A program made the position numbers and the translations under genes. From Planctomycetaceae bacterium (GTDB lineage Bacteria > Planctomycetota > Planctomycetia > Pirellulales > Pirellulaceae), in NCBI GenBank assembly GCA_005798335.1, contig SYJV01000148.1, positions 1-64,000 of the forward strand: a stretch of 64,000 nucleotides of DNA, given 5' to 3'. Shown one piece after another: positions 1 to 64,000 of the stretch; positions within the stretch are counted from its first letter, which is position 1, and the number at the start of each line of letters is the position of its first letter. Under the pieces are notes generated by a model that saw only the letters and a list, made by a program, of their open reading frames with translations, made no database searches and was not told the origin of the DNA.

Positions 1-262
1 AAATGGTTCGCGGCGCCGGGGTCAGTTTGGGTTCGACCGGCAACGTTCAAGTCATCATTGCCATGGAAGATAAATCGCAACAACCCCATGCCTTGGTTCG
101 GGTCCAACTCGAACGCGACGACAAATCGATTTCTGTCGCCAAAGCTAGAGAACCAACTGCGACCTGGATGGTGCGCTCCGTGGGCGATTGAGCCATGTCC
201 GCGAACGGTGTTACGGATTGGTTCAACCGTACCAAGAATGCGCCTTGTAAAGAATAGCCGAG

Positions 263-335
263 AATAAGTGTCAGGTACTTTTTGTGCGGAGCATCCGAAG
301 GACGAGTTCTTCGCAGGAGATACCTGACACTTATT
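263..335. repeat. Inverted repeat (AATAAGTGTCAGGTA ... TACCTGACACTTATT)
   Basis: 15-nt perfect arms 263-277 and 321-335 around a 43-nt spacer, directly upstream of folK. Confidence 0.8.
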
Positions 336-358
336 TCTTGAGCGCTACTAAGTGAAGG

Positions 359-1375
359 GTGTCAAGAATCGCACAACAGGATTGCTTGATCAGCTTCGGC
401 GCGAATCTCGGAAATCCAGCAGACACGATTCGTCAAGCTGCTAAACTTCTGCAACAACAGCTTCAACTCGACGATACAAATTTCCGTTTGAGTCGTTTAT
501 TTGGTACGCCGCCAGTAGGCGGCCCGGTCGGTCAACCACCGTTCGTCAATGCAGTCGCGGCTCTGCGGACGACAGCCAATCCATGGTCGGTTTGGCAGCA
601 CATCCGAGAAATCGAATTAACTCTAGGACGTCGGCGTAACCAGCGCTGGGAGGCCCGAGCAATCGATCTCGATATTCTCTTATTCGACCACGCACGCATC
701 TGGTCGCCGCAACTAAAAATTCCGCATCCACGCATGGCCATGAGGAGATTTATCCTAGTGCCCGCCTTGGATGTGGCTGAGAGATGGATTGACCCTGTTT
801 CGCAACTTTCGATTACCGATCTAGCCTCGCGTTTGCAAGCTCGGCCAGCCAGTGTTTTGGTGGTTGGCCAACGGTCCGCGGGAATTGAGCGACTAGCACT
901 CGATGCCGCTCGCAAAGCGATGGCAGAGTGGGTCGATCCGCTGATAAGTACGGAACAATCGGTACGGGGAGCACCGGAACCACTAGAGACTGATGCTCCG
1001 GTGATCGAAGTCTTTCAACTGAAACGCGGCGTGGACAGACAGCCAGGATTGTCGCATGGTCGATGGATTGGTTTCTTGCCCAGCGAAATGCTGAACGAGT
1101 CACGCTTGCTTTTGACGGAACAACGTCCCAAGCTGACAATGGTGATTGCACCTCCAATGGCTCAAGAGGGAGCTGCCTGGGAAGATCTCTATCGATCGAT
1201 GGCCGAAAGGATGGAGCTGAGCGACCCACCGCGCAGCGATGGCGCTTGTGCGAAATGGCCAATCGACGGGCCTCGGTACTTGTTGGCTGGCGATGATCTC
1301 CAGTGGGCCGAGCATGAGATCGTGTCGGCGCTGGAAGCGATGGATTGTCCGATCGAACCTATTGTGGAGGTGTAG
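359..1375 (+). CDS. folK: 2-amino-4-hydroxy-6-hydroxymethyldihydropteridine diphosphokinase (HPPK) with C-terminal extension
   Basis: ISFGANLGNP...FRLSRLFGTPPVGGP..QPPFVNAVAAL...RWEARAIDLDILLFD..IPHPRMAMRRFILVPALDV; GTG start. Confidence 0.92.
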   Translation: MSRIAQQDCLISFGANLGNPADTIRQAAKLLQQQLQLDDTNFRLSRLFGTPPVGGPVGQPPFVNAVAALRTTANPWSVWQHIREIELTLGRRRNQRWEARAIDLDILLFDHARIWSPQLKIPHPRMAMRRFILVPALDVAERWIDPVSQLSITDLASRLQARPASVLVVGQRSAGIERLALDAARKAMAEWVDPLISTEQSVRGAPEPLETDAPVIEVFQLKRGVDRQPGLSHGRWIGFLPSEMLNESRLLLTEQRPKLTMVIAPPMAQEGAAWEDLYRSMAERMELSDPPRSDGACAKWPIDGPRYLLAGDDLQWAEHEIVSALEAMDCPIEPIVEV

Positions 1376-1376
1376 T

Positions 1377-2246
1377 TTGAAAGTTGTTGAGAGCCCGTTG
1401 GAAGCTTACGCTCACATTGATCAATGGCGCCGCCAAGGTCTGCGCATTGGACTTGTTCTTACGATGGGTGCATTGCATGAAGGGCATGTTAGCCTAGTGC
1501 GACGCTCGAAAGACGAAAACGATATCACGGTGGCCAGCGTCTTTGTCAATCCGACGCAATTTGGCCCGCACGAGGACTTCTCACGATATCCTCGCATGCT
1601 TAGCGAGGATACGCTCAAGCTGCGCAATGCCCACGCGGATATGGTGTTCATGCCCAGCGCGGAGCAAATGTATCCCTCGGGATTTTCCACGTTTGTCGAA
1701 CCTCCGTCTGTCGCGAAGGGACTCGAAGGCGCCTGCCGTCCCGACCACTATCGAGGCGTGGTGACGGTAGTGTTGAAATTACTCTCGATCCTGCCCAGCC
1801 GCATCGCCTATTTCGGCCAAAAGGACTATCAACAATATTTAGTGATTCGCAATATGGCCGAAGATCTCAATTTGCACGTGCGAGTTCAGTGTTGTGAAAC
1901 CGTGCGCGAATCCGACGGACTAGCGATGAGCAGTCGCAATCGATATCTGAAACCTGCCCAGCGGCATCAGGCGCTCGGTTTGTGGCGTGCACTCGTCACG
2001 GCCAAGGAGATGTTGGCACACGGTGATATCGATGTATCTCGGCTTGAATCCGCTATGAGAAATCAGTTGTACAAAGACGGTGTGGATCGTATCGACTACG
2101 CGCGAGTAGTCGATCGAGAATCACTAGAGCCCATGATCAACGTCGACCGGCCATCGGTCGCGCTGATCGCTGCCTACGTTGGCTCGACTCGCCTGATCGA
2201 TAACATTTTTCTGCAAGCAGACGTCGCGGCTGTTAAAACGTCGTAG
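1377..2246 (+). CDS. panC: Pantoate--beta-alanine ligase
   Basis: TMGALHEGHVSLVRRS, VFVNPTQFGPHEDFSRYPR, FGQKDYQQ, SDGLAMSSRNRYL; in-frame TTG start at 1377 two bases after the folK stop, in preference to ORF start 1239. Confidence 0.93.
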   Translation: MKVVESPLEAYAHIDQWRRQGLRIGLVLTMGALHEGHVSLVRRSKDENDITVASVFVNPTQFGPHEDFSRYPRMLSEDTLKLRNAHADMVFMPSAEQMYPSGFSTFVEPPSVAKGLEGACRPDHYRGVVTVVLKLLSILPSRIAYFGQKDYQQYLVIRNMAEDLNLHVRVQCCETVRESDGLAMSSRNRYLKPAQRHQALGLWRALVTAKEMLAHGDIDVSRLESAMRNQLYKDGVDRIDYARVVDRESLEPMINVDRPSVALIAAYVGSTRLIDNIFLQADVAAVKTS

Positions 2247-2285
2247 CTGAAACCAGTTTTTTCTAGACCGATTGAGAGCAGGGCT

Positions 2286-3959
2286 ATGCTTACTGCTACC
2301 GACGTTCCTTGGGTCCACGGTTTAACCATTGGCCAGGTTTTAGCAGAGACGGCTCGAAAATTCCCGGATGAGGACGCGTGTGTTTTTCCGAAACTCGCAT
2401 ATCGCTTGTCCTGGAGCCAACTTGATTCACAAGTCAGCGTGGTGGCCCGAGGACTGTTGGCGATGGGCGTACGGCCAGGAGAGCACGTAGCGATTTGGGC
2501 GACCAACGTGCCCGAGTGGGTGCTACTGCAATTCGCCACCGCCAAGATCGGCGCGGTGCTGGTGACAATCAATCCCGCTTATCGGGCTTACGAATTGCGT
2601 TTTGTGTTGAGCCAATGCGATGCAGTGGCCTTGTTCCTGGTCGATCGATTCAAGTCGTCTGATTATTTTTCCATGCTCGGCGAAGTTTGTCCTGAGTTGG
2701 CCGAGTGTACTCCAGGCAACTTGCGATCCGAGGCATTTCCCCGTTTGCGACATGTGGTAGCAATTCAAGGTCAGGCGCCAGCAGGTGCGCTCAGTTGGTC
2801 GCAAATGCTGGAAGCTGGAACAGCCATGTCCTGTGAGCGAATTACAACCATTGAACGAACGCTCATGCCGCTAGACCCAATCAATATTCAGTACACTTCC
2901 GGCACGACCGGCTTTCCCAAAGCAGCGATGCTCAGCCATCAAAACCTGTTGCTGAACGCTTACTATGTCGGTGCTTGCCAGTTGCTCAGCCAACGGGATC
3001 GCGTTTGTATTCCCGTCCCGTTCTATCATTGCTTTGGCTGTGTACTGGGAACATTGTGTTGCGCGGTTTACGGTGCAACTATGATTATTCCCGGTGAGTA
3101 CTTTAATGCCGCAGATACTTTGGCGGCAATCGAAAGTGAACGCGCCACCGCAGTGTACGGAGTTCCTACGATGTTCATCGCGGAACTAGAAGATCCAACT
3201 TTTTCGAATCGCGACTTGCGGTCTTTGCGCACTGGAATCATGGCCGGTTCCCCTTGCCCCATCGAGATCATGCGGCAAGTCATCGAGCGCATGGGTGCGC
3301 ACCAAATAACGATCGCGTATGGACAAACGGAAGCCTCGCCGGTTGTGACTCAGACTCGCATCGAAGATTCACTGGAACTGCGAGTCGAAACTGTTGGTAG
3401 TCCGATTCCCGGTGTCGAAGCCAAAATCGTTGATCCGCTGACCCGAGAGACTCTGGAGGATAACCAACAAGGTGAATTCTGTTCGCGCGGCCATGTCGTT
3501 ATGTTGGGTTACTACAAAAGTCCAGAGGCGACTGCCGAGGCTATCGATGCGGACGGCTGGTTGCACAGCGGTGACTTGGCAGTCCGTTTGCCCAGCGGCC
3601 ACTTCAAGATCACTGGACGGCTCAAAGACATGGTTATTCGTGGTGGCGAGAACATTTTTCCTCGCGAGATTGAAGAGTTTCTGTACACGCATCCCGCAGT
3701 CCAACAATCGGCGGTTGTGGGCATCCCAGACGCAAAATACGGCGAGGAGCTATGCGCGTGGATTCAACTGAAATCCGGTGCTTCGACAACCGCAGAAGAA
3801 CTGCGCGAATTCTGTCGAGAAAATCTGGCCCACTTCAAAGTTCCTCGGTACGTACGGTTGGTCGACGAGTTTCCTCAAACCGTCACCGGGAAAATCCAAA
3901 AGTTCCGCATCCGAGAAATCATGCGACAAGAATTGGGGAACTCGGATCAGCATCGCTAG
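2286..3959 (+). CDS. AMP-binding acyl-CoA synthetase (fatty-acyl-CoA ligase-like)
   Basis: YTSGTTGFPKAAMLSH, AYGQTEASPV, GWLHSGDLAV, GRLKDMVIRGGENIFPREIE, TVTGKIQKFRIRE. Confidence 0.93.
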   Translation: MLTATDVPWVHGLTIGQVLAETARKFPDEDACVFPKLAYRLSWSQLDSQVSVVARGLLAMGVRPGEHVAIWATNVPEWVLLQFATAKIGAVLVTINPAYRAYELRFVLSQCDAVALFLVDRFKSSDYFSMLGEVCPELAECTPGNLRSEAFPRLRHVVAIQGQAPAGALSWSQMLEAGTAMSCERITTIERTLMPLDPINIQYTSGTTGFPKAAMLSHQNLLLNAYYVGACQLLSQRDRVCIPVPFYHCFGCVLGTLCCAVYGATMIIPGEYFNAADTLAAIESERATAVYGVPTMFIAELEDPTFSNRDLRSLRTGIMAGSPCPIEIMRQVIERMGAHQITIAYGQTEASPVVTQTRIEDSLELRVETVGSPIPGVEAKIVDPLTRETLEDNQQGEFCSRGHVVMLGYYKSPEATAEAIDADGWLHSGDLAVRLPSGHFKITGRLKDMVIRGGENIFPREIEEFLYTHPAVQQSAVVGIPDAKYGEELCAWIQLKSGASTTAEELREFCRENLAHFKVPRYVRLVDEFPQTVTGKIQKFRIREIMRQELGNSDQHR

Positions 3960-4204
3960 CCGGTCAGCGCGCGAATCCCACCGGCTTGCCCGGTGGATCG
4001 TTAGGCTTCAAGCTACCCCGACATCGCACGTCCCAATGATAGACCGGTCACTCTTGGTCGCAGGCGCGGCTATCAAGCAAAACAAAGAACGCGTTGCAAC
4101 ATCGTCATCGATCTTGCAACGCGTCATTTGTGTACGTGTCCATTTAGTGACACTCAAGGAAGTGCGCGGTGGTGAACCGTGGCCGGGTTTTTCCACCTAC
4201 CATG

Positions 4205-4534
4205 CTAGAACACGTCAAGAATGAAATGGTGGCCGGAGTGGTAGCGTCGATTGCTGGGATATTCGTTATGCCACTGCCGGTTATAAACCGGAATCTGCAT
4301 TTCTGCGGGATAACGATGGTAAAGGCTGTCGCTGCTGCGATAGTACTCGTTGCCCTTGAAGTTCTGTGGGTAGAAAACGTATGGGTAGTGATAGAATCGC
4401 TGAACATCGCGATTGCTGCTCGCTCCACCCCAAACGCGTCCGTAGGCTCGTGGGTCTGCCGCGTCGGACGAATTGATGCATGATCCAAGCAAGCTGGCGA
4501 TGGCCAAAAGGCTGAGAATTGTCTTGCGCAACAT
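4205..4534 (-). CDS. Small secreted Tyr/His/Arg-rich protein
   Basis: 109-aa ORF with hydrophobic signal (MLRKTILSLLAIASLLGSC) and Y/H/R-rich mature part. Confidence 0.6.
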   Translation of the reverse strand: MLRKTILSLLAIASLLGSCINSSDAADPRAYGRVWGGASSNRDVQRFYHYPYVFYPQNFKGNEYYRSSDSLYHRYPAEMQIPVYNRQWHNEYPSNRRYHSGHHFILDVF

Positions 4535-4840
4535 GATCTTGAACTATTCCCCTGGGAAATTTCTTCGAATTACCGGCTGCGGATAGCCGATACTCAGTTT
4601 TTTCGGTGAAGTCCAACCCGAGCGAGCCCTGTTAGGCTGCTTGCGCTCGCCGTGTTACTCTAAAAATCGGCCATCGCAAACGTGGAGTTGAAGGAATATT
4701 CCACACAAACCGCAAGACCATCTGTGGCCGGGTAGATCGGTACAGTGGGTAGACTTTGCCGACCAACATAAAAAGACACTGAATTGAAACAGCCGAGTGC
4801 GCAGATATTAAGCGGCCTTCCATTTTCATTCGGAGGCTGC

Positions 4841-5205
4841 GTCATGGGATTCGTCGCTTTTCGCTTATTAGAGAATCCATGTGAGTACAGGGTCCGCGAA
4901 CTGACCGGTCGATGTCAAGGTATCTCGATGGACCACCGCCTCAGTCAGCTACGGAGCTATGTGCGTGGATCGATGGGGTACTTTGGTTTGGCTTCTCAAT
5001 TGGAACTGTTTGACCGGCTTGATCAGTGGCTTCGTCGGCGCATTCGCATGTGCTATTGGAAACAATGGCGCAGACTGAAACGCCGCCGCGAGATGCTCAT
5101 TCAGTTGGGCGTACCACGACGTCAAGCCATTCGCCATGCGCGTAGTCGCAAAGGCCCTTGGCATATGGCCAAGACCATCACCAAAAAATGCATTACTCGG
5201 AACTG
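4841..5205 (+). pseudogene. Group II intron-encoded reverse transcriptase/maturase, C-terminal fragment
   Basis: RELTGRCQGISMDHRLSQLRSYVRGSMGYFGLA..FDRLDQWLRRRIRMCYWKQWRRLKRRREMLIQLGVPRRQAIRHARSRKGPWHMAKT matches the maturase C-terminal region; no RT palm domain upstream. Confidence 0.85.
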
Positions 5206-5267
5206 CGGAGGAGCGTTTTCTTTTCGTACTGTGCGGGGATAGAAATGACTGGGTCAAACACCTGTGC

Positions 5268-5449
5268 ATCGTGCCGCAACCGAGGTCCAGCAATCGCATA
5301 CCTGGTCGCAGGTCGAGTTCCTCACACAACCACTCGGTAAGCCACAGGGCGTTGGAGGCACTGCCCATGCTCGCCGCCACCCAGTCCGGATGATAACGCG
5401 AACTTCGGAGAAATCGGTCGGACGCTAATTGTTCACGGGCATCCATCAT
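5268..5449 (-). pseudogene. SAM-dependent methyltransferase, N-terminal fragment
   Basis: MDAREQLASDRFLRSSRYHPDWVAASMGSASNALWLTEWLCEELDLRPGMRLLDLGCG (motif I), then loss of family-like sequence next to the intron fragment. Confidence 0.7.
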
Positions 5450-5583
5450 GACAATCCTTTTATCGAAACGAATCGTATTGCAAACTACCCGGTTGTATTC
5501 AACTGATAGTTTGCTCGTGTTGAACTGAGTTGCCGGCGCGTCGTTAGGTGCTCATAGGGTCTCGAGTGGAACAACATGCAACC

Positions 5584-7734
5584 TCAACGATTTCCCGATC
5601 CCGTCAAATTGTCCAGGTATCGTACGAACCATTCGACGTTGCGTTTCATGCAATCGAGCATCAACCTAGGTTCCTCAATTCCGTGAGGAGTTCGTGGGTA
5701 GATGACCATCTTGGTCGTGCACCCTTGTCGTTTGAGAGCATTGTAAAGCTCTTGTCCTTGTGGCAAGGGGACTCGCAAATCGCGCTCGCCATGTTGGATC
5801 AATGTAGGCGTCGTGACTCCTTTGACGTGAAACACTGCGGAATGCGCGCGGTAGGCTTCCCACCCGTCCCAAAACTCACCCGCGAAGTAGTCGGGCAAGA
5901 AACTCGGGATGTCAGCAGTTCCAGTAAAGCTGACTAAGTTCGTAACTCCTGCGCCGACACTGGCCGCTCGAAAACGCTTCGTTTGCGTGATCGTCCAGCT
6001 CGTCATGAACCCGCCATAGCTCCATCCCATAACACCTAATCGATTGGGGTCGGCTATTCCCTGAGCGATCACGTGATCCACTCCGCGCATGATATCGCGA
6101 TAGTCGCCACCGCCCCAGTCGCCATAATTTGCGTAGCGAAACTTCCTGCCATAGCCACTGCTTCCTCTCGGGTTAGGGCGAAGCACCGCGTAACCGTGGG
6201 CAGCAAAGGTCGCGATGGGATATGGATTCGCTGTTCCATCAAAGCTGCGCGAAAACACTCCCATCGGTCCTCCGTGAATGACCAGCAGCAATGGATAACG
6301 AGTGCCAGGACTGTGATTGACCGGCAAGGTTAATAATCCTTCGATTTCGAATCCTTCGGTCGATTTCCAAGTAATGACCTCGGTGTGTCCCAACTTTTCC
6401 AGCGGCAATTTCTCGGGTTGAATATGGCTGACTCGAACCGGTTGGAAGCCATCGATCTGGCTGCAGTAAGCCTCCGGCGGCTGAGCGAAATTCTCCCAAC
6501 CAAATCCGATGTGGGTGCGTCGCGAGTTCAGGAACACGCCGCTGATCGACATACCGTCTTCGCGGCTGAGCGTTTCAACCGCACCAAGACGCGTCATCGC
6601 CTGCAATCGCAAACTTGTTCCTTGCATCTCGGTAAAGTAGATCTTGGTACCGTCTGCTGACCAACCCACGATTTCCGAATACCGGCCGAATCCGTCGCTA
6701 GTCTCGGGCAACAAGTGGACGCTTCCGCCCGACGTGGCGATTATGGCAAGCCGCCGCGCGCCAGCCCAAGTTGCAGGAACGTCGCTAAGCGTAAATACGA
6801 TCGATGATCCATCTGGAGAATAGAAGGGCGTACCTTCGGCAGCGGGCGTGTTCGCGAGATCGGTAATCGCACTGCTGGCACAATCGACGATCGACAGATG
6901 ACTACTGGCCCAGTCGTCGGGTTGTGGCGACTGGCAATGAGCGAAAACGATCTTGCCGCTGTCCGGCGACCAATCCAACGCAGCTCGACCCGCGCGTGCC
7001 GCGTCGCTGGCGATGCTTCGATCTTTGGGGCTAATCGCTAACAAATCGCGTTGAAGCGATGGCGACTCATCGACGCTCACCACATACAGCCGACTGTGTT
7101 TTACGTTCTCGTCAACGACGATTGCGTCGTTCTTGGTTCGCACTCGCTCTTGTTCGTCCGGTGTCTCACTATCGAGGGCAGTTAACGCAATTGAGCGACT
7201 GTTGGGAGACCATTTGAATCCACTCACATCGCCTTTCATTGCAGTTAATCGAATCGCTTCGCCGCCGTCGACTCGCATCAACCACAAGTTCTTCTTCGAA
7301 GCGACTCCTTCTTCGTCATCCCGATTGGAAACAAAGCACAACCATTTTCCATCCGGTGACCACTGAGGATCATCAGACGATTTTTGTCCGCGTGTAAGTT
7401 GCCGTTGGTCGGAGCCATCGGCGTTGGCGACAAATATTTGTGTGCGGAATTCGCTTTGGTCGCCATCCATGATGGCTTCGCGCACTGCGAACGCGACGCG
7501 ACGGCCATCGGGCGATACTTGCACGCTGCCAATGCGCTTGATCGTCATCATGGTTTCAGGCGACCATTGCCGCGGTTGGTCGGACTGTCCATATACAGTA
7601 CTCGCTGTCGACATTGTCACCAGGACTCCTGTTAGAGCAAAGGTGGCAAAAGCACACCGGCGATTGAAAACCTTGGTCGGATAGTGGACTGAATACATAT
7701 CTATTCGCCTTTCGCGAAACCGCAAACTTCTCAC
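5584..7734 (-). CDS. S9 family (prolyl oligopeptidase / acylaminoacyl-peptidase-like) serine peptidase
   Basis: WD40/TolB-like repeats (QWSPDGKWLCFVSNRD), GWSYGGFMTSW nucleophile elbow, HGERDLRVPLPQGQELYNALK, PRTPHGI. Confidence 0.92.
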   Translation of the reverse strand: MRSLRFRERRIDMYSVHYPTKVFNRRCAFATFALTGVLVTMSTASTVYGQSDQPRQWSPETMMTIKRIGSVQVSPDGRRVAFAVREAIMDGDQSEFRTQIFVANADGSDQRQLTRGQKSSDDPQWSPDGKWLCFVSNRDDEEGVASKKNLWLMRVDGGEAIRLTAMKGDVSGFKWSPNSRSIALTALDSETPDEQERVRTKNDAIVVDENVKHSRLYVVSVDESPSLQRDLLAISPKDRSIASDAARAGRAALDWSPDSGKIVFAHCQSPQPDDWASSHLSIVDCASSAITDLANTPAAEGTPFYSPDGSSIVFTLSDVPATWAGARRLAIIATSGGSVHLLPETSDGFGRYSEIVGWSADGTKIYFTEMQGTSLRLQAMTRLGAVETLSREDGMSISGVFLNSRRTHIGFGWENFAQPPEAYCSQIDGFQPVRVSHIQPEKLPLEKLGHTEVITWKSTEGFEIEGLLTLPVNHSPGTRYPLLLVIHGGPMGVFSRSFDGTANPYPIATFAAHGYAVLRPNPRGSSGYGRKFRYANYGDWGGGDYRDIMRGVDHVIAQGIADPNRLGVMGWSYGGFMTSWTITQTKRFRAASVGAGVTNLVSFTGTADIPSFLPDYFAGEFWDGWEAYRAHSAVFHVKGVTTPTLIQHGERDLRVPLPQGQELYNALKRQGCTTKMVIYPRTPHGIEEPRLMLDCMKRNVEWFVRYLDNLTGSGNR

Positions 7735-8054
7735 TCTTTCGCTAGCACTGCGATCCCAACGCTAGCACGAACATCGATTGGTAATGTATCAAATCTCAGC
7801 GCTCGCAGATTGGTAAGGTGCGCCGAAAATTGGGAAAGCACCGAAGGCAACGAATGTTCGCCCCCACTTAGTGCCGACAATCCATTCAGCGGAGACTAGT
7901 TGAATGTTTTCTGCGTCGAAGTTATCTGCCTGGGCAGGTTGACAGAAGGTGGCAGCAACTGAACTCAGCGTCTATCCGGAGCAAGCCTGCTTGCTAGCGT
8001 TCTGAGAATCCTATTCACGATTGCTAGCTCGGAAACCCTACACGGAGGTAGGAA

Positions 8055-11000
8055 GTGCGACAACTGACCATTCTCGTCGTCGGACTGATGCTCATCTTTT
8101 GCTGGGCTACATTGATACGAACCCTGCGCAATCAATCGGTACGAAATGAACATTCTCAGGTGCCTGAAGTTGTTCGTGAACCGCAACGCATTGCTTCTCT
8201 GCCAGCCCGAGAATTGCGGGATGCGGTGACTAGCTCTAACTCCGGCGAATTCGCGTTCCATTACGACCACGATTCCCAAAGCGATATCAATCAAGTCGTT
8301 ACGGCCGGTGCATTCGAAATCGATTCAACAACCGCTATCATCGACGCCGCTGACGCAAAGGACCCATGGGTCTGGAAGAAGCCGATTTGGAACTCAGGTA
8401 TCTGGCTGAGATCCAATAAAATCAAGACTCAAATGACCGTAGGCAACGGGACGTACAAGACCACCGTGGCAATTCCAGGGGCACCAGTGGTTGTTGTCGA
8501 TTCAGTGACAGTCACCAGTGGCAGCATTGAGGTTGCAGTTGACAACTTACCGGCCGGAGAGTCTTGGGTTGATCTCAAATTGAACCAGAGTCCAAAGGAA
8601 TTCGCCGTTTCCGTTTCGAGGTCTCAAATACCGGATTCTTTCCATGTCCATGTTCCTAACCCGTCAAACGCTCCGGCGAAGTCGACTGTAAACAGATCGC
8701 GATTGGGTTTGACGTATCCCTGGACTCCCCATGCTTCATCGATCAATTTGTTTCGCAACGTCACAACCACTGTGGGATTTGAGGCAATTCCGGCGAATAC
8801 TAGAGATCGATTTCACGTACTTGCTGTCGAAAAACAGGGTGGAAAATTTGAAGTCATCAGTAGCCATGAGCCTCCGATGACCGAGTTGAGCAACGGTCAA
8901 GACTTGGCGCGGCGGTTTGACGTCCCGCTCGTTCAAGAAAGCGAAGGTCGCCTGCGAGAGAATATGTATGTGGCAATCATCTCGATACGGCAATTGTCAA
9001 CTGGTTCTGCCAATCACATCGTGGGAGATCCTACTACTTTCGCGTTCCCGACAGCTCCACCTCCTAGTTCCGGTTTGTCAATCAGCGAAGTGTATGGCGC
9101 AGCCGTTACTCCCGCGACTGCGCTGAGAACGACTCAGCGCAGTCAAGACAAATCTTTGAAATTGACGCACTCCGTAACCAGCGCGAAAACTGCCATCAAT
9201 TTGTTCAACAGCGAAAGCCCAATCGGCGATCCGATTGAGACTTCGGTGAGCCCCATCACCGTACCCAGGATCGAACTCAATGAAGGTGAAAATCGGCTCT
9301 TTGCCCAAATGTTTGCTGGAGATGAAAAAGTAGGAACCACCAGCGCAATCGTTCCCGTTGAAGTTCGTACTGACGGATTCGAGGTGACTCGCGTCGAACC
9401 GCTCGACCTGGGCGTTCGACTGGGCGCCACTCAGTTGTTGATCACTTTTTCACGAGCGTTAAAGGTTGATGACACAATAATTAGTAGGTGGAAAGCGAAT
9501 AATGGCGTGAACGCGCCTTTTCGAATCAGCTACTCTGCAAACGCGCGATTTGACGGCGATCTGACGACTGAGCAGCTCCCCAATATCGAAGCCGAAGATG
9601 GTGGCAAGGCGATTCGGCTGACGGTAGCTGGCCCGAAACCAGGTGGCTACCAACTGAGAATTACTGGCGAGGCGCTCACCGACTATTACGGCAACAAACT
9701 CACCGCGGGTGGCGGCATACCCGGCGGAATCTACGTCAAAGAATTGGGAGGCGCCGACGGCCGCCAAAGGGCTGACTTCACCGTCACGCCTGGAGTCAAT
9801 CGCAGTGACGCACCGTTGGTCGAATTTCCCGAGTTCGTCGAACCGCGCAATTCCAGCAAAGGTTTCAATCCCAGTGATAAAGTGGAAACGCGAGTCGCTC
9901 GACTCTACTTCTATCGCGACGCGCATCGCGTTGCACAAATTCTCAATCGCAAAGTGCAGTCCTATAATCGGCAGGATGTCACGCTCAGGCACCAACAAGC
10001 GGACAAAGCCCGTCAGGAGGCTGAATCGCTGACTACCAATCGACAGATCGCCGAGCGCGAAGCCGTCACAGCGGCTCAGCGCACGCGAGAACTGGAGAAT
10101 CAGCTTAGCGATACACAGCGATCATTGAATTCAACTTTACAGCAGATTCAACTGGCTGCTGCGCAACAAGTGGACCCAGGCACTACCGCGGCTCAACAAA
10201 AGACTGATACGCTCAATAAACTGCAAAGTGCCGCACAGAGTTTTGCTAATCAGGCCAGCCAACTGGAAACGCAAATTCGTTCCGCCCGCGAAACCGAAGT
10301 GGCATCGAACGAACGTTGGCAACAGGCCCAGCGCAAGGAAGAACTCGCTCGCGCTGATCAGTTTCGACTCGAGACTGCGGCGGCTCATGCCGACCCCGAT
10401 ACGTTTGTGCCGGGAAATCCTCGCAGTATCGATCCGGTGGCTCAAGCGAGCATCTCGGTAATCGGAGAGGGCCTGCTACATCTGCGCGGTCCGCTGAAAG
10501 GCGTGAATCAACTGCGATTGATGGTCGACCAGATAGATTCACCTCAAGGGCAAGTGCGTATCAACGTCCATTCGACGCAAATCAACGGCGACGAGGCGGA
10601 CAAGTTGGAGGTGGTTGCCAATCGAATTCAAACTTACATCGATCAAGCGAGATTTCTGACCGTGCAATCGGGCGAAATGCTGCGTAAAGCGGTAGTTCAC
10701 GTGGCCGCAGCCCGCGCGGAAGATGCGCGAGGTCTCTATCCAGGCGCTTCGCAAGCCGAACGCGATCAACTTTACTTGCATGCATTTTTTGGACGTGATT
10801 TTGTTGCCGAACTGCAGACGATCGATTCGGAATTTCTCCACACAGGCAACAAACTGCTGTCGTTGCATTCGATGGACGTTACCAGTTTGTCCAGCGCCTT
10901 AACCATGCTGGCACTGGCCAACAACGGCACTCGGCTGGCGATTTTACAAGAATTTCAACGTTTGCTGCAAAGCGATCTTTCCATTGCGGAACAAGAGTAC

Positions 11001-13763
11001 CTGCGCAACGGCATCGGGTGTTGTAAAGGAGGATGTAAACTCGGCTGCAAACATAGCCACCACGCGCCACGTATTTGCTCACTGACGCAGAACGCCACCT
11101 TTACTAGTTTGCGCGGATTCTTCGATTCCCAAATTTCGCACGACGACACGCTGACACCACTCCAGCGCGAGATGATTCGATTGGCTCAAATCCTCAAAGC
11201 TCGGCTGGTTACCGAATTGGAATACAAACAGCGCGTGATGGAGCGAGCGGTAATCGAACAGCGGATGGATTCCTCTAGCGCTTCACATTTGGAGGCCGAG
11301 CGCGAAATCGAGGCCGAGAAAAAATCACGAGAAGCCCGCGAACTTACCCTTACATCCGAGTCCCAAGTTATCGCCGGCGTCGGAGTGGCACTTGCCGAAG
11401 TCAACTCGATTCTGCAGGCTCTCGAAAACTCGCATGCTAGGTCTCATAGTATCCTTGCCAGAACGTTACAGTTCGTCGGTGCGATTGACCGGAACTCAGC
11501 TCCCAGCGCCAGGGATACGGTAGGTACGCTTCAGCAAGTTCGCAGATTCTTACAAGACACCGAGTCATTTCGTATCAGAGAGTTTAATTCCGAACAGCAT
11601 AAGGCAAATTCTGGTCCAGTATATGTCATCAAAGATGGGCTGGACACAAGCTATTTGAAGAACTACGCGCTGCTGATTCCAACGGCAGAAAAGTCTAGTA
11701 CGAAACACCCCGATACAAGCATCTACCTGGGCCTGACACCCGCAGATGCGGCTTCAGTTCGATCGCTGCTTAATCAGCTTTCTGATGAGCTGATGAAAAT
11801 CCAATCGGTCCTAGAACCAATGGGAGTCCTGAGTCAGTCGTCGCGTGATGGAGTTACTCGTTTGGCGAGCGAAATTAAGACCGAAACAAATAGGGCTCAA
11901 GACATCGAGGGCGGTGGTTTTGTGGCAATCGCCACGATCGACAAGATCATGCGGAGTTGCGACACATCAGGCGCCTTGCTCGAACGGGCGGTCGCCACGA
12001 AAAATGAGCTGGATGTAGCACGCAGCAATGCTCAGCAATTTGAAGCCATGTTCCGCAAGTATCGCTCACGTAAAGACGTCGATCTTTCCAGCGACGGTGT
12101 GATCGATCTGTATAAAGCTTGGACCACTCTTGCCAGTTCTATTACCGCTCTCTACCAAAATGACCCATCCAAACAGGCCGAGAACAAACGCAACCTAAAC
12201 ATTCTCGCGGTCAATAGGCAATTTGAAATGTGGTTGGAAGCGATCTCGCGCGCTGAAGTGGCTACCTTGCGACTGCACGATGCGCGGCGACCGCTCGACC
12301 ATAAGAAATTCTTGGACATGCTGATCGATGACTTGGAGGAAAAGTACATCGAACTACTTGAAGGGACTCGAGCGCACACGGCGAACATTGACAATTATCT
12401 GAAACGTTTAACCACATCGCTGGATGACGATTTTAATACGCAGTTCTATTACCCGGTTTTCCGATTGGTGCGCGAGGCCAGTCAATTCAAACGCGTTGAA
12501 TTCGGCCAAACTGAAACCACGAATGTACTAGCGAATAACCGCGAGTTCGCGAAAGTTTCACCGTCGGCAACGATGGAATTTGATTTACCGAAACGCGATA
12601 TATTGATCGAAGAAGGACTCGATGCAGCGCTGGCGATCTACAACGATGTCGGAGCGCTTGTCAACGACCCAAATCTACTGGCCCTGGCGAAACTCAAAAG
12701 CGGCAGTTCCGCAGCATCGCCTCCCGCCGGATCTCTGGGGGGATTTGGTTCGGTACGCAATGTACTCCCTACTCTTCAAGGTTCAACCTCGGAACAACTG
12801 CTGGCTCGCAGCGCCGGTTCCGGCCCCGAGTTTGAATCGAACGTGGAGAAACTGATCCCCGATCCTGCAATCTACAAATTCGAGACCGGGACCGGATATG
12901 AAATTCGACCGGTCATCGCGCCCGACGGGCAAGCGGTCGTGTTCGATTTCCATTACTTGTACACCACTCAAGTTCGCGAACCAGTGCGCGCCGACGAAAA
13001 ACATTTAGGGAGAGTCAAGCAGCACTTTATCGATACTGATGTCCAGCTATCCAATTTCGAACTGCGCGAGGTCAGTCGCTATGTGGTGGCACTGAAAGCA
13101 GAACGGACGGCCAAGGGTGTACCGCTGCTGGAAGATATTCCATTGGTCGGCGCGCTGTGGCGACCATTGCCCAGTGATGAAAAGTCGTTGCAGCAGAATA
13201 TCATTATGGCTCAAGCGACAATTTTTCCGACTTTGTTCGACTTGATGGGACTGCGCTGGGCACCCGCCGTTTCCGATCTCGATCCATTGCGGTTGAGCAA
13301 TCGTGAATATCTGGTTCGCGGTCGGCACAAGTATTTGGAAAATCGCATTTACGACTATAGCAGTGCGCGGGTCGACGAATTTCTGCGAATTCCAGAAGAC
13401 CTTCGCCGCGCCGATCTGTACCGTTCGCAAGAGTCGATTCCCAGTGTACATCCCAACGGATATCGAGGCCCAGGACTCGATCTTCAGAACAGTCAAATGC
13501 GCGAGGGCTACGATCCCGAATCGACGTACGTGTCGCCTACCTTTGTCCCCGCTCAATCGGCCGAAGGAGCAACCTACTTGCCGCATCGACAAGGAAATTA
13601 TTTCGAGCAACTGCCACCGGGAGCGACTGCGACACCGGACCGAGAATCATTACAGCTCGCGCCGCAGGGACAACGAATCGGTCAGCCGTCGGCGATTCCA
13701 TCACAGTCGCCCGTTGGCGCAGCAACAAACTCGCCCAGCGACGGTTGGCAATACGCCAGGTAA
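8055..13763 (+). CDS. Giant (1902 aa) secreted/membrane-anchored coiled-coil protein with C-terminal secretin-like motif
   Basis: N-terminal TM segment (LTILVVGLMLIFCWATLI), long coiled-coil stretches, CCKGGCKLGCKHSHHAPRIC cluster, C-terminal KGVPLLEDIPLVGALWRPL. Confidence 0.75.
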   Translation: MRQLTILVVGLMLIFCWATLIRTLRNQSVRNEHSQVPEVVREPQRIASLPARELRDAVTSSNSGEFAFHYDHDSQSDINQVVTAGAFEIDSTTAIIDAADAKDPWVWKKPIWNSGIWLRSNKIKTQMTVGNGTYKTTVAIPGAPVVVVDSVTVTSGSIEVAVDNLPAGESWVDLKLNQSPKEFAVSVSRSQIPDSFHVHVPNPSNAPAKSTVNRSRLGLTYPWTPHASSINLFRNVTTTVGFEAIPANTRDRFHVLAVEKQGGKFEVISSHEPPMTELSNGQDLARRFDVPLVQESEGRLRENMYVAIISIRQLSTGSANHIVGDPTTFAFPTAPPPSSGLSISEVYGAAVTPATALRTTQRSQDKSLKLTHSVTSAKTAINLFNSESPIGDPIETSVSPITVPRIELNEGENRLFAQMFAGDEKVGTTSAIVPVEVRTDGFEVTRVEPLDLGVRLGATQLLITFSRALKVDDTIISRWKANNGVNAPFRISYSANARFDGDLTTEQLPNIEAEDGGKAIRLTVAGPKPGGYQLRITGEALTDYYGNKLTAGGGIPGGIYVKELGGADGRQRADFTVTPGVNRSDAPLVEFPEFVEPRNSSKGFNPSDKVETRVARLYFYRDAHRVAQILNRKVQSYNRQDVTLRHQQADKARQEAESLTTNRQIAEREAVTAAQRTRELENQLSDTQRSLNSTLQQIQLAAAQQVDPGTTAAQQKTDTLNKLQSAAQSFANQASQLETQIRSARETEVASNERWQQAQRKEELARADQFRLETAAAHADPDTFVPGNPRSIDPVAQASISVIGEGLLHLRGPLKGVNQLRLMVDQIDSPQGQVRINVHSTQINGDEADKLEVVANRIQTYIDQARFLTVQSGEMLRKAVVHVAAARAEDARGLYPGASQAERDQLYLHAFFGRDFVAELQTIDSEFLHTGNKLLSLHSMDVTSLSSALTMLALANNGTRLAILQEFQRLLQSDLSIAEQEYLRNGIGCCKGGCKLGCKHSHHAPRICSLTQNATFTSLRGFFDSQISHDDTLTPLQREMIRLAQILKARLVTELEYKQRVMERAVIEQRMDSSSASHLEAEREIEAEKKSREARELTLTSESQVIAGVGVALAEVNSILQALENSHARSHSILARTLQFVGAIDRNSAPSARDTVGTLQQVRRFLQDTESFRIREFNSEQHKANSGPVYVIKDGLDTSYLKNYALLIPTAEKSSTKHPDTSIYLGLTPADAASVRSLLNQLSDELMKIQSVLEPMGVLSQSSRDGVTRLASEIKTETNRAQDIEGGGFVAIATIDKIMRSCDTSGALLERAVATKNELDVARSNAQQFEAMFRKYRSRKDVDLSSDGVIDLYKAWTTLASSITALYQNDPSKQAENKRNLNILAVNRQFEMWLEAISRAEVATLRLHDARRPLDHKKFLDMLIDDLEEKYIELLEGTRAHTANIDNYLKRLTTSLDDDFNTQFYYPVFRLVREASQFKRVEFGQTETTNVLANNREFAKVSPSATMEFDLPKRDILIEEGLDAALAIYNDVGALVNDPNLLALAKLKSGSSAASPPAGSLGGFGSVRNVLPTLQGSTSEQLLARSAGSGPEFESNVEKLIPDPAIYKFETGTGYEIRPVIAPDGQAVVFDFHYLYTTQVREPVRADEKHLGRVKQHFIDTDVQLSNFELREVSRYVVALKAERTAKGVPLLEDIPLVGALWRPLPSDEKSLQQNIIMAQATIFPTLFDLMGLRWAPAVSDLDPLRLSNREYLVRGRHKYLENRIYDYSSARVDEFLRIPEDLRRADLYRSQESIPSVHPNGYRGPGLDLQNSQMREGYDPESTYVSPTFVPAQSAEGATYLPHRQGNYFEQLPPGATATPDRESLQLAPQGQRIGQPSAIPSQSPVGAATNSPSDGWQYAR

Positions 13764-13799
13764 CTCCTAAGATTTCATGACCCGCAGGATGCCCATCCC

Positions 13800-14669
13800 A
13801 TGAAACACTCGACTCGCCGGTCTTTTGTAGTGATCTGCGGTTCGATCTCCGCGTGGTTAGTTGATCGATTAACCGCGCAGGCCGATGATCTACTATCGAT
13901 CCGCAAAGCTCGTCGGCGCGTGCAACCATTGTGCGCGGTGCCGCCGGCGGACTATCAATTCGGCGCACGCACGCCATCCCTGATCGTCCGCAGCATGCCA
14001 GCGATTCCGCGTTATGCTCGTGAAGATATTGATGCACTGGTCGCGATTCTCAAGTCCTATTCCAATAGCATCGCTGAGATCGAGTCTGTGACGATACCCG
14101 AGCCGACAGCATTTCAATTGGCCGATCGCGCCGAGTTGGCACTGAGCAAGCGATTGGAGGCCGACAGTGCCAGCCATTTACTGAGCCGCCCAATCTCGAA
14201 ATCAATGCAACTGGCCGATGCTCAGTTGACGATCGCCCATTGCAGTCTCAGCGACGTCGCGCTGGTCGTCGAGCCTAGCGGACTATGGCAACTGAGCTTG
14301 CGCGGCGATCAAAACTACTTGCGTCGCGACGAAGCGCGCCCGCGCAATCTCGACCTGCAAATCAAACGCAACGCTTTCAAAGTCAAGTTTCGGTTGTTGC
14401 GATCGACGCGCAGCGGTGGCGAGAATCTGACGCCTGCTGTTGGCGGCGAGCCAGAATTCTATCAAACGGGCAAGACCGCGCTAGCAGCTATCGATGTTCC
14501 GGAGTTTTGGGTCCAACGCGAAGCTCCACAGTCGATCACACAATCGGGGCGACACCCCATGATCGCCGCACATTACGACGAGATTGACCAAGCGGAATTT
14601 GAATTCTTCGTCAAACTCGATCCGCTGACGGGAAACGGTCAAGGCGTCGTGCAACCTTGGCAACGTTAG
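13800..14669 (+). CDS. Hypothetical protein
   Basis: 289-aa ORF co-directional with the 1902-aa gene, short intergenic gap. Confidence 0.65.
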   Translation: MKHSTRRSFVVICGSISAWLVDRLTAQADDLLSIRKARRRVQPLCAVPPADYQFGARTPSLIVRSMPAIPRYAREDIDALVAILKSYSNSIAEIESVTIPEPTAFQLADRAELALSKRLEADSASHLLSRPISKSMQLADAQLTIAHCSLSDVALVVEPSGLWQLSLRGDQNYLRRDEARPRNLDLQIKRNAFKVKFRLLRSTRSGGENLTPAVGGEPEFYQTGKTALAAIDVPEFWVQREAPQSITQSGRHPMIAAHYDEIDQAEFEFFVKLDPLTGNGQGVVQPWQR

Positions 14670-14714
14670 CAAGTAACCGGTTCTTTTGATTCAGTTTCCA
14701 GCAGGCAATGTAAG

Positions 14715-15560
14715 ATGGCGATGCTTCACATCGAAAAACCAAGATTGGCGATGATCAGCGCCTTCATCATTACCTGGGCGATCTTGCCCACGCTAGTTTT
14801 CGTCTTCGCGCAGGAGCCGGATAGTTTACTTCCCAAGAACCGCTTGAGTTCCTTGACCGCGCGAGTATCACCGGTTCTGGAAATCGAAGTGTTGGATCCC
14901 AATCGCGACGCGCGCGGCAATCCGGCGGTGACTATCAAGACCGACGAATTCGGAAACTCGCAGGTTGATATCCCACCCTCGTTGATCGTGCATCGCTACT
15001 ATTATACGGGTGATCGCAGTTTTCGTGGCCCCGATTTGCCCGGCGGACCTTCGATCGTCATCGCTCAGAATCCCCGCGATGGCCAACAAGTTTATTTGCC
15101 AGTTCAAATGTTGCCTGGATCCCCGATAGTGCACTATGGTCCGCGATCGATCGAATACGATTTTGGTAACCGAGCCGTGATCGTGACGTTTCCCCATGTC
15201 GGCGAGCCAACTGTCAGCTATCGCAATGGCCGCCCGCTGCCCGAGAAAGCCGCCAAACTGCTGCGGCTGGACAAGCTCAAATCCGCTTGGCAAAGCACCA
15301 AAGAAACAGCGTCCAATGTCCGCGCGAAAACCAAGACGGCTGCCCAAGCAACGCGGCTGGCTGCCGGCAGCGTAACTCGACCATTCACACTGCCGGCCCA
15401 AAATCTAGCTCGCTTTCTGCCAGGTGGCACAGCTTTGACAGATCCCGGATTAGAGGCGCGTATCGTCGAACAGTCAGCGCTTCTAAAGCAACAAACGGAA
15501 GTCCGGCAAGCCGCCGCTGAGGCGCGCATTGGACAACTCGATTTGCCGAGCCCGCAATAG
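14715..15560 (+). CDS. Hypothetical exported protein
   Basis: 281-aa ORF with N-terminal hydrophobic segment (MISAFIITWAILPTLVFVFAQ); co-directional with the preceding genes. Confidence 0.65.
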   Translation: MAMLHIEKPRLAMISAFIITWAILPTLVFVFAQEPDSLLPKNRLSSLTARVSPVLEIEVLDPNRDARGNPAVTIKTDEFGNSQVDIPPSLIVHRYYYTGDRSFRGPDLPGGPSIVIAQNPRDGQQVYLPVQMLPGSPIVHYGPRSIEYDFGNRAVIVTFPHVGEPTVSYRNGRPLPEKAAKLLRLDKLKSAWQSTKETASNVRAKTKTAAQATRLAAGSVTRPFTLPAQNLARFLPGGTALTDPGLEARIVEQSALLKQQTEVRQAAAEARIGQLDLPSPQ

Positions 15561-15708
15561 ATAATCTCGGGGTGTTACGATTTCGGCGATCGCGGATATC
15601 TATTGATATATTGACGGCTGACGCGGCTCGTAGTCTGATATGTACCACGATTGAATTTGGTACGTCAGGTCCGTTACGGAATCACCTTAACCTCGAGAGT
15701 TTCGGAAG

Positions 15709-16839
15709 ATGAAAGAACTGCGCATCGGTATGATTGGGTATGGTTTTATGGGCAAAGCTCATTCGAACGCTTACGCCCAAGCGAGTCATTTTTTCAAGTC
15801 CGAATATCGACCTGTATTGAAAGTACTGTGCGCTCGCAATGCCGCCAAGGCGCAGTCCTTCGCGGATACTTGGGGATACCAGTCCGTCGAGACAGACTGG
15901 CGAAAATTGGTCCATCGTGCCGACGTGGATGCAGTCGATATTTGCACTCCCAACAATAGCCATAAGGAGATCGCAATCGAAGCAGCCAAGGCGGGCAAGA
16001 TGATTTTATGCGAAAAGCCGCTAGCCATGAACGCTGCCGAAGGCGAAGAAATGTGCACGGCTGTCGAAAAAGCTGGCGTGCCCAATATGGTTTGGTACAA
16101 CTATCGCCGAGTTCCCGCAGTGACCTTGGCCAAGCAGATTATTGATCAAGGCAAGCTTGGGAAAATCTTCCACTATCGCGCGAATTTTCTTCAAGACTGG
16201 ACGATAAACGCCGAGGTTCCTCAGGGCGGCGCGGGAACTTGGCGGTTGGATGTCGACGCGGCTGGCAGCGGTGTTACCGGCGACCTGCTCGCGCATTGCA
16301 TCGACACTGCCATTTGGCTCAACGGCTCGATTCGAGACGTGACTGCGGTCACGGAGACGTTTGTCAAAGAACGTTTGCATGCTGAAACCGGCAAAAAGCA
16401 AGCAGTTGGTATCGATGATGCTTGTTCATTCCTGTGCCATTTCAACAATGGTTCGCTCGGCTTATTCGAATCGACTCGCTACGCGCGCGGGCACAAGGCG
16501 CTGTATACGTTCGAAATCAATGGTGAAAAAGCCAGCATCTTTTGGGATCTGCATGATCTGCACCGCTTAAAGTACTTCGATCACAGCGACGATTCCGTCG
16601 TTCGCGGCTGGCGCAGTATCCACGTTTCGGATGGCGATCAACCTTATATGGGCAACTGGTGGGTCCCGGGATTGCAGATCGGTTACGAGCATTCGTTTGT
16701 CCATCAAGTTGCGGACTTTCTAAAATCTCTCGAAACTGGCCAGCCCGCTCATCCGAATTTCCGCGACGCGTTAGAAACTCAGAGAGTTTGCGATGCCGTT
16801 CTGGATAGTGCCAAGCAGGGCAAGTGGCTGAACGTATAG
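15709..16839 (+). CDS. Gfo/Idh/MocA family oxidoreductase
   Basis: [53 protein letters not shown]. Confidence 0.93.
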
Positions 16840-16940
16840 TTCGAACTGCGACCGTTGGTCCGCTTGATCAACTTGCCTGCAAGCGAAATGATGACTGGTG
16901 TTCCTTGGCAACTACATGCGTCGGTGTGAACCCGGACTGA

Positions 16941-17636
16941 ATGAACTACTTTGCACATGCTCGGAGGTTCTTGGATGACTCGTATTTTGTCGCCGGAACC
17001 GCCGTACCGGATTGGTTAGGAGTCGTTGATCGCAAAGTGCGCGCTCGTTCGCAAGGTGCTCGGACGCTGCTGGACGATGCTGACCCGCGCGTAGTGAGTT
17101 TGGCGCGCGGGATCATCCAACATCACTTTGACGATGGTTGGTTCCACCAATCGGCCGCTTTTCAGCAATTGAGTGCTAAATTCGCGATTAGTCTTCGCGA
17201 AGTCCTGGGCGGTGATCGCAGTTTGCGGCCAGGGTTTTTGGGACACATCGCCGTTGAACTGCTGTTGGACGATTGCTTGGTCAAGGACGATCCCGAGCGA
17301 CTGGAGCGGTATTACGCCGCGCTGGACTCAATCGATCCGGTACTTGTTGAGCAGACAGTGAACCGAATCAGCCGGTTCGCCACTGACCGGTTGTCGCTGC
17401 TGGTTCCTCGCTTTTCCGTCGAACGGTTCCTGTACGATTACGCTTCGGACGAAAAACTGTTGCGGCGTCTCAATCAAGTTCTCGGACGTGTGGGGCTGGA
17501 ACTTCTTCCAGATTCTATGGTGGCTTGGTTGGCACAAGCTCGTCAGGAGGTAAAATCGCTGCGAATGGAATTGCTTTGTGGCGAATCACAACAGATTGCA
17601 TGGCAGGTAATCGGCCGTTCCGCAGAGAGTTTTTGA
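16941..17636 (+). CDS. ACP phosphodiesterase-like hypothetical protein
   Basis: MNYFAHARRFLDDSYFVAGTAVPDWLGVVD...RGIIQHHFDDGWFHQSAAF; resemblance from memory only. Confidence 0.5.
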   Translation: MNYFAHARRFLDDSYFVAGTAVPDWLGVVDRKVRARSQGARTLLDDADPRVVSLARGIIQHHFDDGWFHQSAAFQQLSAKFAISLREVLGGDRSLRPGFLGHIAVELLLDDCLVKDDPERLERYYAALDSIDPVLVEQTVNRISRFATDRLSLLVPRFSVERFLYDYASDEKLLRRLNQVLGRVGLELLPDSMVAWLAQARQEVKSLRMELLCGESQQIAWQVIGRSAESF

Positions 17637-17644
17637 TGAGCCAC

Positions 17645-17775
17645 TAACCTGGCCGATGTTCGTTTAACCCGCAGCCGTAGGCGAGGATTTGTATCGAGTT
17701 TTCGTAGTTGATTGCGGTCAACCATACGCAAATCCTCGCCTACGGCTGCGGGTTAAACGAAGATCGGCCAGGTTA
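17645..17775. repeat. Long near-perfect palindrome
   Basis: 47-nt arms 17645-17691 and 17729-17775 (TAACCTGGCCGATsTTCGTTTAACCCGCAGCCGTAGGCGAGGATTTG), 1 mismatch, 37-nt loop. Confidence 0.9.
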
Positions 17776-17926
17776 ATAGTGACCCACCAAAGACAAATTA
17801 GAAAAGTTCTCGTTATTACTGACAAACTGAGCCTTGGGCAGCACTCTTTCAGTGAGCTGTTGTTAGGTTGAGTAGTCCCTCGAAAACCCATTAACATTTA
17901 CTGGATTCAAACAGGATACGCGCGAT

Positions 17927-18775
17927 ATGAAATATGGCATGAACTTATTGTTGTGGACGGGTGAGCTGAACGATAGTCTTTTACCGATTCTCGAAAAGCT
18001 CAAGAAAATGGGCTACGACGGAGTCGAATTGCCGTTCTTCAACCTCGACCTTGATTACGCGGCTTGGGGCAAGCGGCTGGATGATCTTGGCCTGGAGCGC
18101 ACCGGTGTAACGGTGCGCAACGAAGCCGATAATCCAATCAGTCCAAACGCAGCAGCTCGCGCCAAGGGTGTCGAACTCAACCACAAGACACTCGACTGCT
18201 GCGCCGCTGCTGGTTGCCAAACGTTGGTGGGGCCGTTCCATTCCGCCCTCGGTTATTTTACCGGCAAAGGACCCACAGCCGATGAATGGAAATGGGGTGT
18301 GGAAAGCATGCGTGCGACAGCGGAACACGCGCAGAAGGTGAAGGTCAAGCTGGGCGTCGAACCGCTCAATCGCTTTGAATGTTACTTCCTCAATGCGCAC
18401 GCGGATGCCGCCAAATTTGCTCGGGAGGTAAATCACCCTTGGTGCGGTATCATGTACGATACTTTCCACAGCAACATCGAAGAGAAGAGCATTCCAAAGA
18501 CGCTCAAGGAGATCAAGGACGTGCTGTGCCATGTGCACATCAGCGAGAACGATCGCAGCACTCCGGGACAAGGCAACGTCCGCTGGCGCAAGAACTTCGA
18601 CGCTTTGATCGAGATTGGGTATGATGGTTGGTTAGTGATCGAAGCCTTCGGACTTGCCCTGCCTGAACTAGCCGCAGCAACAAAAATTTGGCGTCGCATG
18701 TTCGACGAAGAACTGCAGCTAGCCAAAGATGGGCTGGCGTTCATGAAAAACGAAGTCACCTCACGAAGACGCTAG
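17927..18775 (+). CDS. Sugar phosphate isomerase/epimerase (AP endonuclease 2-like TIM barrel)
   Basis: MKYGMNLLLWTGELND, LKKMGYDGVELPFF, LGVEPLNRFECYFLN, YDTFHSNIEEKSI, HVHISENDRSTPGQG. Confidence 0.9.
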   Translation: MKYGMNLLLWTGELNDSLLPILEKLKKMGYDGVELPFFNLDLDYAAWGKRLDDLGLERTGVTVRNEADNPISPNAAARAKGVELNHKTLDCCAAAGCQTLVGPFHSALGYFTGKGPTADEWKWGVESMRATAEHAQKVKVKLGVEPLNRFECYFLNAHADAAKFAREVNHPWCGIMYDTFHSNIEEKSIPKTLKEIKDVLCHVHISENDRSTPGQGNVRWRKNFDALIEIGYDGWLVIEAFGLALPELAAATKIWRRMFDEELQLAKDGLAFMKNEVTSRRR

Positions 18776-18782
18776 CAGCTGT

Positions 18783-19758
18783 AGCCGTCAAGGCTTTCGT
18801 GCAGCGCGGATCAACATCGCGATGCCGAATGTGCTTCATCGAAATGCTTGACGCATTCCGCTACACGCTAAGACTTTGATATTTTGGGTCGGATTTTCGA
18901 AAACACTCTGTCCGGCGCAGGAATGCGAGGCAACGCCAGATTTCGTCCCAGCTTGTCTCTTGGAATAGCCGCAATTGACAAGCTCCAGGCAAAAGACAAC
19001 CTGTATAACCGTAGCCTGCATAGCTGTTTATTGGAACTAATCCTCGCCTCTCGGGATTTCTAGCGATATACTCGGCGGTTGCCTGGATTGCGTTTCCCTC
19101 AAGCTCTCTGTCTTTGAGCACATGGTCGTAGGCTTGCTTCTGAAATTCGAAATCAATCCGTCGTAGCGATTCGTTCATGTCGAGTCGGAATCGCTGCATG
19201 GCGTTGAGCTGATTACAACTAGATGCCAGCCCTGTCCACAGCATATGAATATGATCTGGCATCAAGCAATAGATGACGCAAGCGAACTGATAGCGAAATG
19301 CAGCGTGTGTGAGTATCTCGCGAAATCGATACAGCAAACGAGCGTCGAGCCAACCGGACTTCCGATTTTCAATCGTCAGTACCCAATGTACCCAAGTTTC
19401 GCCCTGATAATACTCTATTGGCAAACGAATTAATCTCTCTGGTCTAATTGCGCTCATAGTGCCAATATTGTAGCGGAAGCCGTCAAGGCTTTCGGGCAGC
19501 GCGGATCAACATCGCGATGCCGAACGTGCTTCATCGAAATGCTTGACGCATTCCGCTACACGCTAAGACTTTGGTATTTTGGATCGGATTTTCGAAAACA
19601 CTCTGATAATACTCTATTGGCAAACGATTTAATCTCTCTGGTCTAATTGCGCTCATAGTGCCAATATTGTAGCGGAAGCCGTCAAGGCTTTCGGGCAGCG
19701 CGGATCAACATCGCGATGCCGAATGTGCTTCATCGAAATGCTTGACGCATTCCGCTAC
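18783..19758. mobile_element. RAYT/REP element: full unit (REP1-RAYT-REP2) plus an internally deleted derivative (REP2-remnant-REP3)
   Basis: Three ~90-bp REP copies (18783-18866, 19470-19559, 19670-19758) with imperfect palindromic ends GTAGCGGAA..TTCCGCTAC around a RAYT CDS. Confidence 0.88.
18861..19457 (-). CDS. REP-associated tyrosine transposase (RAYT, TnpA_REP / Y1 family)
   Basis: CVIYCLMPDHIHMLWTG (HUH motif), YIARNPERRGLV, GYGYTG; flanked by REP palindromes. Confidence 0.9.
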   Translation of the reverse strand: MSAIRPERLIRLPIEYYQGETWVHWVLTIENRKSGWLDARLLYRFREILTHAAFRYQFACVIYCLMPDHIHMLWTGLASSCNQLNAMQRFRLDMNESLRRIDFEFQKQAYDHVLKDRELEGNAIQATAEYIARNPERRGLVPINSYAGYGYTGCLLPGACQLRLFQETSWDEIWRCLAFLRRTECFRKSDPKYQSLSV

Positions 19759-19812
19759 GAGATCGGCAGGAAATCGACGAATCTCTTGACGAGTTCCACT
19801 CCGGGATTGCGG

Positions 19813-21153
19813 TTAAGTTAAGGTTGAATCCGCGCCTTTCAAAGCAGCTCGTTTTCGGCGAGCACGTGTAAAAGACAAAATCGAGAGGCCTACATGGATC
19901 GCGATTGCGATTGTGATCTCTACTCTCCCCAGGCGATATCGGACAGGCGTGGGTTGGGTCCAATCAATCTGTCCACTTCGACAATCAATTACGGAAACCT
20001 GTGCCGCTCGCTGATCATTGCTCCATCCCACCGCCAACTTGTCGCCGTCGCTGGAAAATGCCAGGGCGGTCGCAAACGGTTCCGAAATAGTGTGGTTGAT
20101 TTTTCCCAATTTCAAATCGCAGATGACGACAACATCACCATCGATCCAGGCCGCGGTCGTCCGATCCGAAGTAACGCACGCCATGACACAGTTGGGTGAC
20201 TCGGAGAGCGTCTGAGTTACCTTCCCAGACGAATCTTGGATTCTCACACCGAACGAAGTACAAGTAAGCAGCAGGTCCTTTTCAAGAAACGATATGGAAC
20301 GCAAATCGAATCTATCCAGGCCAGGTGGCAACGAATTCTGGCTCAGCCTCTTCAAAAAGTCCAACTCCAATTTCGCCCAGTTTCCTAGCTGAGTTGGTGA
20401 GGAAACGTTCCAGCACTCGATGGTCGAAACCAGCGATCCGACCAGCACATGGGAGTCGTCTTCGGTGAATGACATGACCGGTCCACCTCGGTACAGCAGG
20501 AATGGTCGCCGTGTACTCATTTTCGCGCGAAGCGTCATGGCATCCAATATCGATAAACCATCCCTACCGACCACGGCGACCAATTTTCCGCTCGGCGAAC
20601 GCTCCACCGCATACGCGCTATGTCCCAACGGCAGGCCTCGCGATAAACCGCGTTGATCCAAGTAAATTGGCACCAGACTGCCGTCGTTCCAGTTCGTTGC
20701 CACCACGCATTGGTCATCCACAAACGTCATCGAGCGCGGTGAATTTTCCCCGCGGGAGCTGTTTGGCATGTGCCAGCGTTCCCAATATCTCGCACCGACA
20801 TGACTGCCATGCCGCAGCGCTTCATGGTAGATCTTTCGACCGGAAGTTCGCGCACCGGTGGGGAAAATGCTGAGATCTCGTTCTACTTCGTGCGCGAACA
20901 CGTGCTGCCGACGCGGCTCCATGGACCCGCGTGCGCTAATCACCGAAACCGCCAGTTGCTGGCCATCCGGTGAGAAGGAAATGCACTCAACCCTACTGTG
21001 TCTGTGCCCGCAACCAGAACTACGAGGCAGTATGATCAGGATCGCGACCAGCGAAGTCCACCGCAGCAATTCAAGGGTAGTAAATCCAGCACGGGGAGTT
21101 AGCGTTTTCCTTATTCGCTTCGCCACCATCTTATGCAAGCACTTCCCGGACAA
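19813..21153 (-). CDS. WD40-like repeat protein with N-terminal membrane segment
   Basis: CISFSPDGQQLAVSV, ALAFSSDGDKLAVGWSND, N-terminal LVAILIILPRSSGC. Confidence 0.65.
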   Translation of the reverse strand: MSGKCLHKMVAKRIRKTLTPRAGFTTLELLRWTSLVAILIILPRSSGCGHRHSRVECISFSPDGQQLAVSVISARGSMEPRRQHVFAHEVERDLSIFPTGARTSGRKIYHEALRHGSHVGARYWERWHMPNSSRGENSPRSMTFVDDQCVVATNWNDGSLVPIYLDQRGLSRGLPLGHSAYAVERSPSGKLVAVVGRDGLSILDAMTLRAKMSTRRPFLLYRGGPVMSFTEDDSHVLVGSLVSTIECWNVSSPTQLGNWAKLELDFLKRLSQNSLPPGLDRFDLRSISFLEKDLLLTCTSFGVRIQDSSGKVTQTLSESPNCVMACVTSDRTTAAWIDGDVVVICDLKLGKINHTISEPFATALAFSSDGDKLAVGWSNDQRAAQVSVIDCRSGQIDWTQPTPVRYRLGRVEITIAIAIHVGLSILSFTRARRKRAALKGADSTLT

Positions 21154-22615
21154 TGCGCCCGTGAATGTCGGTCAAGCGGAAATAGCGTCCTTGGAATTTG
21201 TAGGTTAGCCGCTGGTGATCGATACCCAGCAAGTGCATGACGGTAGCTTGAAAATCGTGCACGTGAACTTTGTTCTCGACCGCGTTGAATCCAAAATCAT
21301 CCGAGGCACCGTAACTGAAACCAGGCTTGACACCGCCGCCGGCCATCCACAAGGCGAATGAGTAGGGATGGTGATCCCGACCCCATTGCTTGGTTTCGGT
21401 GATCTTACCTTGCAGGAACGGAGTCCGACCGAATTCACCGCCCCAAATCACCAAGGTATCCTCCAGCAAACCACGCTGCTTGAGATCTCTTACTAATGCG
21501 GCGCTGGGGGCGTCGGTATCGAAACACTGAATCTTCAACTGACTATTCAGATTTCGATGTTGGTCCCATCCGGCATGCATGACCTGAATGAACTTCACAC
21601 CCCGTTCTGCCAAACGGCGAGCCATGAGGCAATTGAAGGCGAAGGTTCCTTGCTGCATAACATCGCGCCCGTACATGTCGAGCACTGATTGCGGCTCGTC
21701 GGAAAAGTCGGTCAGCTCTGGTACGCTGGCTTGCATCTTGTAAGCCATTTCATATTGCGCGATGCGCGTGGCGATTTCCGGATCGCCAATTTCGCGAAGC
21801 TGCATTTCGTTGAGTCGCGCCAGATCGTCCAGCAATCCTCGGCGCACCGTGGCGGTTAGCCCTTCAGGATTGGATAAGTACAGTACCGGTTCGCCGCTGC
21901 CACGAAATTTAACGCCTTGATACTTGGTCGGTAAGAAGCCGCTGCCCCAATAAAAGTCATAAAAAATCTGACCGCAGCTCGCCTCTTTGTCGCGCGATGT
22001 CATCACGACGAACGACGGCAACTCGTCGGTATCGCGACCTAACCCATAACTTAGCCAAGCACCCATGCTGGGCCGCCCCGCCATTTCCGATCCCGTCAGA
22101 AAAAACGTGATTCCCGGAGCATGATTGACGGCCTCAGTGTGCATCGATTTGATAATGCACAAATCGTCGGCGATCGAAGCCATCTGCGGCGTAAAGTCCG
22201 ATAACCAGTTGCCTGATTGACCATGCTGCGAGAACCGAGTGATTTCGGCCAGCACTGGACGATCGGTTTGAGTGCCGGTCATGGTACTGAATCGTCGACC
22301 GCCGACCACTTCGTCAGGAATCTGCTTGCCGTGCCACTGCCTTAGTTTGGGTTTGTAGTCCAACAAATCGACGTGTGATGGCGCACCGTTTTGAAACAAG
22401 TAGATAACGCGTTTAACCTTCGGAGAAAAATGCGGCAAGTCGGGTAAGCCGCCGGACGTGTCTGTTGACTGAACGCCCTCCGCACCGACCGCGCTATCGC
22501 CGTCCAGCAGCGTCGCCAGAGCAGCCGCGCCGAACCCTGCGGAGGCTCGTCCAAACAGAGCGCGGCGAGTCAGGAGCGCGCTGCGATCTGCAACCAACTG
22601 GGGTACAAAATTCAT
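21131..22615 (-). CDS. DUF1501 domain-containing protein
   Basis: LLTRRALFGRASAGFGAAAL, VIYLFQNGAPSHVDLLDYKPKL, WGGEFGRTPF, GRDHHPYSFALWMAGGGVKPGFSYG. Confidence 0.93.
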   Translation of the reverse strand: MNFVPQLVADRSALLTRRALFGRASAGFGAAALATLLDGDSAVGAEGVQSTDTSGGLPDLPHFSPKVKRVIYLFQNGAPSHVDLLDYKPKLRQWHGKQIPDEVVGGRRFSTMTGTQTDRPVLAEITRFSQHGQSGNWLSDFTPQMASIADDLCIIKSMHTEAVNHAPGITFFLTGSEMAGRPSMGAWLSYGLGRDTDELPSFVVMTSRDKEASCGQIFYDFYWGSGFLPTKYQGVKFRGSGEPVLYLSNPEGLTATVRRGLLDDLARLNEMQLREIGDPEIATRIAQYEMAYKMQASVPELTDFSDEPQSVLDMYGRDVMQQGTFAFNCLMARRLAERGVKFIQVMHAGWDQHRNLNSQLKIQCFDTDAPSAALVRDLKQRGLLEDTLVIWGGEFGRTPFLQGKITETKQWGRDHHPYSFALWMAGGGVKPGFSYGASDDFGFNAVENKVHVHDFQATVMHLLGIDHQRLTYKFQGRYFRLTDIHGRIVREVLA

Positions 22616-25194
22616 TTCGATAAAGCCTCATCAAGGTTGAGGATCAGTTGACACAGCGTCATCATCGCTGCCTGTTCGACGGCGTCTAGTGCAGGATTGC
22701 GCGGCGATTCTCCGCTGCTGAGCAGTTTTTCGGCCTCGCTCGCATGTTCCGAGAAATGCCGCCGAATCAAGGTCAAACGATTGAGCAAGATCGCCCGCTC
22801 GTCATCCGACACTCGCCGCGAAGTGGCGAGGCGGAACGCGGTTTCGATTCTCGATGCGTCCGTGGACGATGCCAACATAATTCGCTCGGCCAGCGCTCGC
22901 GCCGCTTCTACGTAAGTGACGTCATTCAAAGTCGCCAGCGCATGCAGAGGTGTATTCGTGCGCACCGGCGCAACCGAACAAGTCTGCCGCGCCGCATTGT
23001 CAAAGAACATAGTTGGTCCAACGATGCGTCGCCAAAATGTGTACAAGCTGCGTCGATACAATGACTCGCCATGATCTTGCTGGTAACTTTTCTTGCCGAA
23101 TGTCGCTTCTTCCCAGATTCCGGGCGGCTGATACGGTTTGACGGACGCTCCGCCCAACCGATCGACATACAAGCCGCTGGTCGCCAAGGCGACATCGCGA
23201 ATCATCCACGACGGCATTCGAAATCGAGGCCCGCGCGCCAACAAGCGGTTCTCGGGATCGGCCTCAAGCGCTGCACCAGCTACCTTGGCTGATTGCCGAT
23301 ACGTTGCGCTGGTTACGATTATGCGATGCAGCGATTTGACGTCCCAGCCACTCGATATGAAATCCGCAGCCAACCAGTCGAGCAATTCGGGATTGTTCGG
23401 CCGCTCCCCCTGCAGTCCAAAATCCTCAGTTGTCTTGACTAATCCTATACCAAAGAAAGCCTGCCAAAATCGATTTACGGTCACGCGCGCTGTCAATGGA
23501 TTTTGAGGCTCAATCAACCATTGGGCTAGCTCCAATCGGTTCGCACGTGCGGTTGCGGCAGAGGCAGTATTATTGAATCGCAACGAAACCGGCATCGCTC
23601 CTACAACGGAGGCTGAAGTGGGTTTGTCGTAAGCTCCCTTGCTGAGAACAAAAGTTTCGCGAGGCTTGTCGATTTGGTCCATAATCATGACTTTCGTGAC
23701 ACTGCTGCGCGCAGCGTCGCGCGCTCGCACGGCTGCCAATTGCGATTTCAGCAGCCTGACGTAGTCAGGATCGTTTCCATCTTTTTCGAAGTAACCGATC
23801 GCTTCCAGCAGTTGATCTACGCCGCGTTTGCTTGGTTCAGTTCGAGCGATATAGTTCGGCAGATTCCCAGGCAAGTTAATCGCGACCGATTCCGTCAGTG
23901 GTGTTCCTTCGGCGCGAGGAAATTTTTTCAGCTCGAATTGCTCAACTGCCTTCGCCGCTAGTTCGACCGACTCCTGTGTTCGTTTGACGCGGGTCTCTTC
24001 TTCCGAGGTGGAGAAATCGAGCACAGGTTCTGCTTGTCCGCCTCGACCGGCTCCTGTTTCGCTCATCTGATTAAAGATGTCATACAAACCAAAATAGTCG
24101 CTCATCGTGAACGGGTCGTATTTGTGGTCGTGACATCTTGTGCAAGTAAAGGTCGACCCCAACCAAATCGTGGCGGTAGTTTCCACGCGGTCAAAGATAT
24201 TTTCGACGCGAGTTTCCTCGGCAATTCTTCCTCCCTCGCCGTTGTGCATATTGTTGCGATGAAATCCGCTAGCCAACTTTTGGTCGCGCGTTGCCTGAGG
24301 AATCAAATCGCCAGCCAACTGCTCTACGGTAAATTGGCCGTAAGGCATGTTGCTGTTGATCGCGTTGACCACCCAATCGCGCCACGGCCACATCGTTCGT
24401 TCGGGGTCTCCTTGAAAACCGTTCGTATCGGCATATCTCGCCGCGTCCAACCACTCCCATGCCCAGCGCTCACCGTATGCTTTTGACGTCAACAGTCGGT
24501 CCACCAACTGTTCGTATGCTTGGGGAGAGTCGTTTGCCAAATGACTATCGATCTCGTCGAGCGTGGGTGGCAAGCCAGTCAGATCCAACGTTACCCTGCG
24601 CAGCAGTGCTTCTCGCGTCGCTTCGTCGGCCCAGCGCATGCCACTAGATTGCAACCGAGCTCGCACGAAAGCATCGATGGCATTGCCGGTTGGCAAATGC
24701 CCGGCGACCGAACTTGGTAACTTTGGCGGTACCAGTTCCTCGTACGACCAGTGCTTGCCCCATTTGGCGCCTTGCGCAACCCAAGCGCGTAGAGTCTCAA
24801 TTTGGCCCTGGGTCAACTGTCGCAGCGCATCACGCGGAGGCATCGCCTCGTCCGGATTCGTCGATGTGATTCTGCGGACGATCTCGCTCGCCTGGACATC
24901 GCCCGGCACCACCGCAACTTGGCCGCTCTCGCCCCGACCATAAGCGCCCGCCTGAGAATCCAGCCTCAAGTTCGCTTGACGCGCCTTTTCATCCGGTCCA
25001 TGGCACGAGAAACAAGTATCCGACAAAATCGGCAACACGTCCCGCGAAAACCGTATCTCCTGCGCTCCAACTTGGCCGCACAGCCAGCATGTGGCCAGCA
25101 GCAAACCAAATCGTGGGATTCGAGACCAAAATCGAAGTGCATTTGCTAGAGTTCTCATGACCAACATTCTAAACGAATCGCCACCGAAGTTCAT
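22612..25194 (-). CDS. PSCyt1/DUF1549/DUF1553 planctomycete cytochrome c-like protein
   Basis: FSRDVLPILSDTCFSCHGPDEKARQANLRLD, YGERWAWEWLDAARYADTNGFQGD, VNRFWQAFFGIGLVKTTEDFG; 4-bp overlap with DUF1501 gene. Confidence 0.94.
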   Translation of the reverse strand: MNFGGDSFRMLVMRTLANALRFWSRIPRFGLLLATCWLCGQVGAQEIRFSRDVLPILSDTCFSCHGPDEKARQANLRLDSQAGAYGRGESGQVAVVPGDVQASEIVRRITSTNPDEAMPPRDALRQLTQGQIETLRAWVAQGAKWGKHWSYEELVPPKLPSSVAGHLPTGNAIDAFVRARLQSSGMRWADEATREALLRRVTLDLTGLPPTLDEIDSHLANDSPQAYEQLVDRLLTSKAYGERWAWEWLDAARYADTNGFQGDPERTMWPWRDWVVNAINSNMPYGQFTVEQLAGDLIPQATRDQKLASGFHRNNMHNGEGGRIAEETRVENIFDRVETTATIWLGSTFTCTRCHDHKYDPFTMSDYFGLYDIFNQMSETGAGRGGQAEPVLDFSTSEEETRVKRTQESVELAAKAVEQFELKKFPRAEGTPLTESVAINLPGNLPNYIARTEPSKRGVDQLLEAIGYFEKDGNDPDYVRLLKSQLAAVRARDAARSSVTKVMIMDQIDKPRETFVLSKGAYDKPTSASVVGAMPVSLRFNNTASAATARANRLELAQWLIEPQNPLTARVTVNRFWQAFFGIGLVKTTEDFGLQGERPNNPELLDWLAADFISSGWDVKSLHRIIVTSATYRQSAKVAGAALEADPENRLLARGPRFRMPSWMIRDVALATSGLYVDRLGGASVKPYQPPGIWEEATFGKKSYQQDHGESLYRRSLYTFWRRIVGPTMFFDNAARQTCSVAPVRTNTPLHALATLNDVTYVEAARALAERIMLASSTDASRIETAFRLATSRRVSDDERAILLNRLTLIRRHFSEHASEAEKLLSSGESPRNPALDAVEQAAMMTLCQLILNLDEALSK

Positions 25195-25506
25195 CTAAGA
25201 GTAACTCTGTGACATCAGGTCGCAGTAAATCCCATGCCAGATTCCAGATTGCTCGCAAGGAATGTAAATCTCGCATAATCCTAATTCTCGGCTCGGGCGA
25301 GCACGAATTACTCGCTGTGACGAGGGAACTGGAGAAGAAATCGCGACGCGCCAACTATAGTGAAACCGTCAGCGATGGGTCCGCTGGCCCACAGTTTTCC
25401 CGGCAAAACGGTGGCTAGCGAACATCCACGCAAAAATATACCGGGAAATGTTCGCACCAGAACGTCTCAGACGTCAGCCAGCCTTGGGAATGCGAGGTCA
25501 TTTGTC

Positions 25507-27357
25507 ATGCACGTACATCGGCTCAATATCTACGTACTTGTCCTCGCTTGGGCGGCGTTATCCTGGTCCAGAAGTACGCTCGCTCAAGATGCAACCCACT
25601 CAGTGGACATCGCAAACATACAATCGTGCTGGGATGATCCAAACGGCTTACCGAATTCTGAGCTCGCGACGTGGTCCGAGGCCATACAAACGGCAAGCGA
25701 ACAAATGTTCGATGGTTCGCTAAGCAAGGAGAATTCGAACCGACTGCAACCTCCGACCGTCCGAGCCGGTTCGACCAATGCTCCTGACCGAGAGCTTTCC
25801 GTCAGCAGCCAATTGCCTAAGCGATGGGAGATTCTGCAATACGGTCAACTTCAAATCAAAGTACATGTTCCGTTTGCAGATGGACCGGACGCTATCCGGT
25901 TTTGGGTAAACGGTTCGCCAGCTCACCCAGCACTCTTGAGGCCAGAAGAAAGTCCTGTCGTTGAAATCGCCGCCGATGGAAGCTCGACCACAACCGAAAC
26001 TTACCACTGGACTTGTCCTCCCTTGGGCCGCATTACCTTGCAAGCAGAATATCGAGTGGGTAACCAATGGAGCGGACTGTCTACGCCACTCCACTTACAA
26101 ATCGCACCGCCAATCACTCCCAGAATCGTCGCCGCTGGAACGGAACAATCGGGCTTGGCTCCCATCGGCACAAACGCAAAGATTATCGATATCCAAAGTA
26201 CGCTCATGGTGCAGTTCGCCAACATCCCAGCCAACGCGACGATCATTGCCAATGCGGGCGAATTCGGGTCGATGCGTGGTGAATCGCTTTCCAACGGCTG
26301 CTTTAGGTTCCCTGTCGAATCCGCACTGGCAACCGGTCGTCATCGTTTGACCTTTCACACCATCGACGAGCAAGCGTGCGGGCTGAGCAGCCCCGATTCT
26401 GAACCGCTGTGGGTCGATTTGTACAATGCCCAATCTCAAATCAATTACCAATATACTTCCGCTCACCGGCGAAAGGCGATCATCGATCACATCGATCAGC
26501 AGATTCGCGATGATCAAATCGCCGATGCGATCAAATCAATACTGATCGTGCCTACCGGGCAGCTTCCGACAGAGAAGGTCAAACCAGAGCCCATACGGGT
26601 GCCGGCACCCGTATCAAACAAGAGCGGAGAAAGCGATTCGTCCTTGCCATCGCCAAAAAACGATTCCTGTTCCGGCGAGCCGAAAGCAGGCAACGATCAA
26701 TCTACGACGAACAACAATTTTTCCATGGCTCACTCCCAATCTCGAACCCAATTGGTGAGACACTTGTCGGCGCATGCGACGCCTTCTTCACCAGCGCAAC
26801 CAGCTTCGGCACCAGTTACCATGCTCACTGAATCCTGGAACCGGATCGAGAAACAAGCAAGATCGACTGCCGGCGAACTCGAACAGATCGAAACTCATCA
26901 AGAAAACGCGCGTCGGGCATTTCTCACTAACCGAGTCGTATCCCAAGTTACCTTTGACGCTCCCGCATACTTTCCGGTGATATCGTTTGGTCCTAATTCG
27001 CAAGAAGACGCTCGCCACGGTTTGGTGATTCTCGAAGGAATGACTCTGGAGGCTACCGCCAGCGGCAAGCTGAAATTGACCTTCAAATATATTCCACCGA
27101 CTCAGCCATGCACTCTCCGTTTGCAACTGCAATTTCGCAGCGAGCATGGTGCACCCTGGAAAACACTGACCGTGCCACCTAGTGAGTTAAAACAATCGGC
27201 AAGTAGAGAGTGTTGCCACGACCAGCAATCCTATAGTTGTGAATTTGACAGTCCCGCCATCGCCCGCAACGCCGGAATGATCGTAGAAGCTCGACGCCGA
27301 GGCTCGGCAAACTTTGGCTATGGCTACACAAACCTCCTAGACCAGCGAGGCTACTGA
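25507..27357 (+). CDS. Hypothetical secreted protein
   Basis: ORF 25360..27357; ATG at 25507 gives a signal peptide (MHVHRLNIYVLVLAWAALSWSRSTLAQ). Confidence 0.6.
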   Translation: MHVHRLNIYVLVLAWAALSWSRSTLAQDATHSVDIANIQSCWDDPNGLPNSELATWSEAIQTASEQMFDGSLSKENSNRLQPPTVRAGSTNAPDRELSVSSQLPKRWEILQYGQLQIKVHVPFADGPDAIRFWVNGSPAHPALLRPEESPVVEIAADGSSTTTETYHWTCPPLGRITLQAEYRVGNQWSGLSTPLHLQIAPPITPRIVAAGTEQSGLAPIGTNAKIIDIQSTLMVQFANIPANATIIANAGEFGSMRGESLSNGCFRFPVESALATGRHRLTFHTIDEQACGLSSPDSEPLWVDLYNAQSQINYQYTSAHRRKAIIDHIDQQIRDDQIADAIKSILIVPTGQLPTEKVKPEPIRVPAPVSNKSGESDSSLPSPKNDSCSGEPKAGNDQSTTNNNFSMAHSQSRTQLVRHLSAHATPSSPAQPASAPVTMLTESWNRIEKQARSTAGELEQIETHQENARRAFLTNRVVSQVTFDAPAYFPVISFGPNSQEDARHGLVILEGMTLEATASGKLKLTFKYIPPTQPCTLRLQLQFRSEHGAPWKTLTVPPSELKQSASRECCHDQQSYSCEFDSPAIARNAGMIVEARRRGSANFGYGYTNLLDQRGY

Positions 27358-27576
27358 TTTTCCAGAACTCGTCGCGAGCAATCTTGAACCACGCCGCATC
27401 TGAGCAAGTCTGATCACTTCGTAACCCGAAGCGTCAGAGCGTCAGCGAAACCATCATACCCGAACGAGTTGTTGCAATGGATTGCACACCAGGTACACGC
27501 TTGCTGCCCGCAACGGCACTTGACGATCGGTGCCAAAGCGTAGAAACTTTCCCAATGAGACAATTGCAAATTCCCC

Positions 27577-27650
27577 GGGCGGTTAGCTCAGTTGGTTAGA
27601 GCGCCACGTTGACATCGTGGAGGTCGCTGGTTCGAGTCCAGTATCGCCCA
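27577..27650 (+). tRNA. tRNA-Val (anticodon GAC)
   Basis: 74-nt cloverleaf GGGCGGTTAGCTCAGTTGGTTAGAGCGCCACGTTGACATCGTGGAGGTCGCTGGTTCGAGTCCAGTATCGCCCA; loop TTGACAT; acceptor pairs with one G-T. Confidence 0.95.
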
Positions 27651-27952
27651 TCTCCCTCATTTTGCCTAGAGTTGCCCGAAGCTGCCTCAAGTGCATTTTT
27701 CCCTTGTTTTTCTTGGGTATTTTCAATTGATGAATTTTCGTTAACCATTTCAGCGTTGCCGCAAGGCGCCTCAAAACGCCATTCAATGGGAGCGCCAGTG
27801 GGAGCGCCGATTGGACTGCTGACCGCCAGAGCGCGTTCCAAATCGCTTTCCGAGACCGTCCAATAGTGTTCGCGAGCAATCTCTTCCGTATGCCCACAAA
27901 TAGCGGCTGCGATGTGTCCTGGAAGGCTGCGAGCCAAATCGGGTCTGGCTTG
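27596..27952 (-). pseudogene. Tyrosine recombinase (integrase) C-terminal remnant running into the tRNA-Val gene
   Basis: QARPDLARSLPGHIAAAICGHTEEIAREHYWTVSESDLERAL: integrase C-terminus with GH..H.Y motif; in-frame TAG just upstream and no catalytic core. Confidence 0.8.
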
Positions 27953-27994
27953 CTAATTCAGCAACAGATTTCTGCATGAGCCAGCGGATTGAAA

Positions 27995-28019
27995 AGGCTC
28001 GGTGGTGCGTCGAGCCTAG
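27995..28019 (+). repeat. 25-bp hairpin-forming direct repeat, copy A
   Basis: AGGCTCGGTGGTGCGTCGAGCCTAG; second copy at 45594-45618 with one mismatch. Confidence 0.85.
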
Positions 28020-28254
28020 TTGTAAAACCTGCTAGCTTGATTGTCGAATCAGATAGATTTTTCCGAGCGGAAGGCGCCACACTTTGCCTTTTTCTTTTTG
28101 TCAGTGGGACACGCCCAGTTCCGAACAGTCCCAACGGGACTCTGGCCAGCTTGTTCCACGTTGACACACTAACACCATGAACTGCCTTTACTAAAGTAGC
28201 CAGTGCCTGTACGCCACAGGCAGCTTCGAAACAATTTCTTCAAGGAGCTATTGC

Positions 28255-28494
28255 ATGAATCGACCTCTCTTCACAGATTTCGGCACGCCCCAAAGTTCAT
28301 CACACAGCGTTGGCGACTCTCCTACGAGGCCAATGCCGGTAAGGCCGCAGGGAGAACCCAACGAAATCGAAGTCTGTTATTCGTCGGAACTGGCCGAGGC
28401 GCTGCGCCGCATCGAGATCGAGGTCCAGCAAGAAATTGATCTCCAACGACAACAGGAATTGGCGCGGAAACGCGAATTGGCTCGTTACGATTAA
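28255..28494 (+). CDS. Small hypothetical protein upstream of NACHT-FGE gene 1
   Basis: 79-aa ORF, AAGGAG Shine-Dalgarno upstream of ATG, co-directional with the target gene. Confidence 0.5.
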   Translation: MNRPLFTDFGTPQSSSHSVGDSPTRPMPVRPQGEPNEIEVCYSSELAEALRRIEIEVQQEIDLQRQQELARKRELARYD

Positions 28495-28516
28495 GCTCCG
28501 ACCATGGGTTATCAGC

Positions 28517-28560
28517 TTATTCCATCCAAGTGCCTTCCAACGGTTACTTGGATGGAATAA
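28517..28560. repeat. Perfect inverted repeat upstream of NACHT-FGE gene 1
   Basis: TTATTCCATCCAAGT (28517-28531) / ACTTGGATGGAATAA (28546-28560), 15 bp arms, 14-nt loop. Confidence 0.9.
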
Positions 28561-28630
28561 ATTTGGCAAAACGTGTCCCAGGTGGCTGGGGTTGAATGTA
28601 CTTCGCTACCTAGAACAACTTGAGTTCCTT

Positions 28631-31213
28631 ATGTCCGATCCGTTTCTGGTTCACCAACGTGTTTTGCAATTGATGACGACGGGCGATGTACGCCGTTATC
28701 TACACCCTGACTTTTTCCGCACGCGCCGATTATCGGGTGGCCAAGTGGAGAATGTCGATGCTGGAAACTGGGAGGCGGTGACGCGCGACACGTTGTTGCA
28801 AAAATTGAACGGAACCGATGGCACCGCGGCTAGACTCGTCCTCACGACGGACGCGGGAGTCGGCAAATCGGAAAACTTGTGCTGGCTGGAAAAGGAGTTG
28901 CTAACTCGGTGCCGAAGTCGCCAATCGTTCTTAATAAAACTGGGCGATCTGGCGGAGAAATTGGCTGGAAGGGAATTGTCGGCGGATCAGTTTCTCGAAA
29001 CGGTATTGACTCCTATCATGTTAGCGCGCGATTCGTCCAATACGATCGGCAACGCGACCGAACTCTTGCCGCGTCAAGTCACCAACTATCTTCGGCGGCT
29101 AGCGCTGTCGGGAAGATTGACTCTGCTGTTTGATGAACTCGACCAGGTACACCCTGCCAGCCCCGCAGTCCGAACTCTGCTCAACGTTGTGACGAGCCTT
29201 GCTAGGTTACCGATCGCGGTTGGTGGCAGGCCGTATGCGCTGCAAGATTGCTGGGAGAAGCTGTTTGCGAGCGGAGATTGGCAGTTTTTCCAGTTCGAGG
29301 GCTTTACGACTCAGCAACAGCGAACTTACTTGCGGGACCAAGACGGTCATGACAGGTACGAAGACTTACCCGAGGAAACGAAAACCGAATTACAGGATAT
29401 TCTGACGATCCCACGTGTGCTCAGTTATCTTCGAAAGCTCGATCGCCAGGACTTCGAATCGATTCACACGCCAAGCGATATCTATGAACGCGCGATCTAC
29501 CACTTGGTGGAATTCGGGCTGAAGAAAGTTAAAGCCTGCGAATTGGGAAGAACTGCGATTGTTTCGCAGGAATCTACTCAGTTGAACATATCGATCGATG
29601 GCTCCCAGGTCCGACAAGCCATCCGAATTCTCAGCGCCTTGGCTTGGGAAATGCTTTGGGTGCCCGAGCCCAATACGCCTGGGCGGATCGCCGAGCCAAG
29701 TGCGCACGCTATGGCTCCCAATTTCAATCGAATTCAGGGTGCCAGCGCCATCGACAAATTGAATCGCGCTGCGTTCGAGCGGCTGAAGAACCCGTACTTC
29801 GGCGATAGCGGATACAGCACATTCGAAAATGCAGTCGAGCGGTTGAAGTCGATGAATGAAGCCATCGAACAAGGTATCGTTGATTCGAAACGGATGGAGC
29901 AGATTCTGTGGCGCAACCGATCGCTACAAGAATTTCTGGCCGCGCGCGAGATTTGCTGGCACTGTACCGACGCGGATGTCGATCGACTGTGGCAATGGGT
30001 GCATCTGCATCATGACGCGCGAACTGATGCCTTTTATTGGATCTGGCGGTTCGCGGCGGAAATGTCCGACACGGAGATCGACCAGTCGGCTTGGGCCAAG
30101 GCAATGTCACCGCTCTACCGTGTCGGGGATGGGACTGCCGAGGGGACCAAACGCTCTAGCGAGATGCTATATCGCACATGGCCCCGGATGCAGGACAATG
30201 GCGTACCGTACGTCGAACAATTCCTATCCGAGTTCCAATCCGTCGTTGACGGCCATCAAGGCGACCGGCGCCAGTCTGGCGCACGCCACTTTCAAACGAT
30301 GTTCGCGCCGGTGCCCGCCGAACCGCGCTTTCGAATGGGCTCTCCAGATCACCAACAGGGCTTGCCCGACGACGAACGTGAGCGATGGGCACAATACCTG
30401 CGTTCCATCGTTGACGCGGAAGCCTATGCCAACGAGCGAGCAGACAAAGCCGGATATGTGCCAGGACCGCGCGGCGACGCCAATCGACAGTGGCTGCGCG
30501 ACAAATGGTTATCGATACTCCGTGGTGGAGGAATTGAAGAATTGGAGGCTTGGTGGTACGCAAAAGATGAAACGCCGCGCAAGGACTGGAAGGATGACTT
30601 GGCTAGCTTTCAGTTGAATCGATATCCGACGCTGCGAAGCTGGTACGAACTGTTCGATCCCGGACATGGCGATGGGAATCGCTGGTTCCACGCCGATCTG
30701 GGCAAACGCGCGCCTTCCGGCGACCATCCCGTGCTGTACGTCAACTGGTACGATGTCTGGGCATTTTGCACTTGGGCGTATTGGAATGGCCAAAGTTGTC
30801 GATTACCGCATGAAGACGAATGGGAGAAGGCGGCCAAGGCAGGCACGCGTTGGGATTGGGGATACTGGTGGGGAGACGAGGATGATCCGGAGAAACGCAC
30901 GGCGAACCTTAACATCAATCAAGGACATACTTCCAAGCCTGTGGATTTTGACACACTCAGTACAGGGCACCATCAGGGAAACCATACCAATCCCCTGACG
31001 TTCGTCGATATGCTTGGTAACCAATTGGAATGGACGGCTGACGCGTACAGTCCGCAATACCGGCGGGAGCATCGGTATCATGCAGCCTCGCGTGTTTGCC
31101 GTGGCGGGGCGTGGTTCTACAATCCAAGGGATGTCCGTTCTGCGTACCGTAGTGGCGGTCATCCCCCGTTCTTGCGCCTCTACGTAGGTTTTCGTGTGGC
31201 CAGGGCTTCTTAA
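28631..31213 (+). CDS. NACHT-like STAND NTPase with C-terminal FGE-sulfatase/C-type-lectin-fold domain; DGR target protein 1
   Basis: P-loop LTTDAGVGKSEN, Walker B LTLLFDELDQ; C-terminus YVNWYDVWAFCTWAYWNGQSCRLPHEDEWEKAAKAG...FVDMLGNQLEWTADAY...SRVCRGGAW...GFRVARAS; ATG at 28631 in ORF 28436..31213. Confidence 0.9.
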   Translation: MSDPFLVHQRVLQLMTTGDVRRYLHPDFFRTRRLSGGQVENVDAGNWEAVTRDTLLQKLNGTDGTAARLVLTTDAGVGKSENLCWLEKELLTRCRSRQSFLIKLGDLAEKLAGRELSADQFLETVLTPIMLARDSSNTIGNATELLPRQVTNYLRRLALSGRLTLLFDELDQVHPASPAVRTLLNVVTSLARLPIAVGGRPYALQDCWEKLFASGDWQFFQFEGFTTQQQRTYLRDQDGHDRYEDLPEETKTELQDILTIPRVLSYLRKLDRQDFESIHTPSDIYERAIYHLVEFGLKKVKACELGRTAIVSQESTQLNISIDGSQVRQAIRILSALAWEMLWVPEPNTPGRIAEPSAHAMAPNFNRIQGASAIDKLNRAAFERLKNPYFGDSGYSTFENAVERLKSMNEAIEQGIVDSKRMEQILWRNRSLQEFLAAREICWHCTDADVDRLWQWVHLHHDARTDAFYWIWRFAAEMSDTEIDQSAWAKAMSPLYRVGDGTAEGTKRSSEMLYRTWPRMQDNGVPYVEQFLSEFQSVVDGHQGDRRQSGARHFQTMFAPVPAEPRFRMGSPDHQQGLPDDERERWAQYLRSIVDAEAYANERADKAGYVPGPRGDANRQWLRDKWLSILRGGGIEELEAWWYAKDETPRKDWKDDLASFQLNRYPTLRSWYELFDPGHGDGNRWFHADLGKRAPSGDHPVLYVNWYDVWAFCTWAYWNGQSCRLPHEDEWEKAAKAGTRWDWGYWWGDEDDPEKRTANLNINQGHTSKPVDFDTLSTGHHQGNHTNPLTFVDMLGNQLEWTADAYSPQYRREHRYHAASRVCRGGAWFYNPRDVRSAYRSGGHPPFLRLYVGFRVARAS
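31083..31203 (+). repeat. DGR variable repeat VR1
   Basis: 121 bp aligned ungapped to TR 31420-31540; 18 differences, all at TR adenines. Confidence 0.97.
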
Positions 31214-31281
31214 ACCCTTTCCCCTTTTCTTCCCTTTCTTCTGTCTTTCTCAGCCCGCGAAGCGGGCGCGCGATATTTGGA
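31204..31281 (+). promoter_or_regulatory. DGR initiation-of-mutagenic-homing (IMH)-like block downstream of VR1 with pyrimidine tract and hairpin
   Basis: GGCTTCTTAAACCCTTTCCCCTTTTCTTCCCTTTCTTCTGTCTTTC..GCCCGCGAAGCGGGCGCG; hairpin 31253-31267; same block downstream of VR2. Confidence 0.8.
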
Positions 31282-31419
31282 AGCCCAGCGACTTGCGCGA
31301 CTCTAACGATCACGTCTGCGAAAAAGCGCGTTCTGAGGAATGAAAGCTCGAAATGCGGACGAGGACTCAAACACATTGCGAATTTCACCGCACAATATTC
31401 ACTAGTGGGCGACCGATCA

Positions 31420-31540
31420 CAGCCTCGCGTGTTTGCCGTGGCGGGGCGTGGAACAACAATCCAAGGAATGTCCGTTCTGCGAACCGTAATGACAATCATC
31501 CCACGAACTTGAACAACAACATAGGTTTTCGTGTGGCCAG
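31420..31540 (+). repeat. DGR template repeat TR
   Basis: 121-bp near-copy of both VRs with AAY-rich variable codons (would translate [36 protein letters not shown]). Confidence 0.97.
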
Positions 31541-31555
31541 TGCTTTGCGATGTAG

Positions 31556-31798
31556 GGTGTTCCGTTTCTGGGTTATCGAATCTTTCCCTCCCGCTGCCTG
31601 CTGCAAAAGCAAAACATAGCTCGCTTTCGGCGTCGTATGAGATTTGCACAGGAACAGTTTCAAAACGGGAAGTCAGATACCAATGACATCAGGCAGCAAA
31701 TTCGCAGTTGGCTGGGACATGTCTCGCACACGCAAAGCCATGAACTGGTGGCCCGCACCCTTGATAAAGTTACTTTCACGCGAGGATCGATTCGATGA
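31556..31798 (+). pseudogene. DGR reverse transcriptase, C-terminal (thumb) remnant
   Basis: Frame after TAG 31553: [80 protein letters not shown]; typical DGR-RT C-terminus; palm with YxDD missing. Confidence 0.88.
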
Positions 31799-31825
31799 CC
31801 TTGTTTCGAAAGGTTTTCGGAAGGC

Positions 31826-31903
31826 TCCAGAAATATCGCGCCCGCTTCGCGGGCTTGGAAAGACAGAAGAAAGGGAAGAAAAGGGGAAAGGGTTTAAGAA
31901 GCC
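31826..31903 (-). promoter_or_regulatory. IMH-like block downstream of VR2 with hairpin
   Basis: Minus-strand copy of the VR1 downstream block; hairpin 31840-31854. Confidence 0.8.
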
Positions 31904-34398
31904 CTGGCCACACGAAAACCTAGGTAGGTGTCCAAGAGCGTGGGAGGATGGCCAAGACGGTACGCAGAACGGACAGACCTCGGAAGGTAGTACCACGCCC
32001 CGCCACGGCAAACACGCGAGGCTGACGTGCGCGGCATCGATTGCCCCAATGTTTCCCGTGGGTCATCCGTGTAGGAATTGGAACACCATTCCTCTACGTT
32101 GCCGTAGATATCATGCAAGCCCCAACCGTTGGCTGCTAATTCGCCAACTTTTCGGGTGTAGCCTTTTTTCCAATCTTGCCCGAAATTCGCCACTTTGGCC
32201 AGCGCAGCTCGAACTTCATCGAGATTGGACTGGTCAGAGCAACAAAAACGGATACTCTGCGTGCCAGCCCGAGCCGCGAATTCCCATTCCAGCTCATGCG
32301 GCAGACGATAGATCTTGCGATGGATCCCATCTCCAGAATCTCTCGGACCGGTCAACCAACGGCAAAACATCACTGCTTGAAACCAATTGACATCAACCAC
32401 TGGATGCTGGTCCAGTTCGCCTACGTCGTTGACACGATCTTGGAATGATCGAAAGTGCTTGGGCTCGAACAGTTCGTACTGCTCGCTAGTCACTGGCGTG
32501 CGCGCCAATTCAAAGGGCGCAGCCAACTGTACATTGCGCTGTGTCTCGTCTCTCCACACACTCACCGTTGGGTTGTTCTCCTGGTCTGGATTAGAACCCG
32601 ATACAAACTTGAGATCGTCTGGTCCGCTGTATTGTGGCGGAATGGGTACAAAATCGCCCACCAATCGATGGGCGATGCTTCGGCAATTTTCGCCTTGAGT
32701 GCCTCGTAGAATCTCGCCTGAGAATTCCGCACAAAACTGGCGAAGCGTTTCCCGGGCGACCAGCGAATGCACGGGCAAGTTGCGAGGATTGGCTACATGG
32801 TAGGCCGCCAGCGATTCCATCAGGTCCCAACTGCGAAACAACATTTCACACGAACGCAGGCCAAGTTCTGGCCGTGGGGCGTACAGCGGCGCCAAAGCGC
32901 GAACCCAGTTCAGCGACGTGCGATGTTCCTTGGGCATCTCGGCCAAGAACCGCCACACTCGATACAGATGGTCGTCGTTCAATTCGTCATGTCCCGGCAA
33001 CCAAGGCGTTCGGCCAAATCGGGCGCAGTCCTCCGGCTCCGAGTGCTTGGCCAGATATCTCGCCACGAAAAACTCATGCAACGTCGGATCGCGAAAGTAG
33101 ATATCTGTCAATTGGTCTTCGATGTCCAGAAAGCAGTACTCCAACAACGAATTGGTTTCCCCGACTGTCACCAGTGCTTGATGCAGATCATCCACGGACG
33201 CAAACCGCAGCGCGGCCCCACGTTGCGTGAACAGGCGATGTTCGAAGTCGTACAATTCTCCTTCCGCGACACCCTCCCAGTTCTTTTCGTCAAACATTTG
33301 CATCGCCACTGCAGACAACAGGTGCAGACCACGTTCTTTCCAGTTGCCCCTCTGTGCGCCATCGACGGCGGATTGTCCTGCCGTTCGATCGACTGCCGCA
33401 TCCTCACTCCAAACGTGATCGATCACCGCCGCGTACAGTTCGCTGGGCGAATGGAGATCGTCCAAACGCACTTCGGGCAAGCGCTGCACCGCTTCTAACA
33501 TTCGCGGGTTTTCGAGCGATTCAGTGTCGAGCGAATTCAACTTGTCGAATTTCCACTTACCAAGATACGCGCGGCGTTGTCCTTCCTCGGTAAAGCCCTG
33601 CATCTGCGCGAATCGCCAGTTGCCGTTTTCGAACAAGTCCTTCCAATGCCGCCTGACCGAATGGGGTCGTCCCGCCACGACGGCTCGGCATTGCCCCGCG
33701 GTCTCGTTGAGAAACTTGCCCAGGGCCACGATCTTAGGATGATGTTTGTTGCCAACCTCACGATCGTGAGTCTGATCGAGACCGTCGATCAAGAAAGTCA
33801 CGCTGCCCGACGCGACCATGCGCCGGAGATAGTTGACGATGCGCGCATCGAGCCGTTCTCTCTCCGCCTTGCTCAATTCGCCTGGAAACTGAGAAGCTCG
33901 TAGGATTTCCAAGCACGGCCCCGAGAGAAAATCGTCCTTCGAAGTCGGCAAATCCTTCATCTGCAAGTACAGCCACAGATGGCGTCCCGACGAGTGTAGA
34001 GCAGTTGTCCCCAACTGCTTGTTCGAGTCCTCATTGTTCGCATCCAGAGCGCCTCCAAGAAACGCTTCAGCCCATTTCAACGTCGTCGTCTTGCCGATAC
34101 CGCCGTCGATTGTCAAGCACAATCGATGCAGTGAAGCGTCGGCGAACAGAGCTTCGCGCGTGGTCGCTTGCCAGCGATCCATCCAACGTTGGTAACCGTC
34201 CGCGAACCTCTCCAGGCCAGTCTCGCGCTGGTCTGGCTGGTCCTTCTTTCGTCGCTTCTCCAGCGCAATCCAGCGCGCTATGCGAAATGCCTCGGGTTTG
34301 AGGAACTCCTCCGCGCTAACACCATCGTCGAGCAACAAGAATTCCTGCGAACGGATAAACGGCAGCGGCTTTTCCATGGTCCTCGAACAGTCTCGCAC
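31894..34398 (-). CDS. NACHT-like STAND NTPase with C-terminal FGE-sulfatase/C-type-lectin-fold domain; DGR target protein 2
   Basis: P-loop LTIDGGIGKTTT, Walker B VTFLIDGLDQ; C-terminus [64 protein letters not shown]. Confidence 0.9.
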   Translation of the reverse strand: MRDCSRTMEKPLPFIRSQEFLLLDDGVSAEEFLKPEAFRIARWIALEKRRKKDQPDQRETGLERFADGYQRWMDRWQATTREALFADASLHRLCLTIDGGIGKTTTLKWAEAFLGGALDANNEDSNKQLGTTALHSSGRHLWLYLQMKDLPTSKDDFLSGPCLEILRASQFPGELSKAERERLDARIVNYLRRMVASGSVTFLIDGLDQTHDREVGNKHHPKIVALGKFLNETAGQCRAVVAGRPHSVRRHWKDLFENGNWRFAQMQGFTEEGQRRAYLGKWKFDKLNSLDTESLENPRMLEAVQRLPEVRLDDLHSPSELYAAVIDHVWSEDAAVDRTAGQSAVDGAQRGNWKERGLHLLSAVAMQMFDEKNWEGVAEGELYDFEHRLFTQRGAALRFASVDDLHQALVTVGETNSLLEYCFLDIEDQLTDIYFRDPTLHEFFVARYLAKHSEPEDCARFGRTPWLPGHDELNDDHLYRVWRFLAEMPKEHRTSLNWVRALAPLYAPRPELGLRSCEMLFRSWDLMESLAAYHVANPRNLPVHSLVARETLRQFCAEFSGEILRGTQGENCRSIAHRLVGDFVPIPPQYSGPDDLKFVSGSNPDQENNPTVSVWRDETQRNVQLAAPFELARTPVTSEQYELFEPKHFRSFQDRVNDVGELDQHPVVDVNWFQAVMFCRWLTGPRDSGDGIHRKIYRLPHELEWEFAARAGTQSIRFCCSDQSNLDEVRAALAKVANFGQDWKKGYTRKVGELAANGWGLHDIYGNVEEWCSNSYTDDPRETLGQSMPRTSASRVCRGGAWYYLPRSVRSAYRLGHPPTLLDTYLGFRVARAS
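31904..32024 (-). repeat. DGR variable repeat VR2
   Basis: 121 bp aligned ungapped to TR; 19 differences, all at TR adenines. Confidence 0.97.
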
Positions 34399-34490
34399 GA
34401 ATCGGGTTGAATCTTACGTACCAAACATGGTATTCCTAAGGGCGCCAGAAATAAATGAGCGCGGGCTGTGAGCGAAAGGGCGCTAAACCC

Positions 34491-34610
34491 AATACCGTTC
34501 AACGAACGTGGGATAAGCTTCCAGCTTGTCAATATCTTGTGTAAGCAATGGCGAAACTCCGCTACAGGTTGACAAGCTGGAAGCTTATCCCACGTTCGTT
34601 GAACGGTATT
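34491..34610. repeat. Perfect 42-bp inverted repeat upstream of target gene 2
   Basis: AATACCGTTCAACGAACGTGGGATAAGCTTCCAGCTTGTCAA (34491-34532) and its exact reverse complement 34569-34610; 36-nt loop. Confidence 0.95.
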
Positions 34611-34661
34611 GGCGCTAGACCGCGGCCGCAGAGTTAGCCAATTTGGCGGCAATTGTCCTGT

Positions 34662-35837
34662 CTAAGGTTGTGGCTGTTGTATGGGCTGGCCTTTGTCGTC
34701 GACCTCGTAGAACTTCGCATTCCACGCGTTCAATCGATTCTCGCGATGCTTGCGGGCGACGCGGGAAGACAGCAACAGTTCGTCAAAAGCTTCGCCGACT
34801 GTATCGACTTCCGCAATGTATTGAAGGTGCTGTGGATCGATAAGCTGTCGATCTGTTTTCTCTCTGCCTGCGGGCCGATTGTCCAATTGCTCTTTGGCAG
34901 CCACGATTAACAAACGACCATGCTGGACCGCAGCCGCGACTTTGGCCGGAAAGCCTGCGACAGGGAACAATCGAGTCATTCTGCCACACAGGTTCGACTT
35001 ATCCAGCATCGCCGTAACCGCCCCCATATCGTCAAGCGAATCGTCTCCGATGGCGGGTTCACCAGGTATCCCACCGGCCGCAGCCCACAATCCACACACA
35101 AAAGCTGCTTCGCACGATCGATCGTGCAATCGCTGGTAATTTGGGAAAGTACAGTTATCCACTGAATCCAACCACCATTGGAATCCGTCGCCGTTGGTAA
35201 AACTCGCAACCTGCCAAGCGTTCCGCGTACCGTCGAGAAATCCATCGTCTCCTTCCGATAGCGCCGTCAACCCGATCGAACCCGGCCGCAATTCAATCTC
35301 ACGCGCGTGATTGCAGCGGGCGATGTTCAACTCGCCCACCACGGCTGATTCGATTTGATTTGGAACGGCTGATCGGGTTTGACCTGGAGCGTTGTGACTT
35401 TCGCGCCCAGTGGAAACTAGCAGTATGCCAAGTCGCGATGTTTTGGGTAGCGAGTCTTCCGATTCAGTGGTGGACGCAACTTGCCCGCACAGCCGCTCTA
35501 AATGCGCAGTTAGTGCGCTGATTGTCGACTGAGCTTGCTGAACCGCTTGCCCATATTCTTCTTGCAATCCTTGGTATATAAACTCAAAATTGGATTTTGT
35601 TTTTGATTTTTCCTGAGCGGCATTCAGCGCCTCGTGGAAACTTCTCAGGAACTCTGAAAAGGCGTCCCTTCCACCGAAGCTGGCTACGGCCTGTTCCCGG
35701 GTCCTGGCGTCAAGATGCAGAATTCGCACGGCCCGCGCCAGCGTCGACGTCGGGCCGAGCATAGTGTGGCTGCTTTTCGACCATGTATCAAAATTGCCGA
35801 TCTGAAGCAACTCTTCCCTTTTTATCTTAAACTTCAC
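34662..35837 (-). CDS. Hypothetical protein
   Basis: ORF 34662..35909; GTG at 35837 (VKFKIKREELLQIGNFDTW) gives a short overlap with the upstream gene end at 35827. Confidence 0.65.
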   Translation of the reverse strand: MKFKIKREELLQIGNFDTWSKSSHTMLGPTSTLARAVRILHLDARTREQAVASFGGRDAFSEFLRSFHEALNAAQEKSKTKSNFEFIYQGLQEEYGQAVQQAQSTISALTAHLERLCGQVASTTESEDSLPKTSRLGILLVSTGRESHNAPGQTRSAVPNQIESAVVGELNIARCNHAREIELRPGSIGLTALSEGDDGFLDGTRNAWQVASFTNGDGFQWWLDSVDNCTFPNYQRLHDRSCEAAFVCGLWAAAGGIPGEPAIGDDSLDDMGAVTAMLDKSNLCGRMTRLFPVAGFPAKVAAAVQHGRLLIVAAKEQLDNRPAGREKTDRQLIDPQHLQYIAEVDTVGEAFDELLLSSRVARKHRENRLNAWNAKFYEVDDKGQPIQQPQP

Positions 35838-36657
35838 AATCCGCTTTCTCCTTTTCCTTCCAGATGTCGATAAACTTGTCAATGCGTTCGACCTGCGCCC
35901 CATGTGCACAGCAGTCTTTCAATTCCTGGAGCATGGTTTCGGTGTAGTGCATCGTCGTATCTTCGCTGGCAGCCACAATGCGCGCCGTCAACTGCGAATG
36001 CACCGTCTGAATGACCAGTTGACGCAAGTCCAATTTCAGCCAATAGGAATTGGGGGATTCGTCGAGCATCACCGGTTGCATGGCGACCAGCCGATTATCT
36101 TGGCTGCGGTCGACTACGTAAATCAGACCGAAGCCGTATGGGACTTTTTCCTTTTTGGTTCGCAAGCGGTAGATCCCATCGCGAGAAATGTGCTCGAACT
36201 CGTCGGTCGTCGGAATGGAGTCGTCTTCGTCAACTGCGTCCGCTCCTTTCGCTTCGCCCTGGAAGACAACTGCCGGAAAGTCGGTCGCCTTATCCAAGAT
36301 GCCGCGCGTGGACTCTGCCAACAGATCGACGGCGGATTTGATGTGTTCCATGAGCCACCCAGGAGCACTTTTCCATTGAGAGATCAATTTGCGGATGCGT
36401 TCGTGGCGATCCTCTTGCTCCATGTCCAGATACATCTGGGTGAACTCGCGCGAGTATTGTGACAAGTCAGCCGTGACCGCATGCTCGACCGCTTCTGCCA
36501 TGACGATGGATGGATCGCGGTGCATGTCGGGATCGAGTTCGTCCAACCATTTGCGGATTCGAGGCTCCGTCAAAGACAACGCCTCCAATTCTTGGGCTCG
36601 CTGTGTGTCGAGCAAGTTGGCATAGTACAGAAAAACGTCTTTTTTAGTGAAGTTCAT
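35827..36657 (-). CDS. Hypothetical protein
   Basis: 276-aa ORF (MNFTKKDVFLYYANLLDTQRAQELEAL...), co-directional with neighbours. Confidence 0.65.
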   Translation of the reverse strand: MNFTKKDVFLYYANLLDTQRAQELEALSLTEPRIRKWLDELDPDMHRDPSIVMAEAVEHAVTADLSQYSREFTQMYLDMEQEDRHERIRKLISQWKSAPGWLMEHIKSAVDLLAESTRGILDKATDFPAVVFQGEAKGADAVDEDDSIPTTDEFEHISRDGIYRLRTKKEKVPYGFGLIYVVDRSQDNRLVAMQPVMLDESPNSYWLKLDLRQLVIQTVHSQLTARIVAASEDTTMHYTETMLQELKDCCAHGAQVERIDKFIDIWKEKEKADCEV

Positions 36658-36710
36658 AATTAATCTCCTTGAAAAATGTTTGAGCTGTTTCGTGGTTGAG
36701 GGGGACGAGA

Positions 36711-37478
36711 TTAGCGGCGTTTCTTGCGAGGATTCTGAAAATAGGACTGGAGAATCTGATTGAGCTGGTCGAGCGTAAGCCCAAACGAGCGGGCAACCTC
36801 CATTTCGGTTTCATCATCCCCTTCGCCGCTCTTTAGCAACCATTCGCGAATGACTCTTTGCTCGAACTCAGGAAGATCTTTCAATCTTTCTTCGAGTGTG
36901 ATGGCAATCTGATCGGGACGCGGCGACGACTTACCAGCGTAGTCGCGCGGTGTTTGCATCGGATCAGATTCGGCACCAAACGCACCGGTGAGCGATGACA
37001 CCTGTTCTTTCTGGCTTTTCAAGTAATAGCAGATTGACCGCTCGACCGTTTTGGCGAAGAACTTTTTGCTCCAGAATCGAGCCCAATGCGTGCTGCCAGC
37101 GTGCTTCTTTTCCCATTCCTTCGCGCTTCGCAACACCAAGAATACGCAGTACTGCACGATAATCGGGTAGAAATCCATGAACCGTAACCCGCGCGATTTG
37201 TCCGGAGGAAGGTTTTTTACGACACTCCCTTGGAATATTGGGTCGCTAGCAAGTCGGTAATAGAATTCTCTAATTGCGGGATAGGGATAATTGCCATGTT
37301 CATCTGGCGAGAAGATCTCCCGTAACATGTTATCGATGGTCTCAATCTGTGCGGCGCTGGCTAAACCGTACAACTTGCAGATGATATCCCATTCAACAAT
37401 CAGCCTGCGAAGTAGATTCCAATCTTTCGACCAATGGTCCGGAGGGAAATCTTCAGGTTGGAATTCAATGTCACGCAT
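36711..37478 (-). CDS. RNA polymerase sigma factor-like protein (sigma-70/ECF-like)
   Basis: C-terminal sigma region 4-like LEERLKDLPEFEQRVIREWLLKSGEGDDETEMEVARSFGLTLDQLNQILQSYFQ and aromatic/basic central region. Confidence 0.6.
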   Translation of the reverse strand: MRDIEFQPEDFPPDHWSKDWNLLRRLIVEWDIICKLYGLASAAQIETIDNMLREIFSPDEHGNYPYPAIREFYYRLASDPIFQGSVVKNLPPDKSRGLRFMDFYPIIVQYCVFLVLRSAKEWEKKHAGSTHWARFWSKKFFAKTVERSICYYLKSQKEQVSSLTGAFGAESDPMQTPRDYAGKSSPRPDQIAITLEERLKDLPEFEQRVIREWLLKSGEGDDETEMEVARSFGLTLDQLNQILQSYFQNPRKKRR

Positions 37479-37631
37479 TGATTGGGCTCCCTTTAATACG
37501 CCGGAGATTTGGAATTACTGAAAACGCGATATCTATCTGAAATGCGTTTGCCGTCCCATGATGCGCGCGAAATCATTGTGAAATTGCAAGAAACTTGTGT
37601 AGGATTGAATAAGTCATTTGTATGCAAAGGT

Positions 37632-38999
37632 TTACGGCGATGAATTTATTCCACACCACTTGCATTCGGGCAGGCCGCTCACAGCACGGTCAGCCACGAG
37701 GAGTCCATCGGGACGCCAATCTACGCGACTCCAACGGCTGGTCGTTGAACGGCCCGTCAGGGTATCGATCAGGTGCTGAATGCCGATCGATACGGTGATC
37801 GCGTTCAAGGTGACCAACGAGCCGGCTCGCTGTTGGCGAAAGTCGATCGACGGTCGGATGGGGCGAACGCCCGGCGGCAATCGCAGTTCGAGTTCGGCAT
37901 CCTCTCGATCCGCAATCCCTCCCACGCATGCAGCGCACCCTTGGCGTGGCAGGAACAGTCGCACGTCACCAGACATCGTAAGTTCACCGCTTTCCGTGCG
38001 CTGAACGCTCGTACCGATATCCAAGTGAATCTTGTTCCAGCAATTTGCCAACTGCGCGGCCAGCAATACTGGCGTTCCGTGATCGACACAGGTAACCAGC
38101 ACGTCGGCGTTCTGAGCTCGCTCAGCCACTCTTAAATCGGTAGCGGTACTTGGGATACCCGTGACGGCAATATCATCGCAATACCGCGTGATTTCGTTGG
38201 CCAGCGCAGAGACCTTCTTATTGCCAATATCTCCCAAGTCGCCACCGAGCATCGCGTCGAAGTTGTGGATTTCCAGCACGTCGGGATCCACGAGCGTCAG
38301 TTTTCCAATTCCCAATGTCGCCAATTGGCGAGCCGCTACCGATCCGTTACGCGAGGCGCCGATTACCATCACGTGCATATCACGCAAAGACTCGACAAAC
38401 TTCGATCCCAGCATATTGGTCAGTCGGCTCCACCGGGCTGGGATTTTGGAAGGCGTTTGTGGATCGTTGATGGGCGAATTCCTCAAAAGAAGATAGGGGC
38501 CTCCCGCAATCTTTAGAGTGCCAATTGGAGACACGTCAGTGCCGTGAAACAACCACGCGCGCCACTGGCCTCGCCGATTACCGAATCCAAAGCTCAATAC
38601 CACCCACGATTGCCCCGGAAGCGGCAAAAAGATTTCTCGCAATTCCTTTTCGGAGCGATAGGGTGTATCGTCCGAACCACCAACCGCCACTATCCAATTC
38701 GCATTCAACGGTCGCTCGATGCCCAACGGAACCTTTACAGTGCGGGTCATGCCACCAACGGAAAGGCGAAAGGTATCATGCACAAATCGTTTGACCAATC
38801 GGCCGACCATTACCGCATCAGGATTCATCGCCAGTGTGCGCACGACGTTAGCAAAATCTACGCGAGCTATTTCCAACACGGTTTGATCCGAATATGCGAC
38901 CACGTGAGCGACTCTCCGATGAAATCGAAACAGGAATGGAACACTACTGACTAAAAGGCGTATGCGGAACGAGTGCCGAATTCCGTAAAAAGATGTCAT
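37632..38999 (-). CDS. E1-like ThiF/MoeB/HesA-family adenylyltransferase
   Basis: VMVIGASRNGSVAARQLATLGIGKLTLVDPDVLEIHNFDAMLGGDLGDIGNKKVSALANEI, ADVLVTCVDH, CAACVGG and CKWCG Cys pairs. Confidence 0.85.
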   Translation of the reverse strand: MTSFYGIRHSFRIRLLVSSVPFLFRFHRRVAHVVAYSDQTVLEIARVDFANVVRTLAMNPDAVMVGRLVKRFVHDTFRLSVGGMTRTVKVPLGIERPLNANWIVAVGGSDDTPYRSEKELREIFLPLPGQSWVVLSFGFGNRRGQWRAWLFHGTDVSPIGTLKIAGGPYLLLRNSPINDPQTPSKIPARWSRLTNMLGSKFVESLRDMHVMVIGASRNGSVAARQLATLGIGKLTLVDPDVLEIHNFDAMLGGDLGDIGNKKVSALANEITRYCDDIAVTGIPSTATDLRVAERAQNADVLVTCVDHGTPVLLAAQLANCWNKIHLDIGTSVQRTESGELTMSGDVRLFLPRQGCAACVGGIADREDAELELRLPPGVRPIRPSIDFRQQRAGSLVTLNAITVSIGIQHLIDTLTGRSTTSRWSRVDWRPDGLLVADRAVSGLPECKWCGINSSP

Positions 39000-39086
39000 T
39001 CGAGAAATTACGTGCGGAACAATACTAGAACCGGCACACGAGCATCGTTGAGTTGCTCAATGTCGTTCAGATGTCATTAATCGCCC

Positions 39087-39296
39087 TTAGTTTAACATCG
39101 CCATCAACAAGGTTAGCGCCGTCACGGCACTCGACAGCCCGATAACACGCGGCCAACGGATATCCGGGCCGAGCGTCGAGTATTCAACCATCGGGCCATC
39201 CTTGCGGAGATAGCACCAACCATCAATCGTTACGATTGTCCAGCCTTCCGGAAGTTTTGAATTGCGATTGAAGAACGACATGTTTAAGCCTCCCAT
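39087..39296 (-). CDS. Small membrane protein
   Basis: 69-aa ORF with C-terminal TM segment (VIGLSSAVTALTLLMAMLN). Confidence 0.4.
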   Translation of the reverse strand: MGGLNMSFFNRNSKLPEGWTIVTIDGWCYLRKDGPMVEYSTLGPDIRWPRVIGLSSAVTALTLLMAMLN

Positions 39297-39470
39297 GGAA
39301 CTCGACGGATTGGAAGTTGTTTTGCCACGCTAGTTGAAAGGCAGTTTTGGGTGATAGGACTTAAGAGAATCGAGATGTCGTGCGAGGATTGTCTGCGGTC
39401 GATATGATCCACCGGACGAGCCGGTGGGATTGGGATCTGATTTGGCCATCAGTTTGCTACGTCGCGACAG

Positions 39471-40288
39471 TTAGTTGGCGCGGGCTAGTTCGCGATCGCT
39501 TGGCGTGTCGTCGAGGGAACGGGTGATGCGGGCGATGAGGTCGTCCGTGGCTGGGGCAACGTCGGATGCGCTGTGCCGTATGCTCATCAGCGCCGATAGT
39601 CCGGCCAGTTGGCCATCGATTCTGTCGCTGATGGAGGTCAGTTCGCCTCGCAAATCGTCGAATGCAGGATCGGTGGTGCCAATTTCGCCCAATTCGTTGG
39701 TCCAGGATTGCATGTCTTTGGCTACCGCAATCTTGTCCTGCAGATCTCGACAATAGTCGTGCAGTTCGCGCAATCGCTGCGGTGCTTGCTCGCAGGCAAG
39801 GGTCAAGTGGTTGAGACGACTTTGACAGATTTCGAGCAATTGAGATAACGACTTCTCGCGGCTGACCGCCATGTCGATTACACGCTCAGAATGTTGAATC
39901 GAGCTTTGTACTTGCTCATTGGACATGGATGCGCCGGTGGATGTTAACACGGTATCACCGGCGACTAATTTACGGCGAATCGTATGCATTTGACCGCGGT
40001 GTTCGGAGATCGTACAGCGCGCGCTCGCCAAACGCTCGTCGACGCGTCCGACCAACGACTGTAACATCACTCGCTGTTGAGCTTGCTCGACGATCTGCGA
40101 TTTGTATTCGGCGATCTTGGCTATTACGGAGTTCAGTTGGAACTCGTGTTTACCGACCAGGTCTATCAACTTTTCAGCAATGGAGTCCTTGCCCGTCTTG
40201 AACCATGGTCCGAAATTCTTGCCGAGCGTCGCGACCAACGAAACGACGACGACAACAACGGATGCGGACGTGTATAGAAGCGCTTTCA
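39471..40288 (-). CDS. Membrane-anchored coiled-coil protein
   Basis: N-terminal TM (MKALLYTSASVVVVVVSLVATLG) then long helical Q/E/R/L-rich region. Confidence 0.65.
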
Positions 40289-40418
40289 TGTTTTGTGTTC
40301 CTGTTCGGATTGAGATAGCTTGGTTCGTAAACTTGGAGGTTCTTTTCCGATTCGTAAAGCAATAACCGTACTGATCCGCGGGGCAAGCCTGCGGCATTGA
40401 CGGTTACAGGCTGGAAGC

Positions 40419-40919
40419 CTATTCCGCGGGTTGGATGCGCAGAGCTTCGTCGCGGGTGGTATGCCAGCGATCGCGCACGCGCTGGATTATGGCTAACGAT
40501 CTTGCGGTGCGTTCCTGGTATTGATTCGCCAGTTCGTCGATCGTCTCACGCTCGATGCGATTGAGATCGCTCAGGATTTGTTCGATTCTCCGCAGACGCT
40601 CGCGAGCAACAATGTTCAACATTTGCTGTTCGATCCGCTCCGACCATTGCTGTAGCTCCAGCACGTTGGGCTGCGAAGTCAGGGAGGTGGACGGGGCTGT
40701 ATTGGTCGGGCCGGTGGGCGTAGTGGTTGGAGTGGTGGTTGGCTGGTTAAGCTGTTCTGGTGGAGCATGTTTATCCTCGCTCTCTTGATTGAACGAAACG
40801 AAATCGATGGGTCTGATTGATGGCTCGCGTTTTTGAGTACAGCCGCTCGTCGCGATGAGGGTCAGCACAAGACAGAGTCCCGACTTTGCGGTTCGGATGT
40901 GGCGCACTGAAAAACGCAT
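40419..40919 (-). CDS. Putative lipoprotein
   Basis: Signal peptide with lipobox-like LIATSGC, P/T-rich linker, coiled-coil C-terminus. Confidence 0.6.
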   Translation of the reverse strand: MRFSVRHIRTAKSGLCLVLTLIATSGCTQKREPSIRPIDFVSFNQESEDKHAPPEQLNQPTTTPTTTPTGPTNTAPSTSLTSQPNVLELQQWSERIEQQMLNIVARERLRRIEQILSDLNRIERETIDELANQYQERTARSLAIIQRVRDRWHTTRDEALRIQPAE

Positions 40920-41087
40920 GGCGGTATTCCCTGGGGTTGGGTTAGATTATGTGAATCGAAAGTGGACTGGGAGTTGGCTCGTTAACCAGTGCAGGCTGTG
41001 AGCATGGAACTGGATCAACCTTGCTAAGTGGGAAATGTGGTGCTCCATACGCTACTCCTCCGACGCCCGAGGCTAGCGCCTTTCGGT

Positions 41088-41498
41088 TCACTGGGGGGCG
41101 GGCTCGCGGGTGACGACGAACAATCTGTCGGCAACCTTGGCTTGCTGGGCTAACAAACTGATGCGCATGAGTTCCGCGAGCGGGCCTTGACCACGGTCGT
41201 CGCAACTTGCTCTCACAATGATCTGCGCCGTCGGGGCCAGTTGGTGAAATTGATGTTCGAGCGCCGCCCATTCCACCGGGCGACCTGCCACACTTACGCC
41301 TTGGCTCGATAACTCCACGATGAATGGTTCGCAGGGAGGTGCTTGTTTTGATTGTGTTTCCTGACGGGCAACGATTGGCGCTGAGTCGTAATAGCATTGG
41401 TTTTGGCTGGTGACGAGAACCAGCGGTATTGCGAACAAGTCGATCATGACGTGCCACGTGGCTCCGCCGAGAGTCGCACGGCGATTTCTACTTTTCAT
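41088..41498 (-). CDS. ExbD/TolR-like protein
   Basis: Single N-terminal TM (MIDLFAIPLVLVTS), periplasmic ExbD-like part; 4-bp overlap with ExbB-like gene. Confidence 0.55.
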   Translation of the reverse strand: MKSRNRRATLGGATWHVMIDLFAIPLVLVTSQNQCYYDSAPIVARQETQSKQAPPCEPFIVELSSQGVSVAGRPVEWAALEHQFHQLAPTAQIIVRASCDDRGQGPLAELMRISLLAQQAKVADRLFVVTREPAPQ

Positions 41499-42280
41499 AC
41501 CGCACCTCCTGCATAAGGTTCTGGTTCGGTTGCTAGTTCATCCGCAGCGGCCTTTTGCACGTGGGATGCTGTAAGCAGTAAAGGCTCGGAGCTGGCGGTT
41601 TTGATCAGCGATGCCTTTGGTCTCGGCGATTTCTGAGTCTTGGATGTATGACTGCCAACCATTGGGATCGAGGGCGGATTCTGAACGGAATCGGCATGAG
41701 GTTGCAGCGTGGGGAGGCGTTGACCAGCGGTAACATCGCGGAATTCAAACTGCTGAAGCGTGTCGAGCAATTCATCGATCTGCTGAAGGACTTGATCGCG
41801 TCGCGGTTGAGTCAAGCCCACGTAGACGATTGCTGGTAAACCAACGACGATGCCGGCAAACGTAGTCTGGAAGGCGATATTCAGACCGATGTGGTTCATG
41901 GTAGGTGCGACCAGGAAGCCGGCGACTGTTCCGAGCAGCCCGAGCATCGTCGAGCAACCGGACACCAGGTGCAGTATGTTCATGAATCGATCCATGCTCT
42001 TGGCCACGTCATCGACCACCGCCGCGATACTTGAGTACGAGTCACCCTCAAGGCAAGCGGATAGCCAACTGCCATCGGAGGAAAGCTCGAATCTTTCTTT
42101 GGCAGCTGGCCAAGATCCAGGCTGTCGCAATTTTTCTAGGAGTTCGCGGAATGGTCGGCTGGCACAAGGTCGGCAAGCAAAATCAATAAACATCAGTCGG
42201 TAAACGATTACGTACCAGTTGGCGAAGTGCAGGGCCGCCAACGCACCATAAATTCCAATGGAAATAGTTGTCGAGTTCAT
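41495..42280 (-). CDS. MotA/TolQ/ExbB proton-channel family protein
   Basis: ILHLVSGCSTMLGLLGTVAGFLVAP...NIAFQTTFAGIVVGLPAIVYVG; ATG at 42280 (MNSTTISIGIYGAL). Confidence 0.85.
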   Translation of the reverse strand: MNSTTISIGIYGALAALHFANWYVIVYRLMFIDFACRPCASRPFRELLEKLRQPGSWPAAKERFELSSDGSWLSACLEGDSYSSIAAVVDDVAKSMDRFMNILHLVSGCSTMLGLLGTVAGFLVAPTMNHIGLNIAFQTTFAGIVVGLPAIVYVGLTQPRRDQVLQQIDELLDTLQQFEFRDVTAGQRLPTLQPHADSVQNPPSIPMVGSHTSKTQKSPRPKASLIKTASSEPLLLTASHVQKAAADELATEPEPYAGGAV

Positions 42281-42284
42281 TGGT

Positions 42285-43103
42285 CTAAGGTCTCCGAGAG
42301 GAAGATCGTGAGGATTTAGGGGAGTAGTCGGTCCAACGAAACATGGGATGCCTATGGTTAATTTCCGCGTGATAGACCCAGTCGGCGCGCGGCGCGCTGA
42401 GGCCAATTCGTTTGAGATACTCGAACAGCGACCGATACATTTCGATTTCGGTTTTCATCGAAAAGATGATGGACGCACGGTATTGATCGTCGTCGGCTAG
42501 ACCAAAAACGCGCAGTTGGGTCGAACGGTAATTGAATGGCAGATCTTGTAGAGCAACCGCGGCCTGCAGGCTTCCCGTAGGCTGCGTCGCGAATCCCCAG
42601 CGATCAAAGACGCGCGTTTGATTCAAGCCTTGGATGATGAACTCATTGGCCAAGTCGGTAACCTTGACGCCGCTGCCAAGTTCCAAGCGGATCTCTGACT
42701 TCCCTTGTTCAACTTCCATCTTGTACCGGGCCAGAACTTCCGCTTGCTCGTCTTGTGACATCCGTTCAATCGTCTTTTGACGTGGTTCAACACGATTGGC
42801 GGTGGAAACAGTTTGGATGTTGTCACAGGTAGGGTCTTCTTGCTCTGCCAGTTCCGCAGCCATCGGCGGTTTGGTAACAGTTTGCTCGGCTCGTGTTTCC
42901 GTGCGCGGACCGACCTTTTCGACCACTCCTAGGTTTGGGACGGCAACCGCGCTCGCAAGTTTCTTGCTGCTGAGGTCAGGTGCGATTGATCGGACCACAT
43001 CAGTGTTAACGCTGGACTGGTAACTGAATAGGAATAAGGCCAGCGGCAGGTGAAGCAACGTCACGAGGCTGGCTGCAGTTAGGGATCGAAATAGCTCGCT
43101 CAT
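42285..43103 (-). CDS. Hypothetical membrane-anchored protein
   Basis: N-terminal TM (LTAASLVTLLHLPLALFLFSY); 4-bp overlap with upstream gene. Confidence 0.6.
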   Translation of the reverse strand: MSELFRSLTAASLVTLLHLPLALFLFSYQSSVNTDVVRSIAPDLSSKKLASAVAVPNLGVVEKVGPRTETRAEQTVTKPPMAAELAEQEDPTCDNIQTVSTANRVEPRQKTIERMSQDEQAEVLARYKMEVEQGKSEIRLELGSGVKVTDLANEFIIQGLNQTRVFDRWGFATQPTGSLQAAVALQDLPFNYRSTQLRVFGLADDDQYRASIIFSMKTEIEMYRSLFEYLKRIGLSAPRADWVYHAEINHRHPMFRWTDYSPKSSRSSSRRP

Positions 43104-43954
43104 CGTGATCGGTCCTTCCGATTGGCGGTGGATGCCGTGGCAGTCGGCACAGGAAATTTAATGCCCAGATCCTTTAAGAGATCCGCAAAGCTCTTCTGGG
43201 GCCTTGGTTTGTCGGTGGGCGATTTATCAGTCGTTAATTTGTCGGCGGTGTGGTTGGGCAACGCCCGTTCAAATTCGAATCGCAATGCCGAATCGTCAGG
43301 CAACTCAAACCCCACGAAGTCCCGAGTCGATGACTTGGCAATTTCCATTCGATCCGTGATCGCTTGCTCAGTAGTCACAGCATCTCGAATTCGATGGTCG
43401 AGTTTGGCGACATGCTCGCGCACTCGATCGATCCGTCGCTGCAGGTTTCGGATAGATTCCCCACTGGCCTCGACGATCGCACGCGAGCGAGCGTTGGCCG
43501 AAGCTGAATCGCCTTGCGACTGTTGCTCGACCTGTGCAAGCTGCGTCGTCAGACGTGCTCGGAGTTGTTCCAACAAGCTCTCGTCGGATTCCAGGTCCTT
43601 GGCTAGTTCGACGCGCAGCCGCTGCCAGGCCGCTCTGCGCTGTTTCGACTGCTCAATGGCGGGTCCAAATCGAAGTTGGCTGAGTAGTTCTTGGCTGATC
43701 GTTTCGGCTTTGACGGACATCTCCTCTGGCTTAAGCGCGTCGAGTTCCTTGAGGAAGTCGGCCGCTTCTCGAGCGTTGGTGTCGGCATTGTTCTTTGGTT
43801 TTGCGGGCGTTGAAGCTGGGCCAGAGGTTGCATCAGACGCCAACAGGACATACTTGTTTGGAGAACGAGTGCTGATCGTGGACTGAGCATCGGCGGTGTA
43901 ACAACTGCCGAGCAGTAGAAGAGTGGTCAACCAGGTAATGAAACGGCGGAACAT
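43100..43954 (-). CDS. Secreted coiled-coil protein
   Basis: Signal peptide MFRRFITWLTTLLLLGSCYTADAQ then coiled coil; start chosen inside ORF 43100..44002. Confidence 0.6.
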   Translation of the reverse strand: MFRRFITWLTTLLLLGSCYTADAQSTISTRSPNKYVLLASDATSGPASTPAKPKNNADTNAREAADFLKELDALKPEEMSVKAETISQELLSQLRFGPAIEQSKQRRAAWQRLRVELAKDLESDESLLEQLRARLTTQLAQVEQQSQGDSASANARSRAIVEASGESIRNLQRRIDRVREHVAKLDHRIRDAVTTEQAITDRMEIAKSSTRDFVGFELPDDSALRFEFERALPNHTADKLTTDKSPTDKPRPQKSFADLLKDLGIKFPVPTATASTANRKDRSR

Positions 43955-44035
43955 TGGATTCTCCTTGGACTGTTGTTTTGGAAAGAAGGTGGTCTTGAAC
44001 ACGAAAATGTGGGCAATCCGAGTGTTAGCGATCGG

Positions 44036-44938
44036 TCATTTAGTTTTTTGCTTTAACAGGGCCAGAATCTTGGCTTCCATTTCGGAGCTCAACTTAGGTA
44101 AAGGCAATTCTGGCGGGAGGGCGGGCGCCGCCTCGGGAACGATTGGGTCATTCGGTCGACCTTTGAGGTTCTGAATGGACGGTGCCAGGGTCTGGATTGC
44201 TAGCGAGAGGCGTTGAGCTTCTTGTTGTAGGAGCGCGGAATCCTTGGCCAATCGATTGCGACGGATAGCCTCGACTTGACGGAGTGTCTCTTCGCGTGCC
44301 AGGTCCGCGAAAGTCTTGGCGGCGCGGTCCAGGTCCAGCAGGCGATTCAGCGTGATTTCTAGAGATTTCTCAGTGGAAGCGATGGCCTTGAGATCATCAA
44401 ACAATTCGTCTCGTCGTTCGATTTTCTTCGCAAGCAGCAAGACACTTCCTTGATCACCCATCAATTTCCCGTCCACCGCACGGACTTTTGAAAGCAACTC
44501 ATGAATCTCGCTTTCCACAACGGCGGTTTGCTCCTCAATTACCGCAGATTGGCTGCGAACTCGGGCCTGCTGCACCAGCGTAGTCACTTGGAAGTTCCCA
44601 ATCGCGCCGCTGGTTAGAACTATCGCGCCAGCGATTGGTTTGAGCGTTTGTAGCTTGACGAGCGCTATCTTGTTGGCAGCTTCCGGTGTGCCGTTGGCAG
44701 ATTTGTTCAAACGCTGGACGATTTCGTCGTACAGTTGCGACGAGCTGGCCAAGGACTCGATTTGATCCGTCAATTGACGTAGATCGAGCTGGCCGATCTT
44801 GTCTTGCTCCAGAGGCCGAACGATCAAGTCTGGGCGGTCGTTTTGCTGAGCGTTTGCGACTCCGTTGGTAACCAATACCATTGCGGTACCGATCAGCAAC
44901 ACAAGGCTTGCCTGAGTTCTCAATCTTCTTATTGACAT
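44036..44938 (-). CDS. Secreted coiled-coil protein
   Basis: Signal peptide LVLLIGTAMVLVTNGVANAQ then helical region. Confidence 0.6.
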   Translation of the reverse strand: MSIRRLRTQASLVLLIGTAMVLVTNGVANAQQNDRPDLIVRPLEQDKIGQLDLRQLTDQIESLASSSQLYDEIVQRLNKSANGTPEAANKIALVKLQTLKPIAGAIVLTSGAIGNFQVTTLVQQARVRSQSAVIEEQTAVVESEIHELLSKVRAVDGKLMGDQGSVLLLAKKIERRDELFDDLKAIASTEKSLEITLNRLLDLDRAAKTFADLAREETLRQVEAIRRNRLAKDSALLQQEAQRLSLAIQTLAPSIQNLKGRPNDPIVPEAAPALPPELPLPKLSSEMEAKILALLKQKTK

Positions 44939-45022
44939 ACATTTTCTCCAGATTCAATGAGTAAAGAGCGTCCATCCGTTGACCGAATTCGGTATCCGGC
45001 CAACCCAACTGTGTTGATATAT

Positions 45023-45328
45023 TCAGAAAGGCACTTTGAGCCAGTTGTGACTGTCCCGGGCCAACAATTCTCGAACTGCGGACTCGATCGCCACGTCAAC
45101 TTGGTCGCGTTCATTGGGTTCCACAGCCTTGAATGCCGAGAGCGGCGCTTCAGCAACATGCTCCACACCAGCTTTTGCCTTTACTTCAAAGGTGGAAACG
45201 GTCTGTGTATCCGCGGCAGGAGTTTTTTCCTCAATTTCACCCTGACGTGAAACCAACTCCGACTTGAGTTCAAGCCGGTTGCAGCCGATCGCAAGTGCCA
45301 TCCATGCCAAAAAGAGACGAAAGCGCAC
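45023..45328 (-). CDS. Small putative lipoprotein
   Basis: MRFRLFLAWMALAIGC lipobox-like signal, 101 aa. Confidence 0.55.
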   Translation of the reverse strand: MRFRLFLAWMALAIGCNRLELKSELVSRQGEIEEKTPAADTQTVSTFEVKAKAGVEHVAEAPLSAFKAVEPNERDQVDVAIESAVRELLARDSHNWLKVPF

Positions 45329-45593
45329 GATTGACCTCCAGGATAAAAAGCTTCGGATAGAAAATGCGAGTTCCGTCTCAAGCAGCGAAGCGCTTCGTGC
45401 GTGCTCCCTTAGTACAAAGGCACTTTGCGGCGAAAGGTTCGAGAATATTTTGTAAAGAAGGAGATTCGATCCCTTGAAGGCTGGTGAACCGCTTCAGCGT
45501 GTCAGTCGCAGATTACTGAGGGTCGTTAGGTTCGTTCAACATTTCCGAGTCTAGTATTAAGCAATAAACAAGTTGGCGGAATAGGAGTTAAAT

Positions 45594-45618
45594 AGGCTCG
45601 GTGGTGCATCGAGCCTAG
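45594..45618 (+). repeat. 25-bp hairpin-forming direct repeat, copy B
   Basis: AGGCTCGGTGGTGCATCGAGCCTAG, one mismatch to 27995-28019. Confidence 0.85.
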
Positions 45619-45667
45619 AGTAAGAACCGGCTGAATGAATCAGCCTTTTGCAGTTTTCAACGACTTG

Positions 45668-45967
45668 TCAGAAGTGAGCGTCATCGCTGGCAGATACTCC
45701 GGCCGCTGCAATGGCGCTGTCCATAGGCCCAGCAGCGTGATCGAAAATCCATGTGTGGGCTAGGTCAGCGATCTTGACCACCAACGGCAAGTCGTCGCGA
45801 CCGAAGCTGGTGGAATCCTTCCAGGAATTTCCGTCCTTGAAAATGCGACTGAGGGAAACGTTATGGCGAACTCCTTCGCGCGTTTCGTTTTCCCAGATCG
45901 CCGCTTTGATGCGGCCCATGCGGATCTCGTGTACGGGACGATTTGCGTTTGACATCTTCTTCTCCAA
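45668..45967 (-). CDS. Conserved small hypothetical protein of the planctomycete MSNANRPVHEIRxGRIKAAIW type
   Basis: VHEIRMGRIKAAIWENETREGVRHNVSLSRIFKDGNSWKDSTSFGRDDLPLVVKIADLAHTWIF. Confidence 0.7.
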   Translation of the reverse strand: MEKKMSNANRPVHEIRMGRIKAAIWENETREGVRHNVSLSRIFKDGNSWKDSTSFGRDDLPLVVKIADLAHTWIFDHAAGPMDSAIAAAGVSASDDAHF

Positions 45968-45973
45968 TTCAGG

Positions 45974-46204
45974 TTAAGGTAACTTTCGAACAAACGAACA
46001 ATCTTCTTGCGCCAAATGGCGCTGGATTTCGTTAGCGACTGGGCGAGCTTCCTCAGTCGCATCACGTAGTTCTGGCAATACGCAGGGCGCAAAGCCACCG
46101 CGTTCTATCCAATCGGTTAGATCGCCAGCGATATCGGCGGCGGTTTGAAAATCACCTTGCCGAATCGCGGTGAACATCTGTTCCCAAGCAACTTCCGGGT
46201 CCAT
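45974..46204 (-). CDS. Small hypothetical protein
   Basis: MDPEVAWEQMFTAIRQGDFQTAADIAGDLTDWIERGGFAP; closely spaced with neighbours. Confidence 0.5.
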   Translation of the reverse strand: MDPEVAWEQMFTAIRQGDFQTAADIAGDLTDWIERGGFAPCVLPELRDATEEARPVANEIQRHLAQEDCSFVRKLP

Positions 46205-46205
46205 G

Positions 46206-46373
46206 TTAGACAGCCAATGCAAGCAAGCTGCCGATTCGAGCGTCTTGCTCGGCGCGATCGCCAGCATTGGTTAACCGGCCAGTCATGCGAGTCAGTGCAT
46301 CGACTGCTTTGAACAGTGTGTACGAGCCACTTTGGGCCGACATCAGCGTCACTGCTTCCTTGATGTAGTTCAT
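46206..46373 (-). CDS. Small hypothetical protein cut off from its upstream region by IS630
   Basis: MNYIKEAVTLMSAQSGSYTLFKAVDALTRMTGRLTNAGDRAEQDARIGSLLALAV. Confidence 0.4.
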   Translation of the reverse strand: MNYIKEAVTLMSAQSGSYTLFKAVDALTRMTGRLTNAGDRAEQDARIGSLLALAV

Positions 46374-46401
46374 CGGAATGCCGCGACCGGAAAGCGACTT
46401 A

Positions 46402-47526
46402 TGGACCGTTCCATAAGTTTTGCAACACTGAAGTTGACGGAGCAACGTGAATTTGCAATAGTTTGTGCCTATGAGCAAAGGACTGCCAATTGTCACCGGC
46501 TATTCTACATTTGAAGTGCGCATTCGTGCGGTGCGTGCTGTGCTAAGTGGTGAGGTCAACGTCACAGAGACTGCCATTACGTTCGGGGTTGACCGTTCCA
46601 CAGTGCATAGATGGATTGGTCGATTTCAGTCGGAAGGCGAGGCCGGACTTGTTCGCGCAGAAGTATCAGGTCGTCCTCGGAAAATTGAAGCTCTCGACAC
46701 AGAAGCTTTGTGCAAGATCGTCCTTTGCCCCGCATCGCAGTTTGGTTTTGAGACAGATTTTTGGACAACACCTAGATTGATACAAATCGTAGCGGAGAAG
46801 TTTGGTGTATCGCTCTCGAAGCAGTCCATGATGCGTAGACTGCACGAAGCTGGCATGACGTATCAGAAACCGGAACGCGTCTACTTTGAAATGTCAGAAG
46901 AGGTTCGACAGAAGTGGCGTCGCACGGAACTTCGGAAGATACGCGCCGCAGTCAAGAATTATAAGGCAATTCTTTACTTCCAAGATGAAGCCAATGTGTC
47001 CCTTACCGCTTTACTTGGTAAGACTTGGGCAATTCGAGGTCAAACTCCAAAGCAACGGGTAACCGGAAATCGTGGTGGTGTGTCCGCAATGTCGGCAATT
47101 ACTAGCGGCGGACAGTTAATCTTCCGGTTGCATGACAAACGAATCGCGTCCGACGAAGTAATCGACTTTCTGAGTCAGATGTTACGACACCATCCACGTC
47201 GGCATTTAGTCGTTGTTATGGATCAAGCAGCGCCGCACGTTTCCAAAAAGACAAAGTGCTTCATTGAAAACCAACGACGACTGCACGTCTTCTACCTCCC
47301 GGCCTATTCGCCAGATTGGAACCCAGACGAAAAGGTCTGGAATCACCTCAAGCATCAAGAACTAAAAGGGCATCAAGCCAAAACCAAACTGGAACTCAAG
47401 ACACTCGCTGATGAAAAGCTTTGTAAAATGGCATCCGACCCAGAGTTGCTGCGTGGAATTTTCTTTCGTTGCTGCGGAGCTAACATCCTTGCCGCGTAAG
47501 TGTTGCAAAACTTATGGAACGGTCCA
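46402..47526 (+). mobile_element. IS630-family insertion sequence
   Basis: 28-bp perfect TIRs TGGACCGTTCCATAAGTTTTGCAACACT at both ends, flanking TA dinucleotides 46400-46401 and 47527-47528. Confidence 0.93.
46465..47499 (+). CDS. IS630 family transposase
   Basis: HTH N-terminus (VNVTETAITFGVDRSTVHRWIGRF), DDE domain YFQDEANVSL, LVVVMDQAAPH, FYLPAYSPDWNPDEKVWNHLK. Confidence 0.93.
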   Translation: MPMSKGLPIVTGYSTFEVRIRAVRAVLSGEVNVTETAITFGVDRSTVHRWIGRFQSEGEAGLVRAEVSGRPRKIEALDTEALCKIVLCPASQFGFETDFWTTPRLIQIVAEKFGVSLSKQSMMRRLHEAGMTYQKPERVYFEMSEEVRQKWRRTELRKIRAAVKNYKAILYFQDEANVSLTALLGKTWAIRGQTPKQRVTGNRGGVSAMSAITSGGQLIFRLHDKRIASDEVIDFLSQMLRHHPRRHLVVVMDQAAPHVSKKTKCFIENQRRLHVFYLPAYSPDWNPDEKVWNHLKHQELKGHQAKTKLELKTLADEKLCKMASDPELLRGIFFRCCGANILAA

Positions 47527-47542
47527 TATTTCTGCGCCGATC

Positions 47543-49027
47543 CTAAGCCGACTCGGTAGGCGGTTGATTAAGAATCTTACCGACGATTTTCCCAGGCTGG
47601 CCGTCGAGTAGTGAGCCCTCACCTCCTGGCCGTGAAATGCTCAGTTGATTTACATCCAAGCCGAAAAGGTAGCACATCGTAGCATGATAGTCGTAATGGT
47701 TGACGACATCTGTCACAGCTTTGTGTCCGACCTCATCAGTTTCGCCGTGAATGCAACCGGATTTGATTCCACCGCCAGCAAACCAACTGCTAAACCCGTA
47801 AGTATTGTGGTCGCGCCCGACGTTTTTCTCGTTTTGAACGACGGGCAGGCGCCCCATCTCGCCACCCCAGTGGACCAGCGTTGTATTGAGCAGGCCTCGA
47901 GCCTTCAGGTCTCGTACCAACGCAGCCGCAGGCTGATCAATTTTCAAGCACGATCTAGGCAATGATTTCTCGATTCCACCGTGATGATCCCATTGCTGTG
48001 TCGATGTATAGAGTTGTACAAACCGGACGCCGCGTTCGACCAGGCGACGCGCGATCAAACAGCGTGTGCCGAATTCCCGGGTGGCTTCTTGTTCAAGCCC
48101 ATAGGAGCGATGGGTAGCCGACGATTCTTGCGAGATATCGAGTGCCTCCTTGGCTGAAGTTTGCATGCGCGCGGCAAGTTCGTAGTTGGCAATGCGCGCC
48201 GAAAGATCCGATTCGCCGGGATGATGTACGAGGTGTTCGCGGTTCAACTGTTGCAAATAACGCAAGTACTCTGCTTGAGGCTCACCAGCCAATTTGCTGG
48301 GAGGATCGAGATTCAAAATGCGTGGCTCGCGCGGGCGAACCACGGTCCCTTGATACAGCGACGGGAGCCAGCCATTCGACCAGCAGTCGGTGCCCAGCAC
48401 AGGTAATCCACCAGGATCACTCAAAACCACAAACGCCGGCAATTCTTGACTCTCGCTCCCCAGAGCATAAGTCAGCCACGAGCCCACAACGGGCCTACCG
48501 GCGGTAGTTCGTCCGTGATGCAAGGCGTAGATCGACTGACCGTGGTTATTAACACCAGTGTGCATCGAACGCACCAACGTAATGTCGTCAGCGATCGATC
48601 CTAAGTGTGGCACCAATGCGCTCAACTCCATACCGCAATCGCCATGCCGCGACCACTTCCAAGGTCCAGCCCACAACTTGGCCGACGATTCGGCGGCGTT
48701 ATCGTACTTGATCTCTCCCGTGAAATTCTTTAGATGGTGTTTTTCGAGTTCACTCTTGCGATCACAAAGATCCAAGTGCGAAGGCCCGCCTTGCATGAAC
48801 ATGGAAATCATCGCCGTCGCTTGGGGACGAAATTGAGGCGGCTTGGGCGTGAGATCAAAAGTCTGGCGATCCAAATTGGGTTTCTTCGGTTCAGCACATA
48901 ACTTATCCTGCTTGAGCAGGTACGCGAATGCCAACGATCCCAATGCAAACGCTTGCTGCGATACAAAATGCCTACGAGAGTGACGCAATGCGAGCCAAGA
49001 GTGTTTCATGGTGCTACCACTTTCCAA
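47543..49027 (-). CDS. DUF1501 domain-containing protein
   Basis: ISMFMQGGPSHLDLCDRKSELEKHHLKNF, LVHWGGEMGRLPVVQ, GRDHNTYGFSSWFAGGGIKSGCIHGETDEVGHKAV. Confidence 0.94.
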   Translation of the reverse strand: MESGSTMKHSWLALRHSRRHFVSQQAFALGSLAFAYLLKQDKLCAEPKKPNLDRQTFDLTPKPPQFRPQATAMISMFMQGGPSHLDLCDRKSELEKHHLKNFTGEIKYDNAAESSAKLWAGPWKWSRHGDCGMELSALVPHLGSIADDITLVRSMHTGVNNHGQSIYALHHGRTTAGRPVVGSWLTYALGSESQELPAFVVLSDPGGLPVLGTDCWSNGWLPSLYQGTVVRPREPRILNLDPPSKLAGEPQAEYLRYLQQLNREHLVHHPGESDLSARIANYELAARMQTSAKEALDISQESSATHRSYGLEQEATREFGTRCLIARRLVERGVRFVQLYTSTQQWDHHGGIEKSLPRSCLKIDQPAAALVRDLKARGLLNTTLVHWGGEMGRLPVVQNEKNVGRDHNTYGFSSWFAGGGIKSGCIHGETDEVGHKAVTDVVNHYDYHATMCYLFGLDVNQLSISRPGGEGSLLDGQPGKIVGKILNQPPTESA

Positions 49028-49071
49028 TCGACCAAGGAATCATCGGGCGAATCAAATTGCAAGTCAGCTCA

Positions 49072-51798
49072 TCAATCCACATAAAGGAATTGGTTCGAGG
49101 AAATCAATGCTTGACAGTACACCGCCAAAGCTTGCGTGGCAGGTGCAAGTTGCTCGCTGGTTGCCGGCTCGTTCTTCGCCGACGATTTGCCGCCGACGTC
49201 CGACTTTTCGGCCAGAGTCTTAGCTTGCGCGGCTGCCTCGGAAGTTTGTCGCAAAGTGAAGATCTCACGCTGCCGCGCAATAAACTCGCGGGCCCCAGCA
49301 ATGTCTGCGTCTGTGGCACCAGCACCGCAGGCCAACATCCGAGCTCGACGGATTTGCTGGTCAACATCGTCCCCAACGTCTCGAATTACTCGTTGGGCAA
49401 ATCTCTCAGCCAATTGTACTGATACTTGATTGTTCATCAGCAGCAGTGATTGCGTTGCAACGGTGGATGCAGAACGCCGATCACAATTCGGAGACAAAGC
49501 TGCAACGTCGAATGGCTCTAGAACACCCAGAGGCATCGATCGGCGGACTTGGACATAAATACTGCGGCGATATTGTTCGGGATCATCGGTCAATTTCGCA
49601 ATCATGATGCCATTACCATCGCGAGTTGCCGAGCCGACGATGACTTGTCCGACGTCGTCAGGGTTGACCGGCGCTGGTGGCCCGAACATGGTTCGCGTGC
49701 GCATCCCAGCCGATTCGATGGCCGCATCTCGGATCGCTTCCGATTCTAATCGTCGCATCGACATTCTGCCCAGCAACCGATTCTCCGGATCGAGTTGGTC
49801 CATCGCCGGATTTCGGGTGGAAGTTTGGCGATAGGCAGCCGAACATACGATAGTCTTTTGCAGTTGCTTCAGATCCCAACCGTTGGATGCCAACTCTACC
49901 GCCATCCAGTCCAGCAGCGCAGGGTGGCTGGGGCGTTCACCCAAAACGCCAAAGTCACCGGGTGTATTCACGATCCCTTTGCCAAAATGGTGCATCCAAA
50001 TTCGATTCACCAACACTCGGCCTAGCAATGGATGCTGGCCGCTGGTCAGGTGCTTTGCCATCGCCAATCTCCGACCAGTAGTGGGCACATACTGATCATC
50101 TTCGGGGATAGGAATTTGATTCTCAAAGATACTCGGTAGTGAAGGCTTGACGGCATCGCGAGGCTGATTAATATCGCCACGAAAGAAAACAAAGGTGGCA
50201 GGAACTTTGTCGGGCACTTCGGTCAGGCATGCCACGCGTTCATCTGCAGGTCTTTCCGTTCGTTTTTTGGTTTTTGTTTCGTCCCAACGTTTGTTAAATT
50301 TGTTCAGTCGATCTGGTTCGTAGAGGTAAGCGCTGCCGCGGTCGACGTTCAAACTGGGATGGTCCTTCATCAGTTGACGTTGCTCGGCGGAACGCTCGTC
50401 CTGTTTAGTAGCCCGCGCGGCGATGGCTTTGGCACGCAGATCTTCGGGCAATTTTTCTAGCTCTCGGTCAAAAATTTCCTGCACGATACAATCGAGTTCA
50501 GCTTTCTGCCGCTCGTCGAGTTCCTTGAGCTGAGCATCAATGTGAGCAGCTTTTTCCCGTTCTTTCGGAACGAGAATATTGATCATCCGCGAGTTCTTGT
50601 CACGCCAGTTCTTCCAGTCCAACGCCGGTTCGAAGATTGCGCGGAACGCATAGTAATCCACTTGCGAAATCGGATCGTACCGGTGATTGTGGCACTGCGC
50701 GCAGCCGATCGTCATGCCCAGCAGAGAAGTAGAGACAATCTTAATCGTATCCGCCATGACGTCATTGCGAGCTGCATTGACATCGGCGCCGTCCTCGGTC
50801 CCATCGGGCGCCATTCGGAGAAATCCAGTGGCAACTAATTTGTCCACTGCATCCGAGCTCAGGTTTTCGTAGGGCGGTGCAACTAATTCGTCACCCGCCA
50901 ATTGTTCGATGATCCATTGATCCACCGGTTTGGATTCATTCAGCGACCGAATTACATAGTCTCGATAACGAAACGACCATGGACGCACCGTGTCTTTTTC
51001 AGAATAGCCATCGCTGTCAGCGTATCCTGCAACGTCCAACCAATGCCGCGCCCAGCGTTCGCCGTACGCTGGCGAAGCCAACATGCGATCGACCAGTCGT
51101 TCATAGGCATCTGGCCTTGTGTCGGCCGCGAATTCATCCAACAGTACCGGATCTGGTGGCAAGCCCAATAGATCGAACGACAATCTGCGTACAAGCGTTT
51201 CGCGATTGGCCTCGTGCGAGTAACTCAATGCGTGTTGCTCGAGCTTCGATAGCAAGAAATTATCGATTGGTGTCCTGACCAATTCAGCTTGGTCCACAAC
51301 AGGGACAGGCAAACGTACCGGCGGCTGGAACGCCCAGTAACCGCGTTCTTCGGCTGTCCATGGACTATCCGCAGGCAGTTTTTCAGGCTCAGGACGACGA
51401 GTTCTAGCTCCCTGCGCGATCCAAGTTTGAACAATGGACTTCTCTTGTTCCGATAACCCTTTACCTTTGGGAGGCATCTCTCCTGTTGCGATCCGATTCC
51501 AGATCAGACTCTCCGCTGGAGCACCAGCCAAGAGTGCCGAGCCGCTTTCGCCACCTCGCGTTATGAACCGAACCAACCGCAAATCCAACTCGGCTTGATG
51601 TTCAGTCTCCTCACCATGGCAGTGAAAACAATGAGACTTCAGAATGGGGCGCACATCAGTTTCGAAGAACAATTCTCTGTCGGCGCCAATGACAACAGCC
51701 TCAGGCGGTTGCAGTCCGACTCCAAGCACTAGCAACAAAACCAAGAATCGGATGGATTTCATGGGCGGGTCCTTCGGATTCTGTATATCAGGGGCCAT
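49072..51798 (-). CDS. PSCyt1/DUF1549/DUF1553 planctomycete cytochrome c-like protein
   Basis: FFETDVRPILKSHCFHCHGEETEHQAELDLRLV, YGERWARHWLDVAGYADSDGY, IGCAQCHNHRYDPISQVDYY. Confidence 0.94.
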   Translation of the reverse strand: MAPDIQNPKDPPMKSIRFLVLLLVLGVGLQPPEAVVIGADRELFFETDVRPILKSHCFHCHGEETEHQAELDLRLVRFITRGGESGSALLAGAPAESLIWNRIATGEMPPKGKGLSEQEKSIVQTWIAQGARTRRPEPEKLPADSPWTAEERGYWAFQPPVRLPVPVVDQAELVRTPIDNFLLSKLEQHALSYSHEANRETLVRRLSFDLLGLPPDPVLLDEFAADTRPDAYERLVDRMLASPAYGERWARHWLDVAGYADSDGYSEKDTVRPWSFRYRDYVIRSLNESKPVDQWIIEQLAGDELVAPPYENLSSDAVDKLVATGFLRMAPDGTEDGADVNAARNDVMADTIKIVSTSLLGMTIGCAQCHNHRYDPISQVDYYAFRAIFEPALDWKNWRDKNSRMINILVPKEREKAAHIDAQLKELDERQKAELDCIVQEIFDRELEKLPEDLRAKAIAARATKQDERSAEQRQLMKDHPSLNVDRGSAYLYEPDRLNKFNKRWDETKTKKRTERPADERVACLTEVPDKVPATFVFFRGDINQPRDAVKPSLPSIFENQIPIPEDDQYVPTTGRRLAMAKHLTSGQHPLLGRVLVNRIWMHHFGKGIVNTPGDFGVLGERPSHPALLDWMAVELASNGWDLKQLQKTIVCSAAYRQTSTRNPAMDQLDPENRLLGRMSMRRLESEAIRDAAIESAGMRTRTMFGPPAPVNPDDVGQVIVGSATRDGNGIMIAKLTDDPEQYRRSIYVQVRRSMPLGVLEPFDVAALSPNCDRRSASTVATQSLLLMNNQVSVQLAERFAQRVIRDVGDDVDQQIRRARMLACGAGATDADIAGAREFIARQREIFTLRQTSEAAAQAKTLAEKSDVGGKSSAKNEPATSEQLAPATQALAVYCQALISSNQFLYVD

Positions 51799-52011
51799 GT
51801 CTTAGCAGCAGTGTGTATGGGAGCTTACGCAACGTACCGCTGCCGGACAACTTATTGAGGTGGGAGAGTTCGAAATGGCAAAGCAGCGATTTCTAGTATA
51901 ACAAGTCACTTGTCCGGAAGCAGCAGCAACTTGACATCGCATCAGCCCACTCTGCAGTGCTCGTAATCGTTCGTACCCTAGAGTGCGCATTGTTTTTACG
52001 CGACTTTGCAC

Positions 52012-53859
52012 TCAGCCGTTTAGAATTTTGGCGCTCCATTGAAGTTCGACGCCCTGCCGCTGTAATCGCTGCTGAAAATCCTGGAGAGCCTGCGCACGAT
52101 TGCGAATTCCACGCGGCGATTCACGTCGCTCAATAGCAAATGCAGCCAGCGCTCCGGCCGCTTCGCCAATGCTCCATTCCACAGGATGCAAGCGATAACA
52201 GCCGTTGCTGATATGAGTCGTACCGATGTTCTTATTGGCGGCCAACAAGTTATCGACGCGGCGCGGAATCAGCGCACCCAGCGGAATCTGGAACGGAAGG
52301 CTCTCAAAGTCGATATAGTTGTCGCCACCGCTGCTGGGATGTAGGTCCAAATGATAATAGCCGATGCCAACTGAATCCGAAAACGGCGCCGCAACTGGGG
52401 TGGTCCCTTGCGTCTTTGCGATCTTGCTGCGAATCTCTTTCGAAAGATGCTGTTCCAGGATCGTGAATTCCGCGCGAATTCTGCGCGACTCGCGGATGTA
52501 CGGGAACTTGGCCAATCCGTCCTCAGTTCCCACCATATCGCGCCGCAATCGCAAGCCAGACCAACCTGTGCCACCGTCGGGACGAGGCGCTTCGGTTTGC
52601 AACCAATACAGTAAAGACAAACTCAGTTGCCGGCCACCTTCCATGTGCTTGGCGACCTCAGCCGCAGCCTGGTCGGCGCCGCTCGCGTCGTGTGCTTGGT
52701 CGGCAATGATGTTACCGAGCATGTAATCGTTCTGCGGCCAGTTGACTATCGTTGCACCACTGCCGAAACCTCCAGGGGTATAGTTCGATGGGTCTTGAAT
52801 TCGGCGGTACAACCACAAATTTAGATTCGCCGTTCGTGGTGGAGGCTGGCTGCCAATCGGCGGTACAAAGGCCAGTTGTCTCGGTTCGAGCGTGCGTGGA
52901 TTTGAGTATTCGAGGCTGAGTAATTTGCCACTCCAAGGCGGCGTCAGCGCCGGAATGTGATCGCGCCAAAAATTGTATTGCGAGGGTCTAGCGATTGTGT
53001 GGTCTTCGCCATGCACGTGGTCCATGGCAAAGCACCAAGCGAAAGATTGAATATTGCGCGGATTCGCCTCCATCGGTGCGTGCGGCTCGTCCGTTTCGCC
53101 GCGTGCCTCGGCGCCGATGACATATTCCACCTTGGCCAACGGCAACAAGTCTCCTTGTTCGCTGGCATCGATAAACAACTTCGCCGCAAGAGTCACCAAG
53201 CCGCCAGCAGTTTGTACTTGAATCGATTCGATGCGATCGCCGTCGACAAGCGCCGAGTGCGGTTGACAGTTGAGCAACAAGGTTAACTTGCCGGTGCTCA
53301 AGTGTGCGGCCAGCATTTCGCCCAAAACTGCTAATGCGACTCGCGGTTCATGGCACAGTCGCGAAACGCTACCATTGCCGGGATTCAATGTGGGATTGTT
53401 GCGAGCGGCTTCCGACAGTGGATAGTTGCGCCGATAAAAATCGCGCACCATGTTTCGAAATTGACGGTAGGCCGCTGGAGCCCCAGTTGACTCAACCCAT
53501 GCGTGTTCGTCGGGCGGAACCGCTTGTTGCGTGAGTTGCCCGCCAATCCAGTCAGTCGGTTCGGTCAAGATTACAGTGCAACCGTTTCGCAGTGCCGATA
53601 ATGCGGCCGCGCAGCCGCCAAGTCCGGCACCGACGATAACGACATCCGCGCGACATTCCGCGCGTCCGATCTTGTCGCTCGCTCGCACAATTTCCAATGA
53701 GTGACACCAAACGGCAGTCGACCCGAGGCCGGTTACTTCCAAGAATCTACGTCGCTTCAATTTCGTCGATTCCATTAAATCGATTTTCACAAAACACAAT
53801 AGTATCGTCAGGCTGTTACGGACTTGCTGGCCGGCGACTTTCGAAACAAGCGGCGACAA
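52012..53859 (-). CDS. FAD-dependent oxidoreductase
   Basis: ADVVIVGAGLGGCAAALSALRNGCTVILTEPTDWIGGQLTQQAV; AANKNIGTTHISNGCYRLHPVEWSIGEAAGALAAF. Confidence 0.9.
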   Translation of the reverse strand: MSPLVSKVAGQQVRNSLTILLCFVKIDLMESTKLKRRRFLEVTGLGSTAVWCHSLEIVRASDKIGRAECRADVVIVGAGLGGCAAALSALRNGCTVILTEPTDWIGGQLTQQAVPPDEHAWVESTGAPAAYRQFRNMVRDFYRRNYPLSEAARNNPTLNPGNGSVSRLCHEPRVALAVLGEMLAAHLSTGKLTLLLNCQPHSALVDGDRIESIQVQTAGGLVTLAAKLFIDASEQGDLLPLAKVEYVIGAEARGETDEPHAPMEANPRNIQSFAWCFAMDHVHGEDHTIARPSQYNFWRDHIPALTPPWSGKLLSLEYSNPRTLEPRQLAFVPPIGSQPPPRTANLNLWLYRRIQDPSNYTPGGFGSGATIVNWPQNDYMLGNIIADQAHDASGADQAAAEVAKHMEGGRQLSLSLLYWLQTEAPRPDGGTGWSGLRLRRDMVGTEDGLAKFPYIRESRRIRAEFTILEQHLSKEIRSKIAKTQGTTPVAAPFSDSVGIGYYHLDLHPSSGGDNYIDFESLPFQIPLGALIPRRVDNLLAANKNIGTTHISNGCYRLHPVEWSIGEAAGALAAFAIERRESPRGIRNRAQALQDFQQRLQRQGVELQWSAKILNG

Positions 53860-54464
53860 CCCAATGCTGACATCGATACTACCAGCAGCAAGGACGATGG
53901 TTCCGGAACGCTTTGCAGTGTAAAGGAAAAATCCGTCGTAGGACTATTGGGGTTGAAGAACTCGTTGCCAATTTCCGTTGCCAGCAGTCCGCCGCGCTGC
54001 GCATTCTGGAAGTCCACGCCAATTGTATAAGAACTCGCCGAGCCTAGAACCAAATTCAACGAAAATAGAACTGCATTGCCTCCATTGCCAATATCCGCGA
54101 ATGGTCCACCGATTGTGAGGTTTGAAACCGCAACTGTGTTGGTCGCGGTGTTGTAATTAAACAAGCCACCAGCGCCACTGACGTTGAGAACTTGAGAGGC
54201 GCCGGTCGCAGTCACTCCGGCAGGCATGACTCCGAGACTGGCGTTGGCCGGTGAGCCAAAGCGAATCGTGTAACCGGACAACGAACTAGCGCCAACTCCG
54301 TTGTGAGTAATTAGAAAATCGACAATGTGATTGCCGGCCCCATTGAATTGCAAATCCGCCGGGTCGGCGGTTATCAGGAACGCTGCGCTGGCTTGAGTTC
54401 CGATGATCCAGACAAGTGTTAGTGCCCAAACAAGAATTTTCATGTTGCTCTCGGTTATCTTCAA
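53808..54464 (-). CDS. PEP-CTERM sorting domain protein
   Basis: Signal peptide; C-terminus SVPEPSSLLLVVSMSALGCRRLFRK. Confidence 0.82.
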   Translation of the reverse strand: MKITESNMKILVWALTLVWIIGTQASAAFLITADPADLQFNGAGNHIVDFLITHNGVGASSLSGYTIRFGSPANASLGVMPAGVTATGASQVLNVSGAGGLFNYNTATNTVAVSNLTIGGPFADIGNGGNAVLFSLNLVLGSASSYTIGVDFQNAQRGGLLATEIGNEFFNPNSPTTDFSFTLQSVPEPSSLLLVVSMSALGCRRLFRKSPASKSVTA

Positions 54465-54587
54465 TTGCTTATCCGGTTTCTAATGCCGATAGAATTCGAC
54501 GCTACCGACTTTTCCAGTAATCCAGATAATTCAAGTTGGAACTATCGTCACTTGCAACTGAAAAGAGGTTGAAATAAGAATTCTTGA

Positions 54588-57500
54588 TCATTCGTCCAGC
54601 AACCATAGATCGTCGTCGCGTGGAAGCAGATCTTCCGCGACCGCAAATATTCGCTGGTCTTCTTCATCGTCCCATTTCCCGAAGACGGAGTCCACTGATA
54701 CTACTGGCGGCGCCAAGGCAGACAGCAGACCACTGCCACCACCACTGCCGAAGCTTAACAAGCCCGGCATACTCGATGGCAAGGATTGATTGAAGTTCGT
54801 GGCAAACAGTGGCAAATCACCACCATTAACCGACGCATCAGAATTCCAGTCTGCGTTGGGGTTGTAGCCCGCAAAACCCACGCTGGTATTGAATGCCGCT
54901 GCGAAGGCTGGCAAATCACCGCCATTGACACTGCCGTCGCGATTGGCATCGCCTACCAGAATTCCGAATACGACGTTGACAGGTCCGCCTGCTGATCCGT
55001 TCGAATCGCCATCGAGCGCGTTGAGCGCTGTATCGGTGACAGTATCTGCGACCCCAATCCTAAATCGATCGCGGGTGATCGGGCTGGAAAGTTGGATCTC
55101 GCCGCGCGTGCGCAGGCCGTTGAAGACCACCGACGTAATTAAGTTCGCGTAGCTGGCCAAGTTCACGCCCAGCAACTGGATTCTCGAAGCGTTAAAGCCA
55201 ACTACCGCTTCGCTGAACAGCACATAAATTCGGTCGATGCCGTTGCTCGGTATGACCAAACCAGAATTCAACGAATACCCCAATCCATTACCCGAGCCAA
55301 CGCCACCGCCATCAATCGAGTCGATGAACAAGTTACTCCAGGCAGATCCCGACACGATGACGTCAACGGCTCTTGGTGACGCGTTATCGACCACATACGC
55401 TTCGTCTATCGATGGCTCACTGTTGGCCAGCGCGTTGCCAAACAAATCGAAAATTGTCGGCGCATTCAAATTCAATCCTACGGTACCATTCAATCCGGCC
55501 AGGTCACCGCCCGAAACAACAACGTCATAGGTGCTGGCGTCGATGGGAGTGACGCTGATTGAGCCAGTCGTTCCTACGGCAGAAAAATCGGCCGCCGATA
55601 CTCCAGTAACTGGTTCGCTGAAGGTAGCTAAGAATATAAGCTGGTCAGCGTTTGTCGGAGATGTGAGCGGCGTTTTTTGGCGGAATGAAATGGCGCTCGG
55701 GGGCAAAATGTCGGCAGACCGTCGCAAGAGGTAATCACCCACTCCTGACTCGGCGGAAACTTCGATCGTATATACGCCACTGGTCGTGACTGCGAACTGC
55801 AACAGGGAATCTCGACCGCCATCGGAATCCAAGTCGGAGGCCACTATGGTGGTCCCATTAGGATGAATCAAACGCAATTGAGGATCGAGCGTATTGATCG
55901 GTGTCGTTAACACGTGCGGAAACAACGCTTTCGCGGAAAAGCTTATATTTGCTCCGGCGTTCAACGAAATTCGATAGCGATCGACTCCGGATACGGTCGC
56001 GCCAAAGGTGACGTTATCGACCAATTCACCTTGCGTCGATACTAACGTCATGCGGGCGATTGCTGTATCGCTAGTAACTCCCCAAAAACTTCCGGTCAAT
56101 GTTGCATCCACAAACGATGTGCCCAAAACGGATCCATTCTGGCCAAAGATCGAAATCGCTACCCGACTTGCCGTATTGATAAACACATCCATGCCGACCG
56201 CAAACACGCTGTTGTTGGGGAATCGCAACTCGGTGGATTCAGCAAATGAGCTCGGCCCTGTGACAATCGATGAATTGCCGATCACGTTGCGGCCCAGGAG
56301 AACTAAGCCATTGTTACTCGGTCCAGGATTATCGAGAATCTCCAAGCCGGGCAAGATCTCACCGGGAGTGAAACAGGCGTCATTGGACGCGCTATTCATG
56401 GGAGCGTTACAAACGACCACCGCTCCTTGCCCGGCGCTGCCATCTTCGAAATCCTCTACAGGCAGTCCCGGCGCAGCGTTATTGAATGTCGTGCGCGTGC
56501 CGAAAAAATTCAAACCTGTGCCTGTAGAACCTTGGGCTGCCGATCCAATCGCCCCAAAATTGCCGTCCAATGAACGCAGTGGATCAGTGGCCAGATTTAA
56601 ATTCGGCTCGGTGTCAAATGCTAGCGAACCTGTGACGACGACGGCATAATCACCGACTGTGTCGGAACTGATCACGCGGATGGTATAGACTCCGGCGACA
56701 GGCACTACGTAGCCGAGGATTCCTCGTGCATAGTTGGTGACACTGACGCCCGGTCGGACGGGATCTGTCACAGCAGTCGCCACCAAGCTGCCATCAGGGC
56801 CCATCAAAACGAGACTCACGGGCGAGAAATTCTGGCCGTTCATTCCAGCCAAAACAACATCGATGGGCTTACCAACTTGGCCAGATAAATTCAGCGTATA
56901 TTCATCGATGTCGGGAGTTGGAACGTTGTCACGCAATTCTAAAATGTCACCGTTGGCGATCGATGGAGAGTTGAAGCTGAACTGAACAGCAGAGGTGGAG
57001 TTGCGCTGATATCCAATGGTGGCTTCGGCGCCGAAGTTGTAGGCAGGGTCCCCGAAGTCGACGTCGGCATAGACAAAGCGTGCATATACTGGCCCGGATG
57101 CGAACAACTGGAGCTGGAATGTAGCGGCTCCAATTCCTGACCAACGAGGTCGATTGTGCCACTGCACGATCAGAGCATTTATTCCATCAATCTGGCGCTG
57201 CTGCCAATACACATTACCATTACCAGTTCCTCCATCGAGATCGTCCCAAAAGGGAACCAGAAAAGTCCCGTTCGGCAGCGAAGTAGGGAGCGAGTCATTG
57301 AACGGAGAAAGACTGCCTGTGGTACCGGAAATGATTCCACCATTGTTGCTGACGATTACTGAGCCTGCCGGAAAGAACGCATTTCCGACGGTTGTAGTGA
57401 TCAAAGCTTGACCATCGTCGGTCAACCCGAGTGGCGTCCCTGTAGTCGAAATATCGATAAAAGAACCAGGACTATTGGATCGCGCGAAGATCACCCTAGG

Positions 57501-60500
57501 GAGAACGGGATTTGCCGTACCCACGACACCAAATCTAGGTGTGCCGACCGTTGTGGGAGTAACACCCACATCAATCAAACTGCTGTCGATTGCCAGTTCG
57601 CTACCATCGGCGGAGTCGGTGATTTCTCGAATGTAATTACGGGCGATTTCCAGGTTGTATCCTGTGAATATATTGGACGTAACAATGATAATTTGCTCGC
57701 CGCTGCTGCCAGCAAACGTCGGAGGCAGCACCGCCACTCGACCAGCGGCTGGCGCGACGACCGAGGCAGAACCTGCAAATTGAATCGTCAGCGTAGCCGC
57801 AGGATTGGTTGGCGTAACCACCGCACTTATTCTTTGACCGCTCTCGACAAAGTAGTAGAAACCGTGTTGGCTGGTCGCCGACGACAAGATGCCAGAATTG
57901 TTGCGACTGACATGGAACAGTCCACCTTGCGGAGCCTGGCGTTCGAAGTTGTTGGCTGGCGCGCCCACCTGCGCGGTGTCCGAGTTCATTACGTTCAATC
58001 CGCCAGCTCCGTCGTTAGCGTCGATGTACGAGACATCAATGCGACCACCGATGGATGCTTGCAACCTGTTGTCCGCCGACGGAGTGCCGGTGGCGATCAA
58101 GATACTTCCGCGATAGACTCCCGGTTGGGTCACCACGCGCGAGAGTGTTACTGGTTCCGTGTCGCCGATGCTGGTGGTCACATTGACGCTGATGATCGAA
58201 TTGATGGTTAAATCGAGATCGCGCACGAACACGTTTACGATGTCGCCGATTTGGTATTGTGCGAGGTCAAATTCCACGCTGCCATCTTGTACAGCGGGCA
58301 AATCAAAGGCCTCGACCACATTGGTCGAGAAGTGACTGCCGCCATCGCGAGCGCTAAAACCCATGCCACGGCCGGCAAAGGCGGCCCAGATCAACTGAAT
58401 ATTAGCGCCTCCATTCATCGCCAGATCGGCTGCGAGTATGCCGTCGCGCGCTTGCAGCATCGTGGGACTGGCGGGCGTCAGTTTCATTGCTTCGGTCACT
58501 AACTTGAGCGCCAAATTATTGCCAGCGGTACCGGTGTAGAGATTTGTGCTGAATCCGTAACGGTTCACAAAGCTCCAGTACATATCCCATAATACTGAAG
58601 TCCACACTTCGCCAACGTTGTGCACTTCGCTGCAACCTGCGGGGCATGGCACATCTGATTGACTGTCACTGATGTCATCATACGTCAAAGGATTGACCGT
58701 CTTATTCGTACTGTATGGGAATCGACGAATCCCAGCGCCTGTGGCTGGTTGGCCCAAAACATAAGTCCCTACGGGATACGATCCGGTTGCGGTATCGGTC
58801 GGCTTGGCCAAAAAAACTAACGCATACCAATCGCTCCAGCCCTCGCCCATTCCCCCGCTCTGAATACCCTCGAGCGCGAAGACGTTGGCTGGACCGCCCA
58901 CCAATCGATTCGAGATGCCATGACCATATTCATGGACGATAATACCCGCGTCATTGTCGCTGTCGCGGCGCGGATTCGTCCGACTGAATTCGAACATTTG
59001 CATGCGCGGTGATACCCCATCGCGCGGTGTGCTGAAATTGGCGTTGTTCACCGCGCCAACTGCAGCCGCATCCTGCGCGTCCGCTTGTACTGGGTCCGCG
59101 CCCAATCCACCAGCACCGTAATTGTTAAACTGAAAATTGCCAGCCGCCGCGCCGAATCCGTTCAGTGCCATAACGTCATGCACGATATTGTTCCAATAGA
59201 ACAAATTGACGGTGGCTTGATCTACATTGTCCTGCGGTGGCAGCGTGTCATCGAACGGAAAATCATAGTCGTTGGTCAGGCTGGCAGGACGTGCGCCGCC
59301 AGTATTATTACCATCGCGATCTTCTTGAGCATTGACATTGTTTCCGCGAGTATCGAAAAATTCGGCTCCCTCAGCTCCGTCGGTGTCGTGCCAGCCAAAT
59401 GGCGAAGCGTTTGCAACGGCTGGATTGAGAATCAACTCGTGACTGGCCGGCAATCCCACACCGTCCACAGGGCTTTCTAAGGGGATCGGAAAGACTCGGT
59501 AACTGTCGTAATCCGTCCAGTTAAATCGCCCCAATATTTCGCCAGTGAATGCGTCGACATTGATTTCAAACCAGTCGGCATCGTTTCGCAAATTGATGAC
59601 CGCGTTCCAGGCCAATCTTGCTTCGCCGCGCTGCATCGGCACGATTGTCATTTTGACCGGAATGGGGTCGCGCGAAATTCCACCGTCAGACAGCAAAACA
59701 GACCGATCCGCATCGTGGTCCTGGCGTTTCGAATCGAGCGATTGCGTAATTGTTACGCCCAGATTTCTCGCGGCAGCTTCGACAGCTTGTGTTGGGGAAA
59801 TCTTGGGCTCAAGCGAATTCAGTGAACTGGCGACACTCGGTACAAAGCTGTTACCCACAGTTAGAATTTGACCATCTGCCATGACACTGACGTTGGCTAC
59901 CGCGCCGAAGACATCGAGACCACGATAAGTTTGCTGAAGGTATACGTGGCTTAGTTGCGAAATCGAACTGGTGCTCTGAGCACTGACAGCAATGTCACTG
60001 ATATCTGTGGGTTCGAGTCCAAGAACCGCTCGATGTTCGCGCATGAATTGCTTGGCGATATCGGCTGGTGAATCGGTTGACTTGCCGGACAGAAATCCAG
60101 AGCTATTGGATAGAGTCGCAGGAGTTCCTAGGAACGTATCGATGCTGAATTGATATCCAGGCAGGTGCTGTTCAATCGCGAGCATCGCCGCGATTTGGCT
60201 CTCGCTCAAGCCAACTTCGGCTGGTTGTGCGCTACCAGCTTCGGCATTGCGTCGTACAACGAAGCTGCCGTTGGCTCCAACGATTGCGCCAGGCGGGATT
60301 GTTCCGCGGGCATAGTGTGCGTGTTCATCGGGTACTTCAGGCGGCACGGAGAACTGCGACCAACCGAAATCTGCGCCGGCGGTCAGCAGCATTCGCGGCT
60401 CCAGGAACTCCAGGTGAAACCGAATTGGTCGGTAGAGTTTGGATAATAACCGGGTGGCCCTCGATGGAAATCGGAGCCCACGATTGTCGAGCAGCGATTT

Positions 60501-60545
60501 GGGAGAAGTCAGAACTCGACGCACCGCAGACTTGAAGGCTGACAC
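54588..60545 (-). CDS. Giant secreted M36 (fungalysin-like) metallopeptidase with C-terminal dockerin-like repeats
   Basis: FLEPRMLLTA N-terminal planctomycete motif, IIVHEYGHGISNRLVGG zinc site, GMGEGWSDWYAL, GDANRDGSVNGGDLPAF..DWNSDASVNGGDLPLF repeats. Confidence 0.9.
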   Translation of the reverse strand: MSAFKSAVRRVLTSPKSLLDNRGLRFPSRATRLLSKLYRPIRFHLEFLEPRMLLTAGADFGWSQFSVPPEVPDEHAHYARGTIPPGAIVGANGSFVVRRNAEAGSAQPAEVGLSESQIAAMLAIEQHLPGYQFSIDTFLGTPATLSNSSGFLSGKSTDSPADIAKQFMREHRAVLGLEPTDISDIAVSAQSTSSISQLSHVYLQQTYRGLDVFGAVANVSVMADGQILTVGNSFVPSVASSLNSLEPKISPTQAVEAAARNLGVTITQSLDSKRQDHDADRSVLLSDGGISRDPIPVKMTIVPMQRGEARLAWNAVINLRNDADWFEINVDAFTGEILGRFNWTDYDSYRVFPIPLESPVDGVGLPASHELILNPAVANASPFGWHDTDGAEGAEFFDTRGNNVNAQEDRDGNNTGGARPASLTNDYDFPFDDTLPPQDNVDQATVNLFYWNNIVHDVMALNGFGAAAGNFQFNNYGAGGLGADPVQADAQDAAAVGAVNNANFSTPRDGVSPRMQMFEFSRTNPRRDSDNDAGIIVHEYGHGISNRLVGGPANVFALEGIQSGGMGEGWSDWYALVFLAKPTDTATGSYPVGTYVLGQPATGAGIRRFPYSTNKTVNPLTYDDISDSQSDVPCPAGCSEVHNVGEVWTSVLWDMYWSFVNRYGFSTNLYTGTAGNNLALKLVTEAMKLTPASPTMLQARDGILAADLAMNGGANIQLIWAAFAGRGMGFSARDGGSHFSTNVVEAFDLPAVQDGSVEFDLAQYQIGDIVNVFVRDLDLTINSIISVNVTTSIGDTEPVTLSRVVTQPGVYRGSILIATGTPSADNRLQASIGGRIDVSYIDANDGAGGLNVMNSDTAQVGAPANNFERQAPQGGLFHVSRNNSGILSSATSQHGFYYFVESGQRISAVVTPTNPAATLTIQFAGSASVVAPAAGRVAVLPPTFAGSSGEQIIIVTSNIFTGYNLEIARNYIREITDSADGSELAIDSSLIDVGVTPTTVGTPRFGVVGTANPVLPRVIFARSNSPGSFIDISTTGTPLGLTDDGQALITTTVGNAFFPAGSVIVSNNGGIISGTTGSLSPFNDSLPTSLPNGTFLVPFWDDLDGGTGNGNVYWQQRQIDGINALIVQWHNRPRWSGIGAATFQLQLFASGPVYARFVYADVDFGDPAYNFGAEATIGYQRNSTSAVQFSFNSPSIANGDILELRDNVPTPDIDEYTLNLSGQVGKPIDVVLAGMNGQNFSPVSLVLMGPDGSLVATAVTDPVRPGVSVTNYARGILGYVVPVAGVYTIRVISSDTVGDYAVVVTGSLAFDTEPNLNLATDPLRSLDGNFGAIGSAAQGSTGTGLNFFGTRTTFNNAAPGLPVEDFEDGSAGQGAVVVCNAPMNSASNDACFTPGEILPGLEILDNPGPSNNGLVLLGRNVIGNSSIVTGPSSFAESTELRFPNNSVFAVGMDVFINTASRVAISIFGQNGSVLGTSFVDATLTGSFWGVTSDTAIARMTLVSTQGELVDNVTFGATVSGVDRYRISLNAGANISFSAKALFPHVLTTPINTLDPQLRLIHPNGTTIVASDLDSDGGRDSLLQFAVTTSGVYTIEVSAESGVGDYLLRRSADILPPSAISFRQKTPLTSPTNADQLIFLATFSEPVTGVSAADFSAVGTTGSISVTPIDASTYDVVVSGGDLAGLNGTVGLNLNAPTIFDLFGNALANSEPSIDEAYVVDNASPRAVDVIVSGSAWSNLFIDSIDGGGVGSGNGLGYSLNSGLVIPSNGIDRIYVLFSEAVVGFNASRIQLLGVNLASYANLITSVVFNGLRTRGEIQLSSPITRDRFRIGVADTVTDTALNALDGDSNGSAGGPVNVVFGILVGDANRDGSVNGGDLPAFAAAFNTSVGFAGYNPNADWNSDASVNGGDLPLFATNFNQSLPSSMPGLLSFGSGGGSGLLSALAPPVVSVDSVFGKWDDEEDQRIFAVAEDLLPRDDDLWLLDE

Positions 60546-60669
60546 GGAGTTTAGTTCCTTGTGGGATCAGCTAACCGAACCGTGTCGCGCAATTTCTACG
60601 ACGGTTGACGAGATGTCCCGAAACGAGCCTAAGTTCACGAAAACCAGATTATCACCCAAAGAGCGGATT

Positions 60670-62061
60670 TTAGTCAACGGATTTGCATTGAAATCGCGTT
60701 GTTATTGCGCGAACAAGGTATTCGAGAATTTGGCTGAATACGCCGGACCAGTCACCTTGTTTGTGCTGCCTGAACAAACGCACCGTGGGGTACCAAGGGC
60801 TATCGCTGCGGTCCAGTAACCAGCGCCAGTCTGGCATAAGACTCAGCGCAACCCACGTCGGAACCCCCAGCGATCCGGCCAGATGAGCTATCGAGGTATC
60901 GCTGGTGATGACTAAATCCAGGTGCTGCATAATGGCGGATGTATCCATGAAGGCGCCGCTGGTTTTGTCGATATTCTGGTCCAGTATGGTAACTGGGCGT
61001 GGGCCGCGCCAATCGCCAAGTTGTTCTGTCCCATACCCACTCTGCAAACTGATCAATTCTACCTGAGGTACCGATGCCAGATTTTCGAAGTGTTTCAACG
61101 GTACACTGCGAAACATATCTGCTTGATGATCGGGGTTTCCTTGCCAGGCGATCCCCACGCGAAAGACAGAGGATGATTTCGGAAATCGTTCGGCCCAATA
61201 TTGGACTAAATGTTCGGCTGGCAGAACGTAAGGAATTTGATTTGGGATCGAATGCAAGTCAATTTGCAATATATCGGCGACATCTAGCAAAGTGCAGTGC
61301 GTGTCCAGAGGTCGGTCATAGGGCAAACTATTGGGAAACATGGGCCCGAGCGAACTGGCATTTCGCAGCAGTGCCATCAACTGCGGTTGGCAGTAGACGG
61401 TTGTGTTGGCGCCTCGCTCGCGCAGAATTTTCGCGAAGCGCACAAAGTGCAGTGTATCTCCGAGTCCCTGTTCGGCAGTCAGGAGAATCGACTTGCCACG
61501 CAGGTCACTGCCGTCCCAAACCGGCGCGCTCAACTTGGGACGCTGCAAGTCACCAACGCGCCAGCGCCAGCGATATTCGCGCCAACCTTCCTCGAACCTG
61601 CCCTGGAGCAAATAAATCACTCCCAGGTTGCGGTGGAGTTCGGCCTCGGTCGGATTGAGTTGCAGAGCTTGCTCGTAACAACGTAGCCCTCGTTCGAGTT
61701 CGCCGTTCCACACATGGAGCGTACCGCGATTCTTGTACGCGTTCAAATAGTCCGGCTTGAGGTCGATGGCTTTTTGAAAGCACGCGTCTGCTTCTTCGGC
61801 ACGTTGCAAGTAACGCAACGTATTTCCCATATTGTTGAGGGCGACTGGAAACCTCGGCTGAATTCGCAATGCCGTTTGGTAAGCTTCGTGGGCTTGGGAA
61901 TACTTGCGTTGGTCGTGTAGCGCGATACCCAGAAAGCACCAGGCGTTGAAGTTGCCGGGTGCTTTGGCGATTACGTTGCGATAGATCTGTTCGGCGTCAA
62001 CGAATTTCCGCTGTTGCTGAATCGCCCAACCGCGCTGAAGTTCTTGTTCTATGGTTTCCAT
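60670..62061 (-). CDS. TPR repeat protein with C-terminal glycosyltransferase (GT9-like) domain
   Basis: TPR-like FNAWCFLGIALHDQRKYSQAHEAYQTALRIQP; LLTAEQGLGDTLHFVRFAKIL; ITSDTSIAHLAGSLGVPTWVAL. Confidence 0.88.
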   Translation of the reverse strand: METIEQELQRGWAIQQQRKFVDAEQIYRNVIAKAPGNFNAWCFLGIALHDQRKYSQAHEAYQTALRIQPRFPVALNNMGNTLRYLQRAEEADACFQKAIDLKPDYLNAYKNRGTLHVWNGELERGLRCYEQALQLNPTEAELHRNLGVIYLLQGRFEEGWREYRWRWRVGDLQRPKLSAPVWDGSDLRGKSILLTAEQGLGDTLHFVRFAKILRERGANTTVYCQPQLMALLRNASSLGPMFPNSLPYDRPLDTHCTLLDVADILQIDLHSIPNQIPYVLPAEHLVQYWAERFPKSSSVFRVGIAWQGNPDHQADMFRSVPLKHFENLASVPQVELISLQSGYGTEQLGDWRGPRPVTILDQNIDKTSGAFMDTSAIMQHLDLVITSDTSIAHLAGSLGVPTWVALSLMPDWRWLLDRSDSPWYPTVRLFRQHKQGDWSGVFSQILEYLVRAITTRFQCKSVD

Positions 62062-62081
62062 ACGAATTTGGCATAATAAAA

Positions 62082-62120
62082 AACCTCAGGCCAAAAGCAC
62101 AGACGTTTTGGCCTGAGGTT
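62082..62120 (-). terminator. Rho-independent terminator downstream of the sigma factor gene
   Basis: AACCTCAGGCCAAAA / TTTTGGCCTGAGGTT 15-bp stem, 9-nt loop, followed on the minus strand by TTTTTATTATGC. Confidence 0.85.
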
Positions 62121-62148
62121 CACGGAGATTCTCAAAACGGGTAATAGG

Positions 62149-63726
62149 TTAGTCGAGGAATCCTACCAGATCTTGGCTGCGGCTGGGTTGCTGCAACTTG
62201 CGCACAGCTTTCGCCTCGATCTGACGGATGCGTTCGCGCGTAACTTTGAAAATGTGGCCAACTTCTTCCAACGTATAGCTGTAACCGTCCCCCAAGCCAT
62301 AACGCAGTTTGATAATTTCGCGTTCGCGATAACTGAGTGTTTTCAGCACATGGTTAATGCGATCGCGCAACATCTCTTGACCAGCTCCGATGGCGGGGCT
62401 CTCTGCGGTACCATCGGGCAGCAAGTCACCGAACTGGCTATCTTCGCTATTGCCGACCGGACGATCCAAGCTGATCGGATAGCGACTCATGGCCAAAACG
62501 CGACGAGCCTCTTCAATGGTAGTTTCAGCTCGTCGAGCGGTCTCTTCCAAAGTTGGCTCGCGTCCAAGCTCCTGTAGCAATTGGCGCGATACGTTGCGCA
62601 CCCGTGACATGGTTTCCACCATATGTACTGGAATGCGAATGGTACGGCTCTGATCGGCCACAGCCCGCGTGATCGCTTGCCGAATCCACCAGGTCGCATA
62701 AGTGCAGAATTTGAAACCGCGACGATATTCGAATTTATCGACCGCGCGCATCAATCCCGCATTACCTTCCTGAATCAGATCCAAGAAACTCAAACCGCGA
62801 TTGCGATACTTCTTAGCGATCGAAACGACCAACCGCAGATTGCCTTCGGAAAGCTGCTTCTTGGCTTTTTGATATTCGGTGAATACCTTTTGAACCATGC
62901 GCACGCGATTGCGGAGGCTGGAGGGAGTTTCTTGAGTGGCGATCAGAATCTGACGAAACTCTTGGAGCAATTCCGAGCGTTGCGCCGCTGAAACGCGATC
63001 GCCTTCCAGTCGATCGATTTCTCGCCGCAGTTCGTCCACGCGTCGACTCAGTTTTGATAAGTCGTCGATCCGCGGTTCCAACCGCTGCGTCCGCAAGCCA
63101 AGTTCTTCGACCAAACGCACCGCCTTGCGTCGACGGCGCGCCAGCGAACGCCAGGCATCGTGGCGTCGTTCCATCGGCAATTCCGAACTCAATGCGATCC
63201 GATAATCACGGCGGTTGCGCTTGAGTAAGACATCCAGCGTACGCAAATTGTGCGGCAGCCGGCCGAGGATTTGATCCTTTTCCAAATGGTCGGTGACAGA
63301 AACCTGTACGGTGCGATCGAACGGCAATTCACTGGTCTGAACGCGTCGTAAAATCTTGTAGGCGAATTGCATTACGTAATCGCACTCAAGCAACTTCGTG
63401 CGGAATCTGCGACGGGTAACTTCGATTGCTTTGGCGAGTCGAATCTCTTCGGCGCGAGTCAACAGCGGAATTTCACCCATTTGCGTCAAATACATGCGCA
63501 CAGGATCATCCGACCAAGTTTCCACCTCCTCTTCGACAGCCGCCAGTAACTCTTCATCGCTTTCAAGCTGAACTTCACCTTCGGGTGCCAATCCGTCATC
63601 GTCCGTCATGGGGAGCGAATCCGCCCCATCTTCTTCGTCCAATGATAGCTTTTGGTAACTCTCCAGTTCGTCTTCCGCGCCACGTGGGGTATCATCATCA
63701 AATTCATCCAGCAGTACGTCGAACAA
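62149..63726 (-). CDS. rpoD: RNA polymerase primary-type sigma-70 factor
   Basis: [131 protein letters not shown]. Confidence 0.93.
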
Positions 63727-64000
63727 GGCCTTACTCCTATTCTGCCAAAGTGACTTGGGCTGTGTCAGCGGGCAATTGCTTCAAGGTGGTTGCTTGAATG
63801 ATTAACACAGAATTCTACCACTCACTATGAACCAAACTGCGTATCAACATTCAAATAGTAAAAGGTTGCGTCTGGGCAAAAAATTCCAACGGACAAGTCC
63901 TTCCATCAAACTCTCATCATCTTAGTCGCGGTGGGTTCAGCGAACTTTGCGAAAACTCGCGTGAAGGGATGGAGGAAGTTGACTTGCATTGTCGCCCAAT

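Follow-up and report, generated by a model that had tools for sequence, protein, structure and literature searches.

A probable degenerate diversity-generating retroelement in which two convergent NACHT-FGE genes carry strictly adenine-directed variation relative to one TR

We analysed a 64,000-nucleotide stretch of DNA from a Planctomycetaceae bacterium (the whole of this stretch is referred to as the window). Near its centre, two convergent target genes face each other across a short interval that holds a TR and the remains of a diversity-generating retroelement (DGR) reverse transcriptase (RT), and the 3' end of each gene carries a VR. The features, with their strands, are as follows:

28436–31213, plus strand: target gene 1, an ORF with a weak NACHT match (~28838–29338) and a C-terminal FGE-sulfatase domain (~30671–31204)
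31083–31203, plus strand: VR1, 18 changes relative to TR, all at TR adenines; similarity continues to 31208
31209–31281, plus strand: post-VR1 arm, a pyrimidine tract and the hairpin GCCCGC-GAA-GCGGGC (31253–31267); no counterpart after TR
31420–31540, plus strand: TR, with adenine-rich variable codons (31 A in 121); similarity to the VRs continues to 31545
31546–31555, plus strand: Sp stub, ~10 nt of the conserved Sp region, ending in an in-frame TAG
31556–31798, plus strand: DGR RT remnant, codons ~281–358 plus stop, without catalytic residues
31826–31898, minus strand: post-VR2 arm, with the same hairpin (31840–31854)
31894–34398, minus strand: target gene 2, with a weak NACHT match (~33553–33969) and an FGE-sulfatase domain (~31903–32574)
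31904–32024, minus strand: VR2, 19 changes relative to TR, all at TR adenines; similarity continues to 31899

Computational re-alignment of TR with VR1 and VR2 gave a gapless alignment over 121 bp at the coordinates proposed in a first-pass annotation of this DNA. TR differs from VR1 at 18 positions (8 A>T, 7 A>G and 3 A>C) and from VR2 at 19 (8 A>T, 8 A>C and 3 A>G), the same numbers that the annotation had reached by hand. All 37 of the 37 differences lie at TR adenines and none at a TR C, G or T; substitutions at non-A TR positions, named beforehand as grounds for rejecting the reading, therefore number zero. The hypergeometric chance of an all-A placement is 1.6e-13 for VR1 and 2.0e-14 for VR2, and the strict adenine-directed bias is real. 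Altered in at least one VR are 24 of the 31 TR adenines, 13 of them in both, and at 6 of these 13 sites the two VRs have acquired the same new base. The ~90 non-A positions of each TR/VR pairing are without a single difference for either VR. Beyond the 121 bp the similarity runs on to TR position 31545, with one mismatch (T/G at 31541) in the IMH*/IMH zone. The annotation's remark that variable TR codons cannot mutate to stops at their adenines holds for every TR codon, and the theoretical repertoire computed for each VR is 8e15 proteins. DNA searches found this TR nowhere else in the genome, and it is absent from 14 of 14 congeneric genomes.

Both target ORFs have an FGE-sulfatase domain at the C-terminus (PF03781; E 1.2e-26 and 2.4e-37). 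A profile of the window's target domains and their relatives matches solved formylglycine-generating enzymes and, in a PDB sequence search, the Treponema variable protein TvpA (2y3c; E 1.5e-47). TvpA is a known DGR variable protein, and these matches bear out the earlier assignment of both VRs to the C-terminus of an FGE/C-type-lectin-fold domain. The NACHT matches (PF05729) are weak in both targets (E 0.001 and 0.0029, under the gathering score). The start codon of target gene 1 is uncertain and probably lies near 28634. PADLOC returned no match for either target gene, and among GTDB contigs no locus related to target gene 1 was confirmed. Both proteins probably act as STAND/NACHT sensors, with lectin-like tips that would formerly have been diversified.

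An inverted repeat absent from the first-pass annotation continues for ~73 bp beyond each VR and places the hairpin at an equal distance past VR1 and VR2, with none past TR. Hairpins 3' of the VR are needed at DGR target sites (PMC3240598). The hairpin of the window has a 3-nt GAA loop, whereas those of phage DGRs have a 4-nt GRNA loop, and at 44 nt it stands farther from the VR than in phage DGRs.

Directly 3' of TR lies an RT stub of ~80 codons that had been missed earlier. A DGR RT profile, built from intact RTs of related genomes (L042, L047 and L055) that are encoded next to homologous NACHT-FGE genes, has its only match on the window's contig at 31553–31783. This match takes in the final 77 of the 345 positions of the model (E 3.9e-17) and has a single in-frame TAG where it starts. 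The homology itself begins at 31556 and reaches the natural stop at 31798 in a frame that is open throughout; the stub is 46% identical to the RT of L104, and a further match has E 1.3e-37. In the intact relative L055, RVT_1 spans residues 72–286, which leaves the stub almost wholly outside RVT_1 and without any catalytic part. No intact DGR RT is present in the 69-kb contig or in the 8.46-Mb, 97.5%-complete assembly (558 contigs), and the N-terminal part of a DGR RT was found on no contig. RVT_1 matches in the genome all lie on other contigs and none has the DGR motif; from motif and context we read these RTs as group II-like, Cas1-fused and retron-like. On contig C549 of this genome (G000; L002) an RT is fused to Cas1, of the CRISPR adaptation type. 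A slight frame resemblance to the RT N-terminus, seen by eye upstream of TR (31342–31400), was too weak to claim.

The usual order in intact relatives is VR, hairpin, bAvd, RT, TR and then a conserved downstream RNA element. The bAvd of L055 matches PF22296 (E 5.6e-22); in the genome studied here no bAvd match exceeded the cut-off (best 19.1 bits), and within the window locus no Avd/HRDC-type accessory protein gave a convincing match. A putative Avd remnant between VR1 and TR was rejected, as it had no convincing match either.

The conserved RNA element past TR in intact relatives is ~110 nt long and, by its place in the locus, corresponds to the Sp (spacer) of BPP-1, whose role is to recruit the RT-Avd complex and to prime cDNA (PMC12875486). 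A covariance model of Sp (R1, 20 sequences) picks up the element immediately 3' of TR in intact DGR loci outside its training set, at E 1e-9 to 1e-2 (L219 at 1.5e-9, L255, L251, L202, L233 and others), and scores 25–72 bits in intact loci with E <0.01. In the window R1 scores 1.1 bits where Sp would be expected (31538–31579) and at most 7.1 bits anywhere in 30900–32200; Rfam has no match at 30000–33000. A hairpin with a loop like UUUACGGA, followed by GUCCA, stands just after TR in L055, L104, L134, L203, L216, L257 and others, and the Sp hairpin with the UUUACGGA-like loop is conserved across phyla in this DGR RT lineage under model R1.

We consider the window locus likely to be a degenerate DGR that was recently disabled and that belongs to the cellular kind associated with STAND NTPases. 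The first-pass annotation had described a DGR in which one TR serves two convergent NACHT-FGE genes. The repeats, the targets and the adenine-directed variation stand, and the RT, Avd and Sp are missing; because a DGR is defined by its RT, the term is not right as written. TR served both target genes in the past; present service has no support.

In the intact ancestor, an error-prone RT-Avd complex would have copied TR, and the A-randomised cDNA would have been written into the 3' ends of the two convergent NACHT-FGE genes. The pattern of A-specific differences and target hairpins shows this past transfer, and its enzymology is taken from DGRs already characterised. Afterwards the RT core, Avd and Sp would have been lost, most simply in one deletion reaching from just past TR (Sp nt ~10) to RT codon ~281, with an assumed ancestral order of VR1>TR>(Avd)>RT><VR2. 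Left behind would be two receptor variants now frozen, a template that can no longer be used and the stub of the RT. The deletion path is one that we infer, and gene order in this RT lineage bears on it in two ways. RT precedes TR in ~47 of 54 loci and follows it in 7 of 54 (a count hand-corrected in part, for loci without a tail match), so that the single-deletion path needs the minority order, which counts against it. On the other side, the TR-before-RT order finds support, as regards this subtype, in contig C23 of G064, with a convergent layout and a stub at the same motif.

Without selection a TR would drift, and the zero non-A differences accordingly place the last transfer in the recent past; roughly bounded, the divergence accrued since that event is less than ~3%. 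The lack of non-A decay in TR and in the VRs counts against a long-dead element, and a recently broken element fits best. Two observations pull the other way. The RT stub frame, open to its natural stop, counts against a degenerate reading, and the fragmentary assembly counts against a loss, as an RT could sit in a gap.

Similar systems have been described. In cellular clade 5, DGRs are known to have NACHT/STAND targets and to serve two targets from one TR, and degenerate loci are on record as well (PMC10907252; for related systems see PMC7159879), and within clade 5D two NTPase targets per TR are common (Doré et al. 2024, PMC10907252). The closest parallels to the window are DGR 3, 4, 5 and 7 of Thiohalocapsa sp. 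PB-PSB1 (Doré et al. 2024, PMC10907252), where TR and/or VRs are kept while the RT is missing or pseudogenised. Like the source genome of the window, Thiohalocapsa PB-PSB1 has several DGR loci, STAND/NACHT lectin-type targets (NACHT putative in the window) and MITE-like repeats at DGR loci (PMC10907252). It differs in having one complete locus per class, a potential trans donor (PMC10907252), whereas no complete locus was found in the source genome; in the window, moreover, Sp has gone and TR is joined directly to the 3' stub of the RT. The window locus, with its TR and VRs and without the machinery, has what Doré 2024 takes to mark a degenerate DGR (a DGR TR/VR whose key machinery is lacking or reduced to pseudogenes).

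Membership of clade 5 would follow from the organisms and the RT similarity. The cellular DGRs of this clade (Roux 2021, PMC8144416; clade 5D of Doré 2024; for example L055, L104, L105, L134 and L047) share with the window a homologous RT and FGE/C-type-lectin targets, and several also share the post-VR hairpin. These comparison loci have RT, bAvd and Sp (the RT of L134 is truncated), whereas the window has none of the three intact. The BPP-1 DGR of a Bordetella phage (mtd/avd/TR/brt) resembles the window in A-specific transfer from TR to VR, an IMH, a 3' hairpin and a lectin-fold target, in the order target, TR, RT; it is phage-borne, complete and active with one target, whereas the window locus is cellular, with two convergent targets and its RT core deleted. 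The window locus thus belongs to an already described kind, in a broken form for which Thiohalocapsa provides precedents.

Two more broken DGRs are present in the same genome, on contigs C369 and C194. Contig C369 (L041, G000:C369) carries at 7381–17293 a second convergent FGE gene pair, whose VR-like 3' ends differ only in the variable core and are followed by a hairpin-bearing inverted repeat. The spacer between the genes encodes a remnant of 38 residues, 47% identical to an HRDC-type DGR accessory protein (E 6e-7) and thus truncated. This locus has no RT or TR, and a TR for its VR pair is absent from the genome; the first TR scan match on L041 proved to be a near-identical 3' inverted repeat. 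Contig C194 (L167) retains an RT tail and a TR, with a MITE-like repeat of 132 bp inserted in the Sp. As a donor for C369 or C80 the C194 TR was rejected, since DNA searches gave no partner.

Other genomes of the family often carry DGR RTs that are truncated or contain stops. Cassettes of TR plus RT tail are found repeatedly in the family: in the window, C194, G081, G074 and G210, and partly also in G064. In another genus of the family, G064:C23 (L050) has a convergent VR pair and a stub starting from the same FLGF/Y motif as in the window; its RT stub adjoins TR-derived sequence of which, unlike in the window, only ~25 bp of the TR 5' end is kept. At ~6990–8390 of L165 (G081:C67), a protein kinase frame runs into the C-terminal tail of a DGR RT, with a TR behind it.

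Upstream of target gene 2 lies an operon of four ORFs (34662–38999, minus strand):

34662–35909 and 35827–36657, minus strand: two ORFs of unassigned function
36711–37478, minus strand: sigma-factor-like ORF, by reading only
37632–38999, minus strand: ThiF/E1-like protein (PADLOC E1-E2 models, E 2.5e-18)

A similar ThiF-containing operon stands beside the second FGE pair on C369, and the operon of the window is possibly a conflict system. Between operon and target gene 2, a 132-bp MITE-like element with 44-bp perfect inverted arms occupies 34485–34616; it occurs at ~40 or more sites in the genome, 98–99% identical, and the copy within the Sp of the C194 remnant is one of them. As the cause of the RT loss in the window this element was rejected, its copy being upstream of target gene 2 and away from the deletion. 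At 27577–27937 a tRNA-Val is overlapped by a short minus-strand ORF that resembles a tyrosine recombinase C-terminus (HTEEIAREHYW) and has no Pfam match. This may perhaps be an island edge; integration at the tRNA-Val was rejected, as the window has no second copy of the tRNA ends (att).

Four other accounts of the window locus deserve consideration, and the first is a serious alternative, although we think it rather unlikely. On this account the deletion would be one structural allele, and sister cells would keep an intact RT whose allele very recently made the VRs seen. Long reads revealed the same at DGR 3 and 7 of Thiohalocapsa PB-PSB1 (PMC10907252), and perfect TR/VR agreement at non-A positions is as expected, but the absence of TR from all the congeneric genomes speaks against it. 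It does not conflict with the reading of the deleted allele as broken.

Much less probable is continued diversification in trans, by an RT and Avd (perhaps also a TR RNA) encoded elsewhere on unassembled DNA. Trans activity at RT-less loci has been inferred in Thiohalocapsa PB-PSB1 (PMC10907252), the hairpins of both VRs are intact, and TR agrees with both VRs at every non-A position; against this stand an assembly of such completeness without DGR RT or Avd, and a genome without a second copy of TR. The local TR, moreover, is without Sp, and since Sp recruits the RT and primes cDNA, even an RT acting in trans should not use it. A slightly fainter prospect is a minimal DGR without its own RT, Avd or Sp that is still written in trans, the recurring cassettes being non-autonomous DGRs under selection and not debris.

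A shade more doubtful still is an assembly artefact, with a wrong join made through the repeats and the RT left in a gap. The assembly is fragmented, three repeat copies lie at the locus and DGR loci are easily broken in assemblies, but the junction of TR and RT stub falls ~10 nt past the repeat end, in unique sequence, where a repeat-mediated swap cannot create it. Nor does any contig carry the N-terminal part of a DGR RT or Avd, and C194 and C369 bear other, independent lesions. That ordinary duplication and substitution made the three repeats without a DGR is refuted by the placement of every difference at a TR adenine, and the target hairpins and RT stub also stand against it.

Read as a recently disabled DGR, the window locus indicates that perfect A-directed agreement between TR and VR is no proof of a live DGR. 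It offers a well-bounded example of loss: RT, Avd and Sp have disappeared, yet the ~90 non-A sites of each pairing are unchanged. Trans activity, if true, would reveal non-autonomous DGRs. Three differently broken DGRs in one genome, together with the common broken or truncated RTs of the family, raise the question of whether bacteria of this sort switch diversification off and so fix useful receptors.

Follow-up and report, generated by a model that had tools for sequence, protein, structure and literature searches.

Here, we describe a diversity-generating retroelement (DGR) locus in a planctomycete genome in which the reverse transcriptase (RT) is reduced to its C-terminal end, and in which the template repeat (TR) and two variable repeats (VRs) are well preserved. 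The locus lies near the middle of a 64,000-nt stretch of DNA, which we analysed in full (the window). A recent natural deletion probably left this DGR inactivated, with two frozen, convergent NACHT-FGE receptors.

TR and VRs

The two target genes are convergent, and each ends in a VR (Table 1). VR1 is a direct repeat of the TR, and VR2 is inverted. The TR differs from VR1 at 19 positions (18 of them TR adenines) and from VR2 at 20 (19 of them TR adenines). The sole non-adenine difference, a T to G at 31541 near the 3' end, is common to both VRs and may be a boundary difference of the IMH/IMH* type, and the remaining 94 non-adenine positions show no difference from the TR in either VR. Because the TR and VRs agree at all non-adenine positions bar this one shared base, the loss of the RT appears to be recent. 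With 18 and 19 of the 31 TR adenines changed, the two receptors had already been diversified, just as the first-pass annotation of this DNA had claimed. A genome-wide search with the TR returned the TR itself and its two VRs, and nothing else. The VRs are followed by ~73-nt flanks that carry the post-VR hairpins and are near-identical on the two sides.

Table 1. Features of the DGR locus, with positions in the window.
Feature	Position	Strand	Basis
Target gene 1, NACHT-like NTPase with C-terminal FGE (C-type-lectin fold) domain	28631..31213	+	PF03781, E 3.6e-26; NACHT, E 9e-4 (below the Pfam cut-off); start is the first in-frame ATG, a guess
VR1, 3' end of target gene 1; 18/31 TR adenines changed	31083..31208	+	Self-alignment
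Hairpin GCCCGCGAAGCGGGC downstream of VR1	31253..31267	+	Sequence; inside an inverted repeat (199 nt) formed with the VR2 side
TR, 31 adenines	31420..31545	+	Self-alignment; mismatches to VRs at A (one exception, 31541)
Putative deletion junction between TR and RT remnant, with in-frame TAG at 31553-31555	31546..31555	+	Sequence; comparison with an intact TR-first locus (L102)
DGR RT C-terminal remnant (motif 7 and thumb) with natural stop	31556..31798	+	phrog_1423, family HMM, hhalign, start-codon scan
Same hairpin GCCCGCGAAGCGGGC downstream of VR2	31840..31854	-	Sequence; inverted repeat
Target gene 2, NACHT-like NTPase with C-terminal FGE domain	31894..34398	-	PF03781, E 2.4e-37; NACHT, E 0.003 (below the Pfam cut-off)
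VR2, 3' end of target gene 2; 19/31 TR adenines changed	31899..32024	-	Self-alignment

RT remnant

Between the TR and target gene 2 lies an open segment of 80 residues (stop at 31796-31798), which retains ~77 of the ~355 residues of a DGR RT. The phrog_1423 "Reverse transcriptase" profile matches this segment at profile positions 367-442 (E 1.4e-15). Our own model (length 354), based on six intact DGR RTs from this bacterial family, aligns with it over positions 276-352 of 354 (E 2.5e-23), and hhalign pairs it with the C terminus of intact family RTs at 99.4% probability and 45% identity. Both motif 7 (FLGY) and the basic patch (RFRRRMR) typical of DGR RTs are found in the remnant, and the catalytic palm, the (I/V/L)GxxxSQ (SQ) motif and YxDD are missing from it. 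These matches uphold the earlier identification of a DGR-RT C terminus without the YxDD-bearing palm; the reading frame, translation, in-frame TAG and stop also agree with those first given. The remnant had been described as the thumb only: the thumb is indeed there, together with motif 7, and the "only" falls.

Pfam and NCBIfam searches yielded no RT match for the remnant, in our view because those models span the palm and not the C terminus. A related RT profile (A1) has as its best solved-structure match by sequence 8ub7, whose chain is named "Reverse transcriptase" (E 3.8e-76). The C-terminal profile score of the remnant is 94 bits, compared with 110-132 in its closest clade, and the RTs of the other compared lineages score lower than the remnant. 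A score this near to that of its own clade suggests little or no strong decay.

The start-codon scan found no ATG, GTG or TTG in the remnant frame before 31637 (residue 28). Thus, translation from the usual start codons could not yield the full 80 residues and, judged by its sequence, the complete segment does not amount to a normal coding gene. No further RT pieces were found in the window with the six-RT model. A phylogenetic placement of the remnant was dropped, as partial sequences grouped together at low support.

Junction and proposed deletion

The gap between TR and remnant, first put at ~15 bp, is in fact 10 nt when counted from the last TR/VR-homologous base (31545). At the same place, L102 carries a 176-nt spacer and the RT N terminus. 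With ~279 codons missing and a spacer of this length, about 1 kb would have been lost. Among 23 sequences compared, the 90 nt after the TR of the window show the weakest folding (MFE -16.4, z +1.95). A stable hairpin occupies this position in many relatives, and a AGTCCAGA-like motif, spotted by eye after the TR in relatives, was not found beside the TR of the window.

We propose that the intact ancestor was arranged as VR1, TR, RT and inverted VR2. Judging from the function of the DGR family, it would have reverse-transcribed the TR into cDNA, placing random bases at adenine positions, and rewritten the C-type-lectin ends of the receptors. A deletion of ~1 kb, covering the TR-RT spacer and RT codons 1-279, would then have spared the TR, the VRs and the RT C terminus. 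Any remaining RT product would be unable to polymerise. As the remnant has neither a palm nor a proper start, diversification would have come to an end, probably leaving both receptors frozen. An internal deletion of most of the RT and of the TR-RT spacer had been proposed from the first reading of this DNA, and finds support in the remnant, the well-preserved TR and the two diversified receptors.

Gene order among relatives

Intact RTs of relatives are about 355 residues long, and Avd is found in most of the relatives checked. The intact RTs that most resemble the remnant have the TR on their downstream side in every locus with a readable order (L041, L042, L049, L159 and L160), so a single deletion needs a TR-first ancestor. 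The order of DGR components varies (PMC3521204), and TR-first relatives do occur (L102 and L177). L102, which has an intact RT, is arranged as VR(+)-Avd-TR-RT plus an inverted VR; this is the same layout as that of the inferred ancestor. No close intact relative of the locus was found among other genomes of the same genus or in wider searches, and searches of viral and GTDB contigs recovered relatives of neither the remnant nor target gene 1.

A comparable locus, L053 (G051:C23, about 7840-9300), occurs in the same bacterial family. Here too, convergent FGE targets and hairpins surround an RT C-terminal remnant, which spans model positions 277-351 (276-352 in the window) and so begins at almost the same codon. 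L053 differs in that its remnant is more diverged (30 bits versus 81 for the window) and its TR is cut to a ~24-nt 5' piece. This TR-like piece lies upstream of the RT remnant, equals the VR 5' end bar a 2-nt insertion, and joins the RT sequence at a 9-nt microhomology, GTTCGGTTC. These sequence features support a TR-first design in the group and deletion as the likely mechanism. The near-identical right boundary, seen in only two cases, may be due to chance.

Search for an RT or Avd elsewhere in the genome

The assembly comprises 8.46 Mb in 558 contigs and is 97.5% complete. RVT_1 and A1 profile searches of it found no intact DGR RT elsewhere. Ranking by sequence and HMM assigned the matches to group II introns, an RT-Cas1-type protein, a retron-like RT and a second DGR RT fragment; the full-genome search envisaged in the first-pass annotation thus recovered a fragment only. 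This second remnant (L054, G000:C194:1-6262) is again C-terminal (4085-4201); after it come, at about 4275-4400, a TR-like sequence rich in AAC, for which the genome yielded no VR, and a hairpin. A MITE-like palindrome adjoins the L054 fragment, and a related sequence lies near position 34500 of the window.

There is no Avd match in the window. An Avd-like match on another contig (C499) was rejected, since this four-helix-bundle protein looks by eye like a member of a different family; the only other match in the genome was weaker and partial. Weak matches on C546 and C472 were set aside for want of RT-model support.

Alternative explanations

The RT might be intact in nature, the gap being an assembly collapse or a join of strain variants that left the missing ~1 kb in a small unbinned contig. 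The fragmentation of the assembly would fit this explanation, as would the TR and VRs, which are near-identical repeats and have the pristine pattern expected of an active DGR; furthermore, RT-intact and RT-deleted variants coexist in another bacterium (PMC10907252). However, no repeat capable of causing a collapse is seen at 31546-31556, the missing part of the RT is on no contig of the assembly, and the comparable deletion in L053 lies on a 215-kb contig. We regard an artefact of assembly or strain mixture as rather unlikely.

A second alternative is that the cassette is non-autonomous and still alive, its TR being copied in trans by an RT from elsewhere in the cell. Again, the pristine TR and VRs would be expected, action in trans has been proposed for Thiohalocapsa (PMC10907252), and three of the compared genomes (G101, G060 and G645) combine a truncated-RT DGR that has a pristine TR/VR pair with an intact DGR RT. 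Against this, the genome yielded neither an intact DGR RT nor Avd, and the structured post-TR sequence of many relatives is absent. Given an assembly that lacks 2.5% of the genome, we consider copying in trans unlikely, and by our estimate decidedly so. The first-pass annotation had offered frozen receptors and dependence on an RT in trans as options; the lack of an intact DGR RT, Avd or other TR match in the assembly favours the former.

Recurrent RT truncation

The compared genomes commonly hold truncated DGR RTs that do not lie at a contig end. The C terminus is kept in about ten loci including the window (L045, L046, L047, L050, L052, L053, L054, L123 and L167), N-terminal parts are kept in L096, L104 and L125, and the RT of L044 has an internal deletion. 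Some of these truncations may be assembly faults. Pristine TR/VR pairs are found in the truncated-RT loci L047, L123 and L167, whose genomes hold another, intact DGR RT. As several truncated loci came from a C-terminal query, their total is no fair test of bias. A whole-RT query returned five C-terminal remnants plus the window, compared with three N-terminal ones; with no clear bias, these counts lend no support to selective retention of the C terminus, an idea that we set aside.

It is conceivable that twin-receptor DGRs of this family repeatedly lose the first ~280 RT codons and keep the TR, the VRs and the RT C terminus, either because it is advantageous to shut off a DGR that has a useful receptor pair or because the cassettes persist as non-autonomous elements via RTs in trans; we hold this to be very unlikely. 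That the C-terminal segment was purposely kept, whether as a protein that binds RNA or as an element of RNA itself, seems far-fetched: it does have an unbroken frame with the natural stop and a high profile score, and L053 preserves nearly the same segment, but usual start codons are missing from its first part, the whole-RT query counts are close, and recency by itself accounts for the intact frame.

Several truncated loci show rearrangements of their own. In L050 (G034:C943, 698-1085), a VR-like target end is immediately followed by the start of an Avd gene that continues in frame into RT residues 251-356, a further case of internal deletion in a DGR. In L045 (G068:C67, 7000-8175), a Ser/Thr kinase-like sequence is fused in frame upstream of the RT C terminus, which may reflect rearrangement or a chimeric assembly. 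L104 (G178:C23, 3200-4328), from a genome of the same genus, has an N-terminal DGR RT fragment that runs into integrase-like sequence. We also considered that an RT had been retrocopied via DGR reverse transcription. Mismatches between L043 and L044, the closest intact/broken pair, affect all four bases and do not favour adenines, and the idea was rejected for that pair.

Relation to known DGRs

In the prototype DGR of Bordetella phage BPP-1, the components are ordered VR-TR-RT, TR-to-VR mutagenesis is specific to adenines, and a hairpin follows the VR. The window shares all three features. It differs from BPP-1, which has a full RT and Avd, in that both are missing and the two convergent targets are cellular.

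Inactivated RTs beside VR/TR pairs with adenine-only differences have been reported from Ruminococcus gnavus, Acaryochloris marina and Bacteroides sp. 9_1_42FAA in the DiGReF survey of 2012, whose authors read this combination as very recent inactivation (PMC3521204). The window resembles these cases in its broken RT gene and in TR/VR changes confined almost wholly to adenines. The DiGReF genes had been interrupted by a stop, a frameshift or an insertion element; here, a deletion appears to have taken out the TR-RT spacer together with most of the gene.

In Thiohalocapsa PB-PSB1, RT-intact and RT-disrupted or RT-deleted variants of DGR 3 and DGR 7 coexist in one population, and a DGR lineage with paired STAND/NACHT and C-type-lectin targets has been described (2024, PMC10907252). 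The window has such paired targets. Transposons or MITEs are implicated in Thiohalocapsa, whereas none is seen at the junction here and no RT-intact variant is known.

The locus thus belongs to an already known class of inactivated DGRs and is largely an ordinary case; the mode of breakage, a large deletion sparing motif 7 and the thumb, is a detail and not a new principle. Its value is that it would show a receptor diversification system soon after the loss of its mutator, while the unmutated template still sits next to both receptor versions. With loci of this kind, one can test whether discarding the RT is a way for bacteria to fix useful receptor variants, and our survey points to RT truncation with surviving TR and VRs as recurrent.

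Genomic neighbourhood

The first-pass annotation had recognised no RT-like or Avd-like ORF in the window besides a group II intron fragment at 4.9 kb, and the six-RT model and the Avd search agree. The fragment itself (4784-5242, + strand) does match the C terminus of a group II intron maturase, if weakly (E 9e-4), and is probably an intron remnant. Near the DGR, at 37632-38999 (- strand), lies a gene for an E1/ThiF-like protein that is matched by PADLOC E1-E2 models (best E 2.5e-18). The neighbourhood of the DGR may be a conflict system.
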